Positions 1-64,000 of a stretch of DNA of 64,000 nucleotides are shown here, one piece after another. A model generated the notes under the pieces. The model ran no database searches. It was not told the DNA's origin and saw nothing but the letters and a program-made list of their open reading frames with translations. Numbering within the stretch: position 1 is the first letter of the stretch; the number at the start of each line of letters is the position of its first letter. Source of the DNA: Verrucomicrobiales bacterium (GTDB taxonomy: Bacteria > Verrucomicrobiota > Verrucomicrobiia > Verrucomicrobiales > DEV007); the NCBI GenBank assembly GCA_028047635.1, contig JAOFXR010000010.1:1-64000 (forward strand). The letters are read 5' to 3'. The translations under genes were made by a program, and so were the position numbers.

Positions 1-190
1 TTGGGAAATTCCGTTCACAGCTCAGCAGCGTTACGATGAGAGTAAACGTCTTCCTATCGGCAGACAGCCACTTAGTCGACGCTCATTCCCCGGGAGTGCT
101 ATTTATCCCACCGACAAACCCTCCTCAAAAAGGAAGCCGGCCAAAGAAGCCTTCGGGAATGATTTCACCTACTACAACGGAAAGGTCTGA
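1..190 (+). CDS. C-terminal end of an unrecognised protein (partial)
   Basis: An open frame enters from the left edge (codons in register with base 2) and stops at TGA 188-190, giving about 62 residues. The end reads FGNDFTYYNGKV and the stretch before it is rich in Lys, Ser and Pro, like a basic linker followed by a short conserved tail. No start codon is visible, so the gene begins outside the window. A strong terminator follows 41 bases later, as expected for a gene end. An overlapping ATG frame at 36-227 looks less like protein. I do not recognise the family. Confidence 0.55.
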   Translation, partial: WEIPFTAQQRYDESKRLPIGRQPLSRRSFPGSAIYPTDKPSSKRKPAKEAFGNDFTYYNGKV

Positions 191-231
191 CCAAAATTTA
201 GTCCGTAGGGCTTTGGTGAAGAGATGAAAAG

Positions 232-267
232 TGAGGCGGGGTCGAAAGACCTCGCCTCATTTTGTTT
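232..267. terminator. Bidirectional intrinsic terminator
   Basis: A 12-bp stem (232-243 with 248-259, one G-T pair) closes on a GAAA tetraloop and is followed by TTTTGTTT on the plus strand. On the minus strand the same stem is followed by TTTT. It lies between the rightward partial gene and the leftward rsmI gene, whose stop codon (257-259) is inside the stem, so it probably ends transcription from both sides. Confidence 0.85.
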
Positions 268-1063
268 CAGGGCGGGACCGTTCCCGTTTCTGCTTTCGCT
301 TTCCTTTCCCCTGAATTAGGAACGTAATCTCACCTTTCGGATTTACCTCACTGAAATGCTGCTGCAGCTCCCGGGCCTGACCACGATGGAATGACTCGAA
401 CTTTTTCGTGAGCTCGCGCGCCACGCAAATCTCACGCTCCGGTTCAATTTCACAGAGAGCGTTCAGTGTCTTCAAGAGCCGATGAGGCGACTCATAATAA
501 ATGGAGGTCTCCTTTCGCTCCAATGCGATCGTGAGCTCATTCGACCTGCGCCCTAACTTTACGGGAAGGAAGCCGCCAAAGTAGAAAGCATCGGTAGGCA
601 TTCCTGAGCCTGCCAGCGCAGTAACCACCGCACAGGCCCCAGGAATCACTTCAACCGGAACTCCTGCATCGTAACTCGCTCTGACAATTCGATACCCAGG
701 ATCAGAGATCGTCGGCATTCCTGCATCAGAAACGTAAGCGATCACTTCGCCGTTTAAAGCTCGTTCCACAAGTCGGCCTGATCGATGCTGCTCATTGTGC
801 TCATGAAGCGCGACCAGCTCTTTATCTTTCACGCCTATGTGATTGAGAAGCCTTGAGGTGTGCCGTGTATCCTCACAGGCGATGACATTGGCATTTTTCA
901 ACGACTCAACCGCGCGGAAAGTGATGTCACCAAGGTTTCCAATTGGGCTCGCGACGAGTTGAAGCCTCCCACGACCGGTTGCCTGAGTAGCCCCGGATAC
1001 GGCTTGCGGGGATAAGCTGCCGGTTAACAAGTCGTCAGAAGCGACCTCCGAATTACCAGCCAT
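257..1063 (-). CDS. rsmI: 16S rRNA (cytidine-1402-2'-O)-methyltransferase RsmI
   Basis: RsmI uses S-adenosylmethionine to methylate the ribose of C1402 in the 16S rRNA decoding centre; it is cytoplasmic. The protein shows the family hallmarks: VASPIGNLGDIT near the N-terminus, ACEDTRHTSRLL, YVSDAGMPTISDPG, and GSGMPTDAFYFGGFLP. The chosen ATG (1061-1063) gives 268 residues and overlaps the end of the upstream lptE-like gene by 11 bases, suggesting translational coupling; a longer in-frame start at 1108 would lie wholly inside lptE. The N-terminus is about 30 residues longer than usual before the first beta strand, and the C-terminus is a basic tail. The family call is firm; the exact start is less so. 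Confidence 0.93.
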   Translation of the reverse strand: MAGNSEVASDDLLTGSLSPQAVSGATQATGRGRLQLVASPIGNLGDITFRAVESLKNANVIACEDTRHTSRLLNHIGVKDKELVALHEHNEQHRSGRLVERALNGEVIAYVSDAGMPTISDPGYRIVRASYDAGVPVEVIPGACAVVTALAGSGMPTDAFYFGGFLPVKLGRRSNELTIALERKETSIYYESPHRLLKTLNALCEIEPEREICVARELTKKFESFHRGQARELQQHFSEVNPKGEITFLIQGKGKRKQKRERSRPETK

Positions 1064-1652
1064 CCGACAACTGCGAAACAAGCTGCTCGGCAAGATCAAT
1101 CGCAGCAACTGCTAATGCGCCTCGTTCGCCTACCTGGAAACTGTCGTCCACCACTTGAATGGTCTCTCCTGTGACGCGGCCCCGCAGAATGGAACCAATT
1201 TCATTATCTCGCTCGCTGTCTAATTCAACCATTCCTTCTTCTTGATCGACATCAAAGCTTGTGATTTTCTTCCCCGTATTGGGATCAGCGAGATAGAAGT
1301 CACAAACCAATCGAATTTGCAACTCTCTTGAGTTCAATGTGTTATCGCGAAACGCGCGGAGCTGGCTCTTATTGAAATCATCAATTGTTCCGACAAGAAC
1401 GACATCACAATTCTCCCGATTAGTCACTTGGTAAGTGCCATCCGCCTGAATCTCTTTCAGCACAGCATTCGTGACCAAGCTTGAAAGTCTCGGCTCAAGG
1501 GTCCTATTCTTGAAGCTGGGCACGTGAATGTTCGAAATCCCGGAATAAATGGAGGGCTTTTGATTGCCTACCTGATAACCGGCGCAGCCAGTCAAACTGA
1601 CTAAAGCACCGCTGATTAGAGCAAAAACGATGAGGGCTAAAACCGGCTTCAT
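1053..1652 (-). CDS. lptE: LptE-like LPS-assembly lipoprotein
   Basis: A predicted outer-membrane lipoprotein. The N-terminus MKPVLALIV... is a hydrophobic signal ending in the lipobox LTGC (Cys at residue 23), followed by AGYQVG. The body matches the LptE/LPS-assembly pattern of PVC and delta-type bacteria: an early segment IHVPSFKNRTLEPRLSSLVTNAVLKEIQ, then VVLVGTIDDF and a beta-rich middle. LptE partners LptD in inserting lipopolysaccharide into the outer leaflet. The start at 1652 is preferred over the one at 1679 because it gives a normal lipoprotein signal. It sits between bamD-like and rsmI genes on the same strand, a block of outer-membrane assembly and housekeeping functions. Sequence conservation in this family is low, so the call leans on the lipobox and overall pattern. 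Confidence 0.75.
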   Translation of the reverse strand: MKPVLALIVFALISGALVSLTGCAGYQVGNQKPSIYSGISNIHVPSFKNRTLEPRLSSLVTNAVLKEIQADGTYQVTNRENCDVVLVGTIDDFNKSQLRAFRDNTLNSRELQIRLVCDFYLADPNTGKKITSFDVDQEEGMVELDSERDNEIGSILRGRVTGETIQVVDDSFQVGERGALAVAAIDLAEQLVSQLSDGW

Positions 1653-1774
1653 AGAGGTTGGGCACTTGGTAAAAAGCATTCCGCTAATCGGAATGACAAT
1701 TGCAACAATGCTCGGAAATTAGGCCGGAATACCAGAAAGACAAGCCACTAATCGACAGCGAATTCAAAAACCGC

Positions 1775-2860
1775 TTATTCTGAAGCGGGCGCAGACGGGC
1801 CCTCGGGCGCCAGTGGAACAATTTCATCGGCCGAAGTGCGCATCTCAACCTTCTCTTTTTTCAAGGGATTGGCCCCGAATAAGCCGGCTTTTTTATTTAC
1901 GGAAGCGGGCGCATTATCCATGCGGTTGAGGCGCTCTTGAGCTTTCCCAGCCCATTGAGTGCTGGGATTTTTGATCACCTCGCGGTAGTAAATTCTAGCC
2001 GACTCAGGCTTTCCGCTGTTCTCGTAAAACATACCGGTCTTGTAAAGCTTCTCCATGGAGCGTGCCTCAATTTCGCTCAAGTCGGTTTTGATCTCGTTGG
2101 CTCGCTTGTCGTCGGGGTTTTGGTTCACAAAATCCAGACCTGCTTCGACCTGAGCTCTATCCATTACCGGACTCTCAGAATCCTCGGCTTTCACACCGCG
2201 CAGACGAAAAATCTCATACTGAGCTTCTTTCGCATAGGAAGTTCCTGAATAGTTATCCACCACAGATTGAAACGCGGTGATCGCTTCATTCATCTCCGCG
2301 ACCTTGGATCGCACATAGCCAATATTAAGAAGCGACTTGGGCGCATAATCCGAGTGAGGGGCATTTGTGCTAATGAACTGAAACATTTCGATCAGTTGTG
2401 AGGGCTGGATAGGAGCGCCTAGACCGAGAAAACCTTTCTTGTCGCTCTTTCTAAGAGCCTCAGCGATAGCAAACTGTCTCCCGATTGCCTCGTTGAACCT
2501 GGGAGTATTGCGATGGTTCGTGATGAGATCTTCATACTGCTCAAATGCCTTGCGCCCATCACCATCAGTTTCGAGAAGACGTGCATAGTTAAATTTTCCT
2601 TCAGCGCCGGCATCGGTCCGCGGATAGGAGCGGCTCACCGACTTATAAGTATCACGAGCCTGGCGTTTCTTCCCGGAAGCCTCATAAGCAGCCGCTTTTT
2701 TGAGCATAGCATCCGCAGAGTCTTCCTGAATGCTGAGTTGTTCAGCACTCAAAATCTTCTTCCCGTTATTTCGCTTAAAGAGATCAAGAGAATGAGCCGA
2801 ATGCGGCAAAATGAGAGAAATGCAGGTGCCTAGAAGTAATGAGCTAAGTCCGTTGTTCAT
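1775..2860 (-). CDS. BamD-like TPR protein, outer-membrane assembly
   Basis: A secreted 361-residue tetratricopeptide protein. Residues 1-24 form a signal peptide ending SAHS, without a lipobox Cys. TPR-like helices follow: MLKKAAAYEASGKKRQARDTYK, then a stretch containing YARLLETDGDGRKAFEQYEDL, and another containing NIGYVRSKVAEMNEAITAFQSVV; a further pair lies near residue 275. The pattern of a tripartite TPR with Tyr-Pro turns (SRSYPRTD) is that of BamD/YfiO, which docks on BamA during beta-barrel insertion. The acidic, Pro-rich C-terminal tail is not part of the usual family. The adjacent downstream lptE-like gene supports a role in envelope biogenesis. Other TPR roles (YbgF/CpoB-like) are possible. 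Confidence 0.7.
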   Translation of the reverse strand: MNNGLSSLLLGTCISLILPHSAHSLDLFKRNNGKKILSAEQLSIQEDSADAMLKKAAAYEASGKKRQARDTYKSVSRSYPRTDAGAEGKFNYARLLETDGDGRKAFEQYEDLITNHRNTPRFNEAIGRQFAIAEALRKSDKKGFLGLGAPIQPSQLIEMFQFISTNAPHSDYAPKSLLNIGYVRSKVAEMNEAITAFQSVVDNYSGTSYAKEAQYEIFRLRGVKAEDSESPVMDRAQVEAGLDFVNQNPDDKRANEIKTDLSEIEARSMEKLYKTGMFYENSGKPESARIYYREVIKNPSTQWAGKAQERLNRMDNAPASVNKKAGLFGANPLKKEKVEMRTSADEIVPLAPEGPSAPASE

Positions 2861-3344
2861 GCTGTGGAGTTTGGGGAGTGTTAACTTAACCGATACACTT
2901 TGCCGAGCAAACTGAATTAAAATCTGATTAAGTGAGGTTCAGGTCGCGCCATCGAATTTCTAAACGAGACGATGAAAAAATGTCAGGGATTCGCAAATAC
3001 TATGATCTACCAACATTCCATGTGGAACAATCGACCGGTAATTAGAGAACGAGCGAGTCGAAGCCTTATTAGAGCAGGAACACCGCAGCATAGAGGAAAA
3101 ACAGCAAGTTGGCTCATTCCGCTAAGCCTCTCGATAACTTCCTACAATATATGTAATATAAAACAGTGAATGATGGTGCACGATGGCTCAAGCCCCTCCT
3201 GTGAAGCCTCTTACCGTGTTCCCATTTATTGAATCTCTGCGTAAGTACTGTTGCAGGTTTGCGTCGATATCTTGCATTGTTCATCTTGAAGCGACCGCCT
3301 GAATGGTATTAACTCTCAGAATAAATATTCACCTTTCATTCGAT
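2861..3344. other. Divergent intergenic region
   Basis: About 480 bases between the leftward bamD-like gene and the rightward FG-GAP gene. It is richer in A and T than the flanking genes and must hold both promoters, but I could not fix a convincing pair of promoter boxes. A 65-codon frame at 2972-3169 has no protein-like character. No RNA gene or repeat was seen. Confidence 0.6.
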
Positions 3345-6300
3345 ATGAATTTCTCATTAAGCCGAATTGGCTGGCGCGACGCAGTTGCCGGCGTTCTTCT
3401 CATTGGCTCGCTGACAGCTGGCCCTGTATTAGCCGATGAGCTGGTAGTATCCCGCCCGCTCTCTAACACGGTTCGGGATGCGGAGACCAAGACCCTTTTC
3501 AAACTGCTGAAGCCCGACGAATCCGGCGTGAATCATCTCTCCCCGATCATGGCTGATCATCCTCTCGCACGCGCCTACCATTCTTCCTCGGCCTGCGGCG
3601 CAGTGGCTATCGGAGACCTCGATCTGGACGGCCGTCCTGATATCTTCGCCAGTAACGGGCCTCTTGAGAATGGGCTCTACCTCCAACGTGATGTATTAAA
3701 GTTCGAAGACGTAACCGCGGAGGCAGGCGTGGGCGGCGGCGTGGATGCCTGGGCGGTCGGTATCTCCCTCGCTGATATTGATAACGATGGCGACCTCGAC
3801 ATTTATATCTGTAACTACGATTTCCCCAACCAGCTCTTCATCAATTCAGCAATTGAAAACGGCGTCAGAACAGAAGGTCCGATCAAGTTTGTAGATAAGG
3901 CGGAAGAACTCGGCCTCGCTATTGAGGATGGCTCAGTGATTCCGGCGTTCGGCGATTTCGACCGTGACGGTGATCTTGACGTTTACATTTTGACGCACCA
4001 GATCTACCGCGAGTTCGGCCGCCCTGATGAACCGATTCGTATTTTTGATAAAGACGGGAAGCTCTATGTCGGTGAAGAATGGCAGCGTTGGTATGTGGTT
4101 GATCAAAATAAGCGCGGCGACAACGGCGAGTTCCTTTACACTGAGGCTGGGCGCCCGGACTACTTTTTCCGCAACGACGGTGAAAAAGGTTTTGTGGAGA
4201 TCACCGAAGCAGCCGGCATCACTAAAGAGCGCCACTGGGGCAATTCTGCGACCTGGTGGGATTACAACTACGACGGCTGGCCCGACCTTTATGTGGGAAA
4301 TGATTTCAAGAGTCCCGACTACCTCTATCGTAATAACGGTGACGGCACCTTTACAGAGGTAACCGAAAAGCACGTTCGTCATACCACATGGTTCTCGATG
4401 GGTGCAGTTCAGAGCGATTTTAACAACGACGGTTACATCGATTTTCTTCTCGCAGACATGATGCCGAAAACGCATTACATGCAGATGGCTTCAATGGCTT
4501 CCATGTCAGATCGCCAGGACAACCTTGAGTATGTCACCGGTGCCGAGCAGATCATGCACAACACGATGCACATCAATACAGGCACGAATGAGTTTCTGGA
4601 AGGTGCCTGGATGGCCGGCGTGGCACAGACTGAGTGGACGTGGGCGATTCGCAGTGCCGATTTTGACAACGACGGCCTCTCTGACTTGTTTTTCTGTAAC
4701 GGAATCCCCCGTCAGTTTAATCATTCCGATTTACCGGAAATCAGCCATGCCACTCTTGTGGGCAAAACTCACTGGGATCACTATCGCAATACTCCAGTGC
4801 GCAAAGAGCAAAATTTGGCCTACAAGAATCTGGGAGATTTTCAGTTTACTGATGTGTCCGAGAAATGGGGCCTCGATCACCTCGGGATTTCCTATGGCGC
4901 CTCACTGGCTGATCTGGATGGTGATGGCCGTGTTGATTTGCTAACCTCAAATCTTGAAGATCCTCTCAGCATTTACCACAATCAAAGCGAAAGCGGAAAT
5001 CGTCTTGTCGTAAAACTGCAAGGAACACGAAGTAACACTCAAGGGATTGGAACCCTTGTCACGATTCAGACTCCTGACGGTTCAAAGCAAAGCCGCCAAC
5101 TTTTCCCCTACGGAGGTTATCTCGACGCCGATGAGCCCATTATCCATTTTGGTCTTGGAGACAATGAGACGATCACCAAGATGCGGCTCGAATGGCCGAG
5201 TGGCGAAATCCAGGAGATTGCAGATCTCAACGTCAACCATCACTACACGATTACCGAGCCGGACACCGGAATGAAGCCGGACCCGCCCGTCAAATCCCGG
5301 GACCTCCAGAACCCCTGGTTTCTTGAGGTGCCTTCACTCAAAGGCTTTTCGCATAAAGAATTGGAATTTGATGATTACGACAGACAGCCACTGCTTCCAT
5401 TCAAACTCTCACAGCTCGGCCCCGGCCAGGCATGGGGAGATATTGACGGCGATGGCGATCCTGATTTCGTTCTCGGCTGCGCCGCCGGACAGGCGACGCA
5501 GCTTTTTAGAAACCAAACCTCACCAGGTTCCAGCGATGTGATTTTAGCACCGGACCCGCAACCGGCTTTGGCTAAAGACGCTCGATACGAAGATATGGGG
5601 ATGCTTCTCGTCGACATCGATGCGGATGGAGATCTTGATCTTTATGCTGCTAGTGGCGGTGTTGAGGCGATGCCGAATTCTCCCGCTCTTCTCGACCGCC
5701 TTTACCTCAATGATGGAAAAGGAAATTTTACTCCTGTCGCGGAAAATACCCTGCCCGGTTTGATGAATAGTTCAGGCACCGTTTCCGCTTCTGATTTCGA
5801 CCACGACGGCGATCTTGATCTGTTTGTTGGCTCGCGTTCTATTCCCGGTGAATTCCCTCTTACCCCGCGAAGCGCTCTTCTCAGAAACGAAGGCGGCGTC
5901 TTCACCGATGTCACCGCTACACTGGCGCCCGGACTCGTAGAGCCGGGCATGGTGACCAGTTCCCTCTGGACTGACGCGAATGATGACGGATGGATCGATC
6001 TTCTCATCACGACCGAATGGGGCCCCATCAAACTCTTCAAGAATAATCAGGGCACCTTGGTTGATCAAAGCGAAGAGGCCGGACTTGAAGGTTCTGGCCT
6101 TGCCTCTCATGGATGGTGGACAGGCATCGATGGGCATGACATCGATAATGATGGGGATATGGACTACGTGGCGACCAATCTCGGTCGCAATTCCACCTAC
6201 AACGCGAGTCTTGAATCACCGGAATTGATCTTCTTTGGTGATTTCGATAACTCAGGAAAATCTCATATTGTAGAAGCACGTTTTCTCACTGAAAACGGCA

Positions 6301-7127
6301 AGACAATCTGCTACCCCCGCCGCGGTTTCATGGCTTCTAACGGCGCGATGCCCTTCATCGCTGATAAAGTGCAAACTTTTCATAACTACGCCTCGCTACC
6401 ACTTTCGGGAATTTACGATATTGATAGGATCCAGGGTTCAACCCAGTTTCGGGCGAACAACATGGATAGCTCCATCCTCATCAATGACGGGACAGGTAAG
6501 TTCGAAATGAAGCCACTTCCCCCGCTCGCGCAGATTTCCCCGGGATTCGGAATTGTTCTCCGCGACATCGACCTTGATGGACTCTGCGATTGTTACATCG
6601 TGCAAAACCATTTTAACATCACTCAAGAACAAGGTCGTCTTGATGGCGGCCTTAGCACCCTTTTGAAGGGAACCGGGAATCCTGCCGAACCGTTCGAGCT
6701 CATCTGGCATCATGAAAGTGGCCTCGTCGTTCCAGGAGACGCGAAGAGCCTCGCAGCCGTTGATGTAAACCTGGACGGCTGGGAAGATTTCATCGTTGGG
6801 GTAAATGATGCGGATCCGCAAATTTTCGTCAATGACCTCGCAGATCGCTCGCCGGGAACACCACTTCGGATCAGATTGAAAGGTGCCCCTGGAAACCCTC
6901 AGAGCATTGGTGCAAAAGTCACGGTGACGGCAGGAGATTTCGCACCTCAAACGACCGAGGTCTTTGCAGGAGGAAGCTACCTGGGACAATCGGGTTCCGA
7001 CCTGATATTTGCCGTTCAGAAAGGCACAAAGAAACCAATATCCGTCACAGTAAGGTGGCCTGACGGCAAAAGCAGTGTAACCAAAGCAGCACCGGAAGCG
7101 AAGTTTCTTGAACTGGATCGCAAGTAA
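3345..7127 (+). CDS. Secreted duplicated FG-GAP/VCBS protein with two ASPIC-UnbV (CRTAC1-like) domains
   Basis: A predicted exported 1260-residue beta-propeller protein. The start at 3345 gives a signal peptide ending PVLA before DELVV; the upstream GTG-type start adds a non-signal stretch. Fourteen calcium-binding repeats of the form DxDxDGxxD are visible, seven in each half (for example DIDNDGDLD, DFDRDGDLD, DIDADGDLD). Each half ends in an ASPIC/UnbV domain: around residues 565-630 (PYGGYLDADEP, then HFGLGDNETI) and at the C-terminus (AGGSYLGQSGSDL then VRWPDG). The family is related to CRTAC1 and is common in PVC genomes and Bacteroidetes; its biochemical role is not established, but surface binding or adhesion is plausible. 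The gene lies 96 bases before a di-haem peroxidase on the same strand, so the two may be expressed together. The internal duplication is clear; a function beyond that is not. Confidence 0.88.
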   Translation: MNFSLSRIGWRDAVAGVLLIGSLTAGPVLADELVVSRPLSNTVRDAETKTLFKLLKPDESGVNHLSPIMADHPLARAYHSSSACGAVAIGDLDLDGRPDIFASNGPLENGLYLQRDVLKFEDVTAEAGVGGGVDAWAVGISLADIDNDGDLDIYICNYDFPNQLFINSAIENGVRTEGPIKFVDKAEELGLAIEDGSVIPAFGDFDRDGDLDVYILTHQIYREFGRPDEPIRIFDKDGKLYVGEEWQRWYVVDQNKRGDNGEFLYTEAGRPDYFFRNDGEKGFVEITEAAGITKERHWGNSATWWDYNYDGWPDLYVGNDFKSPDYLYRNNGDGTFTEVTEKHVRHTTWFSMGAVQSDFNNDGYIDFLLADMMPKTHYMQMASMASMSDRQDNLEYVTGAEQIMHNTMHINTGTNEFLEGAWMAGVAQTEWTWAIRSADFDNDGLSDLFFCNGIPRQFNHSDLPEISHATLVGKTHWDHYRNTPVRKEQNLAYKNLGDFQFTDVSEKWGLDHLGISYGASLADLDGDGRVDLLTSNLEDPLSIYHNQSESGNRLVVKLQGTRSNTQGIGTLVTIQTPDGSKQSRQLFPYGGYLDADEPIIHFGLGDNETITKMRLEWPSGEIQEIADLNVNHHYTITEPDTGMKPDPPVKSRDLQNPWFLEVPSLKGFSHKELEFDDYDRQPLLPFKLSQLGPGQAWGDIDGDGDPDFVLGCAAGQATQLFRNQTSPGSSDVILAPDPQPALAKDARYEDMGMLLVDIDADGDLDLYAASGGVEAMPNSPALLDRLYLNDGKGNFTPVAENTLPGLMNSSGTVSASDFDHDGDLDLFVGSRSIPGEFPLTPRSALLRNEGGVFTDVTATLAPGLVEPGMVTSSLWTDANDDGWIDLLITTEWGPIKLFKNNQGTLVDQSEEAGLEGSGLASHGWWTGIDGHDIDNDGDMDYVATNLGRNSTYNASLESPELIFFGDFDNSGKSHIVEARFLTENGKTICYPRRGFMASNGAMPFIADKVQTFHNYASLPLSGIYDIDRIQGSTQFRANNMDSSILINDGTGKFEMKPLPPLAQISPGFGIVLRDIDLDGLCDCYIVQNHFNITQEQGRLDGGLSTLLKGTGNPAEPFELIWHHESGLVVPGDAKSLAAVDVNLDGWEDFIVGVNDADPQIFVNDLADRSPGTPLRIRLKGAPGNPQSIGAKVTVTAGDFAPQTTEVFAGGSYLGQSGSDLIFAVQKGTKKPISVTVRWPDGKSSVTKAAPEAKFLELDRK

Positions 7128-7223
7128 GAGACGCTGTATAAATACCAAAACACGCTCGAAACTAGCCGGCGCCTCAAGTCTATTGACGGCGCTGATAACC
7201 TGTCGGTAGTCGTATACTTTAGG

Positions 7224-8705
7224 ATGAATCCCCAAACGAACGGAACTTTGAATCATATATTCTTCGCACTTTTACTGTTGGGCGTGGCCTTTACGCATTC
7301 GCAGGTGGCGGCCGATACCGATCCGGTAGCGGAACTGAAGTCGTTACTCGAAGCGAACGAGGTGACCTCACTGGATCCCAAGCCAGAGTATTCCAAAGAA
7401 AAACTGGAGCTGGGACAGGCACTGTTTTTCGACCCGCTAATTGGTGGAAATCGTGACGTATCCTGCGCCACCTGCCACCATCCACTTACGGCTACCGCCG
7501 ATGGTAGATCCCGCTCCGTTGGAACCCAGGCTTATGTCGACAAAGGCCGTCGCATGCCTGAAGGCCTCCGTCTTGTTGATGTAGAGGGTCGCGATCCGGT
7601 TCTCATGGGTTTCAATCTCAGCAGTGCCGCCCACCCCTTTACTCCTCGAAATGCCCCTGATCTTTTCAACCGTGGAGATGCTGAATGGCAAACGATGTTC
7701 TGGGACAGCCGAACCTACCAGCGTAAAGATGGAAAGTTTGTCGTGAATCAAGCCCGCCTTACGAAAACGGAAGGTTATTTCCAAATCGTGATGCCTGACA
7801 TAATTGAAAATGTTCTCGCGGCTCAGGCAATGATGCCAGTGCTTTCGAATGCGGAGATGCGCGGAACCAAAGGGGAAAAAGACTCTAGCGGGGCCCACAA
7901 CGAAGTCGGTGAAGTCCTCGGCCAGAACGAGGAGGAAATCTGGGCGGCACTCGTGCAACGGCTAATGAAAATCGAAGATTACCGGGTGATGTTCAAAGCC
8001 GCTTTTCCTGATCTCGATCAAGACAAGATCCATTTTGCTCACGCTGCCAATGCGATTGCGGCGTTTGAAATCGACGCCTTCTCCTTTTACGACAGCCCCT
8101 TTGACCGCTTCCTTGCCGGCGAAGAAGAAGCACTCAATGAGTCCCAGCTTCGAGGTGCTCTCCTGTTTTACGGGAAGGCCAGTTGTGTTTCCTGTCATAC
8201 TGGAAAACTGCAGACGGATCAAAAGCACCACAACATGGGTGTGATCCCGATCGGACCGGGCCCCAATCCGAACGAAGATTACGACATCGGCGTTACTCTC
8301 CGCAGTGACTATGGACTGGAGGACCGATTTAGGTTTAGAACACCACCTCTCCGCAATGTTGAATTGACCGGGCCCTACATGCACAACGGCGCCTACACCA
8401 CTCTCGAAGCGGCAGTGAGACATCAACTAAGCCCCGGCTCTGAACTCGAGGCCTACGACCCAGGACAGTTGGAGCCTGAGTTCCGCGGTGCAGTGCATGA
8501 TAGCAAAGAGGTCATCAAACTGCTCAAGAAGACCATGGCTCCCGAACATAAGCTGCCCGCATTCTACGAAGATGAGGAAGTCAGAGATTTGGTGGAGTTT
8601 CTGAAATCTCTCACCAGCCCTTCGGCACGAGATCTCGAGTCAACTATACCTAAGAGCGTCCCAAGTGGTTTGCCAATGGTGCTCCCCTTTCCCGTGAGCG
8701 ATTGA
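7224..8705 (+). CDS. Di-haem cytochrome c peroxidase (MauG/CCP family)
   Basis: A periplasmic c-type cytochrome of 493 residues. A signal peptide (to about residue 30, SQVAA) precedes the mature part. There are two haem-binding CxxCH motifs, C81-H85 (CATCH) and C321-H325 (CVSCH), spaced as in bacterial di-haem peroxidases. The segment GQALFFDPLIGGNRDVSCATCH and the late RTPPLRNVELTGPYMHNGAYTTL are typical. Members reduce hydrogen peroxide with electrons from small cytochromes or act as MauG-like oxidases. A roughly 100-residue insert between residues 90 and 230 is longer than in classical CCP. It follows the large FG-GAP gene, so a joint role on an extracellular substrate is possible but only inferred. 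Confidence 0.9.
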   Translation: MNPQTNGTLNHIFFALLLLGVAFTHSQVAADTDPVAELKSLLEANEVTSLDPKPEYSKEKLELGQALFFDPLIGGNRDVSCATCHHPLTATADGRSRSVGTQAYVDKGRRMPEGLRLVDVEGRDPVLMGFNLSSAAHPFTPRNAPDLFNRGDAEWQTMFWDSRTYQRKDGKFVVNQARLTKTEGYFQIVMPDIIENVLAAQAMMPVLSNAEMRGTKGEKDSSGAHNEVGEVLGQNEEEIWAALVQRLMKIEDYRVMFKAAFPDLDQDKIHFAHAANAIAAFEIDAFSFYDSPFDRFLAGEEEALNESQLRGALLFYGKASCVSCHTGKLQTDQKHHNMGVIPIGPGPNPNEDYDIGVTLRSDYGLEDRFRFRTPPLRNVELTGPYMHNGAYTTLEAAVRHQLSPGSELEAYDPGQLEPEFRGAVHDSKEVIKLLKKTMAPEHKLPAFYEDEEVRDLVEFLKSLTSPSARDLESTIPKSVPSGLPMVLPFPVSD

Positions 8706-8815
8706 TGCGCTGTTAGAATTCGCTGGCAGTTTTATCGTTTTTACCTTAAAATGCGCGCTTTCCGCCAGCTCACACCGATTTCTTTTTGTGCAGATGTCGA
8801 CTTATTGAGACTTGA

Positions 8816-10252
8816 ATGATTACCCTCTCTTTTCTGCCTTTTCAGGCTGATTCCTTCGACAGTGTTCTGCTGTCCGAACTCGTCCTTATCTTACCGGGGC
8901 CATTTATTTCACTTCTCATGCTCGGTGGCTTCCTGCTGCTCAACGCCCTCTTCGTTGCCTCCGAGTTTGCCTTGATCAAAGTGCACGTTTCTCAAATCGA
9001 AGATGCGGCCACTAATGGAAGAAAGGGAGCGGACAGGGCCCTGAAAATGTCGAGCAACCTGAACGGCTATATTTCGGCCTGTCAGCTAGGCATCTCGATT
9101 TCGAGCCTTATCATAGGAGCAGTAGGAACCCCGTTCGTGGCTTCCTATCTCGAACCTGTTTTTACTATGGTCTCCCTTCCCCGGGGTTATCATTCCATTG
9201 CGGCTTTTGTAGTTAGTATCGGCGTTCTCGCCGTTTTCCACATGACTTTCGGAGAATTGATACCCCGGGTTTTCGGACTGCGAAAGACGCTGGGAACAGT
9301 CATCACTTTCAGCCGACCGGTGACCTTCTTCTACTACCTCTTTGCCGCTCCGATCTGGGTGATCAATAAGCTCTCAGACTATTTACTCAAATCACTCTTC
9401 CACATCGAACCGATCAAAAACGGAACGATTACTCATACCGCTGAAGAAATTCGCCTGCTCGTTGAGGACACGGGGCGCGCTCAGGAAGTGACGCCGACCG
9501 AGCAAAAGATTCTAATCAATGCGCTGGAATTGAACGAATTAATCGTGCGCGACATATTAACCCCGAGAAATGATGTCATCGCTCTGGATGTGCATCGTAC
9601 TTTCCGCGAGAATCTCGAGATTGCTCTCGAATCAAAGCACACCCGCTTTCCCTTGGTGGATCGCCACCTCGACACCACCCTCGGCCTTATCCACATCAAG
9701 GATCTTCTTGGAGAAATGGACAAACAAGCGCCGAATTTGTTTGCTCTAAAGCGCGAGTTAATGCGTGTTTCAGAAGATCTCCCTCTCGATGAAATGCTGA
9801 AACGCTTTCTTGCTGAGCGCAATCATCTTGCCCTCGTCGTTGACGAATTCGGTGGTTCGATTGGGCTTGTGATGTTTGATGACGTTCTGGATCAGGTTGT
9901 CGGCGAAATCAGGGATGAATTTGATGACCCTGAAGAAGGCGGATTCAAACGAGTCAGTGATGACGAGTTCACCGTGGAAGGCTGGGTCCCTCTTCATGAG
10001 CTTTGTGACGAAGTCGACGATCTCGATCTCGAAGATCCTGATGTCAGCACCGTGGGTGGCTTTCTGACAAATCTGTTCGGTCGAATTCCTGTCGCCGGAG
10101 AGGATACTCGCGTTGCCGGATACCGCGTCGAGGTGGCCGAAGCAGATGAACGATCCATTCAGCATCTCCGCTTTTTGCGTGAAGATGAACCTGATGAGGA
10201 GGAAACTAAAGAAGGAGCGAGTGAGGAAGCTCAAGCGACTTCCGAGAGCTAA
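8816..10252 (+). CDS. CNNM/CorC (hemolysin-C-like) membrane transporter
   Basis: An inner-membrane protein of 478 residues. The N-terminal DUF21/CNNM domain (about residues 30-205) has hydrophobic helices and the conserved start LLLNALFVASEFALIKV. A pair of CBS domains follows (about 225-345), including VRDILTPRNDVIALD and FPLVDRHLDTTLGLIHIKDLL. The C-terminal CorC/HlyC domain (about 365-445) contains DDEFTVEGWVPLHEL and GGFLTNLFGRIP. Such proteins are linked to magnesium/cobalt efflux or homeostasis; CBS domains bind adenine nucleotides. The acidic tail (DEPDEEETKEGASEE) is unremarkable. It stands alone between the peroxidase and a membrane protein of unknown role. Confidence 0.9.
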   Translation: MITLSFLPFQADSFDSVLLSELVLILPGPFISLLMLGGFLLLNALFVASEFALIKVHVSQIEDAATNGRKGADRALKMSSNLNGYISACQLGISISSLIIGAVGTPFVASYLEPVFTMVSLPRGYHSIAAFVVSIGVLAVFHMTFGELIPRVFGLRKTLGTVITFSRPVTFFYYLFAAPIWVINKLSDYLLKSLFHIEPIKNGTITHTAEEIRLLVEDTGRAQEVTPTEQKILINALELNELIVRDILTPRNDVIALDVHRTFRENLEIALESKHTRFPLVDRHLDTTLGLIHIKDLLGEMDKQAPNLFALKRELMRVSEDLPLDEMLKRFLAERNHLALVVDEFGGSIGLVMFDDVLDQVVGEIRDEFDDPEEGGFKRVSDDEFTVEGWVPLHELCDEVDDLDLEDPDVSTVGGFLTNLFGRIPVAGEDTRVAGYRVEVAEADERSIQHLRFLREDEPDEEETKEGASEEAQATSES

Positions 10253-10336
10253 ATTTCTCAAAGGCTGTGGTGGCGATAGAGAGACTTAGTAGTGGTGTAA
10301 CCATTCCGGTAACCTCTGCGTCTTCCTGAAGTGTAA

Positions 10337-11506
10337 ATGCTCGTCAATTCCCCTACCTCACCGATTCAACCTCCCGCACTTCCTGCGGAAGCAACGCGCG
10401 GGAGAATGCGGCGCTTTGCAGGAGCCTGTCTCTCAGCACTCCGTCATTTCTTCGGATTTATAACACTTGTTCTAGGGCTCGCGGTCGTTTCCGTTATTCC
10501 CGTCCTCAATCTTATCAGTCTGGGGTATCTCCTTGAGGCATCAGGTCGTGTCGCACGCTCAGGGCGCCTCCGCGATGGATTTATCGGACTGAAGGATTTT
10601 GCAGTGGCCGGCAGAATCGTTCTCGCCTGCTGGCTTTGGCTTCTCCCGATTCGACTAGTCCACAGTTTCTGGGAAGACGCCGAACTCATCGAGGCAGGAA
10701 GCCAATCGGCCAATAATCTTCGCTTTTTTCTAGCGATCCTAATCGTCTTGATAGTGCTTCATCTACTGTGGGCCTTGATCCGTGGAGGAAAGAACCGTCA
10801 TTTCCTCTGGCCGGCGCCCATTCAGTTCATTCGATGGCTCGGCGAGACCCATTCGATGAAGCCATTCCTCCAGTCTGTGAAAGCCAAGTGGAATGAGGCA
10901 GGCGTTCCAGCACTCTTCTGGCTCGGCCTTCGTGGATTTGCCGGAGCCGCGATCTGGCTCGTTGTGCCTCTTCTCATAATGATTTTGGCAGGGAGTGCCA
11001 AAAACGCTGCCATCGTTGGTCTGGGTTCATTGCTTGGCGGAATCCTTCTTGGCTTTGCCGTGCTCTATGTCCCCTTCCTCCAGACGCACTTTGCCATGAG
11101 TGGTAACTTTCGCGACTTCCTGTCACTCAAGTCGGCTAGACAACTCTTCAGCAAAGCCCCTTTCGCTTTCTGGATCGCTCTCTTCGTTACCTTGCTCTTT
11201 GCGCTTCCCCTTTACCTTCTCAAAATCGAATTGGCTCCGCGCGAGGTGGCCTGGCTGCCTAACGTGCTATTCGTTCTCTTTATCTTTCCCGCCAGGCTAT
11301 TGCTCGGATGGGCAGTGTCCCGTGCTGAGAAAAGGGATGCGCCCCGGCACTGGGTTACGAGATGGATCGCGCGACTGGGATTCATTCCGGTAACCGCTGG
11401 CTATATACTCGTGGTCTGGTCGACGCAATACCTCAGTTGGCACGGAACTCTGAGTCTTCTCGAGCAACATGCCTTTCTTGTTCCTGCACCGATCTTCGGG
11501 CTCTAG
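10337..11506 (+). CDS. Polytopic membrane protein, possibly DUF4013-like
   Basis: A 389-residue integral membrane protein with roughly seven to eight hydrophobic segments, including FFGFITLVLGLAVVSVIPV, FFLAILIVLIVLHLLWALI, AAIWLVVPLLIMILAG, GSLLGGILLGFAVLYVPFL and FWIALFVTLLFALPLYLL. The motif NLISLGYLLEASGRVARSGRLRDGF near residue 55 resembles the start of DUF4013-type proteins seen in PVC genomes, but this is a recollection. There is a proline-rich cytoplasmic N-terminus. No transport signature or catalytic motif was recognised. The gene converges on DUF167 with 20 bases between the two stop codons. Confidence 0.75.
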   Translation: MLVNSPTSPIQPPALPAEATRGRMRRFAGACLSALRHFFGFITLVLGLAVVSVIPVLNLISLGYLLEASGRVARSGRLRDGFIGLKDFAVAGRIVLACWLWLLPIRLVHSFWEDAELIEAGSQSANNLRFFLAILIVLIVLHLLWALIRGGKNRHFLWPAPIQFIRWLGETHSMKPFLQSVKAKWNEAGVPALFWLGLRGFAGAAIWLVVPLLIMILAGSAKNAAIVGLGSLLGGILLGFAVLYVPFLQTHFAMSGNFRDFLSLKSARQLFSKAPFAFWIALFVTLLFALPLYLLKIELAPREVAWLPNVLFVLFIFPARLLLGWAVSRAEKRDAPRHWVTRWIARLGFIPVTAGYILVVWSTQYLSWHGTLSLLEQHAFLVPAPIFGL

Positions 11507-11526
11507 AAAGCCAGCGAGATATCACC

Positions 11527-11766
11527 TCACTCCGAAATCACAATTCGCTTTAATGGGGAACCGGATCCCGTCTTGATCTTCAGCTGACTGCGCTTAACGC
11601 CAAGGTGCTTCGCGAGCGCCTTGATGACTTCCGCGTTCGCTTTTCCCTCCATCGGTGGAGCCTTCACTCTTACTTTAAGAATCCCATCTTCCAGCTCACT
11701 GATGCCCGGTCGCTTCGAGCTGGGTTTCACTTTTACCCGGAGATATTCTATTTCGCGCCCTGCCAT
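11527..11766 (-). CDS. DUF167/YggU family protein
   Basis: A 79-residue protein with the full DUF167 pattern: VKVKPSSKRPGI, then LKVRVKAPPMEGKANAEVI, AKHLGVKRSQLKIKTGSGSPLKRIVI. The fold is known in this family but the function is not. The start codon lies inside the end of the NagB-LmbE gene (19-base overlap), so it is probably co-translated with it. Confidence 0.9.
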   Translation of the reverse strand: MAGREIEYLRVKVKPSSKRPGISELEDGILKVRVKAPPMEGKANAEVIKALAKHLGVKRSQLKIKTGSGSPLKRIVISE

Positions 11767-13688
11767 TTCTGGAAGGCTTCAATCGCTTCGTATTCAGCCA
11801 TACCTAAAGCGTCATAAATCTCAGCCGCTTCCCGATTGCGGGTTAATGCGTTTTGATCATCATCACCAATCGAGATGAACTTCCGAATTGACTCTGCTTT
11901 TCGATCCATCTGATCAGGGCTCATCGGGACTGCCATCTCGATTTCGTGGGCCTCGTAGGAGCGGTCCCGCCCGCGATAGAGCCACACATTGCATTCCTGT
12001 CTCCAGTCTGCGCCAGTCAACTCATTCCACGCCGACTCAAAGACACGAAAGCAAATCGACTGAACCGAACTCGGATCGCCTGCATCTCCTGTGGCAAAGA
12101 CAATATCAGGTGCGAAGTCATTCAAAACACGGTTCATGATCGAAACGTCATCTTCCGTACTTTGAAAACGACGGTAGCGACCTTTTTCGTAAAATGGTAA
12201 GTCGAGAAACTCAGATTCAGCCGCTTCTAAACGACAAACGGAAGCGGCATCGCGAGATTCCCCCCTTAAAATCAATCCTTTCAACTTACGCACCCGCCCA
12301 GGATCAATTCCAAACTCCCCCTTTTCTTCGATCGCCTGAACGATACTGTCAGCGTAAGCTTTTTGGCTTTCCCAGTTAGAAACCTCGCTTAATTCCTGTT
12401 CCGCCATTTCCAGAACGACACGGGCAAAATTAAGAGCCGCACCATCTGCGACACGAAGGTTTCCTGAAGTTTGAAAAACTAACTTTACGGTGTGGCCTTG
12501 TTCCTTGAGACGCTCGAGGGTTCCTCCGATTCCGATGAACGCATCCGCCGGCTCCGGACAGAGAACCAGAATGCGCTTGGGAAAGGGAAACGCACGCTCC
12601 GGGCGATTGGTATCATCCGCGTCCTTCTTTCCTCCGGGCCAACCAGTGATTGTGTGCTGCACATGATTGAAAACATTAATGTTCACCTCGTAAGCCTCCT
12701 TTGACGTTGATGCCAATAGTTCGCCGGTGCCGCTTTCGTTGTAGTCTTCGTCGACGAGCTTCAGAACCGGCTTCTTCAATTTACCGGAGAGCCACACGAC
12801 GGCGCGCTTTCTCATGCGATCGTCCCAGTCAACGGTGCCAACCAGCCACGGAAATTGAAAGCGTGTCAGGGCTGTCGAAGCTGCTTCATCAACGAGAAAC
12901 GTCGAATTGTCATGTTCCTGCAGGAAACTCGCTGAGATCTGGTCGGTGACGTCGCCCTCAACCGCCTCTCTGACGATCTCTGCCTTGTTACCACCCCAGG
13001 CCATTAGGACAAGACGCTTCGCCTTTAGAATCGTCCCAACACCCATCGTAATCGCAGAACGAGGGACATTCGCGACTCCCATGAAATCAGCTGCCGCATC
13101 CTGACGCGTAACACGGTCGAGCGTGATCATTCGCGTGATCGAATCTTTGGACGAACCCGGCTCGTTAAATCCAATGTGACCGGTCCGGCCGATACCGAGA
13201 ATCTGAAGATCGAGCCCGCCTGCTTGATCGATACGCTGCTCATAGTCGAGACAATGATCGTAAACCGCCTCCATCGCCACCGTTCCATCAGGAATATTGA
13301 TCTGCTCCGCCGGGATATCGACATGATCAAACAGCTGGTCTCGCATGAAGCGGAAGTAACTCTCAGGATGCCCCTGAGTCAGCCCGTAGTATTCATCAAG
13401 GTTAAACGTCGTTACATTGTGAAAACTCAGTTCCTCCTCCCTGTGTAACCGAATCAGCTCACGGTAGAAAGGTACCGGAGTCGACCCCGTTGCGAGTCCT
13501 ATCACAAATCCTTTACCCGCTGCCTGCCGCTCTTGAATCATATCGGCGACCTCTTGAGCAAGTGCTGCTGAAGCAGAACTGGAGTCTGAATGAACCAGCG
13601 TGCGAACTTTCTCAAATCGCTCCTGCTGAGTCGATTGCTTCTTGCCTGAAGCTTCAAGAATGGCGGGTGAATCCGATGCGGTTGTCAT
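11748..13688 (-). CDS. nagB: Glucosamine-6-phosphate deaminase fused to a degenerate LmbE/PIG-L domain
   Basis: NagB converts glucosamine-6-phosphate to fructose-6-phosphate and ammonia. The N-terminal domain (about residues 25-330) carries LATGSTP (66-71), FNLDEYYGL with D98, and GIGRTGHIGFNEPG with H171 and E176. The usual Asp two residues before the His is Thr169, a change I recall as normal in the fused subfamily of Bacteroidetes. The C-terminal domain (about 370-640) is LmbE/PIG-L-like in layout, but the metal-binding PHPDD motif reads PEPADA (378-383) and the later DPHGTH-type motif reads DPSSVQ (538-543), so metal-dependent deacetylation is unlikely. The ATG at 13688 is chosen because a good Shine-Dalgarno (AGGAG, five bases upstream) precedes it; the longer frame to 13973 runs under a divergent gene. 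A nagA-like gene lies elsewhere in the window. Confidence 0.9.
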   Translation of the reverse strand: MTTASDSPAILEASGKKQSTQQERFEKVRTLVHSDSSSASAALAQEVADMIQERQAAGKGFVIGLATGSTPVPFYRELIRLHREEELSFHNVTTFNLDEYYGLTQGHPESYFRFMRDQLFDHVDIPAEQINIPDGTVAMEAVYDHCLDYEQRIDQAGGLDLQILGIGRTGHIGFNEPGSSKDSITRMITLDRVTRQDAAADFMGVANVPRSAITMGVGTILKAKRLVLMAWGGNKAEIVREAVEGDVTDQISASFLQEHDNSTFLVDEAASTALTRFQFPWLVGTVDWDDRMRKRAVVWLSGKLKKPVLKLVDEDYNESGTGELLASTSKEAYEVNINVFNHVQHTITGWPGGKKDADDTNRPERAFPFPKRILVLCPEPADAFIGIGGTLERLKEQGHTVKLVFQTSGNLRVADGAALNFARVVLEMAEQELSEVSNWESQKAYADSIVQAIEEKGEFGIDPGRVRKLKGLILRGESRDAASVCRLEAAESEFLDLPFYEKGRYRRFQSTEDDVSIMNRVLNDFAPDIVFATGDAGDPSSVQSICFRVFESAWNELTGADWRQECNVWLYRGRDRSYEAHEIEMAVPMSPDQMDRKAESIRKFISIGDDDQNALTRNREAAEIYDALGMAEYEAIEAFQKWQGAK

Positions 13689-13820
13689 AGCGTCTCCTAT
13701 GCTCTCCTCAGGCAGCGGCCCTGTCAATCGTTCCTCAGTCAATGCGCCGTCGCGTATTACGGGAAGATGCCTCCAAAAGGCTTTGCCAAACTCAACTGCG
13801 ATGAAGACACTCCCGCACTC

Positions 13821-15206
13821 ATGAAAGCCGCACTCTTTTCTATTCTTTGCCTGCTTGCTGTCGCCTCGCCCGCTCCTGGTGCCAACCAGCCTAACTTTGT
13901 CGTCATTTTCTGCGATGATCTGGGCTACGGGGACCTCTCCTCTTTTGGACATCCTACGATCAAGACGCCCCATCTCGACGTGATGGCAGCAGAGGGCCAG
14001 AAATGGACCAACTTCTATGTGGCCGCCTGTGTCTGTACCCCAAGCCGTGCAGGACTCCTCACGGGAAGACTGCCGGTCCGGAACGGAATGTGCTCTGATA
14101 CCCGTCGCGTTCTTTTCCCTGATTCATCCGGAGGACTTCCCACCACAGAGATCACGATTTCCTCCGCGTTGAAGAAAGAAGGCTATCGAACCGCTGCGGT
14201 CGGCAAATGGCATCTCGGTCACCTTCCCGAGTTCCTTCCCACGAGTCACGGCTTCGAGAGTTATTTCGGCATTCCCTATTCAAACGACATGGACATGCTT
14301 CGCCGTGAGAGTCACTTCGAACTCGCCGAAAAGGGAGATTTCTCGCTCTACAACGTGCCGTTAATGGAGGACGAAAAGATCCTCGAACGTCCCGCCGACC
14401 AAACCACCATCACCCGCCGCTACACTGAGGAGGCAATCAGGAAGATCAACGAGTTCGGCGATGAGCCCTTCTTCATTTATCTCGCCCACAGCCTTCCCCA
14501 CATCCCGCTCTTTCGAGGAAAGGACTTTGCCAACACCTCCACAGCCGGCATCTACGGCGATGTCATCGAAGAGATCGATTGGTCGGTTGGAGAAATCAGG
14601 AATGCGCTCGATAAAGCCGGCGTCAGTGAGAACACCCTCGTTGTCTTCACCTCCGACAACGGCCCCTGGCTGAAATTCAAGCATCACGGAGGAACCGCCG
14701 GAATGCTCCGTGACGGCAAAGGCTCGACATGGGAAGGCGGCATGCGCGAACCCACAATCATGGCCTGGCCGGGAACGATGGAACCGAAAATCGTTCACGA
14801 AATGGGAGCCACCCTTGACCTCCTCCCGACTTTTGTGAGCTTGGCAGGAGGCACCTTGCCCGATGATCGCACCTACGACGGCCACGACCTCTCCCGCTTC
14901 ATCACAGGAGAAGCGAAAACCGGTCCCCGCGACGAGATGTTCTATTACCACGGTGAACAGCTTTTCGCCGTCCGAAAAGGCCAGTTCAAAGCCCACTTCA
15001 AAACAAAAACGAGCTACACCGGGCAAAAGAACGCCGAAACCCACGATCCTCCCCTTCTCTACCACCTAGGCCTCGATCCCGGCGAGCAGTGGGATGTGGC
15101 GGCAGAGAATCCCGGAGTGTTGAAAGAGATGCAGGAATTGGCGGAAAAGCACGAGCAGGGATTGGAACGCGTTCCGAGCCATCTCGTCGGAAAAATAAGC
15201 GATTAG
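13821..15206 (+). CDS. Secreted sulfatase (arylsulfatase type)
   Basis: A 461-residue exported sulfatase that should cleave sulfate esters from a polysaccharide or glycan. A signal peptide (MKAALFSILCLLAVASPAPGA) is followed by NFVVIFCDDLGYGDLS, which supplies metal-binding aspartates. The formylglycine signature is CTPSRAGLLTGR with Cys72 as the residue to be converted. GKWHLGHLPE and TSDNGPW are further family motifs. The start at 13821 gives a clean signal peptide; an upstream ATG at 13767 does not. It is divergent from nagB over 132 bases. A formylglycine-generating enzyme is needed but is not in this window. The exact substrate cannot be read from the sequence. Confidence 0.92.
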   Translation: MKAALFSILCLLAVASPAPGANQPNFVVIFCDDLGYGDLSSFGHPTIKTPHLDVMAAEGQKWTNFYVAACVCTPSRAGLLTGRLPVRNGMCSDTRRVLFPDSSGGLPTTEITISSALKKEGYRTAAVGKWHLGHLPEFLPTSHGFESYFGIPYSNDMDMLRRESHFELAEKGDFSLYNVPLMEDEKILERPADQTTITRRYTEEAIRKINEFGDEPFFIYLAHSLPHIPLFRGKDFANTSTAGIYGDVIEEIDWSVGEIRNALDKAGVSENTLVVFTSDNGPWLKFKHHGGTAGMLRDGKGSTWEGGMREPTIMAWPGTMEPKIVHEMGATLDLLPTFVSLAGGTLPDDRTYDGHDLSRFITGEAKTGPRDEMFYYHGEQLFAVRKGQFKAHFKTKTSYTGQKNAETHDPPLLYHLGLDPGEQWDVAAENPGVLKEMQELAEKHEQGLERVPSHLVGKISD

Positions 15207-15276
15207 AATCCCGGACCAACCTTGCCGGGACTTGATCTATTCACCTGTGCGGTGACCATTTCATTCAGGGAATGGG

Positions 15277-15687
15277 TTAGTCCGCTTCACCTTCAGGGAA
15301 ATGCTCAACGAAGACCTCAATAATCTCTGATTTCCCGTCTTCAGTGATCATGAATTCGATACATCGGTATGTATCAAAAGACTCGAAATTCACCTGAAGA
15401 CTATCAAATTTTACAGAGTACGAGTTTGGCCCCGTTTTCTTTTTTACTCTGGTTCCTTTCTTCTCGAACAACACATACACATGTCCCTCCGTTTTCCCTG
15501 TGGGTCCCGTTTCGAAGTTCGCATAAGTAGATTCGAATACGTATTGATCTACGGTACCCGGAGGCAAATGAGACCGAATCTGCTGATTAGCCTCCTCTAA
15601 GTATTTGAGATTTTGCCCGTCAATCAATCGGGTTAATCGCTCTTTCGGACTCTCGGTTTTTGAACATCCAAAAAGCAAAGGAACCAC
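15277..15687 (-). CDS. Small lipoprotein of unknown function, apparent N-terminal frameshift
   Basis: A protein of about 136 residues whose first residues VPLLFGCSK look like the end of a lipoprotein signal with lipobox LLFGC. From the in-frame GTG at 15687 the signal is too short. An ATG at 15715 (minus strand) lies in another frame. Removing one T from the six-T run at 15694-15699 joins the frames and gives MRYSALFVIVVPLLFGC, a normal lipoprotein signal. The body is basic-acidic with a central beta-rich segment (GHVYVLFEKKGTRVKK) and shows no domain I recognise. It lies downstream of the Gfo/Idh gene on the same strand, 70 bases from the convergent sulfatase stop. Either the run is a sequencing error, or the gene is off-phase, or the start is non-standard. 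Confidence 0.6.
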   Translation of the reverse strand: MVPLLFGCSKTESPKERLTRLIDGQNLKYLEEANQQIRSHLPPGTVDQYVFESTYANFETGPTGKTEGHVYVLFEKKGTRVKKKTGPNSYSVKFDSLQVNFESFDTYRCIEFMITEDGKSEIIEVFVEHFPEGEAD

Positions 15688-15757
15688 GATTACAAAAAAG
15701 GGCTGAGTAGCGCATAATTTCAGAGGTTCTTCGAATACTAGCTCAAACCGTAAATTC

Positions 15758-16855
15758 CTAGCCCGGCTCCAAGCCTGCCGAACGCATTACCGCATCCTGA
15801 ACCGCGAGATCGTGTGCCATCCCCCAGTCGTCCGCCTTTTCGCCACGAACGATCTTGGCCAAATCCGCCGCATCACCCACATAGCGGCTGTAGGCTCCGA
15901 AACCGGGAACTTCCGGCGGAGAAAATACGAGCTCCTGATACCCCTTCTTGTATCCACCTTGCGGCTTCGATAACGCGAGACGCATCGTGGGCCGGTCGAG
16001 GGGCTGTATGTGACAGGTGGCTTCAGTGCCGCAGAGCACAAAATGACGACGGGCGAAGCCTTCAACCTCAACAGCGGTCGAGCGCACCGTCGCTGTCGCC
16101 TTGGGATATTCATAAACCGCCATCATGTTGTCGATCAGCGAATCCGCATCATTCTCGATAACCCTCCGCGGAAAGGCGTTGATCGCGTCAGGCTTACCTA
16201 ACATGCCCACGGTGAGATCCACGATATGACACCCCAGCTCAAACATAATCCCACCCTCATAATCATCAAGGCCCGGGCGATTCGACTCGGGAACCACTTT
16301 CGACATCACGGTGTGCACTTCGAATGGCTCACCGAACCAGCCTTTCTTAAGGCAATCCCTCATGAACATCACCGCCGGATTAAAGCGATACATGTAGCCC
16401 ATTTGAATGGTTAAATTCTGGCTCTCCGCCTTTTCATAGATTTTCTTGAAATGAGACAGCGACTCACCGGCCGGCTTGTCGAGATGAAGATGACATCCAG
16501 CATCGACTGCCTTTTCGGCATAAGTAAGGAGATCCTTCACTTCGGTCTCAATACCGACGACTTGAAGCCCCTCGATATTGAGCCCGTCTTCCAACGAGTA
16601 AAAAGGAAGATCGCCGTAAAGTTTCGATGCTTTCGCCGCCTCGACGCGAGCTGGATCCGGCTCGACGACTCCTACTACCTCCCAGTCAGGGCTCGCGGCA
16701 TAGACTTCAATCTTGTTGGCATGAGCGTGAGCCGTTCCGATCTGGAGATACTTGATTGGGTCCGGTTTTGCCGCACCCATGACCGGTCGATATAAGCTTG
16801 TTGCCCCGACTGCGGCGGCAGTCGTCAAAAAATGCCTTCTTTCCCACGTTTTCAT
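15758..16855 (-). CDS. Tat-exported Gfo/Idh/MocA family oxidoreductase
   Basis: An NAD(P)-dependent sugar or polyol dehydrogenase-like protein of 365 residues. The N-terminus MKTWERRHFLTTAAAVGATS has the twin-arginine pattern of exported PVC members of this family. The Rossmann part shows YLQIGTAHAHANKIEV and GVVEPDPARV; the substrate domain contains the EKP-equivalent LDKPAGESL and the later FELGCHIVDLTVGMLGKP. The His of the family (GCHIVD) is kept. Similar exported oxidoreductases often occur with DUF1080 and sulfatase genes, where they are proposed to act on oxidised sugars. The start at 16855 is chosen for the Tat signal. Confidence 0.88.
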   Translation of the reverse strand: MKTWERRHFLTTAAAVGATSLYRPVMGAAKPDPIKYLQIGTAHAHANKIEVYAASPDWEVVGVVEPDPARVEAAKASKLYGDLPFYSLEDGLNIEGLQVVGIETEVKDLLTYAEKAVDAGCHLHLDKPAGESLSHFKKIYEKAESQNLTIQMGYMYRFNPAVMFMRDCLKKGWFGEPFEVHTVMSKVVPESNRPGLDDYEGGIMFELGCHIVDLTVGMLGKPDAINAFPRRVIENDADSLIDNMMAVYEYPKATATVRSTAVEVEGFARRHFVLCGTEATCHIQPLDRPTMRLALSKPQGGYKKGYQELVFSPPEVPGFGAYSRYVGDAADLAKIVRGEKADDWGMAHDLAVQDAVMRSAGLEPG

Positions 16856-16975
16856 GATGCCATGACGATGGACAATCACGGGAACAAGATCAAGCACCTC
16901 CCCTGAGATAGCGATGCGGGATCACGCCGACTCAGCCATTGAAAAGCCTCACCATTTCGCACTACGCTGTTTTTT

Positions 16976-18826
16976 ATGGCACGCTCTTACCTCATTCTTT
17001 TCGCCACCCTCGTTGCCTTTTCGGGGGGGGGTAGCCACGCCGCTCTCGTTATTACTCCGAAGGTCCATCATATACGGAACGCAGAGCCGCGCGAGTGGTC
17101 GCATTTTCCAGCTGAAGCGGAGGCCAGCGAACTGCGATTGGAATTTGAACTCGAGTCCCCGGATGACTATTCACTTCTCACGCTGCAGCAGAAGAGCACC
17201 AAACAGACCTGGACCGTTACGCTAAATGATAAAGAGATCGGAAAGTTGCTCCGGGATCATAATCATCTCGAGTTTGGAATTTTGATTCCAGCCGGGATTT
17301 TGAAAACGGGGAGCAATACGCTCGTGATCAAAACGACTTCCGAGAAGCCGGATGACATCCTCGTGGGAGCGATCGAACTGCATCAGAGTGCAGCAGAACT
17401 CACCAGCGAAGAACATTCGACTGATCTCGCAAAGAAGCGCGGTTTTCGACGAAGTATTCCGCAGATGAAAACTTCGCTGAGCTTGACCACGGTTGATGCC
17501 GTCAAAAATGAACCACTCCCCTGTCGTTACACGATCATCGATGCCGACTCGGGTGCCCTTGTCTTCGTTGGCGCTGAATCCTCAGACAATCTGGCGGTTC
17601 GTGAAGGCGTTGTATACTCACTCGATGGCAACGCCACTTTCCGGCTCGCAGGATCAAAAAACGATCCAAGAAGCTACCACCTACACTGCGGACGTGGCTT
17701 CGAATACGGACTCGAATCAAAGACTATTGAAGTCAACGGTCAGCAGGGACCGCTGGAACTGAACTTCACGCTGACCAGGGAAGTAGAGACGCCGGGGCTC
17801 GTTGCCTGCGATCCTCACCTTCATACCTTTGAGTTTGATAAGCACGGCGACTGCACCGTATTAGAACGCCTCATCTCTGTCGCCGGCGAAGGGGTCGAGC
17901 TTCCTGTTTCGACGGGCCATGACAAACACATCGATTACACTGAGGAAGGAAATCGAACAGGAGCATCCAACTGGTTCACGCCGGTTGCGGGCTGTGAAGT
18001 GACGACTCATCTCGGGCATTTCAATACCTTTCCAATCACGCGAGGTGCCCCCCCTGCCGAGCATAAACTTCGCCCTTGGAGCAAAATCTTTGACAACATC
18101 TTCGCGACTCCCGGTGTTCGGATCTGTATTCTCAATCATGGGCGCGATGTCCATCGGAACTATACCCCACTGCACCCAGATAATTTTGATTCCAAAACAG
18201 GAACCTTCCTCAGAGGTGAAAAACTGCGAGCTAACGCGATGGAGCTCATCAATTCTGGCGCTCAACAAACTGACCCAATGGAACTCGTGGGGGATTGGTT
18301 TGCTCTGCTCAAAAGTGGTCATTCGATCGCGCCGATCGGATCGAGCGACAGCCATACCGTGAATTTCGCGATAGCAGGACAGGCTCGAACCTACATTCGT
18401 GCTGATGACTCTGATGTATCACAAATCGATCTTGATGACGCAGTTGAATCCCTACTTGCCGGCAGAGCGATGGCCAGCTTCGGGTTACTCACCACCCTGG
18501 AATACGATTCTAAAGCGGAGGAAACTTCTCTTACAGTCCTCGGGCCATCCTGGACGCAGGCGGAAACGATCCGGCTCTTTCGCAATGGAGAGGAAGTCCG
18601 TTCGATCACGTTACCGGAAGCAACAGGTAAAGCGGCCGGAGTGAAATACGAGACGAATATCAGTATCAAGGACTGGAATGCGAGAAAAGGCGATTTTCTT
18701 TGCGCGGTGGCGACCGGACCGGGCATATCGGAAGGCTGGTGGCCAATGATGCCCCCCTACCAACCTGACAAGCCAGAGTATGAAACCTTCGTCATGGGGA
18801 TTAGTGAGGCCGTGTTCATTGAGTAG
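16976..18826 (+). CDS. CehA/McbA-family PHP metallohydrolase, secreted
   Basis: A 616-residue exported protein with a signal peptide (MARSYLILFATLVAFSGGGS). After a beta-sandwich N-terminal half (about residues 25-270) comes a PHP-type phosphoesterase domain: CDPHLHT with H281 and H283, TGHDKH with H315, D316 and H318, LNHGRD, and GSSDSH. These are the metal ligands of the CehA/McbA family, known for carbaryl hydrolases and related esterases or amidases. The signal-peptide codons contain a run of nine G (17023-17031), which could slip in copy number and switch the frame. The next gene starts 15 bases after its stop, so the two probably form an operon. The substrate is unknown. Confidence 0.85.
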   Translation: MARSYLILFATLVAFSGGGSHAALVITPKVHHIRNAEPREWSHFPAEAEASELRLEFELESPDDYSLLTLQQKSTKQTWTVTLNDKEIGKLLRDHNHLEFGILIPAGILKTGSNTLVIKTTSEKPDDILVGAIELHQSAAELTSEEHSTDLAKKRGFRRSIPQMKTSLSLTTVDAVKNEPLPCRYTIIDADSGALVFVGAESSDNLAVREGVVYSLDGNATFRLAGSKNDPRSYHLHCGRGFEYGLESKTIEVNGQQGPLELNFTLTREVETPGLVACDPHLHTFEFDKHGDCTVLERLISVAGEGVELPVSTGHDKHIDYTEEGNRTGASNWFTPVAGCEVTTHLGHFNTFPITRGAPPAEHKLRPWSKIFDNIFATPGVRICILNHGRDVHRNYTPLHPDNFDSKTGTFLRGEKLRANAMELINSGAQQTDPMELVGDWFALLKSGHSIAPIGSSDSHTVNFAIAGQARTYIRADDSDVSQIDLDDAVESLLAGRAMASFGLLTTLEYDSKAEETSLTVLGPSWTQAETIRLFRNGEEVRSITLPEATGKAAGVKYETNISIKDWNARKGDFLCAVATGPGISEGWWPMMPPYQPDKPEYETFVMGISEAVFIE

Positions 18827-18841
18827 TCTAAAACTAAAGAT

Positions 18842-19705
18842 ATGAAATCACTTCTTTCTCTCGTCTCTGCCATCGTGGCCATGAGCGCCGCACAAAGCCA
18901 AGCAAGGCCCTACGTTCCCAACCTCGGCCCTGACCTCCCGACAATCACACTCCAATCGGGCGAGGTGACCGTCATGATGCGTCAGGCCACGCAGTGGACG
19001 CCGGGGCGAATCGATTTTCGAGGCACCCCGATGACGACAGAAAGTAGCGCTTACGGCACTGTTTTCATGTATCCGGAAATCGGGTTCATCGGGACGGGCC
19101 ACTTTGAAAATGAGCCTGAGGAACTTCAGTCACTCACCTTCTATCAAGACGGCAACGAGATCGAAGCGACTTCTTCCGAGTTAAGTGGGAAAACTCTTTC
19201 GGTCGTTCGCGAGTCAAAAATCCGCGACTTCCGCTTCACCAACCGAATCGAACTGCGCGACAACCGTCTCTTCGAAACCGTCACAGTGAAAGCCGAAAAA
19301 GAGACCCCTCTCAAACTGGTCTACCATTTCATGCATGCCTGGACGCCCACGGTTTCGGAATACCTTGCCGGCATCGACGGCGATCAGCCAACCGGCGAGC
19401 CACTCCCCAATGGCGTTGAGAAAAAATTTCACATCAATAAGGTGGTTGATTGGAGCGCTGTCTTTGAGCCAACGAGCAAACAGTTTGCGGTTTCCCGCTT
19501 GCTGGAATGCCCCGATGGAGTCAAGACCACCTCAAAAATCTGGAACGTTCCCGGCACTTACAAAAAATACTACCTGCAAAGTTTCTACAACGAAACCGTT
19601 CCTGCCGGATTTGAAGGCACCTGGAAAATGGTTACCACTTTCGGGACTTCGGAACCGGAAAAGTGGAAAATTCGTGCCGAAGCATTCGCTGAAAAACTGC
19701 GCTGA
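18842..19705 (+). CDS. Secreted beta-rich protein of unknown function
   Basis: An exported 287-residue protein with a signal peptide ending AQSQA before RPYVPN. Alternating hydrophobic patterns suggest an all-beta fold, with a mutarotase or glycoside-binding look: ITLQSGEVTVMMRQATQWTP, NRIELRDNRLFETVTVKAE, LKLVYHFMHAWTPTVSEYL. I recognise no named family. It follows the CehA/McbA gene by 15 bases and converges on the DUF1080 gene with only 8 bases between stops. A role with the upstream metallohydrolase on an extracellular substrate is inferred from the position only. Confidence 0.75.
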   Translation: MKSLLSLVSAIVAMSAAQSQARPYVPNLGPDLPTITLQSGEVTVMMRQATQWTPGRIDFRGTPMTTESSAYGTVFMYPEIGFIGTGHFENEPEELQSLTFYQDGNEIEATSSELSGKTLSVVRESKIRDFRFTNRIELRDNRLFETVTVKAEKETPLKLVYHFMHAWTPTVSEYLAGIDGDQPTGEPLPNGVEKKFHINKVVDWSAVFEPTSKQFAVSRLLECPDGVKTTSKIWNVPGTYKKYYLQSFYNETVPAGFEGTWKMVTTFGTSEPEKWKIRAEAFAEKLR

Positions 19706-19713
19706 TCCATCGC

Positions 19714-20511
19714 TCAGAGCGAGCGAACGCTGATGTTCTTCCAGAATACTCTTTCTCCCGCCTGCCATCGCTTTCCACCGTGGACTTGCAGAGCGATGGA
19801 ACCTGTTGGTTCGGCCACTTCGAGCGCCTTTTCCTGATCGAATTTCGGATGCGTAGTCGCGGCGGCATTGAAGCGGCAGACGAACAGACCATTCACACGG
19901 GTTTCGATGACAGGAAGCTCACCGCCAGTGCAGCGGATTTTCAGCTCGTTCCAGTCATCAGTCTTCCACACGGCAAGCCATTCCTCCATCGTGCAGGAAT
20001 GCTCGAAAACGCCTTCCGGCCATTCTTCCGTGCGCGCATCGACCGTCATCGCCAATTGCGACGCCTTTGGTTCAACTCGGGAGAATTTGAAGGGGCAAAA
20101 AGGCACACTGTAAGGCTTCGTTTCCAACCTGATGTGCCCCACGTTTCCATTGTCATGATGATCGACGTATACCTGCCACCCCCCGCCTTTTTCATCGGTC
20201 CGGAGGAACACACCGCTGTCGGGGCCCCAGTCAGGACGAATCGAGAGCTCCAGTTCGAACTCGCTGAATTTTTCATCGGTCAGCAAGAGTCCACCGTTGC
20301 CTGAGCCGGGAGGGTCCTGCTCGCCAAAAAGGACGCCCTCGTCTGTGACACCCCAGTTTCCGCCAGTCCCATGCTGCCCTTTCTCTAATTGTTTGTGCCA
20401 GCCAGTGAGATCTTTGCCATTGAATAGAAGCGTTGCCTCCGGCGGAGCTTTGCTGCACCCGACGAACAGTCCCAAACAAGTGAGGGCAATAAGAGAAGTC
20501 AGTCGGCTCAT
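19714..20511 (-). CDS. DUF1080 lipoprotein (3-keto-disaccharide hydrolase-like)
   Basis: A 265-residue lipoprotein. The start at 20511 gives a signal MSRLTSLIALTCLGLFVGC with lipobox FVGC at residue 19. The DUF1080 hallmark segment TLLFNGKDLTGWH follows directly, with later SEFELELSIRPDWGPDSGVFLRT and NELKIRCTGGE. The fold is a concanavalin-like beta sandwich; family members are annotated as hydrolases of 3-keto-disaccharides. It begins 4 bases after the stop of the DUF1552 gene on the same strand, so it is the last gene of a three-gene operon with DUF1592 and DUF1552. Its link to oxidised sugars fits the exported Gfo/Idh enzymes in this window. Confidence 0.9.
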   Translation of the reverse strand: MSRLTSLIALTCLGLFVGCSKAPPEATLLFNGKDLTGWHKQLEKGQHGTGGNWGVTDEGVLFGEQDPPGSGNGGLLLTDEKFSEFELELSIRPDWGPDSGVFLRTDEKGGGWQVYVDHHDNGNVGHIRLETKPYSVPFCPFKFSRVEPKASQLAMTVDARTEEWPEGVFEHSCTMEEWLAVWKTDDWNELKIRCTGGELPVIETRVNGLFVCRFNAAATTHPKFDQEKALEVAEPTGSIALQVHGGKRWQAGERVFWKNISVRSL

Positions 20512-20515
20512 TGAA

Positions 20516-21859
20516 TCAGGCGAAAGTTTGCTTAAGGACTCCGGTGCTGTCAGCAAAACGGTTCATTTCGCTTCCCATCGCTTGCGCTTGAGTCAGCCAC
20601 AAGTTTGCGAGCGGAGTTCCCTGTGAAAAATGCACATGCTTGCCCGTCTGAAATTTTCCTCCGCCGGAACCCGCGACAATGATAGGCAGATCTGAATACT
20701 GATGCGTTGAACCATCTCCCAGTCCCGATCCGTAGGTAAAAAGCGTGTTGTCGAGCAGGCTGCTGCCGTCAGATTCCTGAATGTTGTCCATCTTCTCAGC
20801 CAGATAAGCAAACTGCTCCATGTGAAAGCGATCCAGTTGGAGCAACTCATTGATGAACTTGCCCTGATTATGCGACATTTTGTGATGACTCATCGGCTTG
20901 TCAAAAAGACTATCGTAAGTGAACGGCGTGTCCCAACGTTCCGGACCAACCATGAATGTCGCCACCTGAGTCAGTCCTGCCTGCAGAGCGGCAACCATGA
21001 GGTCACCCATCAGACGGATGTATTCACCGCGCGGAAGATGCGATTCAGGTGGCTCTTCGATGTCTACTTTCGCCAACTCACTGCGCATTTTCTCCAACTT
21101 TGAGATTTGCTCTTCGATCGTACGGATCGAATCAAAATACTCGCCGAATTTCTCGCGGTCGCGGTAACCGAGGTTGCGCTGCATCGCCTTCGCATCTTCG
21201 AGAACGAGATCAGTGATATTCAGGTAAGTTTTTGCCTCTCCTGCCCCAAAAAGACGTTGATAGGCCTTTCGCGGATCCCGGATCGATGGAGCAACGTGTC
21301 CGGTGCCATACCAGGAAACATTATCGAACTGTATCGACTCCTTATTGTCCCGATGACTGTTACAGGAGAACTCCAGCGTGCGAAACGGAGTGCTCCCGCC
21401 CATGGAATCGGCGACAAGGTGATCCAGCGTTCGATCAAGCGGATAAGGCGAATCCTTAACCGAAGTCGGCGTCGCACTGCTCAAAAAACATGACGCACAC
21501 TGCGCATGCACGTCGGTGCCGTGAAGGTAGGTTCGGTCCAGTCCCGACAGAAAGGTCATCTTGTCCTTCAACCCTGCTAGCGGCTTCTGCGTCGCGGTTA
21601 GGTTCCACTCATGAGTGCCCGCCGTGAGTGTCTGGGGCTTTTCTAATGGAACCCCGTTTCCACCTCGAAACTTTGGAATGATCCCTTCGCCCTCACCGGG
21701 GAAAAAGCCCCTTCTGACGACTCCAATGGGAACGTAGAAAAGCGCGAATCGCTGCATCGGTGCTGCGGCCGGTTCAGCAAGGCTCTCAAGCCAGGGTAAA
21801 GAGAGAGTCGAGCCGCCAAGCCCCCGCAAAAAAGATCGTCGTGAAGTCGCTTTGATCAT
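20516..21859 (-). CDS. DUF1552 protein, Tat-exported
   Basis: A 447-residue protein of the DUF1552 family, which is found almost only in PVC and related bacteria beside DUF1592 cytochromes. The N-terminus has the Tat-type signal SRRSFLRGLGGSTLSLPWLE. Typical later segments are FYVPIGVVRRGFFP, HAQCASCFLSS and DNTLFTYGSGLGDGSTH. The fold resembles sulfatase/phosphatase-like (DUF1501) proteins. Its start overlaps the DUF1592 stop by four bases (ATGA), indicating coupled translation. The function is not known; the pair is generally thought to be an extracytoplasmic redox or hydrolytic unit. Confidence 0.9.
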   Translation of the reverse strand: MIKATSRRSFLRGLGGSTLSLPWLESLAEPAAAPMQRFALFYVPIGVVRRGFFPGEGEGIIPKFRGGNGVPLEKPQTLTAGTHEWNLTATQKPLAGLKDKMTFLSGLDRTYLHGTDVHAQCASCFLSSATPTSVKDSPYPLDRTLDHLVADSMGGSTPFRTLEFSCNSHRDNKESIQFDNVSWYGTGHVAPSIRDPRKAYQRLFGAGEAKTYLNITDLVLEDAKAMQRNLGYRDREKFGEYFDSIRTIEEQISKLEKMRSELAKVDIEEPPESHLPRGEYIRLMGDLMVAALQAGLTQVATFMVGPERWDTPFTYDSLFDKPMSHHKMSHNQGKFINELLQLDRFHMEQFAYLAEKMDNIQESDGSSLLDNTLFTYGSGLGDGSTHQYSDLPIIVAGSGGGKFQTGKHVHFSQGTPLANLWLTQAQAMGSEMNRFADSTGVLKQTFA

Positions 21860-23907
21860 GGTGCTTTGGCTAGAGCGGAGGGTTCAGGGAAATTGGATTT
21901 ATAACGAAAAGACTCGCTCACGACAATCTCTTTGATGATATCGCGAAACGGAAAATCAGAGTCACGGCAGTTGTCCAGCGCGCCGTCGATTGCAAGGGAG
22001 TCAGCAGGCGCGAGCTCACGCCCCAAGGCAAAAGACAACAGATGGCCGGCGAATCCGCTGACAAACCTCTCCTTCTCAGCAAGAATGGCATCTTTGAATT
22101 CAACTGGAGTATTGAAAGGATACTTTCGAAAAAGAACGCCCTCCGAATCCACTTTTCGACCATTCTCATAGCTATCCCGCCATAGGCCGGTCGGCCCATA
22201 GTTCTCCATCGCGAAGCCCAGTGGATCAATCTGAGCGTGACAGCCTTTGCAATCTTTCCGCTCGCGATGAGCGTCAAGGCGCTCGCGCAAGGTCATGTTC
22301 TCCTCCCCATGACCCGGTTCCTCCGTCAAAGCAGGTACGTCGCCAGGAGGTGGCTCAGGAGGATCATTGAACACCACCGCACCGATCCAGGCTCCGCGGG
22401 TAATGGGTTGAGTTCGCGTTGCATTGGACGTCATGGTCATGACAGCAGCATTTGTGATCACACCACCTTCACGCCGGTCAGTGATCGGGACCCGATCATA
22501 CACAATCATCGTGGGAGGCGTGCTCTTGCCCCTTTTCCCTGTCGCATACCAGGACTTGAGTAAGTCGCTCCGAAAGCTGAAATCCGGATCGATCAGCTCA
22601 ATCAAGGGACGGTTCTCGATCAAAACCGTTTCAAAAAGCAGGAGCGGTTCCAGCATCATGTGCATACTCACCCGGAACTTCGCGAAATAGAACTCAGGGT
22701 GCTCATCCGGGTCCGGTTGCGAAGATACGAGGCGATCCAACTGCAGCCACTGAGAAGGAAAGCTATCGCAGAACCGCTTCAGCTTTTTATCATTCAACAG
22801 GCGCTCCGCCTGCATCCGAAGTTCCTCCGGCTCTGACAAATCTCCTGATGCCGCGAGTTCAAGAAGTTCGCGATCCGGAATACTGCCCCAGAGAAAAAAC
22901 GATAGACGCGACGCCAACTCATAATCGGAAGCAGACTCTGACATGTCGTCAGAATTGGCACCGTCATAGAGGTAGAGAAATCGTGGTGAGGCCAGCGCAG
23001 CCGCTCCAACCAGTTTAATGGTGTCAGTGAAAGGAAGCCCCGCTTCTGCTTTTGCTAGAGCCAGCTCAGTGTAGCGGTCGATTGTGACCTCATCGACCTC
23101 GCTCCGAAACGCTGAGTAGAGAATCTCCGAAATACGACGACGAAGCTCGGCCTCAAGGTCCCCCGTTCCAGGATCAGCAAACCACTCCTGCCACTTCCCG
23201 CAGTTTTTTGCCTGAAAGTCAGGACTGTCAAAAATGGAGCGGCTTAGCTTCAGGAATGATTCCATAAGCAGCGGCGACAGCGACAGGTGATCCCCCCGAT
23301 TGTCGAAACCATGTTCAGCTCTGAGGTCTTGAGGGAAAGCAGCGACCCGACCGAGGCGTGGCTGAATGAGCTGAGACTTCCCAAGCGGCCGGCACCCCAC
23401 CCCGGCTTTCTGCGGCATCACGCCCGAGGCCGGATCGAAGTAGGGCTTAATCTCGCGAAGCATTTCTTCAGGCAACGTGAAGACAGTGACCTTGAGATCA
23501 AAGAGGTCTTCCACAGCGTTGCTGTATTGAAAGCGCGTCATACGCCTCATCGGTGCCTGAGGGTAAACCTTTTTGGCGTTGATGGACTTGTGAAGCAACG
23601 ATTCCAATTCAGCAAGCAAGTCACCCCTCTCCCTTTTGGTCAATTGGGGTTCATCCTCAGGAGGCATCTCCTCGTACTCAATCACATCGACAAGTTCTTC
23701 CAAAAGTTCCGTATGGCCCGAAAGCTGAGAAAGGCTTTCGATCTCCAGTAAATTGACTTTTCCTTTCACTTTGTCATTCTCGCCATGACATCCGGTGCAG
23801 TTCTTCGCAAAGAGAGGCTGGATCAATGTCGAAAACGAATCAGCTCCGTGTGTCGATGAGGTCACGGTAAAAAGAAAAAATCCGGCGGTGAGAAGGAGAC
23901 GCATCAC
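21856..23907 (-). CDS. DUF1592-family planctomycete-type cytochrome c protein
   Basis: An exported 683-residue protein with a signal peptide (to about residue 21) and a c-type haem motif CTGCH at C37-H41 in a PSCyt1-like head. The body has the DUF1587, DUF1592 and DUF1588 pattern (PMRRMTRFQYSNAVEDLF; ASDYELASRLSFFLWGSIPD; GVITNAAVMTMTSNATRTQP) and ends in the DUF1585-like part. A second CxxCH, C553-H557 (CKGCH), lies in the DUF1588/1585 region. It is the first gene of the DUF1592-DUF1552-DUF1080 operon. It should be a membrane-side or periplasmic haem protein working with its DUF1552 partner. Biochemical activity is not established for this family. Confidence 0.9.
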   Translation of the reverse strand: MMRLLLTAGFFLFTVTSSTHGADSFSTLIQPLFAKNCTGCHGENDKVKGKVNLLEIESLSQLSGHTELLEELVDVIEYEEMPPEDEPQLTKRERGDLLAELESLLHKSINAKKVYPQAPMRRMTRFQYSNAVEDLFDLKVTVFTLPEEMLREIKPYFDPASGVMPQKAGVGCRPLGKSQLIQPRLGRVAAFPQDLRAEHGFDNRGDHLSLSPLLMESFLKLSRSIFDSPDFQAKNCGKWQEWFADPGTGDLEAELRRRISEILYSAFRSEVDEVTIDRYTELALAKAEAGLPFTDTIKLVGAAALASPRFLYLYDGANSDDMSESASDYELASRLSFFLWGSIPDRELLELAASGDLSEPEELRMQAERLLNDKKLKRFCDSFPSQWLQLDRLVSSQPDPDEHPEFYFAKFRVSMHMMLEPLLLFETVLIENRPLIELIDPDFSFRSDLLKSWYATGKRGKSTPPTMIVYDRVPITDRREGGVITNAAVMTMTSNATRTQPITRGAWIGAVVFNDPPEPPPGDVPALTEEPGHGEENMTLRERLDAHRERKDCKGCHAQIDPLGFAMENYGPTGLWRDSYENGRKVDSEGVLFRKYPFNTPVEFKDAILAEKERFVSGFAGHLLSFALGRELAPADSLAIDGALDNCRDSDFPFRDIIKEIVVSESFRYKSNFPEPSALAKAP

Positions 23908-24070
23908 GGCTGAAATATGACTTTTGATGCTCGATTCAACAAGGACGGATTAAGGGGATTTCTCAGCCCTACCGGCCAAGACGAATCGTGCGACGACGAA
24001 GATTCATACTTTCAAAGCAAGAATATTCTGGCAATACTTGCTATAATAAACAATCTCCCATCAAACGATC

Positions 24071-24697
24071 ATGAGAAGACTTTTCAAACCTATCGCTGCC
24101 TCTATCGCTATTCTTGCGACCACATCCCCCGCCTTCAGCCAGGAAAAAACAATCAAGCCAATTGCTAACCCTCCCATCCCCGCAGCCACCCAAGCAACCA
24201 CTCCCGCGACACCGCCGACTCCCTCAACGAAAACGCAGGTGCCAACCATTCCGAACGTGGAAAAGAAGGCGCCTCAGAAACCTACTGCTCCGGCGAAACC
24301 TCGTGAGTATGTGATCCAGTCAGGAGACAATCCATGGCTCATTGCGAAAAACCACGGAATCAGCCTCGCCGCGCTCATCGAGGCGAACAAAATCAAAGAC
24401 GCAAAGAACCTCAAGATCGGTGATGTTCTCATTTTACCTGAGGGTACCCAATCAAAGAACGCACCAGGCCCTAAGAAACCACAAGCCCCGACAGTAGCGC
24501 CCAAGACGGCTCCTGCTCCACCAACTCAGGAAGGCAACGACTGGATTCTTTACACCATTCAAAAGAGAGACAACCCATGGAACATTTCAAAAGCTCTCAA
24601 AGTAGATCACCAGAAAATCATCGCTCTCAACGAGGGCACTGATTTCACCAAGCTCGACATCGGCCAGCAAATCAAAGTGCCTAAAGCGCCTAAGTGA
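24071..24697 (+). CDS. Secreted protein with two LysM domains
   Basis: A 208-residue exported protein with a signal peptide (MRRLFKPIAASIAILATTSPAFS). A Pro/Thr/Lys-rich linker follows (about residues 25-75), then LysM 1 (about 78-122, YVIQSGDNPWLIAKNHGI and LKIGDVLILP), a second Pro-rich linker, and LysM 2 (about 160-205, YTIQKRDNPWNISKALKV and LDIGQQIKVP). LysM modules bind N-acetylglucosamine in peptidoglycan or chitin. There is no catalytic domain. The gene is isolated between two leftward DUF operons and divergent from the DUF1592 gene. Confidence 0.9.
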   Translation: MRRLFKPIAASIAILATTSPAFSQEKTIKPIANPPIPAATQATTPATPPTPSTKTQVPTIPNVEKKAPQKPTAPAKPREYVIQSGDNPWLIAKNHGISLAALIEANKIKDAKNLKIGDVLILPEGTQSKNAPGPKKPQAPTVAPKTAPAPPTQEGNDWILYTIQKRDNPWNISKALKVDHQKIIALNEGTDFTKLDIGQQIKVPKAPK

Positions 24698-24717
24698 TCA
24701 CTCACCTCGTCGGGACT

Positions 24718-24743
24718 TCATGCAGTCAAAAGCGACTGCATGA
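24718..24743. terminator. Stem-loop between convergent genes
   Basis: A perfect 10-bp inverted repeat (TCATGCAGTC and its complement) with a 6-base loop sits in the 47-base gap between the LysM and DUF1501 stops. It lacks a long T run on either strand, so it is a likely but not typical terminator. Confidence 0.5.
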
Positions 24744-24744
24744 T

Positions 24745-26190
24745 CTACGCTAACAACCCTTCAACCACCCGCGCCTCGTCATTTTGAACGAGTGATTGGT
24801 CGGTTCCGTTTCGCTTGAAGGTAAGCTCCTCTGACTTAAGACCAAAGAGGTGCAGCAGCGTCGCGTGATAGTCGTAGTGGTTCACGACATCTTCGACCGC
24901 GTGATGACCAAATTCATCAGTCGCTCCGTGAATATGGCCGCCTTTGAATCCACCACCGGCAACCCACATACTGAATCCGTAGGTATTATGATCACGTCCC
25001 ACTTTTTTACGATCACCCTTCTTAGCTCCTGAGCGATTCTGGATCACGGGTAACCTTCCCATCTCGCCTCCCCAATGCACCACGGTGCTATCGAGCAAGC
25101 CACGCTGCTTGAGATCCATCACCAGCGCCGCGGCCGGTTGATCGACATAGCGACACGCCGCAGGCAATGAAGTGAGGATACTACTGTGATTGTCCCAGGT
25201 TTGATTCCCCGTAAAAATGGAAACGAATCGCACACCCCGTTCGACGAGACGACGAGCAATCAAACAACGCGATCCAAAATCGTTCGTCTCTTTTTTGTCG
25301 ACCCCATACATGCGAAGCGTGGCCTCACTCTCCTGATTAATATCGAGAGCATCTTTGGCGGCGACCTGCATTCTCGCAGCGAGCTCGAAACTTTGAATGC
25401 GGGCCTCCAGCTCCGTTTCGCCCGGGCGCTGATCCGCGTGGTCACGATTGAGACGCTCCACAAAATCGAGGTAGCGGCGCTGCGCATCCCCTTTGAGCGA
25501 CTTCGGTGGATCTAGATTGAGAATCCGAGGTTCCTTAGGGCGAATCACGGTTCCTTGATAGACAGAAGGGAGCCACCCGTTGGTAAAATTGTCGACGCCT
25601 AATACGGGTAGCCCGCGTGGGTCGGTTAAGGCAACGTAGGCTGGAAGATTCTTATTCTCAGCTCCCAGTCCATAAGTAAGCCAGCTGCCCAGCGTAGGGC
25701 GCCCCGTCAGAGCGGATCCGTTGTGGAGCGCATTAATCGATTGCCCATGATTATTGACCCCGGTGTGCATCGACCGAATCATCGTAATGTCATCGGCGAT
25801 CCCGGCCATATTCGGAACCAGTTCGCTGAAGTCCATCCCACTCTCTCCATGCTTGGAAAAGGCCCAGGGCGATCCCATCACCTCGCTGCTAGCACCGGCG
25901 GCATCATCATATTTTACTTCCCCCGGAAAATCCTGACCATCGAGACGATTCAGCTCAGGCTTCGGATCAAACATATCGATATGACTCGGGCCTCCCTGCA
26001 TGAACATGGAGATCATCGCCTTCGCCTTTCCAAAGCCGTGTGTAGGCGGTTTGGGCAGCAGATCAAAATGCTGCGGTCCGGAACCGGCAACTTGTGGGTT
26101 CGCAAGAAGCCCCTGCTCCTTCAATAAACTCGCCACGGCGATCGCGCCCAGTCCATATCCGCGTTCTAAAATCTCACGTCGAGTCACCAT
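24745..26190 (-). CDS. DUF1501 protein
   Basis: A 481-residue protein of the DUF1501 family (sulfatase/alkaline-phosphatase-like fold, function unknown). The N-terminus MVTRREILERGYGLGAIAVASLL is a Tat-like export signal with a modified first Arg pair. Typical family segments are AKAMISMFMQGGPSHIDMFDPKP, MIRSMHTGVNNHGQSINALHNGS, and HWGGEMGRLPVIQN. The gene begins two bases after the stop of the DUF1553 gene, the standard PVC pairing, so they are co-transcribed. The missing evidence for catalysis is general to this family. Confidence 0.92.
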   Translation of the reverse strand: MVTRREILERGYGLGAIAVASLLKEQGLLANPQVAGSGPQHFDLLPKPPTHGFGKAKAMISMFMQGGPSHIDMFDPKPELNRLDGQDFPGEVKYDDAAGASSEVMGSPWAFSKHGESGMDFSELVPNMAGIADDITMIRSMHTGVNNHGQSINALHNGSALTGRPTLGSWLTYGLGAENKNLPAYVALTDPRGLPVLGVDNFTNGWLPSVYQGTVIRPKEPRILNLDPPKSLKGDAQRRYLDFVERLNRDHADQRPGETELEARIQSFELAARMQVAAKDALDINQESEATLRMYGVDKKETNDFGSRCLIARRLVERGVRFVSIFTGNQTWDNHSSILTSLPAACRYVDQPAAALVMDLKQRGLLDSTVVHWGGEMGRLPVIQNRSGAKKGDRKKVGRDHNTYGFSMWVAGGGFKGGHIHGATDEFGHHAVEDVVNHYDYHATLLHLFGLKSEELTFKRNGTDQSLVQNDEARVVEGLLA

Positions 26191-26192
26191 GA

Positions 26193-28865
26193 TCAGTCAA
26201 TATAGAGAAATTCATTTGTGCTGAGAAGCGCATGCGTCAATGCAGTGAGTCCGAGAAGGCGAGGATTTGCGTTCTCAGGCGACACTGGCCCTGAAAGTCG
26301 CTCCAGTGTCGCTGGCTCCACCGTGTAAAAAGCTGTCTGAAGCGTCAGAAAATCAGAGGCTTCCGACAATTCTCTTTCGTCAGGACTGCGACCATAGGCG
26401 AGTTTCCACGCATGTTTGATGGTGTCTTCGATCGACGCCTTGACGGACTCCTTTTCGAGTCGCTGCGCAAAATACTGTGAGTGCTCCCGCATTCCAATGT
26501 TGTTCATCAAGAGTAAGCTCTGCGGGCTTACCGTCGTAATCGGACGAATCTCACAGTTCGCATCCGTCATCGGCGGCGCATCAAAGGCGGCGAACAGATC
26601 AAGTGGGCGCGACCTTCGAATCTGAATGTAAATACTGCGACGAAACTCTTGTCCATCCAGAGAGATGAATTTCCCCGTCTGACGGCCTGCCGTATCAGTC
26701 GTATCAATTCCGATCACGACTTGCCCCTCTTCGGTGAACATCACAGGAACGGGCTCACCAAACTGGCTGGAACTTAACTTACCGGAAACCGCGAGCAATG
26801 AATCCCGCAGGGTCTCGGCTTCGAGGCGACGTTTTGACTGACGACTGAGAAGCCGATTGTCCGGGTCGATCGTATCACGCACATCGTCTCGTTGAGACTG
26901 CTGCTGCCATGTATCACTGGAAAGAATCAGGCGGTGCAACGCTTTCAAACTCCATCCGTTTGCGACAAACTCCTGAGCCAGCCAATCGAGTAACTCAGGA
27001 TGAGAAGGCTTTTCGCCGAGAAAGCCGAAGTCAGCGACTGACTTGACGAGGCCCGTCCCGAAGTGGTGCATCCAAACCCGGTTCACCATCACCCGGGCAA
27101 GCAAAGGATGTGTTCCATCGGTGAGCACCTTCCCTAAAGCCAAACGCCGGCCGGAAGTAGGAACCGTATCGAGGCTCTCAGGTAATTTCGTTTCCCTCCA
27201 GCCGGAAAGAACATCCAAATCCGAAGGCGTAACCTTGCCCTTTGGAGACTCCGGATCACCACGATGAAAAAGAAATGTCGCCGGAATTGCCTCCGGTTTC
27301 ATGGGGGCCTCCGTAAATGCCTGCACCAATTCGTTCTTCGGCTTCTTCTCACGAATTTTTGCGGCCTCAGCGGTCATCGCCTTCAGCTCTTCGTTATATT
27401 TGGTTTTGTAAGTCTGGTCGTAGAGATAAAGCGTGCTGGCGGTAAGCTTATTGATAGTCGGGTGCCCCTTCAAAAGAGTAACCTGCTCCGGAGTCCTTTC
27501 CTTCACTACCGTGTTGTAGGCCGTTCGAATCGCAGCGCGTTCCGACTCATCGCTCTTCAAAAGCTCCTTCTCTAAAACGATCTGAATAAAACCCTTCTGC
27601 CTTTCAAGCCTCGCCGCTTCCACCACTTTAGCTTCAGCGTCGATGGCCGCCGCTTTTGCTTTCTCTTCAGTCGTTTGGAGCGAAACCAGTCGGCTGTTCG
27701 GATTCTTCCACTTCACTGGATTAAATCCTGGCTGAAAAACCGATCTGAGCTCGTAAAAATCAGCCTGAGTGATGGGATCGTAGCGATGATCGTGACACTC
27801 AGCGCATTGAATTGTCATCCCGTAAAAGGCTGTGCTAACGATCTTCATCGTATCAGTGATCGAAGCGTTGCGAGTAAGCAGATCATTCTTCGCCCCGGTT
27901 CCATCCGGCGCCATCCGGAGGAAACCGGTCGCGGTCAGCAGCTCCGCATAACGAGCCCGCTCCACTTCGCTCCCGGAATTAGCATGAACCCCTTCAAGCG
28001 AAGCGATCTCATCTCCAGCCAGCTGCTCTCTCACAAACTCATCAAAAGGTTTATCCGAGTTCAATGACTGAATGACATAATCGCGGTATTTCCACGCATG
28101 CTTTCTCTCAAGATCTTTCTCCGTGACTCCGTCGGAATCAGCATACCCTGCCACGTCAAGCCAGTGGCGCCCCCATCGCTCACCATACGCAGGTGACGCA
28201 AGCAAACGATCAATCAAGGCTTGGTAAGCACCGGAAGGATCCTTTTGAGAATTGGCAGCGAAGGCATCCACTTCTTCTGGTGTGGGCGGGAGCCCCGTCA
28301 GATCAAATGCCGCCCGCCGGATCACAGTGAGGGAATCGGCGCGTGGCGAATGGCTCAGAGACTTCTCCTTGAGCTTCCGGGAAATAAACGCGTCAATGGG
28401 ATGCTTACTTTCCGTCAGCGCAGGGACCGTCACGTTGGCAAGCGGCTGAAAAGACCACCAGCTCTGCTCTTCTTCTGTAAAAAGCGGCGCATCCTCCAAA
28501 GACTCCGGCTCTGGTCTCGCCGTAACCGCTCCCGCCTCAACCCACGCCGCAATCGTTGCAATGTCCTTATCCGGCAATTTACCTTTCTCTTTGGGCATCT
28601 CGCCCTCCCGCAGCATTTTCACGAGAAGGCTCTCCTCGGGCTTTCCCGGAATGATCGCAGGCCCCTCATTACCGCCTTTCAGCAGGAACCGCTGCAGCCG
28701 CACATCAAGGGTGCCTTTGGTTTCGCCATCTTCTCCGTGACAATGAAAACAATGCGTTTTCAAAATAGGCCGCACGTCACGCTCGAATGTCAGGGGCTCC
28801 TCTGCGGTGGCAGTGAATGTGACAGTCGCGAAAAACAACAGTCCAGCGAGGCTTCGGTGATTCAT
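26193..28865 (-). CDS. DUF1549/DUF1553 planctomycete-type cytochrome c protein
   Basis: An exported 890-residue protein. A signal peptide (to about residue 22) is followed by a PSCyt1 haem domain with CFHCH (C39-H43), RDVRPILKTHCFHCHGEDG being typical. The DUF1549 domain starts near residue 160 (HPIDAFISRKLKEK; GERWGRHWLDVAGYADSDG) and holds a second motif, CAECH (C354-H358) in CAECHDHRYDPITQADFYEL. The DUF1553 domain forms the C-terminal third (HPLLARVMVNRVWMHHFGTGLV; SKRRLEAETLRDSLLA). It pairs with the downstream DUF1501 gene. The start at 28865 is preferred for its signal peptide. The role is presumed to be periplasmic redox chemistry linked to the partner protein. Confidence 0.92.
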   Translation of the reverse strand: MNHRSLAGLLFFATVTFTATAEEPLTFERDVRPILKTHCFHCHGEDGETKGTLDVRLQRFLLKGGNEGPAIIPGKPEESLLVKMLREGEMPKEKGKLPDKDIATIAAWVEAGAVTARPEPESLEDAPLFTEEEQSWWSFQPLANVTVPALTESKHPIDAFISRKLKEKSLSHSPRADSLTVIRRAAFDLTGLPPTPEEVDAFAANSQKDPSGAYQALIDRLLASPAYGERWGRHWLDVAGYADSDGVTEKDLERKHAWKYRDYVIQSLNSDKPFDEFVREQLAGDEIASLEGVHANSGSEVERARYAELLTATGFLRMAPDGTGAKNDLLTRNASITDTMKIVSTAFYGMTIQCAECHDHRYDPITQADFYELRSVFQPGFNPVKWKNPNSRLVSLQTTEEKAKAAAIDAEAKVVEAARLERQKGFIQIVLEKELLKSDESERAAIRTAYNTVVKERTPEQVTLLKGHPTINKLTASTLYLYDQTYKTKYNEELKAMTAEAAKIREKKPKNELVQAFTEAPMKPEAIPATFLFHRGDPESPKGKVTPSDLDVLSGWRETKLPESLDTVPTSGRRLALGKVLTDGTHPLLARVMVNRVWMHHFGTGLVKSVADFGFLGEKPSHPELLDWLAQEFVANGWSLKALHRLILSSDTWQQQSQRDDVRDTIDPDNRLLSRQSKRRLEAETLRDSLLAVSGKLSSSQFGEPVPVMFTEEGQVVIGIDTTDTAGRQTGKFISLDGQEFRRSIYIQIRRSRPLDLFAAFDAPPMTDANCEIRPITTVSPQSLLLMNNIGMREHSQYFAQRLEKESVKASIEDTIKHAWKLAYGRSPDERELSEASDFLTLQTAFYTVEPATLERLSGPVSPENANPRLLGLTALTHALLSTNEFLYID

Positions 28866-28926
28866 GGTCAGTTGGTTACCGGAATACCAAACACTGTAAG
28901 GCTGGGCTAACACCGGGCAACGAACC

Positions 28927-28986
28927 CTTAGGGCGCATTGGCGTAAGGCCCGATTCGGTAACTATGCGCCAGCGACGCGCCCTAAG
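28927..28986. repeat. Inverted repeat overlapping the HAD gene end
   Basis: CTTAGGGCGC (28927-28936) and its exact complement (28977-28986) flank 40 bases that include the HAD stop codon. A competing shorter pair, GGCGCAT (28932-28938) with ATGCGCC (28964-28970), is nested within. No T run follows, so it may be a processing or stabilising stem rather than a terminator. Confidence 0.4.
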
Positions 28987-29627
28987 CGATCAATCGCCCG
29001 CTCCAATTCGATGACATCAGGGACAATAAACCCGACTGCTTCAGACTGCATTTGATCGTCGGTCCCGTATCCCCATGAAACACCAATCGTCTCGAGCTGG
29101 TTAAGTCTTCCGGCCCGAATATCAAAAGCCGTGTCACCAATCATGACGCCTTGTCCATCCTGCAATGACTGCTCTTGAAAAAGATGCTCAATGAGCTCCG
29201 CCTTATCCACAAAGCGCCCATCCAACTCCGCCCCATAGACTTGGATGAAATAGTGACTGAGTTCGAAATGAGCGATGATCTCCGTGGCAACACAGCGGGG
29301 CTTTCCCGTCGCGACAAACAGCGGATACCCCTGGTCAGATAGCCGCTTGAGGAGCTCACGCATCCCCGGGTAGACTTCCGCCTCGAACTTCCCGCCATTG
29401 TCGAGACGCTCCCTGTACAGTATGAGCGCCTTTTCGATCCGCTCCGGATCATCAGTCTCTAACAAAGTTGCGAAAGTGTTTCTTAATGGAGGGCCAATGA
29501 ACTGAAGTAATTCAGACTCCTTTCGCCCTGACTCTCCGAGAGAGCGGAGAGCAAAATCCACACTCGCAAGAAATCCGGGCTTCGGATCGGTAATCGTTCC
29601 GTCCAGATCAAAGAGAATCGGAATCAT
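28962..29627 (-). CDS. HAD-superfamily phosphatase (phosphoglycolate phosphatase-like)
   Basis: A 221-residue cytoplasmic phosphatase. Motif I is FDLDGTITDP at residues 6-15, with the two aspartates that form the phospho-enzyme; motif II/III is VATGKPRCVA with K110 region; motif IV is IGDTAFDIRAG. The cap follows the four-helix type of Gph/PGP enzymes (FIGPPLRNTFATLL). Substrates may be 2-phosphoglycolate, PPi or nucleotides; sequence alone does not decide. It is followed 30 bases upstream by ppnP on the same strand, which hints at nucleotide metabolism. The family call is firm. Confidence 0.9.
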   Translation of the reverse strand: MIPILFDLDGTITDPKPGFLASVDFALRSLGESGRKESELLQFIGPPLRNTFATLLETDDPERIEKALILYRERLDNGGKFEAEVYPGMRELLKRLSDQGYPLFVATGKPRCVATEIIAHFELSHYFIQVYGAELDGRFVDKAELIEHLFQEQSLQDGQGVMIGDTAFDIRAGRLNQLETIGVSWGYGTDDQMQSEAVGFIVPDVIELERAIDRLGRVAGA

Positions 29628-29657
29628 GTATTTCAGGAGCGAAGTGCTCTCACCTCG

Positions 29658-29969
29658 CTAGAGATAACTGCAAACATTCTCGCAGACGTCTCCCGCTACC
29701 GTGATCGTAAAACCGGAATTCGCGGGCACCTCAAAAAACGATCCCGCCAAATAGGTCGCCGATTCATCACTCCCATCCAATTGCACCACACAATCGCCCG
29801 CCGTGACATCCATTCGCTCGGCGGCTTCGGTTCCGAAATGATATTCGCCCGGAAAAATGACTCCGAAGCTCTTTTTCGCTCCATCTGCCGTGACAATCCC
29901 ATGAGAGATGACCTTGCCTTCGAAGTAGAGATTTGCCGCAGCGGTGGCGGTAACGTTCTTAAATTCCAT
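29658..29969 (-). CDS. ppnP: Pyrimidine/purine nucleoside phosphorylase PpnP
   Basis: A 103-residue cupin of the PpnP (DUF1255, formerly YaiE) family, which splits nucleosides with phosphate to a base and ribose-1-phosphate. Typical segments are VNLYFEGKV-like (AANLYFEGKVISHGIVT), SFGVIFPGEYHFGT, and GSFFEVPANSGFTITV, ending CSYL. Length matches the family (about 94-105). It lies 30 bases upstream of the HAD phosphatase on the same strand. Confidence 0.9.
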   Translation of the reverse strand: MEFKNVTATAAANLYFEGKVISHGIVTADGAKKSFGVIFPGEYHFGTEAAERMDVTAGDCVVQLDGSDESATYLAGSFFEVPANSGFTITVAGDVCENVCSYL

Positions 29970-30033
29970 TGCTGGAAACGAATACGGGAACGTCTCTTTT
30001 ACGCAAGTGTTTAGACCTGGCTAAGCACAGAAA

Positions 30034-30906
30034 TCAAAGAGGATGATGTTTCTTCATCTCGAGATACGCGAGATTTGAAACTTCACGAATCACATCAGCG
30101 CGTCGTGAAATCCAAGTGCCATAAGCGGTGTTTCGGGAGCCACTCTCGATGATACCAACGACGATGTAAGGATAAGGTCGGCCATTTTTGCCTCGCGCCA
30201 CGAGTATGCCCATATCACCGCAACACATTGCCGTGCTGCCCGTCTTGTTGTAGACACGTGTTCCTGAAGGGACTCGCTTGGCATCCGTGTAAAGCCTGTC
30301 ATTACCCGGAAGATTCATGATCCGAAGCATCTCTTTCGAATGCGGTGTGTTTCCGCTCCAGATGGCATACAGAAGTTTCGAATAATCCGAAGCCGCAGCG
30401 CGGTTGCGGTAGGTTCGCCCGCCGGACGGGATGTATTCCACAATACTAACCTGTCGACTCAGAGAAGGATAATAGCGATTTAAAAGCGCGCGCGTCGCTG
30501 CGGGGCCACCGACCTGACGCATCACCCAATTCGTCGAACCATTGTTGCTCTTCTGTATCATCTGCTCCATGTGGCGCCTACTCGTCGAGCCGTAGACCAG
30601 TTTTCCAGCCTTCACTTGATGAAAAAACGCGAGCGCCACGAACGGCTTGATCATGCTTGCCGCCTGAAGCGGAGCGGTTTCATTAATACTCACCAGCTTT
30701 TTGCCAGTCGTGAAGTCATAGACGACCCATGCGGTGCGCTCATTTGGCCGAATCGCCCCCTTTGATCGCAGTGATTTGATGTAGCGATCAATCTGGCCCT
30801 CCAACTGACTATCTGCCGCTTGGGCAACCCCAGACGAAAGGCCAAGCAATGCTGCTGTGACTGCGAGGTTGGCAAAAAGAGAGAGAATGGAATTCGGACG
30901 CGACAT
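30034..30906 (-). CDS. Exported beta-lactamase-fold serine hydrolase
   Basis: A 290-residue exported protein with a signal peptide (MSRPNSIL... to VAQA at 30). The active-site set of penicillin-recognising enzymes is present: SxxK as S84-M-I-K87, SNN at 120-122, and KTG at 221-223. The class A glutamate (Glu166 in an ExxLN omega loop) cannot be seen; the region reads SIVEYIPSGG. This suggests a peptidase or an atypical hydrolase rather than a classical class A beta-lactamase, although that cannot be settled by reading. Start codons at 30906 and 30945 are both possible; the first gives the cleaner signal. The 5' flank (30945-31010) is very A/T-rich and probably carries its promoter. Confidence 0.8.
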   Translation of the reverse strand: MSRPNSILSLFANLAVTAALLGLSSGVAQAADSQLEGQIDRYIKSLRSKGAIRPNERTAWVVYDFTTGKKLVSINETAPLQAASMIKPFVALAFFHQVKAGKLVYGSTSRRHMEQMIQKSNNGSTNWVMRQVGGPAATRALLNRYYPSLSRQVSIVEYIPSGGRTYRNRAAASDYSKLLYAIWSGNTPHSKEMLRIMNLPGNDRLYTDAKRVPSGTRVYNKTGSTAMCCGDMGILVARGKNGRPYPYIVVGIIESGSRNTAYGTWISRRADVIREVSNLAYLEMKKHHPL

Positions 30907-31174
30907 GGCAAATACGGGAAAGAAAAGAACTACAGGTAACTGCATAATAAACTTTTTTTAAAATTTTATCTATTTTTTTATTAATTCATATTTCTGCGGT
31001 CGCGGCGATTGATCGAGCTCAAGAGTTCGTGTGAGATTTCCCAGCTACACCATTTGGACGAATGAGCGTGGCGAATGAGGCCGCTAAATCTCATTCAGTA
31101 AGTGCGCCTGCTTATCATTTCATCGAGCCGAATCCACCGATTCGCGAACCGTCGCTTGTATGCTAGTCTGAATA

Positions 31175-32953
31175 ATGATCGTCCGAACGCTCCTTGGCCT
31201 TGGCCTTGGCCTCGCCCTTTCCGTTTCATTATCAGATGCACTGGCTCAGGAAATGCAAAAAGCCGAAGAGCCTGATGAAGTCGGCTTGATTCGATTTTGG
31301 CCCGAGCTTACCTCGAATAGTGCTGATCCACTTGCCCTCACAGTGGCTAAATTTCGTCCCGACAATCCCCTTGTTACCGCAAAGGAACTCAAGGGAAGCC
31401 GGCCTTATTGCTTCACCGTGACCGTCCGGAACAACCAGCCGGTTCTTGGGCGAGTCAGCTTCGATTCCAGTGAAGTCTACTACGGCAAGCATGTCCCGCT
31501 GCAGATACCGAATACACGTGGGAAATGGAAACGCCTCTCGTTCTTCTTTCGCTCCGCCCCGGGAACCACCGGAGCAACCCTCCAGTTCGGGAAAGTGCCC
31601 GATGGCGGCTCGCTGGAGGTGAAAGAGCACCATTTACGCATTGCCAGTGAAGCCGAGTTCACCAAGGCCTGGAAAAGATGGCGTTCCCGGTATCCAGAAC
31701 GAGACCGCGAGGCTCGACCAAATGACGGCATCAACCTCCAGCGGTTTATAGGTCTCCTGCAGGAGACCCCTCCCGGCGTCGACAAGCTTCTCGTTTACGG
31801 AATTGGGTCGAGTTACACCAATATGCTCGGAAACGGTGAGCAGCTCGTTCAGTGGGTTCAGGAGCACTTCGCCAATGCGCCTGAGATTGTCTACAAAAAG
31901 CATGTTGGTTCTGCCGTTGCCTACGACTTCACACGCGGTTGGATGCGCCAGCTCGTTCTCGGTGAAAAACCGGATCTGGTGATCTTGTATTCTGAGGGCA
32001 CGGGAAGTGATCTTGAAAAGCTCCTCAAAGATTTTCGCAGTCACTCAGCAGCGGATGTTATAGTTGCCAGCCTCCACCTGCGGGAGCGGGCGAAAGAGAA
32101 TACGCCGGAGACGGTAAACAACGAGCAGTGGAAGGAAGTTCGTGCCGTTGCTGAGAGATATAAGTGCGAGTGGGTCGATAATCGAGTCGAGCATGCGGCC
32201 TACCTGACCCAACACGAAAAACCCATCGAGTGGCTCTTGAAAGACGCGGTGCATCAGAGCGATCACGGGGCACTCGTCATCAACGAGAATATTATGCGCC
32301 ATATTGCACCAAAATCTGACAGCACGTCAATAGAACTGCTTGAAGCATTACCGGAAAAGACGAACGCGTATCGTGTCGATCTCTATGGAAAATATTCCCC
32401 AAAAGGAAAGGTCTCGAAAGTTCGGATTAATGGAGCGCCTGCCGATGAGTTCCCCGCCTTCGTCACCACCGTGATTGTTTCGGATGCAAAAAACAACAAG
32501 CCGGCGCGAGGCAGCGCCGCAGACCGCTCCCCTCACCTTGCCCGGTTGGGAGATCTTGAGAAAATCATTCCACAAACCTGGACGATCAAAATGACCAGCG
32601 ATACAGGCGACTATGAATTGATTGGTTCCGTATCAGGCAAAGATGGTGGAGGAAACAACGCTAACGACGTCACGAGTGACTCCGGACAAATCATTGTGCC
32701 AACCGCTCTCTGGCGCCGTCGTATCAATAAGGATGGTTCGCACGCCAATCTGACAGGTGATGTATTCACCTGCGAAGTGAAACAATCGACAATCAGCGAG
32801 GTCGATTTTAAAGACCCGCAGGACGAGCCCTTTCGAGTTACGCTCGGCTATCAGTTGCCCCAAACGGATATCGCGATTGAGGTCGATCAACCCAAACCGG
32901 GCGAAGGTGAGATCACCGGCTACGATCTCATGCATCCGGCGCTTGCGAAATGA
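31175..32953 (+). CDS. Exported SGNH/GDSL-hydrolase-like protein
   Basis: A 592-residue exported protein with a signal peptide ending DALAQ. An N-terminal beta domain (about residues 30-195) precedes an SGNH-like core: LLVYGIGSSYTNM places the nucleophile at S212 or S213 (the usual GDS reads GSS), and KDAVHQSDHG supplies the D357/H360 pair of block V. A C-terminal region (about 390-585) is beta-rich. Such proteins act as carbohydrate esterases, for example deacetylases of polysaccharides. The block I deviation means the call is moderate. A small gene begins 29 bases after its stop. Confidence 0.68.
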   Translation: MIVRTLLGLGLGLALSVSLSDALAQEMQKAEEPDEVGLIRFWPELTSNSADPLALTVAKFRPDNPLVTAKELKGSRPYCFTVTVRNNQPVLGRVSFDSSEVYYGKHVPLQIPNTRGKWKRLSFFFRSAPGTTGATLQFGKVPDGGSLEVKEHHLRIASEAEFTKAWKRWRSRYPERDREARPNDGINLQRFIGLLQETPPGVDKLLVYGIGSSYTNMLGNGEQLVQWVQEHFANAPEIVYKKHVGSAVAYDFTRGWMRQLVLGEKPDLVILYSEGTGSDLEKLLKDFRSHSAADVIVASLHLRERAKENTPETVNNEQWKEVRAVAERYKCEWVDNRVEHAAYLTQHEKPIEWLLKDAVHQSDHGALVINENIMRHIAPKSDSTSIELLEALPEKTNAYRVDLYGKYSPKGKVSKVRINGAPADEFPAFVTTVIVSDAKNNKPARGSAADRSPHLARLGDLEKIIPQTWTIKMTSDTGDYELIGSVSGKDGGGNNANDVTSDSGQIIVPTALWRRRINKDGSHANLTGDVFTCEVKQSTISEVDFKDPQDEPFRVTLGYQLPQTDIAIEVDQPKPGEGEITGYDLMHPALAK

Positions 32954-32982
32954 AGGTCCGCTAGTTAAAAAGAAAAACAGTA

Positions 32983-33357
32983 ATGACCGGGTGGATACAA
33001 AAGCATGATTTTTCTGCGAAAGAATTAGGAACGCTATTGGAGAGTGTAGCACTGAAAGCCCTATATGGCTTCGACTGGGATTCTGAAAGGGCCACCACAC
33101 AGGAACGCGAGACCTGCTGTCCCGGGATGGGATTGATAGCGGATGACGGAACGATTCTTCATATCATTCCCTTACCGGAAGGGAACCTGATCCACCACCA
33201 CTGGAAGCGGGAGAAGAAATACCTTGGGCTGTTTCGGAACATTTGCGCGATAAACAGCACCGGAGAAGGCATCAGTCCTCGAACTACTGAGGGAATCATT
33301 CATAGCCATTTTCTTTCTGCTCATGAATGCACCCGTGAGATGGTTCTTGAAGCTTGA
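32983..33357 (+). CDS. Small hypothetical protein
   Basis: A 124-residue protein without signal peptide or membrane segment. The middle reads GLIADDGTILHIIPLPEGN then HHHWKREKKYLGLFRN, which looks like real protein, but I recognise no family. No clear Shine-Dalgarno precedes the ATG. It follows the SGNH-like gene by 29 bases on the same strand and may share its transcript. Its last 20 codons overlap an antisense open frame behind the neighbouring sulfatase. Confidence 0.45.
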   Translation: MTGWIQKHDFSAKELGTLLESVALKALYGFDWDSERATTQERETCCPGMGLIADDGTILHIIPLPEGNLIHHHWKREKKYLGLFRNICAINSTGEGISPRTTEGIIHSHFLSAHECTREMVLEA

Positions 33358-33475
33358 GATCCCAAACCAGCTCCTCCCTATTTTCCCTGTCCTCAAACTT
33401 GACTCCCTCCGACGCGAGGTGATCGAGCTCCACAGTCTTGTGCGTAGGATACGCGTACCAGAGCAGCTCTCCAAC
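33296..33475 (-). other. Open frame directly behind the sulfatase stop codon
   Basis: In phase with the sulfatase TGA (33476-33478) a further 59 codons stay open on the minus strand to TGA 33296-33298. They read like protein (ELLWYAYPTHKTVELDHLA; EELVWDLKLQEPSHG) and codons are ordinary for this genome. There is no ATG at the front. It could be the remnant of another gene, a readthrough extension, or an antisense artefact; a plus-strand frame (33323-33526) over the same bases is also open. Confidence 0.25.
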
Positions 33476-34996
33476 TCACTTCATGAGCCTGGGCGCGGAG
33501 AACCCGCGATCCTGAGTTTCTTTTAGCAACGCCTGAAGCGCTTTTACTTTTTCAGGATGTTTCCCGCTGAGATTGTTTCGCTGACCAATATCAACCTTCA
33601 GGTCATAAAGTTCGACAGGGTCTTCATCGTCAACAGAATAGCCATGCTTTTTCTCCCATTGAGGGCTCTTTCTTGATTTGTAACCCGTCTTGTGATCAAT
33701 GAGCAACCACTTCCCGTCCCGAATCGCATACTGGCCTTCGTAGGTGTTATGAACATGAGAAGATCGAACCGATCCTACTTCCCCCCTTAGCAACGGTAGC
33801 AAGTCATGAGAATCTCCAGCTGCGTCATTGGGCAAAGTAATATCAAGAGCCGAAGCAACCGTTGCCATGATGTCGATTTGCGAAACAAGGGCGTCGTTTA
33901 CCTGCCCCGCTTTCGCCACGCCGGGCCATTTTACGATGAAAGGAACATGATGCCCGCCTTCGTAAATATCGCGCTTCAAACCTCGAAAAGGATGCGAAGA
34001 CCAGTGAATAAATTTCTCATCTCTCGCATAAGCATAATGCTCAGGCCCATTATCGGCTGAAAAAATCACGACGGTGTTATCCGCCTGACCACTGTCTTTC
34101 AACGCCGCAAGAATGCGTCCGCAGGCATCATCTGTTTCCACCACGAAGTCACCATAAGGACCTGCCTCAGACTTCCCGTCGAACTCATCGTTAGGAATGA
34201 TAGGCGCATGTGGCGCAGGAAAAGCAAAGTAGAGAAAGAAGGGCTCCGTCGTTTCTGATTGTGCATTGATATAGTCAACCGCCTTGGCCGTCGTCGTTGG
34301 GATGTTCTGGTAGGGATCCCAGTCGCTCGCCATAGGTCCCGGGCGACATTCCCAGTTCCCCTCCTTAATTGGCTTCCATTTTCCCGTATCCATCGTGACA
34401 TCCGGGGCCTTCACGACTTTGTCATCCTCAATCCAGCAATAGGGTGGAAAATTAATCACGGTGTCTCCAAAGTAGTGATCGAAGCCATGATCGAGCGGAC
34501 CATTGGGAATAGATTTCTCCCAGTGAAACGCCTCCGGGCCCCACCCTCTCTTTTTGCCTTCTCCTTCTGGCTTCGCATCGATCTTGCGAATCGCAGCCCA
34601 ATCCCATCCGAGGTGCCACTTACCAATTGCAGCCGTGTGATACCCTTTTGCTTTTAACATTCCTGCCATCGTGAGCTGTCCCGGTTTGAAAGCCGAGTCG
34701 CCAAATGCATTTACGATCCCGTGAAAATCCCGCCAGTGATGACGGCCTGTTAAGAGCGCATATCGGCTTGGCGTGCAAATCCCGGAAGACGAATGCCCAT
34801 CGGTAAAACGCATCCCTTCAGCGGCTAGCTGATCGAGATTAGGAGTCGGGATCTTCGACTCAGCGTGATAACTGGTAAGATCGCCAAAACCGAGATCATC
34901 GGCATACAGAATGAGAATGTTAGGCTGATCAGCAGCAGAAAGAGTGTTTCCTGCGACCAAGGCGAGGCAGAGAGCTGTAAAAAGGACGAACTTCAT
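33476..34996 (-). CDS. Secreted sulfatase
   Basis: A 506-residue exported sulfatase. Signal peptide [21 protein letters not shown], then [16 protein letters not shown] with the metal-binding aspartates. The modification signature is [12 protein letters not shown] with Cys74. Later motifs are [12 protein letters not shown] and [10 protein letters not shown], then the C-terminal [17 protein letters not shown]. Close in type to arylsulfatases acting on marine sulfated polysaccharides, but the exact linkage cannot be told. It is the second sulfatase of the window and is not adjacent to the first. The start at 34996 is chosen over 35017 for the signal peptide. Confidence 0.93.
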
Positions 34997-35102
34997 AAGA
35001 GTGCCACGGTAGGACAAGCAAACTCATTGGTCATCCGCGTAATTCCGTGATAATTCGTCTATAAGATTTACTTCTGCTCGACATCGGGGATACCTTCAAT
35101 TC

Positions 35103-35852
35103 GTGAACTGGGAATCCAAAAACATCATTGTGACCGGCGGCACTCGTGGCATCGGTCGAGCTATTGCCCTCGCTCTTCTCAACGAAGGAGTCAAAAACCT
35201 CGTTGTCGCCGCCGAAGAGGAAACGCCATTCGAATGGGTAGACCTCGAAGCCAGAGGCGCCCACTACCTTCGCGCCGATATGGGATCAGAAACAGCACCT
35301 GGCTGGATGGTTCATGAAGCACATCAAAAACTGGGCCGACTCGACGGACTCGTTCATTGCGCCGGTGTTTACCTCGAAGGGAGTCCCGGTGATCGAGACG
35401 AAGTCGAGATTTGGAACGAAACGATGAACATCAAAGCTCGTGGAGGCTATCTACTTGCTAATGCCTTCGCCGAACTCGCCGAACCGGGCTCCAGTTTTCT
35501 CGCGATCACGTCCATCAATGCCGATCAATCCGAACCTGATCACCTCGCATACGATCCCGCTTGCGCTGCCCTTGGCGGAGTCATTCGAGCCTTTGCGATT
35601 CATCATGCGCCGCGACTTCGATTTAACGCCCTTGCCCCGGGGCTGATTCACACCCGCCTCACCGAAGAAGTCGCCGACTCTTCCGAAATGCAGGCTCACG
35701 CCTGTAACAATATCCCGCTCGGAAAGCTAGGCACTCCGGAAGATTGTGCCGGAGCCGCTCTTTTTCTCCTCAGCGATGAATCCCGCTACATCACCGGTGA
35801 AACTCTCTTCGTCGACGGAGGCATTCGAGCGAATCAGATGTCACGCGATTAG
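35103..35852 (+). CDS. Short-chain dehydrogenase-like protein lacking the catalytic lysine
   Basis: A 249-residue protein of the classical SDR fold. TGGTRGIGRAIALALL is the cofactor loop; VHCAGVY and a conserved Asn (MNIKARGG) follow; the serine is in ITSIN. The YxxxK pair reads Y150-DPA-C154, so the lysine is replaced by cysteine while the rest of the helix (AYDPACAALGG) aligns with AYSASKAAL. The C-terminal PGLIHTRL, GTPEDCAGAALFLLSDES and GETLFVDGG are normal. Start is a GTG with only a weak ribosome site. Without the lysine normal dehydrogenase activity is doubtful. Confidence 0.85.
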   Translation: MNWESKNIIVTGGTRGIGRAIALALLNEGVKNLVVAAEEETPFEWVDLEARGAHYLRADMGSETAPGWMVHEAHQKLGRLDGLVHCAGVYLEGSPGDRDEVEIWNETMNIKARGGYLLANAFAELAEPGSSFLAITSINADQSEPDHLAYDPACAALGGVIRAFAIHHAPRLRFNALAPGLIHTRLTEEVADSSEMQAHACNNIPLGKLGTPEDCAGAALFLLSDESRYITGETLFVDGGIRANQMSRD

Positions 35853-35906
35853 CTACGAAAGTGAATGAGCAGCCTTAAATGAGAACTAAGGTAAAGTGTC
35901 GTTCGT

Positions 35907-36464
35907 ATGAGAGCAGGAAAAAGCAAAGCCCCGCTGTTAACGATGGTTATAGTCGTCATCGTGACTGCGCTTCCTGTCATTTGGGCCATTTTCTATTTCG
36001 GGATCTACGCGGGCTACGGGAGTTGGAAAGCGAGAGGACATCAGGAGTTTGCCAAAAACGGAATCGCTCAGATTCAACCTGCAGCGGAGATGGAAACACT
36101 ATTCGATGAGTGCCGTCACTTTATCATCTACACAGGTTCTGAATCGGTTAGCACTTGGAATGCGACAGCCTATTTCGATGGGCGATACCAGCTCACGATG
36201 CAAGTCCCCGTTGAAATCGAGTCAGCGCGCCTTGGAACCATGATCGGAGAACCGAGATTTTTCCTCAATGAAGTTGACGTCGTCTCTCTGCGAGACTCCG
36301 GCCAGGTATCCGTTTCGTACTCTCGTAGCTTTAATTTCGACGTTGATGAATGGCAGAAAGTTTTTTCTTCCGGCGGAGATTTCAGCTCAATTGGATTCAC
36401 CTTAAAAACGACTGCAGTTCCCCACTTTAAAAAAATTGTTAACGCTGACAGACCATCGAACTAG
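35907..36464 (+). CDS. Membrane-anchored hypothetical protein
   Basis: A 185-residue protein with one N-terminal membrane segment (APLLTMVIVVIVTALPVIW, about residues 8-28) and a mostly beta periplasmic part. No known domain was recognised. Near the C-terminus a run SSGGDFSSIGFTLKTT is followed by a short basic end. It starts 54 bases after the SDR gene, on the same strand, and may be expressed with it. Confidence 0.6.
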   Translation: MRAGKSKAPLLTMVIVVIVTALPVIWAIFYFGIYAGYGSWKARGHQEFAKNGIAQIQPAAEMETLFDECRHFIIYTGSESVSTWNATAYFDGRYQLTMQVPVEIESARLGTMIGEPRFFLNEVDVVSLRDSGQVSVSYSRSFNFDVDEWQKVFSSGGDFSSIGFTLKTTAVPHFKKIVNADRPSN

Positions 36465-36547
36465 GGCAACCCAGAAGGAACAAAGCCGTCAATTATTGCG
36501 GGTGTAAGCACGAGCAAACAGAGAATCGAAGCCACTAGAGGGTTTGA

Positions 36548-36877
36548 TCAAATTGACGGAATCCAGAATAACAAAGCAATCGCAACGACGGGTAGCGAGC
36601 AGGCATACATCAACCATGGATACTCTACCGAGTCGTACCATTTCCCGAGAAACGAAATCTCGTATCGGGACTCCCCATAATAATTGATGAACAGCTCGCA
36701 AATCGCAAAGTAGGCTTGAACGATTCGATAGACGGCATCGCCTAATCCAATCCGGTTAAGGATAACACGCAAATGTTTAATCGGCTGTATCCACCAGTGA
36801 TAAAGTGAAGTCACAATGATCGTGCACCCAATCGCAATGAAGAGGAAATTTGCGAACTGACTTATCACTCCGACCAC
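36548..36877 (-). CDS. Small membrane protein of unknown function
   Basis: A 109-residue frame beginning at a GTG, with two hydrophobic segments (FANFLFIAIGCTIIVTSLY and LMYACSLPVVAIALLFWI) and a basic, aromatic middle. No ATG start lies between the preceding in-frame stop and the hydrophobic part. No family recognised. It lies 61 bases downstream of the Gfo/Idh gene on the same strand. Confidence 0.5.
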   Translation of the reverse strand: MVGVISQFANFLFIAIGCTIIVTSLYHWWIQPIKHLRVILNRIGLGDAVYRIVQAYFAICELFINYYGESRYEISFLGKWYDSVEYPWLMYACSLPVVAIALLFWIPSI

Positions 36878-36938
36878 CTCATCATAAAACCAAGTGAAAC
36901 CGAAGACTCAACCCTGTTGGGTCTTTGATCTACCCCTG

Positions 36939-38267
36939 TTAAATCGCAGCCTTGTAACTCGTTCCCGGGAGAAAGGTCTCATATTCACCGTTCTCATCGG
37001 GATAACAGGGAGGTTCTTCATCCCAGCTTGCGGGTGAAATCCCAAGGCGCTCTTCAGAGTTCAGCGCTTCTTCCCAGGTCACCACTTTTCCGGTGTATGC
37101 CGCCATACGGCCCATGATGGGAAACAAGGTGGAATAGGCACTGTGCTCAGCCTCATTGTGAGGAAGATCTTCGCGAATCGCCTTGAAAAGCGCATCGTGC
37201 TCCAGTTGATACGAATTCGCCTTCTCTGTGTCGCGCCAGGGAGCGATCTTAGGATCGTTTGAACGCACCGAACCTTTGCTTTTGGAGGCTATCTCTGCGG
37301 TGCCATTCGTCCCGGTGATCTTTTCTCCGATCCAGTTCCAGCACCCGGGAATGTGCCGATGCTGCGTGATGACCTGCGAACCGTCTTCATATTGAAAATC
37401 GACGCTGTAGTGATCATAGATATGCCCGTTCATGGGCCCCTTTCGGACGAGCCGACCTCCCTGCCCCTGACAGGAAACGGGATTCGCCTCATGTTTGATC
37501 CACTTCACGACATCGAAATCGTGAACGCTTTGTTCGACCATGAAATCTCCGCTCAACCAGGTGAAATAATACCAGTTCCGAACCTGAAACTCCAATTCGC
37601 TCTGCCCATCCTCTCTGAGGTTTCGCTTATTCACATCGGCGCGACAATTAAACATTTGAATGAGAGGAATCTCTCCGATATCGCCGTTGTGAAGCCTGCT
37701 AATCGTTTCTCTGTGAAGAGGACTGTGTCGCCGATTGAAGCCAACCCCAACCTTGAGATTCTTTTCTTTCGCCACCTTCGCCGCCGCGAGAACCTGCCGG
37801 ATCCCCGGAGAATCGACCGCCACTGGCTTCTCCATGAAAACATGTTTCCCTGCGGCGACCGCTTCCTCGAAATGCTGCGGACGGAACCCCGGGGGGGTCG
37901 TAAGGATAACCACGTCCAAGTCGTCCAAAGCCATCACTTTCTGAAACGCATCCAGCCCGATAAATTTCCGCTCAGGATTGACATTCACCTGATCTGGGCG
38001 AGGCGCATTTTTAGTGAGAACTTCTTCACTTCGCGAAAGCTGCCCTTCATCAATATCGCCCATCGCCCAAAGCTCGGTTCGATCATCGGCAGCCAAGGCT
38101 TGTGCGGCTGCACCTGTTCCTCTTCCACCGCAACCAATAAGAGCAACACGTATCTTGTCGACGTCTTTACCTTGAGCATGCGCCCCTGATGGAAAGACCG
38201 CCGCGGCCGATGCGAGAACCGCTGACTGTTGAACAAATTCGCGACGTTTCACCTGATCAGATTTCAT
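36939..38267 (-). CDS. Tat-exported Gfo/Idh/MocA family oxidoreductase
   Basis: A 442-residue protein with the Tat-type N-terminus MKSDQVKRREFVQQSAVLAS. The Rossmann domain shows VALIGCGGRGTGAAAQAL and the family EKP motif FMEKPVAVD; the substrate domain contains NRRHSPLHRETISRL and DFMVEQSVHDFDVVKWI, with the conserved His in VHDFD. It is the type common in PVC genomes and thought to act on sugar derivatives outside the cytoplasm. On the minus strand it includes a C7G4 run (PPG codons) that remains in frame. The start at 38267 is taken for its Tat signal rather than 38288. Confidence 0.9.
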   Translation of the reverse strand: MKSDQVKRREFVQQSAVLASAAAVFPSGAHAQGKDVDKIRVALIGCGGRGTGAAAQALAADDRTELWAMGDIDEGQLSRSEEVLTKNAPRPDQVNVNPERKFIGLDAFQKVMALDDLDVVILTTPPGFRPQHFEEAVAAGKHVFMEKPVAVDSPGIRQVLAAAKVAKEKNLKVGVGFNRRHSPLHRETISRLHNGDIGEIPLIQMFNCRADVNKRNLREDGQSELEFQVRNWYYFTWLSGDFMVEQSVHDFDVVKWIKHEANPVSCQGQGGRLVRKGPMNGHIYDHYSVDFQYEDGSQVITQHRHIPGCWNWIGEKITGTNGTAEIASKSKGSVRSNDPKIAPWRDTEKANSYQLEHDALFKAIREDLPHNEAEHSAYSTLFPIMGRMAAYTGKVVTWEEALNSEERLGISPASWDEEPPCYPDENGEYETFLPGTSYKAAI

Positions 38268-38352
38268 GCCGGAGATACTGCTCCACACACAATGCCCCGG
38301 TCAAGCGCGACGCTTCCGTGGATGCGTCACACAGATATATACATTGCTCCCC

Positions 38353-39195
38353 TTACCGGGAAGCTGGCGCTGCCGCCTTCGATTTCAGGGCACTGCGTTT
38401 GCGTAAAATTGGTGCGAGATACTTGACGGTCTCGTCGGCAATCACATTGTAACCTGCCAGATTTGGATGCCTGTCGGATGTCCAACCGGGAAGATGCCCG
38501 AAGATGGCATCCAGCTCGTTGCCCATCACTTCGACACTGCCACCTGTGACGCGCGGTTTCAGCCACTCGTGATATTTTTCGGGAATCTTCTCAAGAGAGT
38601 AACGGCGGTAGTTCAGCATATTGTAGCCTTTTTCCAGCTCAGCTGCATACCGGGGGTAAATATCAAAGACCTCCAATTTTTCATCCCGGGCGACCTGACG
38701 AATCAAATCGTTGATCTCCTTGCTCGCCTCTTCCCCTGAAAAAGGAATCACCGTCATGGGGATAATAAGAGCCTCCGGATGATCTTCACGGAGTCGCTTG
38801 ATCATTCCATGAAAGTCTTCGACAAAAGTTACAGGGAAGTTTACGCGACGCACTTTGTCATTGATCCCATAGCGGATTAGAATGTAGTCGACCCCCTCGT
38901 GATCAGCGCCATTCTTGTCGTAGCGCCCCGAGGCGAAGAGTCGGTGAATCGTTTCACCACTTTGACTCGAATTAATGACGTGACAAGGCGGTACGCCATC
39001 TTCTGCATCGAGAAGGCGTTCCATCACTTCTTCGAGATGCGGCCCCTCGGGCTTTAGACGACGGGGAACACTTCCCTCGGTCGTGCTGTCACCGAGAAGA
39101 AGTATTTGCACATTCCCCTCATGCTCCGCGATGGCAGAGCTGATAAAAAGTGACGCCAGCAGAACAAGCATTGGAAAAGAAAAACATAGCTTCAT
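38353..39195 (-). CDS. Exported SGNH/GDSL hydrolase
   Basis: A 280-residue exported esterase-type protein. The signal peptide is MKLCFSFPMLVLLASLFISSAIA. Block I is ILLLGDSTTEG with the nucleophile Ser; block III is YGINDK; block V is DRHPNLAGY with the Asp and His. All catalytic parts are intact. Members deacetylate or de-esterify polysaccharides or rhamnogalacturonan. The start at 39195 is preferred as the 28 residues ahead of it do not fit a signal. It follows the larger SGNH-like gene by 91 bases on the same strand. Confidence 0.88.
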   Translation of the reverse strand: MKLCFSFPMLVLLASLFISSAIAEHEGNVQILLLGDSTTEGSVPRRLKPEGPHLEEVMERLLDAEDGVPPCHVINSSQSGETIHRLFASGRYDKNGADHEGVDYILIRYGINDKVRRVNFPVTFVEDFHGMIKRLREDHPEALIIPMTVIPFSGEEASKEINDLIRQVARDEKLEVFDIYPRYAAELEKGYNMLNYRRYSLEKIPEKYHEWLKPRVTGGSVEVMGNELDAIFGHLPGWTSDRHPNLAGYNVIADETVKYLAPILRKRSALKSKAAAPASR

Positions 39196-39286
39196 ACCCG
39201 GAACGTAACAAAACGGGAAGCGCCTCGCCCAGCCGGATTGAATAGCGTGATGAGGTGGAGAATCACTCCCCGCTTCCACGACACAT

Positions 39287-41503
39287 TTAGTAAATGCGGA
39301 CCGACCAGCTGTTCACCGGTGTTCTCGAAAGCCTCAATGTAGAGAGCGCCCTCGCATCATTCTCGTGAAACCCGAGAATAGGGCGGCCGTCAAAAGCAAA
39401 CGAAGGGCTGCTCGTTTCATAGCGATTGCGAGAAGGAAAAGGTTCAGTCGCATCCGGTAGCGAGTCGGCGATGGTCAATTCTGCACGAAATCCAAGCACG
39501 GAATCAATGGAATCAAGATCCCACTCGTGCTCATGGAGGTAACTCCTCGGAATCCGAATCGTGAGTAGCTTCGCTCCATCATCGGCGGTATCGAGTGTGG
39601 AAGCAACCCCCTTGGCGCTTAAAACCATATTATACCCTGCGCCGAAAGATCCGAGGCGAATCGCAGACGTTAATCCCGGCCCGTCTGTCGCCTTGGTATA
39701 AACCTCGACCGGTTCGATCGCTCCAAAGCTGCAAACGCCATCACTGGATCGAGCATCCAGGAAAAGGCGCACTTGTATCGCCGCCTTGTCGCCCATGTCA
39801 GGAATCCGAAATCCCTCAAGTCGGGCGATGGCATAAAGAGCCTTCTCATCAGCATCGAAGAGCCACGATGCTTTCCCTTCGGGCCGCTGCTTGGCTTCCA
39901 TTGTTCCAGCCGGTCTTGCATTGGCGTAATCAGACCATGCCCGCATAGCAATTGGTTCACCGAGCACTAGATCTTTGGTCGCCTCCATCTCTCGAGTGAA
40001 ACGAACTTTTCTCCCGTCAGCCTCGACCTGAATCCAAACATCATTCTGAGATTGCGCTTCGTTTCCGCCTTCAAAATCAAAAATCGAAAACACAGTCTTT
40101 GTGCCAAGCGGAGAGACTGAAAATGGAGTTGAAGGTCCTACCTTTTCGCCCATTCCGACACGAAACGTTCCCGAAACAGGTTTGTCATAACCGCTCACGA
40201 GATCCCATTCAATTCGCAGCTTATTCGAAACATTGATGTAATGACGGGACTTCCACATCGCTGTCACAGGTCCCATTCGAACCGGCAAATCGACGAGCTC
40301 TGCACCGATGGTATCTTCAAGAACAAAGCTGAACCGCCCCAGCTCATCACTCGCTGCGATCGGGTAAAAAAGGTCAGACCCATCCCGCGATTTCCCGACG
40401 AGCGGCCGCTGGTAGCGGAATAGAAGTTGGGTCGTTTCTCCCGCGTCTACTTTAAAGCGCTGCGCAATATCAACAGGAATGATAGAGCGGCCTACCGCGA
40501 GCGCCCCGATACTTCCCTCCTGCGGCTCGCTTGACTGATTCGTAATCGCGACCGTGACGTTTATATTGCTGTTATTCTCGTAAGCGGCAACCGCCGCATA
40601 AGTGAATTTTGAAACGCGAGGTCCATTTTTGAGATCATCAAAGATGACTTCGCCCAGATACTCATTGGCTTTCATCGCCGGATGGACTCGCTCACGCGTT
40701 GGCAAATCAGGCCCGAACTTAAAAATGCTGGTGAGTTTATCGCCAATCACCTGCATACCAGCCTGAGGTTGGGTAGCGGGATCGACTCCACCTCCAAGCC
40801 TGACTTGATGACCTCCCAGATCCATAAAGAGCACCTCATTACGTGCAGCAACTTCACGAGCGGCAGTGGCATAGGGTCTGGTAATCCCCCACTCCATGGC
40901 ACCTTCACCAAAGTTAACGAGGGTAGGACTAAAAATGATAACATCCGTCTTAGCTGCTTTTCCAGCGTTGATAATTTCCTGAATCGCAAGCTGGTAGCTG
41001 TCGATCGAGAGATAGCCAAACGAGTCGAAAATACCAAACTGAACGAGAAGCAAATCGGGATCATGAACAAACGCATCGGTCGCGGCACGACGAAGCCCAT
41101 CCAGTGCATTTCCATCGGAAGTAGTCAGATTTTCCAAGGTGATTTCGTTACCAAGATAGGCAGAGACCTTCGCTGAACCTCCATCGGGCGGATTCAGCAA
41201 CTTAACTCCCCCCGTATAGAAAAACTCACGGGCAAGACGAGTCAAAAACATTCCCGTGTAAGAGAACAGCGGATTGCCACTTTCCCAGGCACTGGGAAGC
41301 GGCGTGATGCCCCCCATGACACCATCACCAATCGCAACGATGTGAACAGGATCACCTGCCTCGAGTTTCGCAAAACTGCGAGGAATATAGCGCTTGAACC
41401 GTTCCCTTTGGTCGAGAGTCAGCGGGTAACCAAATAGATTCGCGATTCCGAAAACCAGCACCAGCCCAATGGCGAGTCTTGCGATTATTGTGGTGTGTCT
41501 CAT
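39287..41503 (-). CDS. Large membrane-anchored SGNH-like protein without the serine
   Basis: A 738-residue protein with an N-terminal membrane segment (IIARLAIGLVLVFGIANLFG). The first half (about residues 45-290) has the SGNH layout: VAIGDGVMGG stands where block I GDS(L) is expected, with Gly61 in place of the serine; LLVQFGIFDSFG matches block III; and RERVHPAMKANEYLG supplies H274. The second half has an Ig-like segment and then a DOMON or CBM9-like part (about 535-730, KASWLFDADEKALYAIARLEG). The loss of serine argues for a binding role. The intact SGNH gene follows it, so the two may work as a pair. Confidence 0.7.
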   Translation of the reverse strand: MRHTTIIARLAIGLVLVFGIANLFGYPLTLDQRERFKRYIPRSFAKLEAGDPVHIVAIGDGVMGGITPLPSAWESGNPLFSYTGMFLTRLAREFFYTGGVKLLNPPDGGSAKVSAYLGNEITLENLTTSDGNALDGLRRAATDAFVHDPDLLLVQFGIFDSFGYLSIDSYQLAIQEIINAGKAAKTDVIIFSPTLVNFGEGAMEWGITRPYATAAREVAARNEVLFMDLGGHQVRLGGGVDPATQPQAGMQVIGDKLTSIFKFGPDLPTRERVHPAMKANEYLGEVIFDDLKNGPRVSKFTYAAVAAYENNSNINVTVAITNQSSEPQEGSIGALAVGRSIIPVDIAQRFKVDAGETTQLLFRYQRPLVGKSRDGSDLFYPIAASDELGRFSFVLEDTIGAELVDLPVRMGPVTAMWKSRHYINVSNKLRIEWDLVSGYDKPVSGTFRVGMGEKVGPSTPFSVSPLGTKTVFSIFDFEGGNEAQSQNDVWIQVEADGRKVRFTREMEATKDLVLGEPIAMRAWSDYANARPAGTMEAKQRPEGKASWLFDADEKALYAIARLEGFRIPDMGDKAAIQVRLFLDARSSDGVCSFGAIEPVEVYTKATDGPGLTSAIRLGSFGAGYNMVLSAKGVASTLDTADDGAKLLTIRIPRSYLHEHEWDLDSIDSVLGFRAELTIADSLPDATEPFPSRNRYETSSPSFAFDGRPILGFHENDARALSTLRLSRTPVNSWSVRIY

Positions 41504-41565
41504 GTTCCTCTTCTGACGAGCGTATGACGGGAGAGGCACGCGCATTATTAGACTGAGTTTCCAAT

Positions 41566-41589
41566 TAAAAAGCCCCGAAAATCGGGGCT
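41566..41589 (-). terminator. Intrinsic terminator of the PKS-NRPS gene
   Basis: An 8-bp perfect stem (AGCCCCGA with its complement, 41571-41578 and 41582-41589) with a 3-base loop; on the minus strand it is followed by TTTTTAATT. It lies 36 bases after the PKS-NRPS stop and before the next leftward gene, so the megasynthase transcript should end here. Confidence 0.88.
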
Positions 41590-41624
41590 CCTTAAGAAAT
41601 CAGATTCTGATTAAATATCAAGCA

Positions 41625-44600
41625 TCAAGTAGCAGTGGAGGCATCCTTCTCATTGCTGAGAAATGAATCAATCCCCGCCTCGGGAAGAAAGAAACCGGCC
41701 ATCTGCAACTTAGCAGGTGTCACTTCCATTTCTTCGAGTGCCTCATAGTGAGCTACTGCCTCTTTGTGCTCCAACGGTCCTAGTGTGGAGGAAAGGTCAT
41801 CGTTGGATCCCGTCAGGAGACTGACGAGAACACATCCGGTGATTTCATTCTTGTCACGGCCGGCAAGGAATTTAGTGAAAGCATCCTGAACTGACTCATC
41901 CACGTCCTCCGCTTCATCGGGAAGGTAGATGGTCTCATTCACTACGTTGGACATCCGGAGTTCACCACCAGTGGTGAACAGAATATCATGTTCAACAGTG
42001 AATCGACGAATCGCTTCATCAACACGGAATACGGGTGGAAAGCTATAATCAACGATCAGCGCGCCTGGCTTAAGCGCTTTGATATCGAGAACACCGGGAA
42101 GGTTTGAGGAAGCTACGACGATCGATGCCTCGTAGACTTCAGGAGGAAGGGCTCCCCCGTTCTTAACGATATCAACTTGTCCCTGATAGCCGGCATCGCG
42201 CACAAGGTCGCGGCAACGACTCATCTGATCATCAGTTTGATAGGGATCACAGAGAATCAAGCGCTTGGGATGCTCCATGACATCAAGCATCAACAGGAGC
42301 GTTCCAAAACCAATCGACCCGAGGCCAACCGCTGAGAGAGTCTCATTGGAAAGGTCGCGTCCTGTCTTGGCTAGAATGCCCTCGACTGATTTAACAATCG
42401 TAGCCGAACGGGTCGCATCACCGGTCGTGATTTCCGGAAGATCTTTAAGCCCCGCAATCCATTCGCTGATCTTACGACCATGATCGGTGGTCATCGGGAT
42501 CACTCCGGTCAACGAGACGCACTTGGCACCCGCCTCGGCGGCCATTTCAAGAGCGGCGATTGTAGGAGCCTTCACCGAATCGAGATTTTTGTAAAAATCC
42601 GTCTCAAAGCAAGGAAGCATCAATACACCGATCTTGCCTTCATCCAGCTCATACACATTGGTAAGACGTGGCTTGCCGGCAAAGAGTCGCTCGGAAATCT
42701 CGTCACGGGTCATGCCGGACAAGCTGACGAGCACATCCGGGATATAGGCCAGTGCGACCGCATCCAATTTCGGCATTTCCTCAACGGTATCCTCAATTGA
42801 GATATGGGCGAAATCTTCAAACGAGGGAATGAGCTCTGAATCATCTTCCGAATCAACCACTGCGGCAGTAGCTGCTTCAATTCGCTCACTGGAGAGATAC
42901 TGAGACAATTGTTCAATGTTGGGATGAGTCAGAAAGACATCCACAGGAACGTCCTGCCCGAACTCGTCGGAAACATCCACGATGATTCGCAACGCCATCA
43001 GTGAGTCCCCTCCCATTTCAAAGAAGTTATCGGTTACCCCAAAATCTTCGGAATCAAAATTGCGGCTGAATACTTTCCAGAGGTGCTCCTCTGCCGAGGT
43101 GCGAGGAGCCACAGTTTCCCCATCGGAGGAAGCTCCTATCGTCGGCATTGGAAGTCGACGTCGATCAATCTTCCGGTTCGGCGTAAGAGGAAATTCCTCT
43201 ACGCGCTTGAAGAAAGCAGGAATGTAACTCGCAGGCAGATTTACAGCGAGGTTCTCACGAATCGTTGCCACATCAAAAGAGCTGTTGTCAGAGATAAAGT
43301 ACCCGACTAGACCTTCGCCTGTTGGTAAGTCTTCGCGTTTCGCGACGACCGCTTGCTTAATGCCGTCGATGCTCTCCATCTGCTGCTCGATATCACCAAG
43401 CTCCATCCGAACACCCCGCACTTTGACCTGGAAGTCGACACGTCCAAGGCACTCAAGCTTGTTGTCCCGGTTCCAGCGAGCGAGGTCGCCGGTTCGGTAG
43501 AGTCGCTGTTTGCCAGCCCCTGGAATATCAATCTCACGAAATGCTTCCGCAGTCAGATCCAGCTGGTTACGATAGCCACGGGCGAGACCGGAACCACCGA
43601 TCCAAAGTTCACCCGTGAATCCCTGCGGCACGAGTTTGTTATTTCCATCAAGAATGTAGACCTGGGTATTCGCAATTGGAAGACCAATTGAAATGGTCTC
43701 ATCACCTTCCTTAATCTTCTCAATCGATGACCAGACCGTTGTCTCTGTTGGACCGTAAAGGTTCCAGACTTCAGCAGCCGAATTAACCAGCGTGTTGGCA
43801 AGACCTCTCGTGAGGGCTTCACCACCGCAGAAAATCCGTAGATCGCTCTTCCCTTCCCAACCGCTGTCGAGAAGAAGCTGCCAGGTTGCAGGGGTTGCCT
43901 GCATCACAGTGATGTCCTCTTCGGAAAGCAGGTTGGCAAGACGGCGACCGTCTTTTACATCATCCCCACTCGCCATGACCACTTTCGCGCCGGCAAGAAG
44001 TGGAAGAAAAAGTTCCAGCAATGAGATATCGAAGGAGAGAGTCGTCACCGCAAGAAGGGTGTCATCTTTATCGAGTCCCGGAGCCTTCTCCATCGAACGG
44101 AGGAAGTTCACGGCGGCACGATGAGGAATTTCAACGCCTTTCGGAGTTCCCGTCGAACCCGAAGTGTAGATGATGTAAGCGAGCGAATCCGCTGTAACAC
44201 CCTTCACGTCCGGAGCCTTGGAGGTTCCTTCGATGCTGTCGAGGTTAATGGACTTCCATCCACCTGCCGGTGCTTCAGAGAAATGCTTTCCGGAGGCGAT
44301 CAACGCCTTCGGTGCGGCATCCTCAAGCATCAGGTCGAGTCGCTGAGCTGGGAAATCAGGATCAAGAGGCACGTAGGTAGCACCCGCTTTCAACACTCCG
44401 AGGAGCGCTCCGATCATCCGGGGTGAACGATCAGCGAGAACGCCGACATTGTCCCCGACTCCAACTCCATCAGCAATAAGATCACGAGCGACGCCATTCG
44501 CGAGGCGATTGAGCTTTCCGTAAGTAGTGTGATTGTCCTCAAAGACAACCGCAACATCTTCATCTTTCTCAGCGGCAACCGCGGCAATAAGATTGTGGAG

Positions 44601-47600
44601 CAAGGCATCGTCTTCGAATTTCGCTTTCGTGTCGTTCAAAGTGGAAACGAGCGTCTTCTCATCGTCGGCATCAAGAAGCTTCACTTCAGAAACCCTCGTT
44701 GACGAATCAGCCGTGATCTGGCGAAGCACTTGCTCGTAGAGACCATTCAACTCCTTGATCGTCGCTTCATCGAAAAGATCACTGTTATACTGCCAACATC
44801 CGAAAAGCTGACCTCCGGCTTCTTCCAGTGTCAGGGTAATCTCGAACTGTGACTGACGAGTCGTAAGATCGATCGTTTCCATCGAAAGGTCACCGACGTG
44901 GAAGGTGTGCCCACCCTGACCAATCAGAAATACGGCGATTCCCTCGTCATCAATACCGGGAACTTTTTCCATCGTGAAGCTCACTTGGAAAAGTGGCGAA
45001 CGGCCCGGATCACGAACGACGTCAAGGCGATCGACCATGCGAGCGAGTGGGTATTGCTGATTTTCCAGAGCACCATTGACCGCAAGTGAGTTGCTAGCGA
45101 GATAATCAGCGACGGTTGGATCATCTTCCACCGTGCTTCGAACCGGAACCGGGTTGATGAAGTAACCAACACTGCTCTTCAGCTCAGGCTGCGTTCTGCC
45201 GGCGAGTGGAACACCGATCACGATGTCGTCTTGTTGGCAGTAACGGTGCATCAAGATGTCGTAAGCAGACAGGAGCGTCGTGAAAAGAGTAACGCTGTTT
45301 TCCTGGGCAAGTGTATTGACCGAATCAGTAAGCGTCTCGTCGAGCTGGAATCCGTAAGTCGCGCCGTTGAAAGTCTGAACAGCCGGTCTCGTGCGATCCG
45401 TCGGGAGATCGATCGCTGCAGGAGCACCCGCAAGATGCTCTTTCCAGAATTCGAACATGTTTTCACCCGCCTCACTTTCGAGGTGAGCTTTCTCCCAATT
45501 CACGAAGTCTGAGTAAGACGCCGCAATCGGCTCAACCTGCGGCGTTCTTCCTGCCTTGGTTGAGAAATAATATTCGATGAGATCCTGGATCATCACCGCA
45601 ATCGACCACGCATCCGAGATGATGTGGTGCATGCTTAGCAAAGCGACGTGGGCATCGTCCGCGGTGCGGAAAAGCTCAAGTCTTACGACAGGACCACGCT
45701 CGAGGTTGAACGGACGTCCTGCGTGCTCACTGATGAGCGCTTTCAACTGCTCGTCATCAAGTGCGGTGCAATCGTGCTCGCGGAAGTCGATCGTACGACC
45801 GGTATGAACGACTTGCATGGGCTCGCCGTTGACCGTTGTAAAAGTCACGTCGATGAGAGGATGACGCTCGAAGAGAAGCGAGAACGCTTTCTTCATCGCA
45901 TCGATATCGAGGAGCGGACGGAACTTGCCGGAGAAGTTCAGATTGTAGGCCGAAGAATTCGGAGCAAGACGGTTAAGGAACCACAGTGCCTTCTGACCTT
46001 CAGTGAGCGGGAACATTTCCGGCATCTCGCCAGTCACCTCGAACTCAACTAGGCTGGAGGCATCGAGCCCTGATCCATCGCTGGAGGCTGCACCACCGGA
46101 TTCAATCAATTTCTCGAGAACAGGAATAGAAAGATCCTTGATACTTGGGCCATTTAAAACGGATCCCATCGGCATTGACATGCCAAGCTTCTCTTCAATT
46201 CGGTTCACCAACTCAATCGCCATGAGTGAGTCGAGTCCGAGGTTCGTGAGTGGCGTGTCCTTATCGAGACGTGAAGCATCGGTTCCGAGAACAGCACCCA
46301 CCTGAGCAGCGATAAGGTCTTCGACAAGACCGGCGCGCTTCTCAACAGGAGCTTCGAGAATTCGAGCTGACATGGAGTCACCTCCACCTGAACTGGAGCG
46401 AGGAACCACAGGAAGGAACATCTTCGATCCACCCACGGAAGGACTGAAACGACCAAGGGCCTGCCAGTTGCAACGAGCGGCACCGAGCTGATAGCAATCC
46501 GATGGAGCGCCGAGACTGAACAAGTGGAGTGTTTCCTCCATGTTCGTCGCGCCGAGTCCCACTAATTCAAGATACTGTTGCGTCTTCTCATTACGAGAAA
46601 CGAATCCAGCGCCCTCAAGAGCACCCCAGTTAAAAGTAAGAGAAGGCAAGCCGAGTGAACGACGGTGATATGACAACTGATCGAGGAAAACGTTTCCTGC
46701 GTTGTAATTGGACTGCTTCACCGCGCCAATAAAGGCTGAAAACGATGAGAAACAGATGAAAGAATCGAGCGGAATATCGAGCGTCGCTTCGTGAAGGTTC
46801 CACGCACCAAGCATCTTCGGAAGAAGCACGCTATCAAAACGTTCTTTGTTGAGTTCGAGGACAAACTCGTCATCGAGAACCATGGCACCGTGAATCACTC
46901 CAATAAGCGGCGCATCGCCAGCCTGGACCTCTTTTACGATTCTATCAATGTCAGCACGTTTCGTGACATCGCCACGGGCATCCATGATAGTGGCTCCGCT
47001 AGCCTTGAGTGCTGCAATTTTTTCGAGAACATCGTCTTTAGGACCGGAACGGCTCATGAGAGCAAAATGACGTGCTCCGTTGTCGGCCATCCACTGAGCA
47101 AGTTCGAGTCCAAATCCGCCGGCACCACCTGTGATCAGGAATGTGCCATCGCCACGGAAGCGGTTACCATCTTCAGTCGGCTGTCCGATCTCGATTTCAG
47201 GAAGATCGAAGTCAAGCACATTTTTACCAATGTGCTTGCCTGCCGCCATATAGCGGAATGCTTCGACCACTTCCGTCACTGGAAATGACTTATTGGGAAG
47301 TGGCTTGTAAGTCTCCTCGTAAAACATGACCTCCAGCTCGGAGAACATTTTCGCAACGTAAGCAGGCTTACTCTGCAAATGCTGAGCCAGATCAATGACG
47401 AAGAAACTGATGTTGTTACGAAGTGGCTCAAGACCAATCTTCGAGTTGCCATAGACATCGACTTTACCGATCTCCATGTAGCGGCCGAATGTTTTCAGAA
47501 CGCTGAAGTTCTTCGGAATGAAATCGCCGGCAAGCGAATTAAGAACCGCGTCGACTCCTTCCCCGTTCGTGATACGCATGATCTCATCCGCAAACTTGAG

Positions 47601-50600
47601 GGTTCGGGAATCAAGCACGTGGTCCACTCCCATATCGGTGAGCAACTGACGCTTTTCAGGACTGCCGGCCGTTGAGAAAACAACCAGACCAAGATGCTGC
47701 GCAATCTGAATCGCAGCCTGCCCCACTCCACCAGTTCCGGCATGAATGAGAATGCTCTCGCCCTTCTCCATATGGGCGAGTTCGTTCATCGCATAGTGCG
47801 TCGTGAGGAACACGGTCGGCAAAGTAGCAGCCTCGACGTGGCTCATGGTATCCGGCTTACGGAATACCATGTTGCGGTGAACAGTGACGTAGCTTCGGAA
47901 ACAGTAGGGAGCCATGCCAACGACATTGTCGCCGACCGCGAGGTCCTTCACATTTGATCCGACTTTTACAACAGTCCCTGAGAAATCATCACCGAACCAT
48001 TTCAGGTCTACGGGATTACCCGGATAAATTCCGAGTGCTTTCATTACATCACGGAAGTTGATACCACCCGCTTTGATCTGAATCTCGATCTCGTCGGGAT
48101 CCGGCTCGCGAGGGCTCGTTTCGTTCAGCGACAGATTTGTCAGAATACCCGGCTTGTCGATTTGGAGACGATACGGAAGCACCGTTCCATCGGCCTGAAC
48201 CGCGTTTCGAGTGCGTGCAGGAAGATCATCCGGCTTCACACGATGGACACGACGCACGAAGCGACCATTCCCACGGAAAGCAATCTCGTGCTCTTTATCT
48301 GAAAGCGTGATTTCATCGCAGAGATCTTTGATCTCAAACTGATTATCCGCAGGATCAAGGTCGATCTGAGTCCAGCAATATTCAGGATGCTCGTTGTTCA
48401 CCACTCGCAACAATCCAGTGATTGGTGCAGAAGCGAGACCGGGGAGCGATTCCCCCGGGTTAACCGGCATGGTTCCGCGGGTGAGAAAAACAACCTGAGG
48501 TCTCGTTTCCCACTCGCGATTAACGATCGCAGGAACCAAGCCGAGCGCAAAGTGAACACCTGTATCCTGTGCGTCAGACAACGAAGCCAAATCAAGCTCA
48601 GCAGCTCTTGGGTGGTCCAATGCCAAGGTCTGTATAATCATCTTAACCGATCGCTCTTGCTCATCAAGTAAATCGAGCGCCGCAGTGATTGCCGCGACGG
48701 TTCCATCGACAATCTGCATTTCGAGATCATCAGAAGCGAACTCAGTTGAAACCTTTTTACCAAGACCCGACGCATCATCTGTGATCAAAACCACGTCTTT
48801 AACGATCACCTCCCCTTCCTCAGAAGCAGGAGCACTGGAATCAGCCTCCTCATCCACTTCCGGCATCTCGACAGGGCTTGGTGCTTTCGCAACCAAACAG
48901 GCCTGCTGGTCTTCCGTTTGAATCGGGGAACTGATAAAGCTGGTCACTTCGCGGAAATCGAGATTGCCGAGAAACGTTGCCCACTCTTTCCGGGTAAGAA
49001 GCGCTGAGTGTTCACGGAGATCAGTATCTGTGAAACGCCACCAACCGCCGAGAAGACCAAAAACATTATCAAGCGCCGCACGGCGCCACGTCACCTCGAG
49101 AAACATCAGAGTGGCATCGGGAGCCATACAGCGACGAAGATTATTCATCGTCACGGTGAGATCCTGCGTTGCGTGGATCACGTTGGAAGCAAGGATGATA
49201 TCAAAATGGTGTGGCTCGAAGCCCTGAGATTCAGGACTCTTCTCACAATCGAACATTTTGTATTCAACAAACGGATACTCCTCTTCAAATCGATCCTGCG
49301 CGGACTGAAGGAATAGCGGACCGTTATCAGTGAACACATACTCGGTCCGCTCAGGTGGGAACACACCGAGGATTTCGTTGGTAAGAGAACCGGTTCCTGC
49401 ACCCACTTCAAGAACACGAATCGCGCGGCGCTCAGGAAGATCTTTCACCGCTGCGGCAAGTGCGAGACGGATCTGCTGGTTGATGACAGGAAAGTCAGCG
49501 CCTTCGCGGTAGAACCGCTCCATGACGCTCGCTGAGCCACCGGGGAAAAGAACCTCGAGAGGATCCGTTTCGCCACAAAGCACGCCGGCAAGATTTGGGC
49601 CGGTAAGACGCTGAAGCTGTGCCTCTGAAGCGAACTCCGGCATTTCGACAGCGAGTTTATCGACCCATTGAAGGGCTTCCTCATGCTCGGGTTTCTCAAC
49701 CACCTTCCACGTTCCATCGCCAGCAGCCTTAAGGACCCCGGCTTCGGTGAGAGCGGTCATCTGTCCATAAACCAATTTGCGATGCTGATCAGCAATCGAG
49801 AGGTCAGCCATGTGGGCATCCACTTTAACCGTATCCCCTACTTCAGGATCCCAACCCAGCTCGATGTAGGCATTGGTAATGAACTGACGCGAAATCGCTT
49901 CCATCGCAGGAAGAAACGTCCCGTAGTGATCAGCAAGACCACGTGCGTCATAAAGCTTTTGTAGCCCTTCTCCCGCTGCAGCTACCAACTCGCCTGGAGA
50001 TGGCATTTCGGCAGAACCTTCGATGCGAGCGCCCTTAAGCATGGCACGCTCCCAACGAGCTTCGTAGAGGCATTTCTCCAGATCGTCGTTGTCATTCTGC
50101 TCAACGCGGTCGGCACGGAATCCGTAAATCTCTGCAACCAGATTGCCTGCGTCATCATAAACATCGATGTCAGCGATGATGTATTCGCGGTCGTTGTTCG
50201 AATTTACCTTCGCATGCCCCCAGAGACGAAGCGGCGGTTTATCGGTGTATAGTCGAATGCTGCGAATCGCGGCGGGAAGATAAAAGTAATCACTTCCTTT
50301 GGCGCCATCAGGAATGACCTGCCCACCTTTGACAGTGTGGAAACAAGCGTCCAACACTGCGGGGTGAAAGTGATGATCAGGGATCGTGTCACGAAGCCCC
50401 TCAGGAGCGACGATCTCTGCAAGCGCCTCTCCATCTTTTCTCCAGACATTCTGAAGGTGCTGGAACAACGGGCGGAACTGATAGCCCGCATCCTCGTAGT
50501 CCTCATAATACTCTTCATGAGTAAAATGCTTTTCCATGTCCGCTTTGATCGCGTCGAAGTCGGCCACCTTATCAACCGGCAACGGCTGCTTGCGGAGCAC

Positions 50601-53600
50601 GCCCTGAGAATTGAGTTCCCAATCCTTCTGATCGCCTGTGCTACTGAAGATTTGAAAAATACGAGTATCAGGATCAAACACGACCTGAACAGCCGGAACT
50701 TTCTCTTCAGTAATGAAGAGCGCCTTTTTCATCTCGAGGTCCTCGACGACATAATTCTCGTCAGGGAACAACTTACGGGAAATCGCGATACCGATCTCGC
50801 CATAGCCGGCGGCAGGGAAAACAACGCTGTCCCAGAAGCGGTGATCATCGAGCCAGGTAAAATAGCGAGGATCGAGATCAAACCTCCAGGTCGGTTTAGG
50901 AGCCGTTTGAACGAGACCAAGCAAAGGATGCTCAAGCGGAGCACAACGGAGATACTCATTCTCGGGTGACTCGAGCCAGAACTTCTCTTTCTGCCACGCA
51001 TAGGTCGGAAGACGAACGTCAGCTCCATTTGACTGGTTTACCGATTCCCAATCGACCTTGTAACCATGGTTATGCAGACTTGCGAGCTGCGTCAGCATTT
51101 CGACAGACTCATCCGTCTTACGCTTAAGGCTGGAGAAATAGAATCCCTTACGCCCCTGGTCTGAAAGACACTCAAGGATGGGATTCTGCAGAGCAGGGTG
51201 TGGACCCAACTCAAGGAAAGTATCTTCGCCCGAGCGAATCAAGTTAGCAATCGCCGGCGCAAAAAGAACGGACTCACGGACGTTCTTCCACCAGTATTCA
51301 CCATTGAGCTTAGTTCCTTCGCACATTCCGCCAGTCACGGTGGAGATGTATGGAATCGTCGTCTCGCGAGGCTTGATGCCTTTGAGTGTTTCAAGGAGCT
51401 CGTCCTTGATCGGCTCCATCTGATGAGTATGGAACGCATAGTCGATTCTGAGCCAGCGAACAAATTTGCCCTCTTCTTCGAGCTTCTCGACGACGGCTTC
51501 TAGTGGCTCGGTGTTACCCGCAAGCGTGAGCATACCGGGGCTGTTCACCACAGCGACCTGAACTTCGTCTTCGACCCCCGCGAGCACCTTCTTGGCTTCC
51601 GCCTGAGAGATACCGACGGCGACCATGCGGCCGTTTCCACCGGTGTTGTCCTGAAGACGTGAGCGGTGGTAAATAATGGTGACGGCGTCCTCCATCGTGT
51701 AGGCACCGGCGACATAGGCTGCGGCGACTTCGCCCACGGAGTGACCGACGACTTTCGAAGGCACGATGCCCCAAGACTTCCAAAGCTCAGCGAGAGCGAT
51801 CTGGAGTCCAAAAATAGCGGGCTGCGCGATGTTCGTACGATTGATCTGAGAAGACTCTTCATTCTTCTTCATTTCATCAATCAACGACCAACCCGCAAGC
51901 GGCTTGAGGTGCTTGTCGATCTCTTCGAGAACGCCACGGAATACAGGCTCACGGTCAATGAGCTCCTGCCCCATTTTCCACCACTGAGCCCCCTGCCCCG
52001 TAAAGACAAAAACCAGCGGATGCGCCTCTCCGGCAGGCTTCCCGGAAATTACTTTATCACTGCTACCAGTGGCGAGCCACTCGGTCATCTCATGGAGAAG
52101 GTCAGTCTTGTCGTCCGCGATAATAGCGAGACGGTTGTCATGATGCTCACGATTCAGGCCTGCTGCTGCTGCAATCGCGCTGAGATTATTCTTCGTTCCC
52201 TTGAGGTAACGGCGCCACTTCTTCACCGTATCAGTGAGGGCATCATCGCCACGAGCCGAAACAGGCAAAAGCACCGGACGTTTTGCTTTCTTCTCATCGC
52301 TCGTAGAACTCGACGCCTTCTTTACCGGCGGAGCCGCCTCGAGAACGATATGCGAGTTGGTTCCTCCAAATCCAAAACTGTTCACTCCCACCACTGGCGG
52401 ATAATCGCCGAGGTGAGGCAATGGCTGCAACTCGGTTACGACCTTCATCTTGAACTCATCGAATGGAATATTCGGGTTCGGATTCTTGAAATTCAGGTTC
52501 GGTGGAATCGTATCGTGATGCAATACCAATGCCGCCTTAGCAACTCCCGCAACCCCTGAGCCGGACTCGAGGTGTCCCACGTTGGTTTTCACAGATCCAA
52601 CCATGCAGACATCATCATCATCACGGCCATCGGAAAGAACGATCCCGAGAGCACGCGTCTCGATCGGGTCACCCACAGGCGTTCCCGTTCCGTGAGCTTC
52701 CATGTAACGCACTCGCTTAGGCTCAATACCGGCCTGGGCGTAGGCAATACGTAGCATCTCAGCTTGAGTTTCGACACCGGGAACCGTCATCGAGGACGTG
52801 TTTCCATCCTGGTTGATCACCGCGGCTTTGATCGTGCAATAAATACGATCACCATCCTCCTGCGCCTTAGCGAGGGGTTTAATAACGAACATTCCAGCAC
52901 CTTCGCCACGAACATAGCCATTCGCTCTGTCATCGAAGGCGAAACATTGCCCCGTAGGGGAAAGCATCGTCGCTTTCGAAAATCCGATCGAAGCATCTGG
53001 CGTCAAAAGTGCATTCACTCCTCCGGCGAGAGCCATGGTCGCACTGCCACCCCAGATGCTTTCGCACGCGAGGTTAATAGCGACGAGAGCGGAAGAACAG
53101 GCCGTATCAACCGAAACAGAAGGACCTTTGAGATCAAAAAGATAAGAAATACGGTTCGACGCAATCGAGAGTGTGCTTCCCGAGTTCGTGTGCACATCAA
53201 CATTTCGGGCATCACTCTGCGCCACGTTGGCGTAGTCATTCGAGGCGATTCCAACATAGACGGAAGTCTGCGATCCGCGAAGGCTGCCCGGCGCCATGCC
53301 CGCATCTTCAAGAGACTCCCACGCAGTCTCCAGCATCCAGCGCTGCTGGGGATCCATTCGCAGCGCCTCACGAGGAGAGATACCAAAAAACTGGGCATCG
53401 AACTTGTCGTGATCATGAACAAAACCACCCCACTTGGTGATCATCTTGCTCGGAATATCTACATTTTCATGATGCCATCGCTCGCGATTCCAACGATCAC
53501 TAGGCACCGGAACAATCCCCGACTTGCCTTCAACCATCATTTGCCAGAAGGACTCGGGACCGGAAACTCCTCCCGGTAGTCGACATCCTATCCCCACGAT

Positions 53601-53639
53601 AGCCAAAGGCTCGTGATTCGCTGATTCGTTCTTGGACAT
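41625..53639 (-). CDS. Hybrid polyketide synthase-nonribosomal peptide synthetase with acyl-ACP-reductase-like terminal domain
   Basis: A 4004-residue cytoplasmic megasynthase. Domains in order: KS (about 1-435; C181, H316, H356), AT (about 545-860; GHSVGE with S634, YAFH motif), DH (about 915-1210; H933, D1097), C-methyltransferase (about 1340-1600; GAGTG from 1413), pseudo-KR (about 1615-1800), ER (about 1830-2130; GTGGVGQA from 1968), KR (about 2155-2400; TGGAGGFG from 2170, Y2312), ACP (S2471), condensation (H2671-H2672, D2676), adenylation (TSGSTG from 3159; pocket glycine-like), PCP (S3546), and a terminal domain (about 3600-3990) with GLGSIG from 3772 and Cys3936. No thioesterase, loading module or docking region is seen. 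One PKS module with full reduction and methylation plus one peptide module suggests an iterative, methylated acyl chain joined to one amino acid. The gene is monocistronic. DH block I has Asp where Gly is usual. Confidence 0.95.
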   Translation of the reverse strand: MSKNESANHEPLAIVGIGCRLPGGVSGPESFWQMMVEGKSGIVPVPSDRWNRERWHHENVDIPSKMITKWGGFVHDHDKFDAQFFGISPREALRMDPQQRWMLETAWESLEDAGMAPGSLRGSQTSVYVGIASNDYANVAQSDARNVDVHTNSGSTLSIASNRISYLFDLKGPSVSVDTACSSALVAINLACESIWGGSATMALAGGVNALLTPDASIGFSKATMLSPTGQCFAFDDRANGYVRGEGAGMFVIKPLAKAQEDGDRIYCTIKAAVINQDGNTSSMTVPGVETQAEMLRIAYAQAGIEPKRVRYMEAHGTGTPVGDPIETRALGIVLSDGRDDDDVCMVGSVKTNVGHLESGSGVAGVAKAALVLHHDTIPPNLNFKNPNPNIPFDEFKMKVVTELQPLPHLGDYPPVVGVNSFGFGGTNSHIVLEAAPPVKKASSSTSDEKKAKRPVLLPVSARGDDALTDTVKKWRRYLKGTKNNLSAIAAAAGLNREHHDNRLAIIADDKTDLLHEMTEWLATGSSDKVISGKPAGEAHPLVFVFTGQGAQWWKMGQELIDREPVFRGVLEEIDKHLKPLAGWSLIDEMKKNEESSQINRTNIAQPAIFGLQIALAELWKSWGIVPSKVVGHSVGEVAAAYVAGAYTMEDAVTIIYHRSRLQDNTGGNGRMVAVGISQAEAKKVLAGVEDEVQVAVVNSPGMLTLAGNTEPLEAVVEKLEEEGKFVRWLRIDYAFHTHQMEPIKDELLETLKGIKPRETTIPYISTVTGGMCEGTKLNGEYWWKNVRESVLFAPAIANLIRSGEDTFLELGPHPALQNPILECLSDQGRKGFYFSSLKRKTDESVEMLTQLASLHNHGYKVDWESVNQSNGADVRLPTYAWQKEKFWLESPENEYLRCAPLEHPLLGLVQTAPKPTWRFDLDPRYFTWLDDHRFWDSVVFPAAGYGEIGIAISRKLFPDENYVVEDLEMKKALFITEEKVPAVQVVFDPDTRIFQIFSSTGDQKDWELNSQGVLRKQPLPVDKVADFDAIKADMEKHFTHEEYYEDYEDAGYQFRPLFQHLQNVWRKDGEALAEIVAPEGLRDTIPDHHFHPAVLDACFHTVKGGQVIPDGAKGSDYFYLPAAIRSIRLYTDKPPLRLWGHAKVNSNNDREYIIADIDVYDDAGNLVAEIYGFRADRVEQNDNDDLEKCLYEARWERAMLKGARIEGSAEMPSPGELVAAAGEGLQKLYDARGLADHYGTFLPAMEAISRQFITNAYIELGWDPEVGDTVKVDAHMADLSIADQHRKLVYGQMTALTEAGVLKAAGDGTWKVVEKPEHEEALQWVDKLAVEMPEFASEAQLQRLTGPNLAGVLCGETDPLEVLFPGGSASVMERFYREGADFPVINQQIRLALAAAVKDLPERRAIRVLEVGAGTGSLTNEILGVFPPERTEYVFTDNGPLFLQSAQDRFEEEYPFVEYKMFDCEKSPESQGFEPHHFDIILASNVIHATQDLTVTMNNLRRCMAPDATLMFLEVTWRRAALDNVFGLLGGWWRFTDTDLREHSALLTRKEWATFLGNLDFREVTSFISSPIQTEDQQACLVAKAPSPVEMPEVDEEADSSAPASEEGEVIVKDVVLITDDASGLGKKVSTEFASDDLEMQIVDGTVAAITAALDLLDEQERSVKMIIQTLALDHPRAAELDLASLSDAQDTGVHFALGLVPAIVNREWETRPQVVFLTRGTMPVNPGESLPGLASAPITGLLRVVNNEHPEYCWTQIDLDPADNQFEIKDLCDEITLSDKEHEIAFRGNGRFVRRVHRVKPDDLPARTRNAVQADGTVLPYRLQIDKPGILTNLSLNETSPREPDPDEIEIQIKAGGINFRDVMKALGIYPGNPVDLKWFGDDFSGTVVKVGSNVKDLAVGDNVVGMAPYCFRSYVTVHRNMVFRKPDTMSHVEAATLPTVFLTTHYAMNELAHMEKGESILIHAGTGGVGQAAIQIAQHLGLVVFSTAGSPEKRQLLTDMGVDHVLDSRTLKFADEIMRITNGEGVDAVLNSLAGDFIPKNFSVLKTFGRYMEIGKVDVYGNSKIGLEPLRNNISFFVIDLAQHLQSKPAYVAKMFSELEVMFYEETYKPLPNKSFPVTEVVEAFRYMAAGKHIGKNVLDFDLPEIEIGQPTEDGNRFRGDGTFLITGGAGGFGLELAQWMADNGARHFALMSRSGPKDDVLEKIAALKASGATIMDARGDVTKRADIDRIVKEVQAGDAPLIGVIHGAMVLDDEFVLELNKERFDSVLLPKMLGAWNLHEATLDIPLDSFICFSSFSAFIGAVKQSNYNAGNVFLDQLSYHRRSLGLPSLTFNWGALEGAGFVSRNEKTQQYLELVGLGATNMEETLHLFSLGAPSDCYQLGAARCNWQALGRFSPSVGGSKMFLPVVPRSSSGGGDSMSARILEAPVEKRAGLVEDLIAAQVGAVLGTDASRLDKDTPLTNLGLDSLMAIELVNRIEEKLGMSMPMGSVLNGPSIKDLSIPVLEKLIESGGAASSDGSGLDASSLVEFEVTGEMPEMFPLTEGQKALWFLNRLAPNSSAYNLNFSGKFRPLLDIDAMKKAFSLLFERHPLIDVTFTTVNGEPMQVVHTGRTIDFREHDCTALDDEQLKALISEHAGRPFNLERGPVVRLELFRTADDAHVALLSMHHIISDAWSIAVMIQDLIEYYFSTKAGRTPQVEPIAASYSDFVNWEKAHLESEAGENMFEFWKEHLAGAPAAIDLPTDRTRPAVQTFNGATYGFQLDETLTDSVNTLAQENSVTLFTTLLSAYDILMHRYCQQDDIVIGVPLAGRTQPELKSSVGYFINPVPVRSTVEDDPTVADYLASNSLAVNGALENQQYPLARMVDRLDVVRDPGRSPLFQVSFTMEKVPGIDDEGIAVFLIGQGGHTFHVGDLSMETIDLTTRQSQFEITLTLEEAGGQLFGCWQYNSDLFDEATIKELNGLYEQVLRQITADSSTRVSEVKLLDADDEKTLVSTLNDTKAKFEDDALLHNLIAAVAAEKDEDVAVVFEDNHTTYGKLNRLANGVARDLIADGVGVGDNVGVLADRSPRMIGALLGVLKAGATYVPLDPDFPAQRLDLMLEDAAPKALIASGKHFSEAPAGGWKSINLDSIEGTSKAPDVKGVTADSLAYIIYTSGSTGTPKGVEIPHRAAVNFLRSMEKAPGLDKDDTLLAVTTLSFDISLLELFLPLLAGAKVVMASGDDVKDGRRLANLLSEEDITVMQATPATWQLLLDSGWEGKSDLRIFCGGEALTRGLANTLVNSAAEVWNLYGPTETTVWSSIEKIKEGDETISIGLPIANTQVYILDGNNKLVPQGFTGELWIGGSGLARGYRNQLDLTAEAFREIDIPGAGKQRLYRTGDLARWNRDNKLECLGRVDFQVKVRGVRMELGDIEQQMESIDGIKQAVVAKREDLPTGEGLVGYFISDNSSFDVATIRENLAVNLPASYIPAFFKRVEEFPLTPNRKIDRRRLPMPTIGASSDGETVAPRTSAEEHLWKVFSRNFDSEDFGVTDNFFEMGGDSLMALRIIVDVSDEFGQDVPVDVFLTHPNIEQLSQYLSSERIEAATAAVVDSEDDSELIPSFEDFAHISIEDTVEEMPKLDAVALAYIPDVLVSLSGMTRDEISERLFAGKPRLTNVYELDEGKIGVLMLPCFETDFYKNLDSVKAPTIAALEMAAEAGAKCVSLTGVIPMTTDHGRKISEWIAGLKDLPEITTGDATRSATIVKSVEGILAKTGRDLSNETLSAVGLGSIGFGTLLLMLDVMEHPKRLILCDPYQTDDQMSRCRDLVRDAGYQGQVDIVKNGGALPPEVYEASIVVASSNLPGVLDIKALKPGALIVDYSFPPVFRVDEAIRRFTVEHDILFTTGGELRMSNVVNETIYLPDEAEDVDESVQDAFTKFLAGRDKNEITGCVLVSLLTGSNDDLSSTLGPLEHKEAVAHYEALEEMEVTPAKLQMAGFFLPEAGIDSFLSNEKDASTAT

Positions 53640-53667
53640 GTTTCGTATCTTTCTAGTAAAAACAGAA

Positions 53668-53720
53668 ATAAGTGAGCCCGCTAAGAGATCGGGGGCGGCC
53701 TCTCGCAGTATCTCACTTAT
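53668..53720 (-). repeat. Inverted repeat in the PKS-NRPS leader
   Basis: ATAAGTGAG (53668-53676) and its exact complement CTCACTTAT (53712-53720) lie 29 to 81 bases upstream of the start codon, with 35 bases between, part of which is G/C-rich. It is in the predicted 5' leader, downstream of the promoter. It could be an RNA stem controlling translation or an operator half-site pair. Confidence 0.5.
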
Positions 53721-53762
53721 GGTTGGATGTGCGTATGATTGGGATCACACAAAACACTATAA

Positions 53763-53791
53763 ATTATCTCAGATTTTCGGGAAATCTTCAA
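53763..53791 (-). promoter_or_regulatory. Predicted sigma-70 promoter of the PKS-NRPS gene
   Basis: On the minus strand TTGAAG (-35, 53786-53791), a 17-base spacer and GATAAT (-10, 53763-53768) match the housekeeping consensus in four and five positions. It would give a leader of about 115 bases. Confidence 0.55.
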
Positions 53792-53897
53792 GTCTGGTCG
53801 GGTCGCTGACCTTACGTCGATGAACTCTTGAGTCAATAGGGTATGAAAGCCGCTTTAACAGGCTCTAGTTATCAAGAATTATTAAATTTCTAGTAAG

Positions 53898-54896
53898 TTA
53901 AGGCAATAGGTCAGAAACAGCCTCACGCTCTTCTCTCAGCTCTTGAACCGAAGCCTCGATTTTGGCCGCACTAAACTCATTAACCGGCACTCCCTGAACG
54001 ATTTCCCAGTTCTCTCCGTCCGTTTTGATAGGAAAGGACGAAATCAGTCCTTCGTCGACGCCATAGGACCCGTCAGAACAAACGCAAACGCTGTTCGTGT
54101 CGCCTTCAGCTGTGGGAGTGGTAAGCCCACGAACTGTATCAACAATCGCATTAGCAGCGGAAGCCGCCGAACTCGAACCACGGGCCGCAATAATCGCCGC
54201 GCCGCGCTTCTGAACCGTCTCGATGAATTCGCCCTGAAGCCACGCCTCATCGGGAATAACCTCAGCTGCTGGCTTACCGGAAATCTGGGCATTGTAAAAA
54301 TCAGGATACTGAGTCGCTGAGTGATTCCCCCAAATCGTAGTATTGGAAACTTCGCTTACGTGAACGCCTGCCTTCGCAGCAAGCTGAGACTTGGCGCGGT
54401 TCTCGTCGAGACGAGTCATCGCAAACCATCGATCACTGGAAAAGTCAGCTCCGGCAACGGCCGAAGCACTGTTCATCGCGATGAGACAGTTGGTGTTACA
54501 GGGATTTCCGACCACCAAGGTGCGGGCACCGGGAGCAGCATTAGCAGCGATTGCTTGCCCTTGACCAGTGAAAATTTTGCCATTAATCCCGAGAAGATCC
54601 TTACGCTCCATTCCTGCTTTGCGTGGAACGCTGCCCACGAGGAGAGACCAGTCAGCATCTTCGAATCCGACATTGAGGTCAGAAGTCGCGACGATATCGG
54701 TCAAAAGCGGGAACGCACAATCATCCAATTCCATGACAACGCCTTCAAGCGCCTTCATTCCGGGCTCTATTTCAATCAAATTGAGCGCCACTTTCTGGTC
54801 GGGGCCAAACATGGCTCCACTGGCGATTCGAAAAAGGAGGGAGTAACCGATTTGACCGGCGGCTCCCGTGATTGCGACACGGATTGGTTTGCTCAT
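53898..54896 (-). CDS. mdh: Malate dehydrogenase
   Basis: A 332-residue NAD-dependent enzyme of the TCA cycle that interconverts malate and oxaloacetate in the cytoplasm. [19 protein letters not shown] is the nucleotide loop of type-2 malate dehydrogenases; [17 protein letters not shown] holds the arginine-bearing substrate loop; [13 protein letters not shown] and [14 protein letters not shown] follow; [11 protein letters not shown] contains the catalytic His. Length matches the family (about 327-333). It stands just upstream of the megasynthase promoter region on the same strand, and its role is housekeeping. Confidence 0.96.
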
Positions 54897-54952
54897 AAAC
54901 TTTAGAAAATCTGATATTGTTTGTATGCGGAAGAGTAGCTTGTAAACAGGCG

Positions 54953-56686
54953 TTAGAAGCCGCCCACTTTTCGCGAACGTCCCGTCTCATTCAAGGCATT
55001 TTTTAACATCTCTCGGAGTTCGCTGAAAGCCTTTCCTGCAACGAGTTCGTCACCTGTCATCGGAACCCGGTAACTCCAGTTGGTCCCGTCTATCACGCCG
55101 GGAACGTTGATACGCTCGGTTGACAGTATCAGGTCATTAATCATGACCGCAATTCGATCCGAGTTCGACATCGAAATCTCTCTCAAAAGCTTGTACCAGA
55201 TCTCGTCCGAGTAGGCCGGCGGCTCTTCATCCGAGAACTCAATCCCCGCGAAAGAACAAAGAGTTGCGAGAAAATTGCGTGAATCCCACCACTCGGGGCT
55301 GCCATGCTCCTCATCCTGCATGCTCTGGAACTGCTGCTCCCATTGAGCACGAACCGGAAAATGATCATGTGTCGCGTAGGCGGCGAACGAACAAGTCGGA
55401 TAATGAAGCCCTGAGGCGACGTGACCGTCCTTGAACTCCCACTGCGGCACTTTCATGCCGGCAATCTTAAGCTCTGCGAGCGAAGGCCGCACATAATCGG
55501 GAACCTTACCGAGATCTTCTGCAATCACTTCGGCATCTCCTGCTGCTTCCTGAATCATCTTGAGATACTTCTCTCCATCTTCACGATTGAGGTGTTTAGC
55601 CTCGTCATTATGATCAGGACGAGGCCGAAAACGAGGTCGACGCCCGTCACACCTCGACGCGGCCTCTTCATCCGATAAGGGTAAAAACTCTTCGTTTCTC
55701 ACTGGATTCCAGGGGAATGAGTAAATGCGATAGAAACCGAGCGCATGATCGACACGGAACATTTTAAATATCTCGGTCGTCTTCGCAATCCGCTGGCGCC
55801 ACCAGTCAAATTTCCGTTCTTCGAGCACATCCCAGCGGTAAAGAGGAATCCCCCAATTCTGTCCCCACTTCTGAACGAACTCATCATCCTTGAACAGTTG
55901 CTCAGGTGGAGCGCCCCCATACCAATCGAGATCAAACATCTCGAGATTGGCCCAGACATCAACACTGTAAAGACTGACACCAAAGGGAATGTCCCCCATC
56001 AAGCTGATTCCGCGGCTTGCGGCATACTCTCGAATCGCTCCCCATTGCTCAAAAGCAACCCACTGGACATAAGCGTAATAGCGAAGCTCACGATCAATTC
56101 CCTCGGGATTAAGCTTCGCCTCTTTCAAGATCCCAGCAAGTGCGTCATCCTTGTTCTGAAGGCCATCACTCCACTGTTGCCAGACCTGGCTCCCCCCTTC
56201 ACGATCCATAAAAAGGCGAAAAAGGCAGTAGTCATTGAGCCAACCGGCTTCATTGGCACAAAATTCATCGAAAGAGCCTGCACGAACGTCGACGCGGCCA
56301 TAAACCGTGTCACAAAAATGGTCGAATGCGCTGCGCAACAACTCATGTTTCAGCTTCCGAACGGGCACATAATCGACCGCACCCTCATTCATTGCCGCAA
56401 GATCATAGTTCCCTGTGATTCGCTCGAAAGCGGCGGCATCAAGGTCCTTGAGCCCGTCACGCGAACAATTCAGCGTCATAGGCTCGATCGCCACCGAGCT
56501 GATCGCGTTGTAAGGGCTGTTGTCGGGCCCTGTCTCGTTGATCGGAAGCAGCTGCACGAAGCCCATACCGACCTCAGAAGCAAAGCGAACAAAATCGCGA
56601 AGTGACCTGACATCGCCGATGCCCAGGTCATTTTCGCCACGAAGTGAAAAAACCGGAACCAAAATTCCGGCGAGTCGTTGTTCCAT
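54953..56686 (-). CDS. malQ: 4-alpha-glucanotransferase (amylomaltase, GH77)
   Basis: A 577-residue cytoplasmic enzyme that moves alpha-1,4-glucan segments in maltodextrin or glycogen metabolism. [21 protein letters not shown] and [19 protein letters not shown] are family hallmarks. The catalytic set is visible: D313 in [13 protein letters not shown] (nucleophile), E390 in [10 protein letters not shown] (acid/base) and D441 in ATHDHFP. The His following the last Asp replaces the more common Asn. The start at 56686 is chosen because upstream codons show no family match. It may be expressed from its own promoter; mdh lies 56 bases downstream. Confidence 0.94.
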
Positions 56687-56784
56687 AGTACGTAGGGATG
56701 CAATCTTAAGATGACATCTCAAGAGACGGTCATCGAGATCAATGCCGAATCTTAGATGATGGCTGTCAGAAAACCACCCGAAAA

Positions 56785-57699
56785 TTATTCCAATCCAAGC
56801 GCCTTCAGCGGGTTCGCTCGAAACACCAAATCAATCTCGGAATCGTTCATTCCTAAATGACTTCGCAGGTTTCTTGCCACCTCATGCCCCCGAATCGTCG
56901 AACCGGCAAGATTGGGAGAACCAGGTCGTCGGGCAACCCCGTGCTCATCGATTTCCACCGGAGCGCCGGACAACTCGTAGGTGCCCGGACCGAGTCCCGC
57001 CGCCATGATCGCATCGGTCGTCATAATTGTCCGCTCAAGCCCTGCAATTTTCAGGTAATTGTTGAGCGCAAAAAATGGGACATGCGCCCCATCAGGAATA
57101 AAACAAAGCCACAACCGGTCTGAAAGCGACAGCGCTCGCTGAATGAAATTCTCATGCCGATTTACTGTCACGGGACAACCATTCCCCAAATGAGTCACCA
57201 TCGAGAGCCCCGCATCAATCGCCCGCTCCAAAGTCTGCATGCTGGGATCGCAATGGCCCGCTGAAACGGTAATTCCCTGCTCTGCGATGAAACGCGTCGT
57301 TGCAGCGCCTTCGTCGTATTCCGGTGCCAGGGTGATAAGACGAACGAGCCCGTTTCCAGCATCGATAAGGCGCTTCGCATCCTCAACATTCGCCGGGCAT
57401 ACCTCGCTCGCGGGATGAGCCCCGACATAGCCTTCGAGAGGACTGATGAAAGGCCCCTCGACATGAAATCCACGAACCATTTTCTTAATCAGAGGATCCT
57501 CGTCACGGAATTCCACCATCCGCTCCAGCTTTCCAACCAAGGCGTCCACCGAATCCGTAATAATTGTCGCAAGAAAGCTCTCAATCCCATCCGCCGCGAG
57601 CGATTCGCAGGCAGAGTGAAACTCTTCCGCTGTCATGTGATCCGAACAAAAATCCGTTCCACCATATCCGTTTACCTGGAGATCAAAATAGGTCATCAC
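56785..57699 (-). CDS. nagA: N-acetylglucosamine-6-phosphate deacetylase (short form)
   Basis: A 304-residue amidohydrolase that removes acetate from GlcNAc-6-phosphate to feed NagB. FDLQVNGYGGTDF, FHVEGPFISPLEGYVGAH, VSAGHCDPSMQT with a metal His, VTHLGNGCP, and TTDAIMAAGLGPGTYEL with the catalytic Asp are in order; it ends in ANPLKALGLE as in full NagA. The N-terminal beta-sandwich of about 50 residues that most NagA proteins have before the barrel is missing, and the first visible codon is two methionines before the barrel strand. An upstream GTG extension is not present. A nagB-type gene lies about 43 kb away. Confidence 0.88.
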   Translation of the reverse strand: MMTYFDLQVNGYGGTDFCSDHMTAEEFHSACESLAADGIESFLATIITDSVDALVGKLERMVEFRDEDPLIKKMVRGFHVEGPFISPLEGYVGAHPASEVCPANVEDAKRLIDAGNGLVRLITLAPEYDEGAATTRFIAEQGITVSAGHCDPSMQTLERAIDAGLSMVTHLGNGCPVTVNRHENFIQRALSLSDRLWLCFIPDGAHVPFFALNNYLKIAGLERTIMTTDAIMAAGLGPGTYELSGAPVEIDEHGVARRPGSPNLAGSTIRGHEVARNLRSHLGMNDSEIDLVFRANPLKALGLE

Positions 57700-57797
57700 C
57701 GAATTGATAATGAAATCGCAGCGAGCTGTCCAACCATCAGTTCACCTGATTCCCTTTTCAAGGAGAGGCTGCATCTTGAGCACGACCAAACCGCTCA

Positions 57798-59786
57798 CTA
57801 AGACTCCTCAATCTCCACCGGCGCATCCGGCAGCGCATCGAGAAACAGTTTTCCGTAACGCTTACTCAAAATCCGGTTATCGAGCAAGACAACCATTCCC
57901 TCATCTTCACCACTGCGGATAAGGCGGCCAACGCCCTGCCTGAGCTTCAAAATCGCCTCGGGAACGGTGTATTGCATGAATGAATTCCCCCCGTGCTCTT
58001 CAATATGCTCAAGCCTCGCTTGCGTCAGTGGATGATCCGGAACCGCAAATGGAAGACGCGTGATAATCACATTCGTAAGCGCTTTCCCCGGGACATCCAC
58101 GCCCGTCCAGAAGCTGTCCGTGCCAAAAAGCACGCTCGTTTCCTCTTCCTTAAAGGCCTCAATGAGCTGGCCCCGCGAACTCCCCTGCCCCTGCACTAAC
58201 AAAGTCAGCGATTCACCCTCGAAAAAATCTTTCAGCAACTCCGAGGTCCGCTGCATCAACTTGTAACTTGTAAAAAGGACAAACGCCCTTCCCCCGGATT
58301 TGGCAATGAAATGCTTAATCCACTTCGCAAGAGAGGCTTCATACCCGTCTGCACGGGGTTCGGGCATATTTCGAACCAGATGAATCGTCATCTGCATTCG
58401 ATAGTCAAATGGGCTCCCGATCTGAACCGCTTCGACCTCTTCCGCGCCGACCCGACCTTTGAAATACCCAAGATCTTTCTCCCCTATTCCCAGCGTCGCA
58501 CTCGTAAAAACACAGGGCCGATCCCTCTCGAAAAAGACCGGTTTCAAAAGCTCCGACACATCAATCGGTGCCGCATTCAAAGTCAATGCCTCGCGATGGT
58601 CCTTCTCCACCCAATAGACAAGGCCATCTTCCTGCTGATCCAGAAATGTCGACAGCGCCGCCCGCATTTCGTTGAGACGACGCGCGAGTTCGTTGAGCTC
58701 GTTTTTTGTGGTCTCCTTCGCGAGTTCTGCCTGAGCCCGGGCTCGGCGGCTCACCTCGATTAACCCCGCTCCGAGTGTATCATCGACCAATTCAGGCTCC
58801 CGGACACGAAATTCACGTCCCCAGTCGCCCCACACGCAGGCTTCTTCGATATCGCCGAAGAATTCATCGATATCGTCGAGAAGCTTCATCGTGAGCCGAC
58901 GCCCCGCCGTGTCTCCGGTGAATTGAAAGAGTCCCTTTCGATTCTTCGGGTTAAAAAGCCGGTGGAGATCGAACTTCATTCCCGTTTGGGAAAGCGAAAT
59001 CCCCAACTGCCTCGCCGCCACCTGCTCAAGCGTATGAGCCTCATCAAAAATCAGAAAATCATTCGCAAAGAGGAAGCCCTTTCCCGAGTCGCTGAACTCC
59101 GTATTACTGCTCAGCAGCGTAAAAAAGAGCGTGTGGTTCAGGACCAACACATCCGCATCCGCGACCAGTTTGCGCACTTCCTGGTAAAAGCAGTTTCCGT
59201 TAGGCCCGCAACTGCGCGCGGTGCAGGCATGTGTCTCGCTGCAAACCTGAGACCAAACCCGCGGGGCCGGAGAAAATCCTAGTTCACTCAAGGTTCCCAG
59301 CTCCGTCGTTTGAGCCCATTCCCAAATGGCCTTGAGTTCTTCGAGTTCGGATGACGAGAACATTTCTCCGCCACCCGACATCGCGATTCGCAGTCGCACC
59401 GGACAAAGATAATTTCGGCGCCCCTTTAGCAAAAGCGCCTTGAAAGGCTCATCCATCACCGATTGCAGCAATGGGAGATCCTTTTCGATCAACTGTTCCT
59501 GTAAATTGATCGTGTGCGTCGAGATAATCGCTTTTCGACTCTCGCTAAGCGCTTTTTTCACCGCAGGAGCCAGATAAGCGAGCGATTTGCCCACCCCGGT
59601 TCCCGCTTCAACGACAAGCGGACGTTCCTCCTCCAGCGCTCGGGCCACCGCAACCGCCATCTGCTGCTGCTCAGGCCGATACTCGAAATCCTTCAGCCCC
59701 GAGAGCGCACCCGTGTCGCTGAAAAACGCACCCGTCGATTGGGTAAGAGATTCTGAGGCATTACCGAGATCTGAAATACTTATCAC
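57798..59786 (-). CDS. dinG: DinG-family ATP-dependent DNA helicase
   Basis: A 662-residue superfamily 2 helicase of the XPD/DinG iron-sulfur group, likely acting in DNA repair or R-loop removal. Walker A is VEAGTGVGKS; the DEAH box is FDEAHTLEQVA. Four cysteines spaced for a 4Fe-4S cluster are seen between them: one in YLCPVR, then HAC, RSC and GNC. Later helicase motifs include CVFTSATLG, DSFWTGVDVPG, and QGVGRLIRSGEDEG. There is no N-terminal exonuclease domain. It begins 173 bases left of the flavin operon and is transcribed in the same direction. Confidence 0.93.
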   Translation of the reverse strand: MISISDLGNASESLTQSTGAFFSDTGALSGLKDFEYRPEQQQMAVAVARALEEERPLVVEAGTGVGKSLAYLAPAVKKALSESRKAIISTHTINLQEQLIEKDLPLLQSVMDEPFKALLLKGRRNYLCPVRLRIAMSGGGEMFSSSELEELKAIWEWAQTTELGTLSELGFSPAPRVWSQVCSETHACTARSCGPNGNCFYQEVRKLVADADVLVLNHTLFFTLLSSNTEFSDSGKGFLFANDFLIFDEAHTLEQVAARQLGISLSQTGMKFDLHRLFNPKNRKGLFQFTGDTAGRRLTMKLLDDIDEFFGDIEEACVWGDWGREFRVREPELVDDTLGAGLIEVSRRARAQAELAKETTKNELNELARRLNEMRAALSTFLDQQEDGLVYWVEKDHREALTLNAAPIDVSELLKPVFFERDRPCVFTSATLGIGEKDLGYFKGRVGAEEVEAVQIGSPFDYRMQMTIHLVRNMPEPRADGYEASLAKWIKHFIAKSGGRAFVLFTSYKLMQRTSELLKDFFEGESLTLLVQGQGSSRGQLIEAFKEEETSVLFGTDSFWTGVDVPGKALTNVIITRLPFAVPDHPLTQARLEHIEEHGGNSFMQYTVPEAILKLRQGVGRLIRSGEDEGMVVLLDNRILSKRYGKLFLDALPDAPVEIEES

Positions 59787-59959
59787 AGGGCCTTAGACAT
59801 CCGACCAAACCCTCTAAGGTGCAAGACCAAACAGGGTTTAATGACAGCTTTTTCAGTGATCGCGGGAACCCGAGGTGAAAACACCCCTCAGGAAAGAGTA
59901 CGACAAACCAATCCAGTCGATCAGGAGAATCGAACCAAACCGATCATCAGCCAATCAGA

Positions 59960-61237
59960 TCACCCAGCCGACATCGCTGCCAAATCAGCTACCCGGAAAC
60001 CGTAGTCCAGTTCGGTAGGCAGCTCGCAGATTTCGCGAACCGCGGTAAAGAGATCCTCGAACTTATCAATGAATACATCACCAACGAGTAGGTCGGTGAG
60101 CACAGGGCGAAGCTCAGGATGCTTTTTGACGAGCTTCCCGAAATTGAACTCAGGATGGTAGAAGGCGCAGACGATCTTTCTCATCCGCTCAATTGCGAGG
60201 CAGACATCGTTTCCATATTGCTCGAACTGAGCCGCACTGGTATCCCCTTTTTCAAGAGCCAGATCAATCGCATCGGCGGCGAGTTCGCCTGACTTGAGTG
60301 CCAGAAAGACACCGGAAGAGAAAACGGGATCCAGGAAGGCGAAGGCATCACCAACGAGAACAACACCATCTCCTGCGCAGTAATTAGAGCGGTAACTGTA
60401 TTCACCCGTGATCCAGTATTGCCCTACTTGCTTACCTGACTCGAGGTGCTCGGTGATCCACACATTCTCCTCGATTTCACGATCAAAAATCTCACTTGGC
60501 TCGCGTGAATCGCGGTAAAGGTAATCGCGATCGGCAACAAGCCCCACGCTGACCCTATTCCCTCGCATTGGGATATACCAAAACCACCCTTTGTTAGGGA
60601 TGTAGGCAACTGTGGTCGAGCCTGCATCGAGACCCGGGTCGCGCATAGCCCCTTCGTAGTATGTCCAGATGGCAATTTTATTCAGTTCCGGATCTCGATT
60701 TCGCCACTTCTGTTTGCTCGCGACGACACAATCCCGACCTGAACCATCAATGACGATCTTTGCAAAGACGTCTCGCGACTCACCCTCTAAATTCTCAACC
60801 GAAACGCCGATCACAGCGCCGGACTCATTCTTGATGAGTTGAGTCACCTTTTGCTCATCAAGCACTTCGGCACCAAGCTCCTTCGCGCGATCGACCAACA
60901 TTTGATCAAACTCCATTCGCTCAACCTGCCAGGTCACCGCAGACGCTCTGTTATCATGCTCAAAAAAGTAGAACGGCTTCGAGATCTGACCGTCCGTCGA
61001 GACGAACTGAACGCTGTGCTTCTGCTGAAATCCGATCTCATCCATTTTCTCTGTGAGACCAAGCCGATCGAGAGTGAACCAGCAAAAGGGCATCATTGAT
61101 TCACCGACATGGTAGCGTGGGAACTTCTCTTTCTCGAGAACAAGAACGCGTCTCCCCTTCTCAGCCAGTAAGGCAGCTGAAGTGGCTCCGGCGGGGCCAG
61201 CTCCGATTACGACTACATCCCAATTTGAATCACTCAT
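59960..61237 (-). CDS. FAD-dependent oxidoreductase with halogenase motifs
   Basis: A 425-residue flavin enzyme. Residues 9-30 hold the FAD loop GAGPAGATSAALLAEKG. FPRYHVGESMMP follows, as in flavin halogenases and geranylgeranyl-reductase-like proteins. The halogenase WxWxIP signature is complete (W218-F-W220-Y-I-P223). Lys73 lies where the PltA/CmlS-type enzymes have the haloamine lysine (QKHSVQFV). GDAFAFLDPVFSSG is the second FAD motif. Many relatives with these motifs do not halogenate, so the activity is inferred. It is the last gene of a four-gene operon, 18 bases after the chorismate-lyase-like gene. Confidence 0.75.
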   Translation of the reverse strand: MSDSNWDVVVIGAGPAGATSAALLAEKGRRVLVLEKEKFPRYHVGESMMPFCWFTLDRLGLTEKMDEIGFQQKHSVQFVSTDGQISKPFYFFEHDNRASAVTWQVERMEFDQMLVDRAKELGAEVLDEQKVTQLIKNESGAVIGVSVENLEGESRDVFAKIVIDGSGRDCVVASKQKWRNRDPELNKIAIWTYYEGAMRDPGLDAGSTTVAYIPNKGWFWYIPMRGNRVSVGLVADRDYLYRDSREPSEIFDREIEENVWITEHLESGKQVGQYWITGEYSYRSNYCAGDGVVLVGDAFAFLDPVFSSGVFLALKSGELAADAIDLALEKGDTSAAQFEQYGNDVCLAIERMRKIVCAFYHPEFNFGKLVKKHPELRPVLTDLLVGDVFIDKFEDLFTAVREICELPTELDYGFRVADLAAMSAG

Positions 61238-61255
61238 AAAAACGAAAGGTTCTCT

Positions 61256-61882
61256 CTATTTAGTTACGGTCTGAACCCACTGTTCGGATTCATTCGAGCG
61301 CGGCAAAATCTCGACGATATCGGCGAAAACCATACCATCAGCATCGAGAAGCTGATTGCATCGCCCGTAAAGAATCTCGCCTTCGCGCTGGTCGAGAGCC
61401 CCGGCAATCAACGGGTCTCCCGGAACTGAAAAATAGCTCGAGGGCTTGCCGCTGTGAACAACTTCGTAATCTCCCAGAATGCCTCCAAGCGGTTTCTTAC
61501 CGCTGATGACTTCCTCCCGAACCTTTTCAGGGAGCGATTTCAGCTGAATCGCAATGGCCCCATACTCGACCGGCTTATCAGAAGCCTTCGCGTGCAAACT
61601 AACCAGACGCATCACGAATGCATCGGTGGACTCATGCGCATGAACTTCCAGATAGAGTTTCGAATGATGAAATGCCGCCAGAGTCGGGGTCATATCATTC
61701 TGATGAACAAGTAACGAGCGATAAGGATACGGAACCTCACTTCCTTCAAGAAAGGTAAAGTCAGGCAGTTCCGCGCCTGCTTTCTCGTAGAAAAAGTGGA
61801 ATGGCAACAGTTGATGAAGTGCCTCTGCCAGCGCATCGCTCGCAGCCTGCCTCATTTGAGATGGATCAGGTGTAGCGTGCAT
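61256..61882 (-). CDS. Chorismate-lyase-like (UbiC/DUF98-type) protein
   Basis: A 208-residue protein. By pattern it resembles the UbiC fold: YPYRSLLVHQNDMTPTL (R55), KPLGGILG (130-137, cf. the PLG loop of UbiC), LYGRCNQLLDADG (171-183) and DIVEILP with E191, in the same order as in the E. coli enzyme that makes 4-hydroxybenzoate from chorismate. The first conserved arginine of UbiC is not clear here. The start at 61882 overlaps the radical SAM stop by 17 bases; the longer frame to 61924 is less likely. The match is by eye only, so a different function is possible. Confidence 0.5.
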   Translation of the reverse strand: MHATPDPSQMRQAASDALAEALHQLLPFHFFYEKAGAELPDFTFLEGSEVPYPYRSLLVHQNDMTPTLAAFHHSKLYLEVHAHESTDAFVMRLVSLHAKASDKPVEYGAIAIQLKSLPEKVREEVISGKKPLGGILGDYEVVHSGKPSSYFSVPGDPLIAGALDQREGEILYGRCNQLLDADGMVFADIVEILPRSNESEQWVQTVTK

Positions 61883-63245
61883 CACGATGTTCTTCGAGGA
61901 AGAAGCCATGAAGAAGGCGGTCAATTTGAAGCAACCCGTCGCGACTCACGACGATGTCTCCCTTATCAATGGAAAAATAGCCCTGCTCCTTGAGCGCGGC
62001 GAGTTCAGCGGGGAACCGGGCCTCAGGATCAACGCCATACTTGTCTTTGAAATACTGCAGGCTGGTCCTACCGAGCTTGAGTTGGAGAACAAACTCGCGA
62101 ATAAAACGCTCTTCGGCATTCGTCTTGTAAGAACGGAAAATAGGAAGTTCTCCGCTATCGACCTGAGTCATATAGGGCCCCACATCAGCTTGGTTCTGAT
62201 AATGCACTCCTCCGAAATGACCAAAGCTGGCAACCCCGGCAGAGAGTAAATCAGCCCCTTCCCACAGACTGTCACGATAGATAAACTTTGTTGTCTCGGG
62301 ATTTTTCACCACGGTGTAGGCGCTGTTCACGGTGTAGCCGGCGTCCTGAAACTGATCAAACGCCCAGTCGACCCACCTTCGCTTCGTCTGCCAATTCGCG
62401 ACGGGAGCAGTAATCCGACCAGAGGACTTCATCTCTTTGTAAATCGTTGTATTATAGGGAATCTCCATCTGGTAAATCGTGACACAATCAGGAGATTGCT
62501 CGATCGCCGTTTCGACGCATCGCTTCCAGTTGTCCTCGGTCTCATCCATCATTCCTGCGATGAGATCAATATTGACCTGATCGAATCCAAGCGTGTTCGC
62601 AAACCCGAGAGCGCGAAACGCTTCTTTTGATCGGTGCGCCCGTCCATTCACTTCGAGAATGTGATCATCAAAGTTTTCAATTCCGAGGCTGAGCCTGGTT
62701 ACACCGATGTCACGAAGTGCTTCGAGCTTCTTCTCAGTCAGCGTTCCCGGCTCGCACTCGAAAGCGACTTCTTCAGCCTCATCCCAGGAGAAAGAATCCT
62801 TCATTCGATTCGTCAGATCCGTGAGCTGTTTGATCGAAAGATAACTTGGGGTGCCGCCTCCAAAATAAACGAATTGAGGTTTCCTCCCCGCGAGATACGA
62901 GGTTTGCGCGTAACGCTCAAACTCCTTGATCCCCGCATCGAGATAAGCGTTGATCTCATTGGAATTTTTATCGGTGTAAACGCGGAAATAGCAGAAATGG
63001 CAACGTTTCCGGCAAAACGGGATATGAAAATAAACTCCGAGATTCGTGTCCTTGGGAGTTGGTGAGTTGAGAACCTCGTGGATTTGCTTCTGTTCTTTAT
63101 CCTCACGATCCCAGAAGGAAAACGGAGGGTAGTTTGCTACGAAGTAATTTCCGACCTCCGTGTCATCCCCTTCACCATCGGAGAGCGGGACGTTCAATTT
63201 ATCAATAAGACCGTCGGAGGATTTGGAATTGGCTGTTTCAGACAT
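61866..63245 (-). CDS. HemN-like radical SAM protein
   Basis: A 459-residue radical SAM enzyme. The cluster motif is C78-RKR-C82-HF-C85, preceded by VYFHIPFC as in coproporphyrinogen III oxidases. FVYFGGGTPSYLS binds SAM, and VAFECEPGTLTEKKLEAL, RLSLGIENFDDHIL and QVNIDLIAGMMDETEDNW follow the HemN order. A HemN-type C-terminal domain is present (residues about 370-455). Given its operon partners it is more likely a HemN-like methyltransferase or other tailoring enzyme than the haem-pathway oxidase, but this is inferred. The start at 63245 lies 30 bases after the PQQ-type gene. Confidence 0.85.
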   Translation of the reverse strand: MSETANSKSSDGLIDKLNVPLSDGEGDDTEVGNYFVANYPPFSFWDREDKEQKQIHEVLNSPTPKDTNLGVYFHIPFCRKRCHFCYFRVYTDKNSNEINAYLDAGIKEFERYAQTSYLAGRKPQFVYFGGGTPSYLSIKQLTDLTNRMKDSFSWDEAEEVAFECEPGTLTEKKLEALRDIGVTRLSLGIENFDDHILEVNGRAHRSKEAFRALGFANTLGFDQVNIDLIAGMMDETEDNWKRCVETAIEQSPDCVTIYQMEIPYNTTIYKEMKSSGRITAPVANWQTKRRWVDWAFDQFQDAGYTVNSAYTVVKNPETTKFIYRDSLWEGADLLSAGVASFGHFGGVHYQNQADVGPYMTQVDSGELPIFRSYKTNAEERFIREFVLQLKLGRTSLQYFKDKYGVDPEARFPAELAALKEQGYFSIDKGDIVVSRDGLLQIDRLLHGFFLEEHRDARYT

Positions 63246-63275
63246 GAGAATTAGAGGAAGTCCGTGTTGGACGTT

Positions 63276-64000
63276 TCACTTACCGAAACCATACACCACG
63301 CCGTCATCCCCGCAAATAACGAGAACCCCGCGTGATACCGCCGGAGAGGCTTTGATTTGCGCTCCCAGATCAAAATTCCATACCTCAGTGCCATCCGCTT
63401 TGTTGATAGCATAGAGGCGCCCGTCCATACCACCCTGCCAGATCGTGTCACCAGTGATCACGGGAGAACTGTGCAGGGCCCTCGGTGCCCGAAAGGCCCA
63501 TTTTTCCTCTCCCATCCCCCGGTCGTAAGCGACGAGACGCTTATCAGGCCCCGCAATGTAGAGTGTGGTCTCATCCACGGCAGGCGATGCAGTGTATTCA
63601 TTCTGGGTTTCGAGCTTCCAGGCCGACTCACCGGATTCGATATCAATCGCGAGGACTTCCCCCCCGTTGTGAGCCACATAAGCGATACCATCGCGAACCG
63701 CAGAGGTATTCGCTATATAGGATCCCACTTCAATTTCCTGAGCCTCGCCTTCTCCCGAGGCGGAAACCACGTGCAAGATCCCATCACAACCACCAAATGA
63801 CACTGCTTCCCTGCCCTCAAGTTCAATCAAGGAAGGCGTGGCTACGACATAATTTCCGGTCTCGTGCTTCCAAACGACTGCTCCACTCTCCGCATTGAGG
63901 CAGTAAAGAAAATAGTCATGACTTCCCACAAAGATCTCTTCAGAACCCGTATCCGACACATAAGTGTTCACGCCGCCTTCGATTTTGCCCTCCGTTTCGA
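63276..64000 (-). CDS. PQQ-type beta-propeller repeat protein (5' end outside window)
   Basis: The C-terminal 241 residues of a beta-propeller protein; the frame remains open to the right edge. At least five repeats of the PQQ-like type with the W of each blade are visible: CLNAESGAVVWKHETG, IDIESGESAWKLETQ, YDRGMGEEKWAFRAP, INKADGTEVWNFDLG and the last blade VICGDDGVVYGFGK. The protein is usually exported in this family; the signal would lie off the window. It is the first visible gene of the radical SAM-UbiC-like-flavin operon. Confidence 0.9.
   Translation of the reverse strand, partial: ETEGKIEGGVNTYVSDTGSEEIFVGSHDYFLYCLNAESGAVVWKHETGNYVVATPSLIELEGREAVSFGGCDGILHVVSASGEGEAQEIEVGSYIANTSAVRDGIAYVAHNGGEVLAIDIESGESAWKLETQNEYTASPAVDETTLYIAGPDKRLVAYDRGMGEEKWAFRAPRALHSSPVITGDTIWQGGMDGRLYAINKADGTEVWNFDLGAQIKASPAVSRGVLVICGDDGVVYGFGK

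Follow-up and report, generated by a model that had tools for sequence, protein, structure and literature searches.

A single-gene PKS-NRPS ending in an AAR/TAD-like domain is a conserved lineage trait of an uncultured Verrucomicrobia family

The window analysed here is a stretch of 64,000 nucleotides from a Verrucomicrobiales contig (JAOFXR010000010.1, assembly GCA_028047635.1), and positions 41625-53639 of its minus strand hold one intact, uninterrupted open reading frame which starts at an ATG and encodes a PKS-NRPS of 4,004 amino acids. The original prediction had listed the domains of a PKS half, an NRPS half and a release domain on one gene; Pfam gives the same domain order within this frame, and orthologues of near-equal length are present in the family. 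All domain coordinates below refer to the minus strand. The PKS half opens with a KS (52335..53612, aa 10-435; Pfam boundaries 10-503) in which the DTACSS, EAHGTGTPVGDPIE and KTNVGHLE motifs are intact, followed by an AT (51060..52019, aa 541-860; Pfam 543-860) with GHSVGE and YAFH motifs, a DH (50070..50930, aa 904-1190; Pfam 904-1182) with conserved His and Asp motifs, and a C-methyltransferase (cMT; 48930..49964, aa 1226-1570; Pfam about 1226-1563) whose nearest solved relative is CurJ. It is completed by an ER with an invariant GTGGVG motif (47205..48167, aa 1825-2145; Pfam 1825-2143), an LDD-type KR in which the catalytic Tyr is present (46605..47147, aa 2165-2345; Pfam 2165-2342) and an ACP with a GLDSL motif (46110..46328, aa 2438-2510, identical to the Pfam boundaries). 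The poorly conserved stretch between cMT and ER (48180..48842, about aa 1600-1820) gave no Pfam match, and by its position we read it as a putative structural pseudo-KR.

The YAFH motif is typical of malonyl-type ATs, and together with the intact cMT it suggests malonyl extension accompanied by C-methylation. With the Pfam order and the motifs kept, the single-module, fully reducing, C-methylating PKS fused to one NRPS module that had been proposed is intact. Single-module fungal enzymes had been cited as working iteratively. Besides this KS, the window's genome (63% complete) yields only three KS matches, all of them free-standing and type II-like, and iteration is therefore the simplest reading of the PKS half, even if no sequence feature as such shows it.

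The NRPS half consists of a Condensation domain (44649..46019, aa 2541-2997 in Pfam as well) with the motif HHIISDAW, nearest to the bacterial Txo2/Tyc3, an Adenylation domain (43152..44579, aa 3021-3496; Pfam 3021-3356) and a PCP with a GGDSLM motif (42885..43097, aa 3515-3585; Pfam 3529-3582). The ten-residue code of the Adenylation domain, DILQICLVWK, is glycine-like, and the pattern DILQ-[ILVA]-[CS]-[LM]-VWK is found in nearly all of the 32 orthologues, one of which has M at position three. Glycine has been reported for codes starting with DILQ (PMC12283262, PMC5466765, PMC10888640), and it is the most likely substrate here; another small residue is possible, since the sixth position of the code, held by Cys or Ser, is not typical for glycine.

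Of the gene's own promoter and terminator, both of which had been predicted, the terminator is borne out. A strong intrinsic terminator, AGCCCCGA-TTT-TCGGGGCT-TTTTT, with a perfect 8-bp hairpin (41562..41589, minus strand; z -4.9) lies 3' of the stop codon. Promoter-like matches, by contrast, number 8 versus 8.2 expected in shuffles, i.e. chance level, and because they are no commoner than in shuffled sequence we can call a promoter of the gene's own no better than plausible. The 5' leader contains a stable hairpin (53668..53720, minus strand; leader z -2.6 to -3.7) for which there is no Rfam match. Downstream, the neighbouring gene encodes an SGNH/GDSL-type protein of 752 amino acids (39287..41545, minus strand) and is syntenic in the genus. 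As had been claimed, no PPTase, transporter or regulator gene lies next to the PKS-NRPS gene within the window. The absence of a PPTase from the window means little, since a second PPTase-type gene was found elsewhere, by family search, in most of the near-complete PKS-NRPS-carrying relatives that were checked; the window's genome itself has two ACPS-family matches. At 59960-63245 of the window, also on the minus strand, genes for a Trp-halogenase-like flavoprotein, a 222-aa protein and a HemN-like radical SAM protein stand in tandem; the latter two overlap, and the three may form a small operon.

The most unusual part of the enzyme is its C-terminal tail (41628..42845, minus strand; aa 3599-4004). 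A release domain had been predicted at this end of the protein, and a domain does exist there, with a Rossmann GLGSIG motif and an invariant cysteine, Cys3936 (window positions 41832-41834). It has no Pfam family match, and its NCBIfam matches are weak and sub-threshold. When the single sequence was compared with the PDB by phmmer, it matched 9e4x/9e4s (E 1e-71); a profile of 31 relatives matched the same entries at 1e-117, then PigE (4ppm, 5e-10) and cyanobacterial AAR (6jzu, 1.5e-5), and hhalign against AAR gave an E of 1e-7. The titles of the best-matching entries read 'TAD from Carmabin Biosynthetic Pathway', with NAD, NADH or a Cys2238-dephospho-CoA disulfide, and the tail is approximately 35% identical to this TAD over its whole length. 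Across the 31 sequences 24 columns are invariant, including the Rossmann glycines and a single Cys, which is Cys3936. In a global profile alignment the AAR nucleophile Cys294 falls on this same cysteine; for AAR residues outside 75-249 that alignment uses an assumed sequence, the numbering of which agrees with the published Cys294. An AlphaFold model of the tail, built with 18 input sequences, is poor (pLDDT 49); TAD entries rank first against it and AAR next, and its geometry was not used. Thioesterase, SDR-type reductase and Dieckmann domains were ruled out as identities of the tail, there being no Pfam hit and an AAR/TAD match instead.

By homology, then, the tail belongs to the AAR superfamily and is carmabin-TAD-like. 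According to published work (PMC8341465, PMC9594044), the AAR-type domains of PigE and TamH form aldehydes by reducing thioesters, either carrier-bound or model ones, and because of these superfamily relatives reductive release, giving an aldehyde, is the leading reading for the tail. Among the papers covered by our literature search there was none on PDB 9e4s, nor any on AAR-type release of NRPS products. Homologues of the tail do occur elsewhere: on a Streptomyces fungicidicus plasmid (L094, 3360-15134) a TAD-like tail ends one gene of 3,925 amino acids with AMP-ligase/KS/AT/KR/C/A domains, and on a Pantoea stewartii plasmid (L093, 9549-26400) a free-standing TAD-like protein is encoded inside a PKS/NRPS operon. 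Since such homologues are found in both of these settings, the AAR/TAD-like domain is a recurrent, little-described off-loading part. The Pantoea operon also encodes a luciferase-like monooxygenase. A rule by which TAD-like tails pair with glycine Adenylation domains was tested on these two homologues and is unsupported, as the Streptomyces and Pantoea codes are not glycine-like.

Orthologues, which the original prediction had suggested seeking in other Verrucomicrobia, were found in 51 of the 75 genomes of the window's family. The tail is present in these 51 genomes, among them 35 of the 42 of good quality, with full-length frames of about 4,000 amino acids. When one genome per species was scanned, 17 relatives came up, all of them in Verrucomicrobia-type MAGs, and an even sample of the phylum gave a strong match in the window's genome alone, with weak, partial matches in four genomes. 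Loss of essential residues had been named as a sign that the enzyme might be inactive; all of the catalytic motifs are kept in the 32 aligned orthologues. Compared with the nearest orthologue, the whole gene has a dN/dS ratio of about 0.04 and the tail one of 0.03, and the gene is under strong purifying selection. Most members of the genus keep the gene order GH77 - malate dehydrogenase - PKS-NRPS - SGNH, which indicates vertical inheritance. Given its orthologues in 51 of 75 genomes, the purifying selection and the conserved catalytic residues, the PKS-NRPS is a lineage trait of an uncultured Verrucomicrobia family and not a sporadic cluster.

The enzyme had been called stand-alone, and in the window no PPTase, transporter or regulator gene does adjoin it; across the family, however, it has a consistent genomic companion, a Sulfotransfer_3 protein of 369-385 amino acids. 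The sulfotransferase gene adjoins the PKS-NRPS gene in four genera (g200, g203, g211 and g213) and is at most 1.6 kb away from it in a fifth (g212). It is present in 49 of the 51 genomes with the PKS-NRPS versus 2 of the 24 without (Fisher 1e-14), in 41/41 versus 1/9 when only genomes at least 85% complete are counted, and in 11/11 versus 1/7 when counted by genus (p 4e-4), p-values that overstate independence because the genomes and genera counted are related. Outside the family, a homologue, and then a weaker one, was found in no more than 5 of the 288 genomes sampled from the phylum. The window's genome has two copies, both unlinked to the PKS-NRPS gene, and in the window's genus (L099, L101-L103, L111) the sulfotransferase gene sits in a conserved order between topA/dprA-like genes and lpxB. 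Since it adjoins lpxB there and is unlinked to the PKS-NRPS gene, the sulfotransferase could act on another envelope lipid. The pairing of PKS-NRPS and sulfotransferase across the family hints at a conserved sulfated lipid product.

We propose that this is a bacterial monomodular PKS-NRPS working as one assembly line, and consider the proposal as a whole somewhat better than an even bet. The PKS half would build a saturated, alpha-methyl-branched acyl chain iteratively from malonyl units and SAM, and the C-A-PCP half would couple this chain to a small amino acid, of which glycine is the likeliest. The AAR-superfamily tail, with NAD(P)(H), would then take the acyl-aminoacyl chain onto Cys3936 and off-load it, most likely by hydride transfer to yield an N-acyl-amino aldehyde that may be reduced further to the alcohol. 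Finally, a PAPS-type sulfotransferase encoded elsewhere in the genome would sulfate the product, so that a conserved sulfated lipid, and not a sporadic antibiotic, would result.

Reductive release has to be weighed against an amidating one, in which a carmabin-type TAD would use NAD to oxidise and cleave the glycyl unit, so that a fatty primary amide with methyl branches would be set free and a glyoxylyl remnant left behind, with glycine serving solely as the nitrogen donor. Carmabins end in a C-terminal primary amide, and for this reason we regard amidation as a serious rival, albeit one that we judge to be somewhat unlikely. It would fit the full-length resemblance of the tail to the carmabin TAD, the crystallisation of that TAD with NAD and NADH, the glycine-like code of nearly all orthologues and a weak NCBIfam match of the tail to SbnB-type dehydrogenases (E 0.02), which oxidise C-N bonds. 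It fits less well with the fact that the tail also matches the thioester-reducing AAR and PigE and keeps their acyl-accepting Cys, and the two distant homologues of the tail that have a readable partner NRPS, those of Streptomyces and Pantoea, go with non-glycine codes. Aldehyde formation is thus the release reaction that we favour. As to chain building, the KS could take a preformed fatty acyl chain as its primer, to which one methylated, reduced unit would be added before coupling of the amino acid. Such a single round would suit an enzyme of only one module with modular enzymes such as CurL among its KS relatives, and iteration is proven by no feature of the protein; but an N-terminal loading domain (FAAL/CAL or ACP) is absent, no acyl ligase gene adjoins the PKS-NRPS gene in the window, and none was recognised in the orthologue loci that were fetched. 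We consider a single round improbable and prefer iterative extension.

The domain order had been described as fungal-like and unlike the multi-gene modular lines usual in bacteria, and if it reflected kinship, a fungal-type PKS-NRPS would have been acquired horizontally. The order is indeed that of fungal highly reducing PKS-NRPS, and the length is near that of psoA (4,007 amino acids in the PDB chain). The order is not exclusively fungal, however, and KS, C and cMT all score closest to bacterial enzymes: the KS gives 495 bits with CurL versus 380 with psoA and 355 with LovB, CurL being the top solved KS in a comparable module (one two-KS entry is higher only by summing hits of ~360 bits); the C domain gives 223 with Txo2 versus 86 with psoA; and the cMT gives 224 with CurJ versus 121 with the citrinin PKS and 89 with LovB. 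When the Verrucomicrobial KSs were placed in a tree with bacterial references from plasmids, they came out as a single group among these references (support 87/100), the sister group not being resolved, and the tail is unlike the SDR-type domain of the fungal enzymes. Single-gene, fully reducing bacterial PKSs of Deinococcus and Paraburkholderia are among the nearest KS relatives, and monomodular PKS-NRPS genes of the PTM type have previously been reported in Verrucomicrobia (PMC10308959). On these grounds the PKS-NRPS appears to be of bacterial descent, its fungal likeness one of layout alone, and we find horizontal acquisition from a fungus scarcely credible. Nor does the enzyme look like part of a modular cis-AT line with partner genes, which the original prediction had thought might surface in orthologous loci: no other PKS/NRPS gene was recognised in the window, and none of comparable size in the fetched flanks of intact orthologues. 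Further Condensation domains in the orthologue genomes sit on other contigs. Finally, the neighbouring SGNH protein could be a tailoring or release partner in an operon with the PKS-NRPS, the two genes being on the same strand and adjacent in most genomes of the genus. Against this, a terminator separates them, the SGNH gene is unlinked to the PKS-NRPS gene in some members of the genus, and it occurs in genomes and genera without the PKS-NRPS while being absent from two genera with it (genus-level p 1.0). We reject the SGNH gene as a partner, and such an operon is very unlikely; the bacterial assembly line encoded by one gene is the reading that we carry forward.

PKS-NRPS genes are mostly patchy in distribution and clustered; this one is near-universal in its family and constant in length, motifs and amino-acid code. 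Its near-universality, this constancy and its tracking with one sulfotransferase suggest a product that is conserved and physiological. Off-loading domains of the AAR/TAD kind are known from a few pathways, and here one ends a fully reducing PKS-NRPS in one protein. Tentatively, and conceding that the chances are below even, we suggest that a near-core iterative PKS-NRPS and a sulfotransferase may together produce a novel acyl-amino lipid, methyl-branched and sulfated, whose role would be structural or in signalling, with a TAD-type release that would be new to PKS-NRPS hybrids.

Among known systems, the carmabin NRPS TAD (PDB 9e4s, 9e4u, 9e4x, 9e50, 9e56) has the same Rossmann motif, conserved Cys and terminal place in an NRPS. 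Its entries number the domain 1905-2283 of the carmabin-pathway NRPS, whereas here the domain comes after a fully reducing PKS and one NRPS module. The AAR-type reductases, namely cyanobacterial AAR, the N-domain of PigE and the C-domain of TamH, share with the tail their superfamily, Cys nucleophile and nucleotide motif; they are, however, free-standing or fused to an aminotransferase and not to a PKS-NRPS, and the identity of the tail to AAR is approximately 20%. PTM-type PKS-NRPS enzymes likewise have one PKS and one NRPS module per gene, in the layout KS-AT-DH-KR-ACP-C-A-PCP-TE; the present protein has cMT and ER in addition and an AAR/TAD domain instead of the TE, Pfam giving no thioesterase match in it. 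A Nostoc plasmid (L120, 7998-16979) carries one gene that encodes KS, AT, aminotransferase, C, A and TE domains, and at another locus (L058, 5513-9133), which looks aryl-polyene-like, two FabF-like KS genes adjoin an apparent fusion of an AcpS-like domain with an acyltransferase-like part. In fungal highly reducing PKS-NRPS (psoA and, as regards the PKS half, LovB) domain order and size are the same, but the release domain is unrelated to the AAR/TAD tail. Near by KS are the single-gene KS-AT-DH-(cMT)-ER-KR-ACP PKSs of Deinococcus plasmids (QL22, KNUC1210) and Paraburkholderia dioscoreae, and in the Deinococcus plasmid systems NRPS and thioester-reductase genes lie close to the PKS. These systems are divided among several genes, and any thioester-reductase gene that they have is an ordinary one, whereas in the Verrucomicrobial family PKS, NRPS and AAR/TAD-like domain are all encoded by one gene.

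Follow-up and report, generated by a model that had tools for sequence, protein, structure and literature searches.

How does a giant enzyme that joins a lipid to an amino acid release its chain, when its last carrier protein is followed by several hundred residues that match nothing in Pfam? The question is raised by a 64,000-nucleotide stretch of a Verrucomicrobiales genome (hereafter the window), which encodes on its minus strand a hybrid PKS-NRPS megasynthase of iterative type (Table 1). The Pfam domain order is KS-AT-DH-MT-ER-KR-ACP-C-A-PCP, followed by the C-terminal domain studied here; active-site motifs were found for KS, AT, MT, ER, KR, ACP, C, A and PCP, and the DH region reads DDHRFWDSVVFP. 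The pocket code of the last adenylation domain, which is kept with small variation in most of the genus, lies near what we take to be a glycine code, so that the A domain is presumably glycine-like. The product chain would be a reduced acyl group, possibly methyl-branched, on a probably glycine-like residue.

Since the last PCP ends near residue 3582, the unmatched tail of about 400-420 residues behind it is real. Used as a query (P0002), the terminal domain found no Pfam family at E ≤ 1, SDR and NAD-binding models included. A preliminary description had placed four motifs and a cysteine in this tail, and all are present in the translated minus-strand reading frame: GAKCVSLTGV begins at residue 3704, TTGDATRSATIV and GLGSIGFG follow, and TGCVLVSLL begins at residue 3934, residue 3936 being the Cys.

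Table 1 Features of the megasynthase locus, in window coordinates
Feature	Position	Strand	Basis
SGNH/GDSL-hydrolase-like protein, 752 aa, 79 bases downstream of the megasynthase	39287..41545	-	
Hybrid PKS-NRPS megasynthase, 4004 aa	41625..53639	-	ORF, Pfam domains, active-site motifs
Terminal release domain, TAD/AAR-like, residues about 3611-3993	41661..42809	-	PDB phmmer; AlphaFold2 model and VIA-align
Cys3936, predicted acyl-carrying nucleophile, aligned to AAR C294 and to carmabin TAD Cys2238	41832..41834	-	Alignments
Asp3798 in LILCDPY, after the second Rossmann strand	42246..42248	-	Invariant in 58/58
Dinucleotide loop GLGSIGFG, residues 3772-3779, opposite AAR GATGDIG	42303..42326	-	Profile alignment
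TTGDATRSATIV motif, residues 3738-3749, opposite AAR TTGNTHTAYVIC	42393..42428	-	Motif position and profile alignment
Last PCP, immediate chain donor	42894..43055	-	Pfam PP-binding 3529-3582; GGDSL at 3543
Adenylation domain, pocket code DILQICLVWK	43140..44579	-	Pfam and code extraction

Fold and family of the terminal domain

To characterize the fold, the terminal domain was modelled with AlphaFold2 (mean pLDDT 87.4, pTM 0.87) and the model was compared with known structures. In VIA-align it superposes on the acyl-ACP reductase (AAR) of S. elongatus with Z 28.7 over 311 residues at 3.1 Å, whereas the best generic Rossmann match reaches Z 14.2 and nothing else exceeds that value; Foldseek is in agreement. 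The AAR-like fold of the preliminary description is thereby supported, and the different fold it had named as a counter-indication, that of a saccharopine or shikimate dehydrogenase, was rejected: shikimate dehydrogenases appear only among the generic Rossmann matches, at TM 0.3-0.45.

The sequence comparisons used a profile from an alignment of 58 relatives, which also underlies all conservation counts given here. Against the PDB, this profile retrieved the carmabin TAD (E 2e-123), PigE 4ppm (E 3e-12) and the S. elongatus AAR chains (E 1.8e-6), and its alignment with the AAR sequence, identical to 6jzu over 341 residues, has a probability of 97% and an E value of 1.6e-10. The single domain sequence gave no AAR match, and in NCBIfam a weak PigE match alone (E 8e-6); TIGR04058, the AAR equivalog model, did not match the domain at E ≤ 1, nor was a match to it found in the host genome. 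The resemblance to AAR is beyond chance, and the domain has the AAR fold but is not AAR itself. In the global profile alignment C3936 falls on C294, TTGDATRSATIV on TTGNTHTAYVIC and GLGSIG on GATGDIG, which agrees with the order noted earlier, a nucleotide loop and then a late Cys. As the alignment of these two in local mode ends ahead of the Cys, the pairing of C3936 with C294 rests on the global alignment and the fold. The domain thus shares with AAR (6jzq, 6jzu, 6jzy, 6jzz) the fold, the loop ahead of the late Cys and the position of that Cys, but differs in sequence (about 15% identity), in its extra N-terminal residues, in its fusion to an NRPS and in that no ADO partner was seen.

No other relative comes nearly as close to the terminal domain as the 'TAD' of the carmabin NRPS, whose structure is known (Z 51; E 5e-72); the label comes from the PDB ('TAD from Carmabin Biosynthetic Pathway'), whose records do not spell the abbreviation out. 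The model aligns with it at Z 51.3, with an rmsd of 1.5 Å over 371 residues, and phmmer against the PDB gives full-length matches to 9e4s (E 4.6e-72) and 9e4x (E 1e-71), both deposited under 'Amino acid adenylation domain protein'. The TAD entries (9e4s, 9e4u, 9e4x, 9e50, 9e56) include, by their titles, complexes with NAD and NADH (9e50, 9e4u) and a Cys2238-dephosphocoenzyme A disulfide. C3936 stands opposite the GC of TAD in both the phmmer and the profile alignments; counted from the construct and chain ranges, this Cys would be Cys2238, being the only one that fits the number.

The two domains share full-length homology at about 35% identity, the Cys, the NAD-type loop and the C-terminal place directly behind a carrier protein; they differ in that the window domain ends an iterative-type PKS-NRPS whose last module is glycine-like, whereas the carmabin TAD sits on an N-methylating cyanobacterial NRPS module. 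The terminal domain is a member of the TAD family, a branch of the AAR fold found behind the last PCP. The earlier view that NRPSs do not normally carry such a domain is not supported, since the carmabin TAD is closer than AAR and homologues are C-terminal on many PKS/NRPS proteins. The window domain adds a member to a structurally solved, mechanistically obscure family whose NRPS fusions were already known.

Among other release domains, the SDR-type R/TD domains of NRPSs and CARs occupy the same place and follow the same reductive logic; they have a Ser/Tyr/Lys catalytic fold without an acyl-Cys. The R0 domain of ChmP (chalkophomycin) has two Rossmann-like motifs, with the loops GSAAGPA and GGG (PMC11085572). 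PigE (prodigiosin) and TamH (tambjamine) contain AAR-like thioester-reducing domains with the same Cys, numbered C296 and C887, respectively (PMC8341465, PMC9594044), but these are fused to a PLP aminotransferase, which the window domain lacks.

Acyl-enzyme, cofactor and released product

In AAR the acyl group is transferred to C294, CoA or ACP leaves, NADPH binds in the same cleft and an aldehyde is released (PMC7089970); PigE and TamH are assumed to proceed likewise. The proposal that Cys3936 carries the acyl chain in the same way was to be abandoned if the residue varied among orthologues; it is invariant in 58 of 58 relatives, as are G197, S200 and G202 of the GxxSxG loop (P0002 numbering), and in VDYSFP the D, S and P do not vary either. 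The match to C294 and this conservation both favour the proposal. NADPH, which the preliminary description had assumed, is doubtful: the site is not of NADPH type by sequence, with the invariant Asp3798 standing where the NADPH-binding AAR has TAR. This residue suggests NAD(H) over NADPH, a preference also based on the NAD and NADH complexes of TAD.

On these grounds, the N-acyl-aminoacyl chain would pass from the PCP phosphopantetheine to Cys3936 to give an acyl-enzyme, NAD(H) would then bind in the same cleft, and the chain would leave, most likely as a C-terminal primary amide as in the carmabin, vatiamide and hectoramide pathways. There is good support for a transfer of the acyl chain to C3936 and a subsequent release that depends on NAD(H). 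The family, the fold, the place behind the PCP and the conservation of the Cys and the nucleotide loop are shown; the acyl-Cys intermediate itself, the NAD(H) preference and the amide product are what we infer. That the domain belongs to the TAD family and goes through the acyl-Cys3936 step appears very probable.

The amide reading follows from the pathways to which the nearest relatives belong. The formation of C-terminal primary amides by NRPSs was called unstudied in 2024 (PMC10949194). Such an amide is found in carmabin A, dragonamides, vatiamides E/F and hectoramide B (PMC10949194). In HcaD (hectoramide B) and VatR (vatiamide) the PCP is followed by a C-terminal domain of 434 residues, labelled amidotransferase, for which release of the peptide as a terminal amide, by ammonolysis, was proposed but not assayed (PMC10949194); a kinship of these domains with the window domain is putative. 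By analogy, a TAD-family domain working through acyl-Cys3936 may release a primary amide, and we judge the chances of this evenly balanced: the full-length TAD match, the amide proposal for VatR and HcaD and the same amide in carmabin A speak for it to that degree. On the other side, the conversion of a thioester to an amide needs no redox step, and the invariant nucleotide-binding residues suit a reductase better; no ammonia source fused or adjacent to the megasynthase was seen in the gene neighbourhood. A further objection is that the identity to TAD is only about 35%, with TAD on open or long branches of the tree.

The aldehyde reading, which the preliminary description favoured, derives instead from the AAR fold and the invariant cofactor residues. 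Here the same acyl-Cys3936 step would be followed by reduction with NADH and release of an N-acyl amino aldehyde, as by AAR, PigE and TamH, and we hold this as a real but tentative possibility. C3936 corresponds exactly to C294, through whose acyl form AAR proceeds to the aldehyde (PMC7089970); PigE and TamH reduce thioesters in biosynthesis with the same Cys (PMC8341465, PMC9594044); the nucleotide-binding residues do not vary; and in Streptomyces sp. NBC_00470 an ACP and a ketosynthase gene are found near a free-standing relative. However, the nearest relative comes from a pathway with a primary-amide product, and no aminotransferase, ADO or aldehyde-using enzyme was recognised beside the megasynthase gene.

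Amidation could also make use of the cofactor, if hydride transfer from the acyl-Cys were followed by ammonia addition and return of the hydride, giving an amide without net reduction. We consider this unlikely; if true, the lone verrucomicrobial gene would by itself suffice to make N-acyl amino acid amide lipids and would belong to the core of its genus. It is highly improbable that NAD(H) is structural or spent and the chain leaves non-reductively, whether as free acid, as lactam or in cyclised form: reductase-like domains of fungal PKS-NRPSs have turned non-redox, to go by what PMC11085572 gives on CpaS R*, but here, unlike in a decayed reductase, none of C3936, Asp3798, the GxxSxG loop or the D-S-P of VDYSFP varies, and no cyclase is on record for the TAD-type family. 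The glycine-like code also raised the possibility that the amide arises by PAM-like cleavage at a terminal glycine; as a general mechanism this was rejected, since other members have different codes in their last modules and no additional glycine module is present in hectoramide (PMC10949194).

Distribution of the domain and its host locus

A scan of bacterial genomes identified 166 relatives, of which 79 loci were kept, in Verrucomicrobiales, Opitutales, Planctomycetota, Chloroflexota, Hahella, Erwinia, an alphaproteobacterial MAG and many actinobacteria, Streptomyces included; a phage collection searched for the domain gave no match. In most relatives examined the domain ends a PKS/NRPS protein, as in the lone gene of Streptomyces fungicidicus, which encodes FAAL-like, ACP, KS-AT-KR-ACP, C-A-PCP and C regions before the terminal domain. 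In Pantoea stewartii the domain is flanked by KS-AT, monooxygenase and NRPS genes, and Hahella, Erwinia and one MAG encode it as a protein of its own (frames of 419-456 aa). The tree groups the carmabin TAD with verrucomicrobial, planctomycete, chloroflexal and Hahella/Erwinia members, away from the actinobacterial ones, a placement that is weakly supported and involves long branches. The domain is thus part of a large AAR-fold family that spans phyla, much of it ending PKS/NRPS proteins, and for which there is no Pfam model; genome mining thereby gains a way to find a release domain for which Pfam gives no annotation.

Some actinobacterial loci (L022:3360-15137, L077-L101) have a condensation-type domain after the last PCP, ahead of the TAD-like domain, and share the last A-domain code DARSVVLIN; one protein of this type that was checked has a FAAL-like start and is encoded by a stand-alone gene. 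On a Streptomyces plasmid (L122:10550-11746), a free-standing relative occurs near ACP and ketosynthase genes.

Within the host genus, the domain is present in 29 of 33 genomes, that of the window included, and the four genomes without it are 53-77% complete; it is in none of 284 well-assembled genomes from the wider class. One flank of the gene carries malate dehydrogenase, MalQ and NagA-like genes in conserved order, and the other the SGNH-hydrolase-like gene; this distribution and neighbourhood indicate that the megasynthase gene is resident in the genus and not part of a large cluster. Such a lone, genus-conserved gene is a simple system for deciding between amide and aldehyde release. The SGNH-hydrolase-like neighbour is kept in 7 of the 10 genus members examined, some of them with incomplete flanks, and is possibly a partner acting on the megasynthase product.

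Elsewhere in the window, positions 59960-61237 (minus strand) encode a FAD-dependent halogenase/geranylgeranyl-reductase-like protein beside a radical SAM protein (61866-63245), and positions 21856-28913 (minus strand) encode, in this verrucomicrobial genome, planctomycete-type cytochrome/DUF1592 and DUF1553 proteins of the PSD/PSCyt families.
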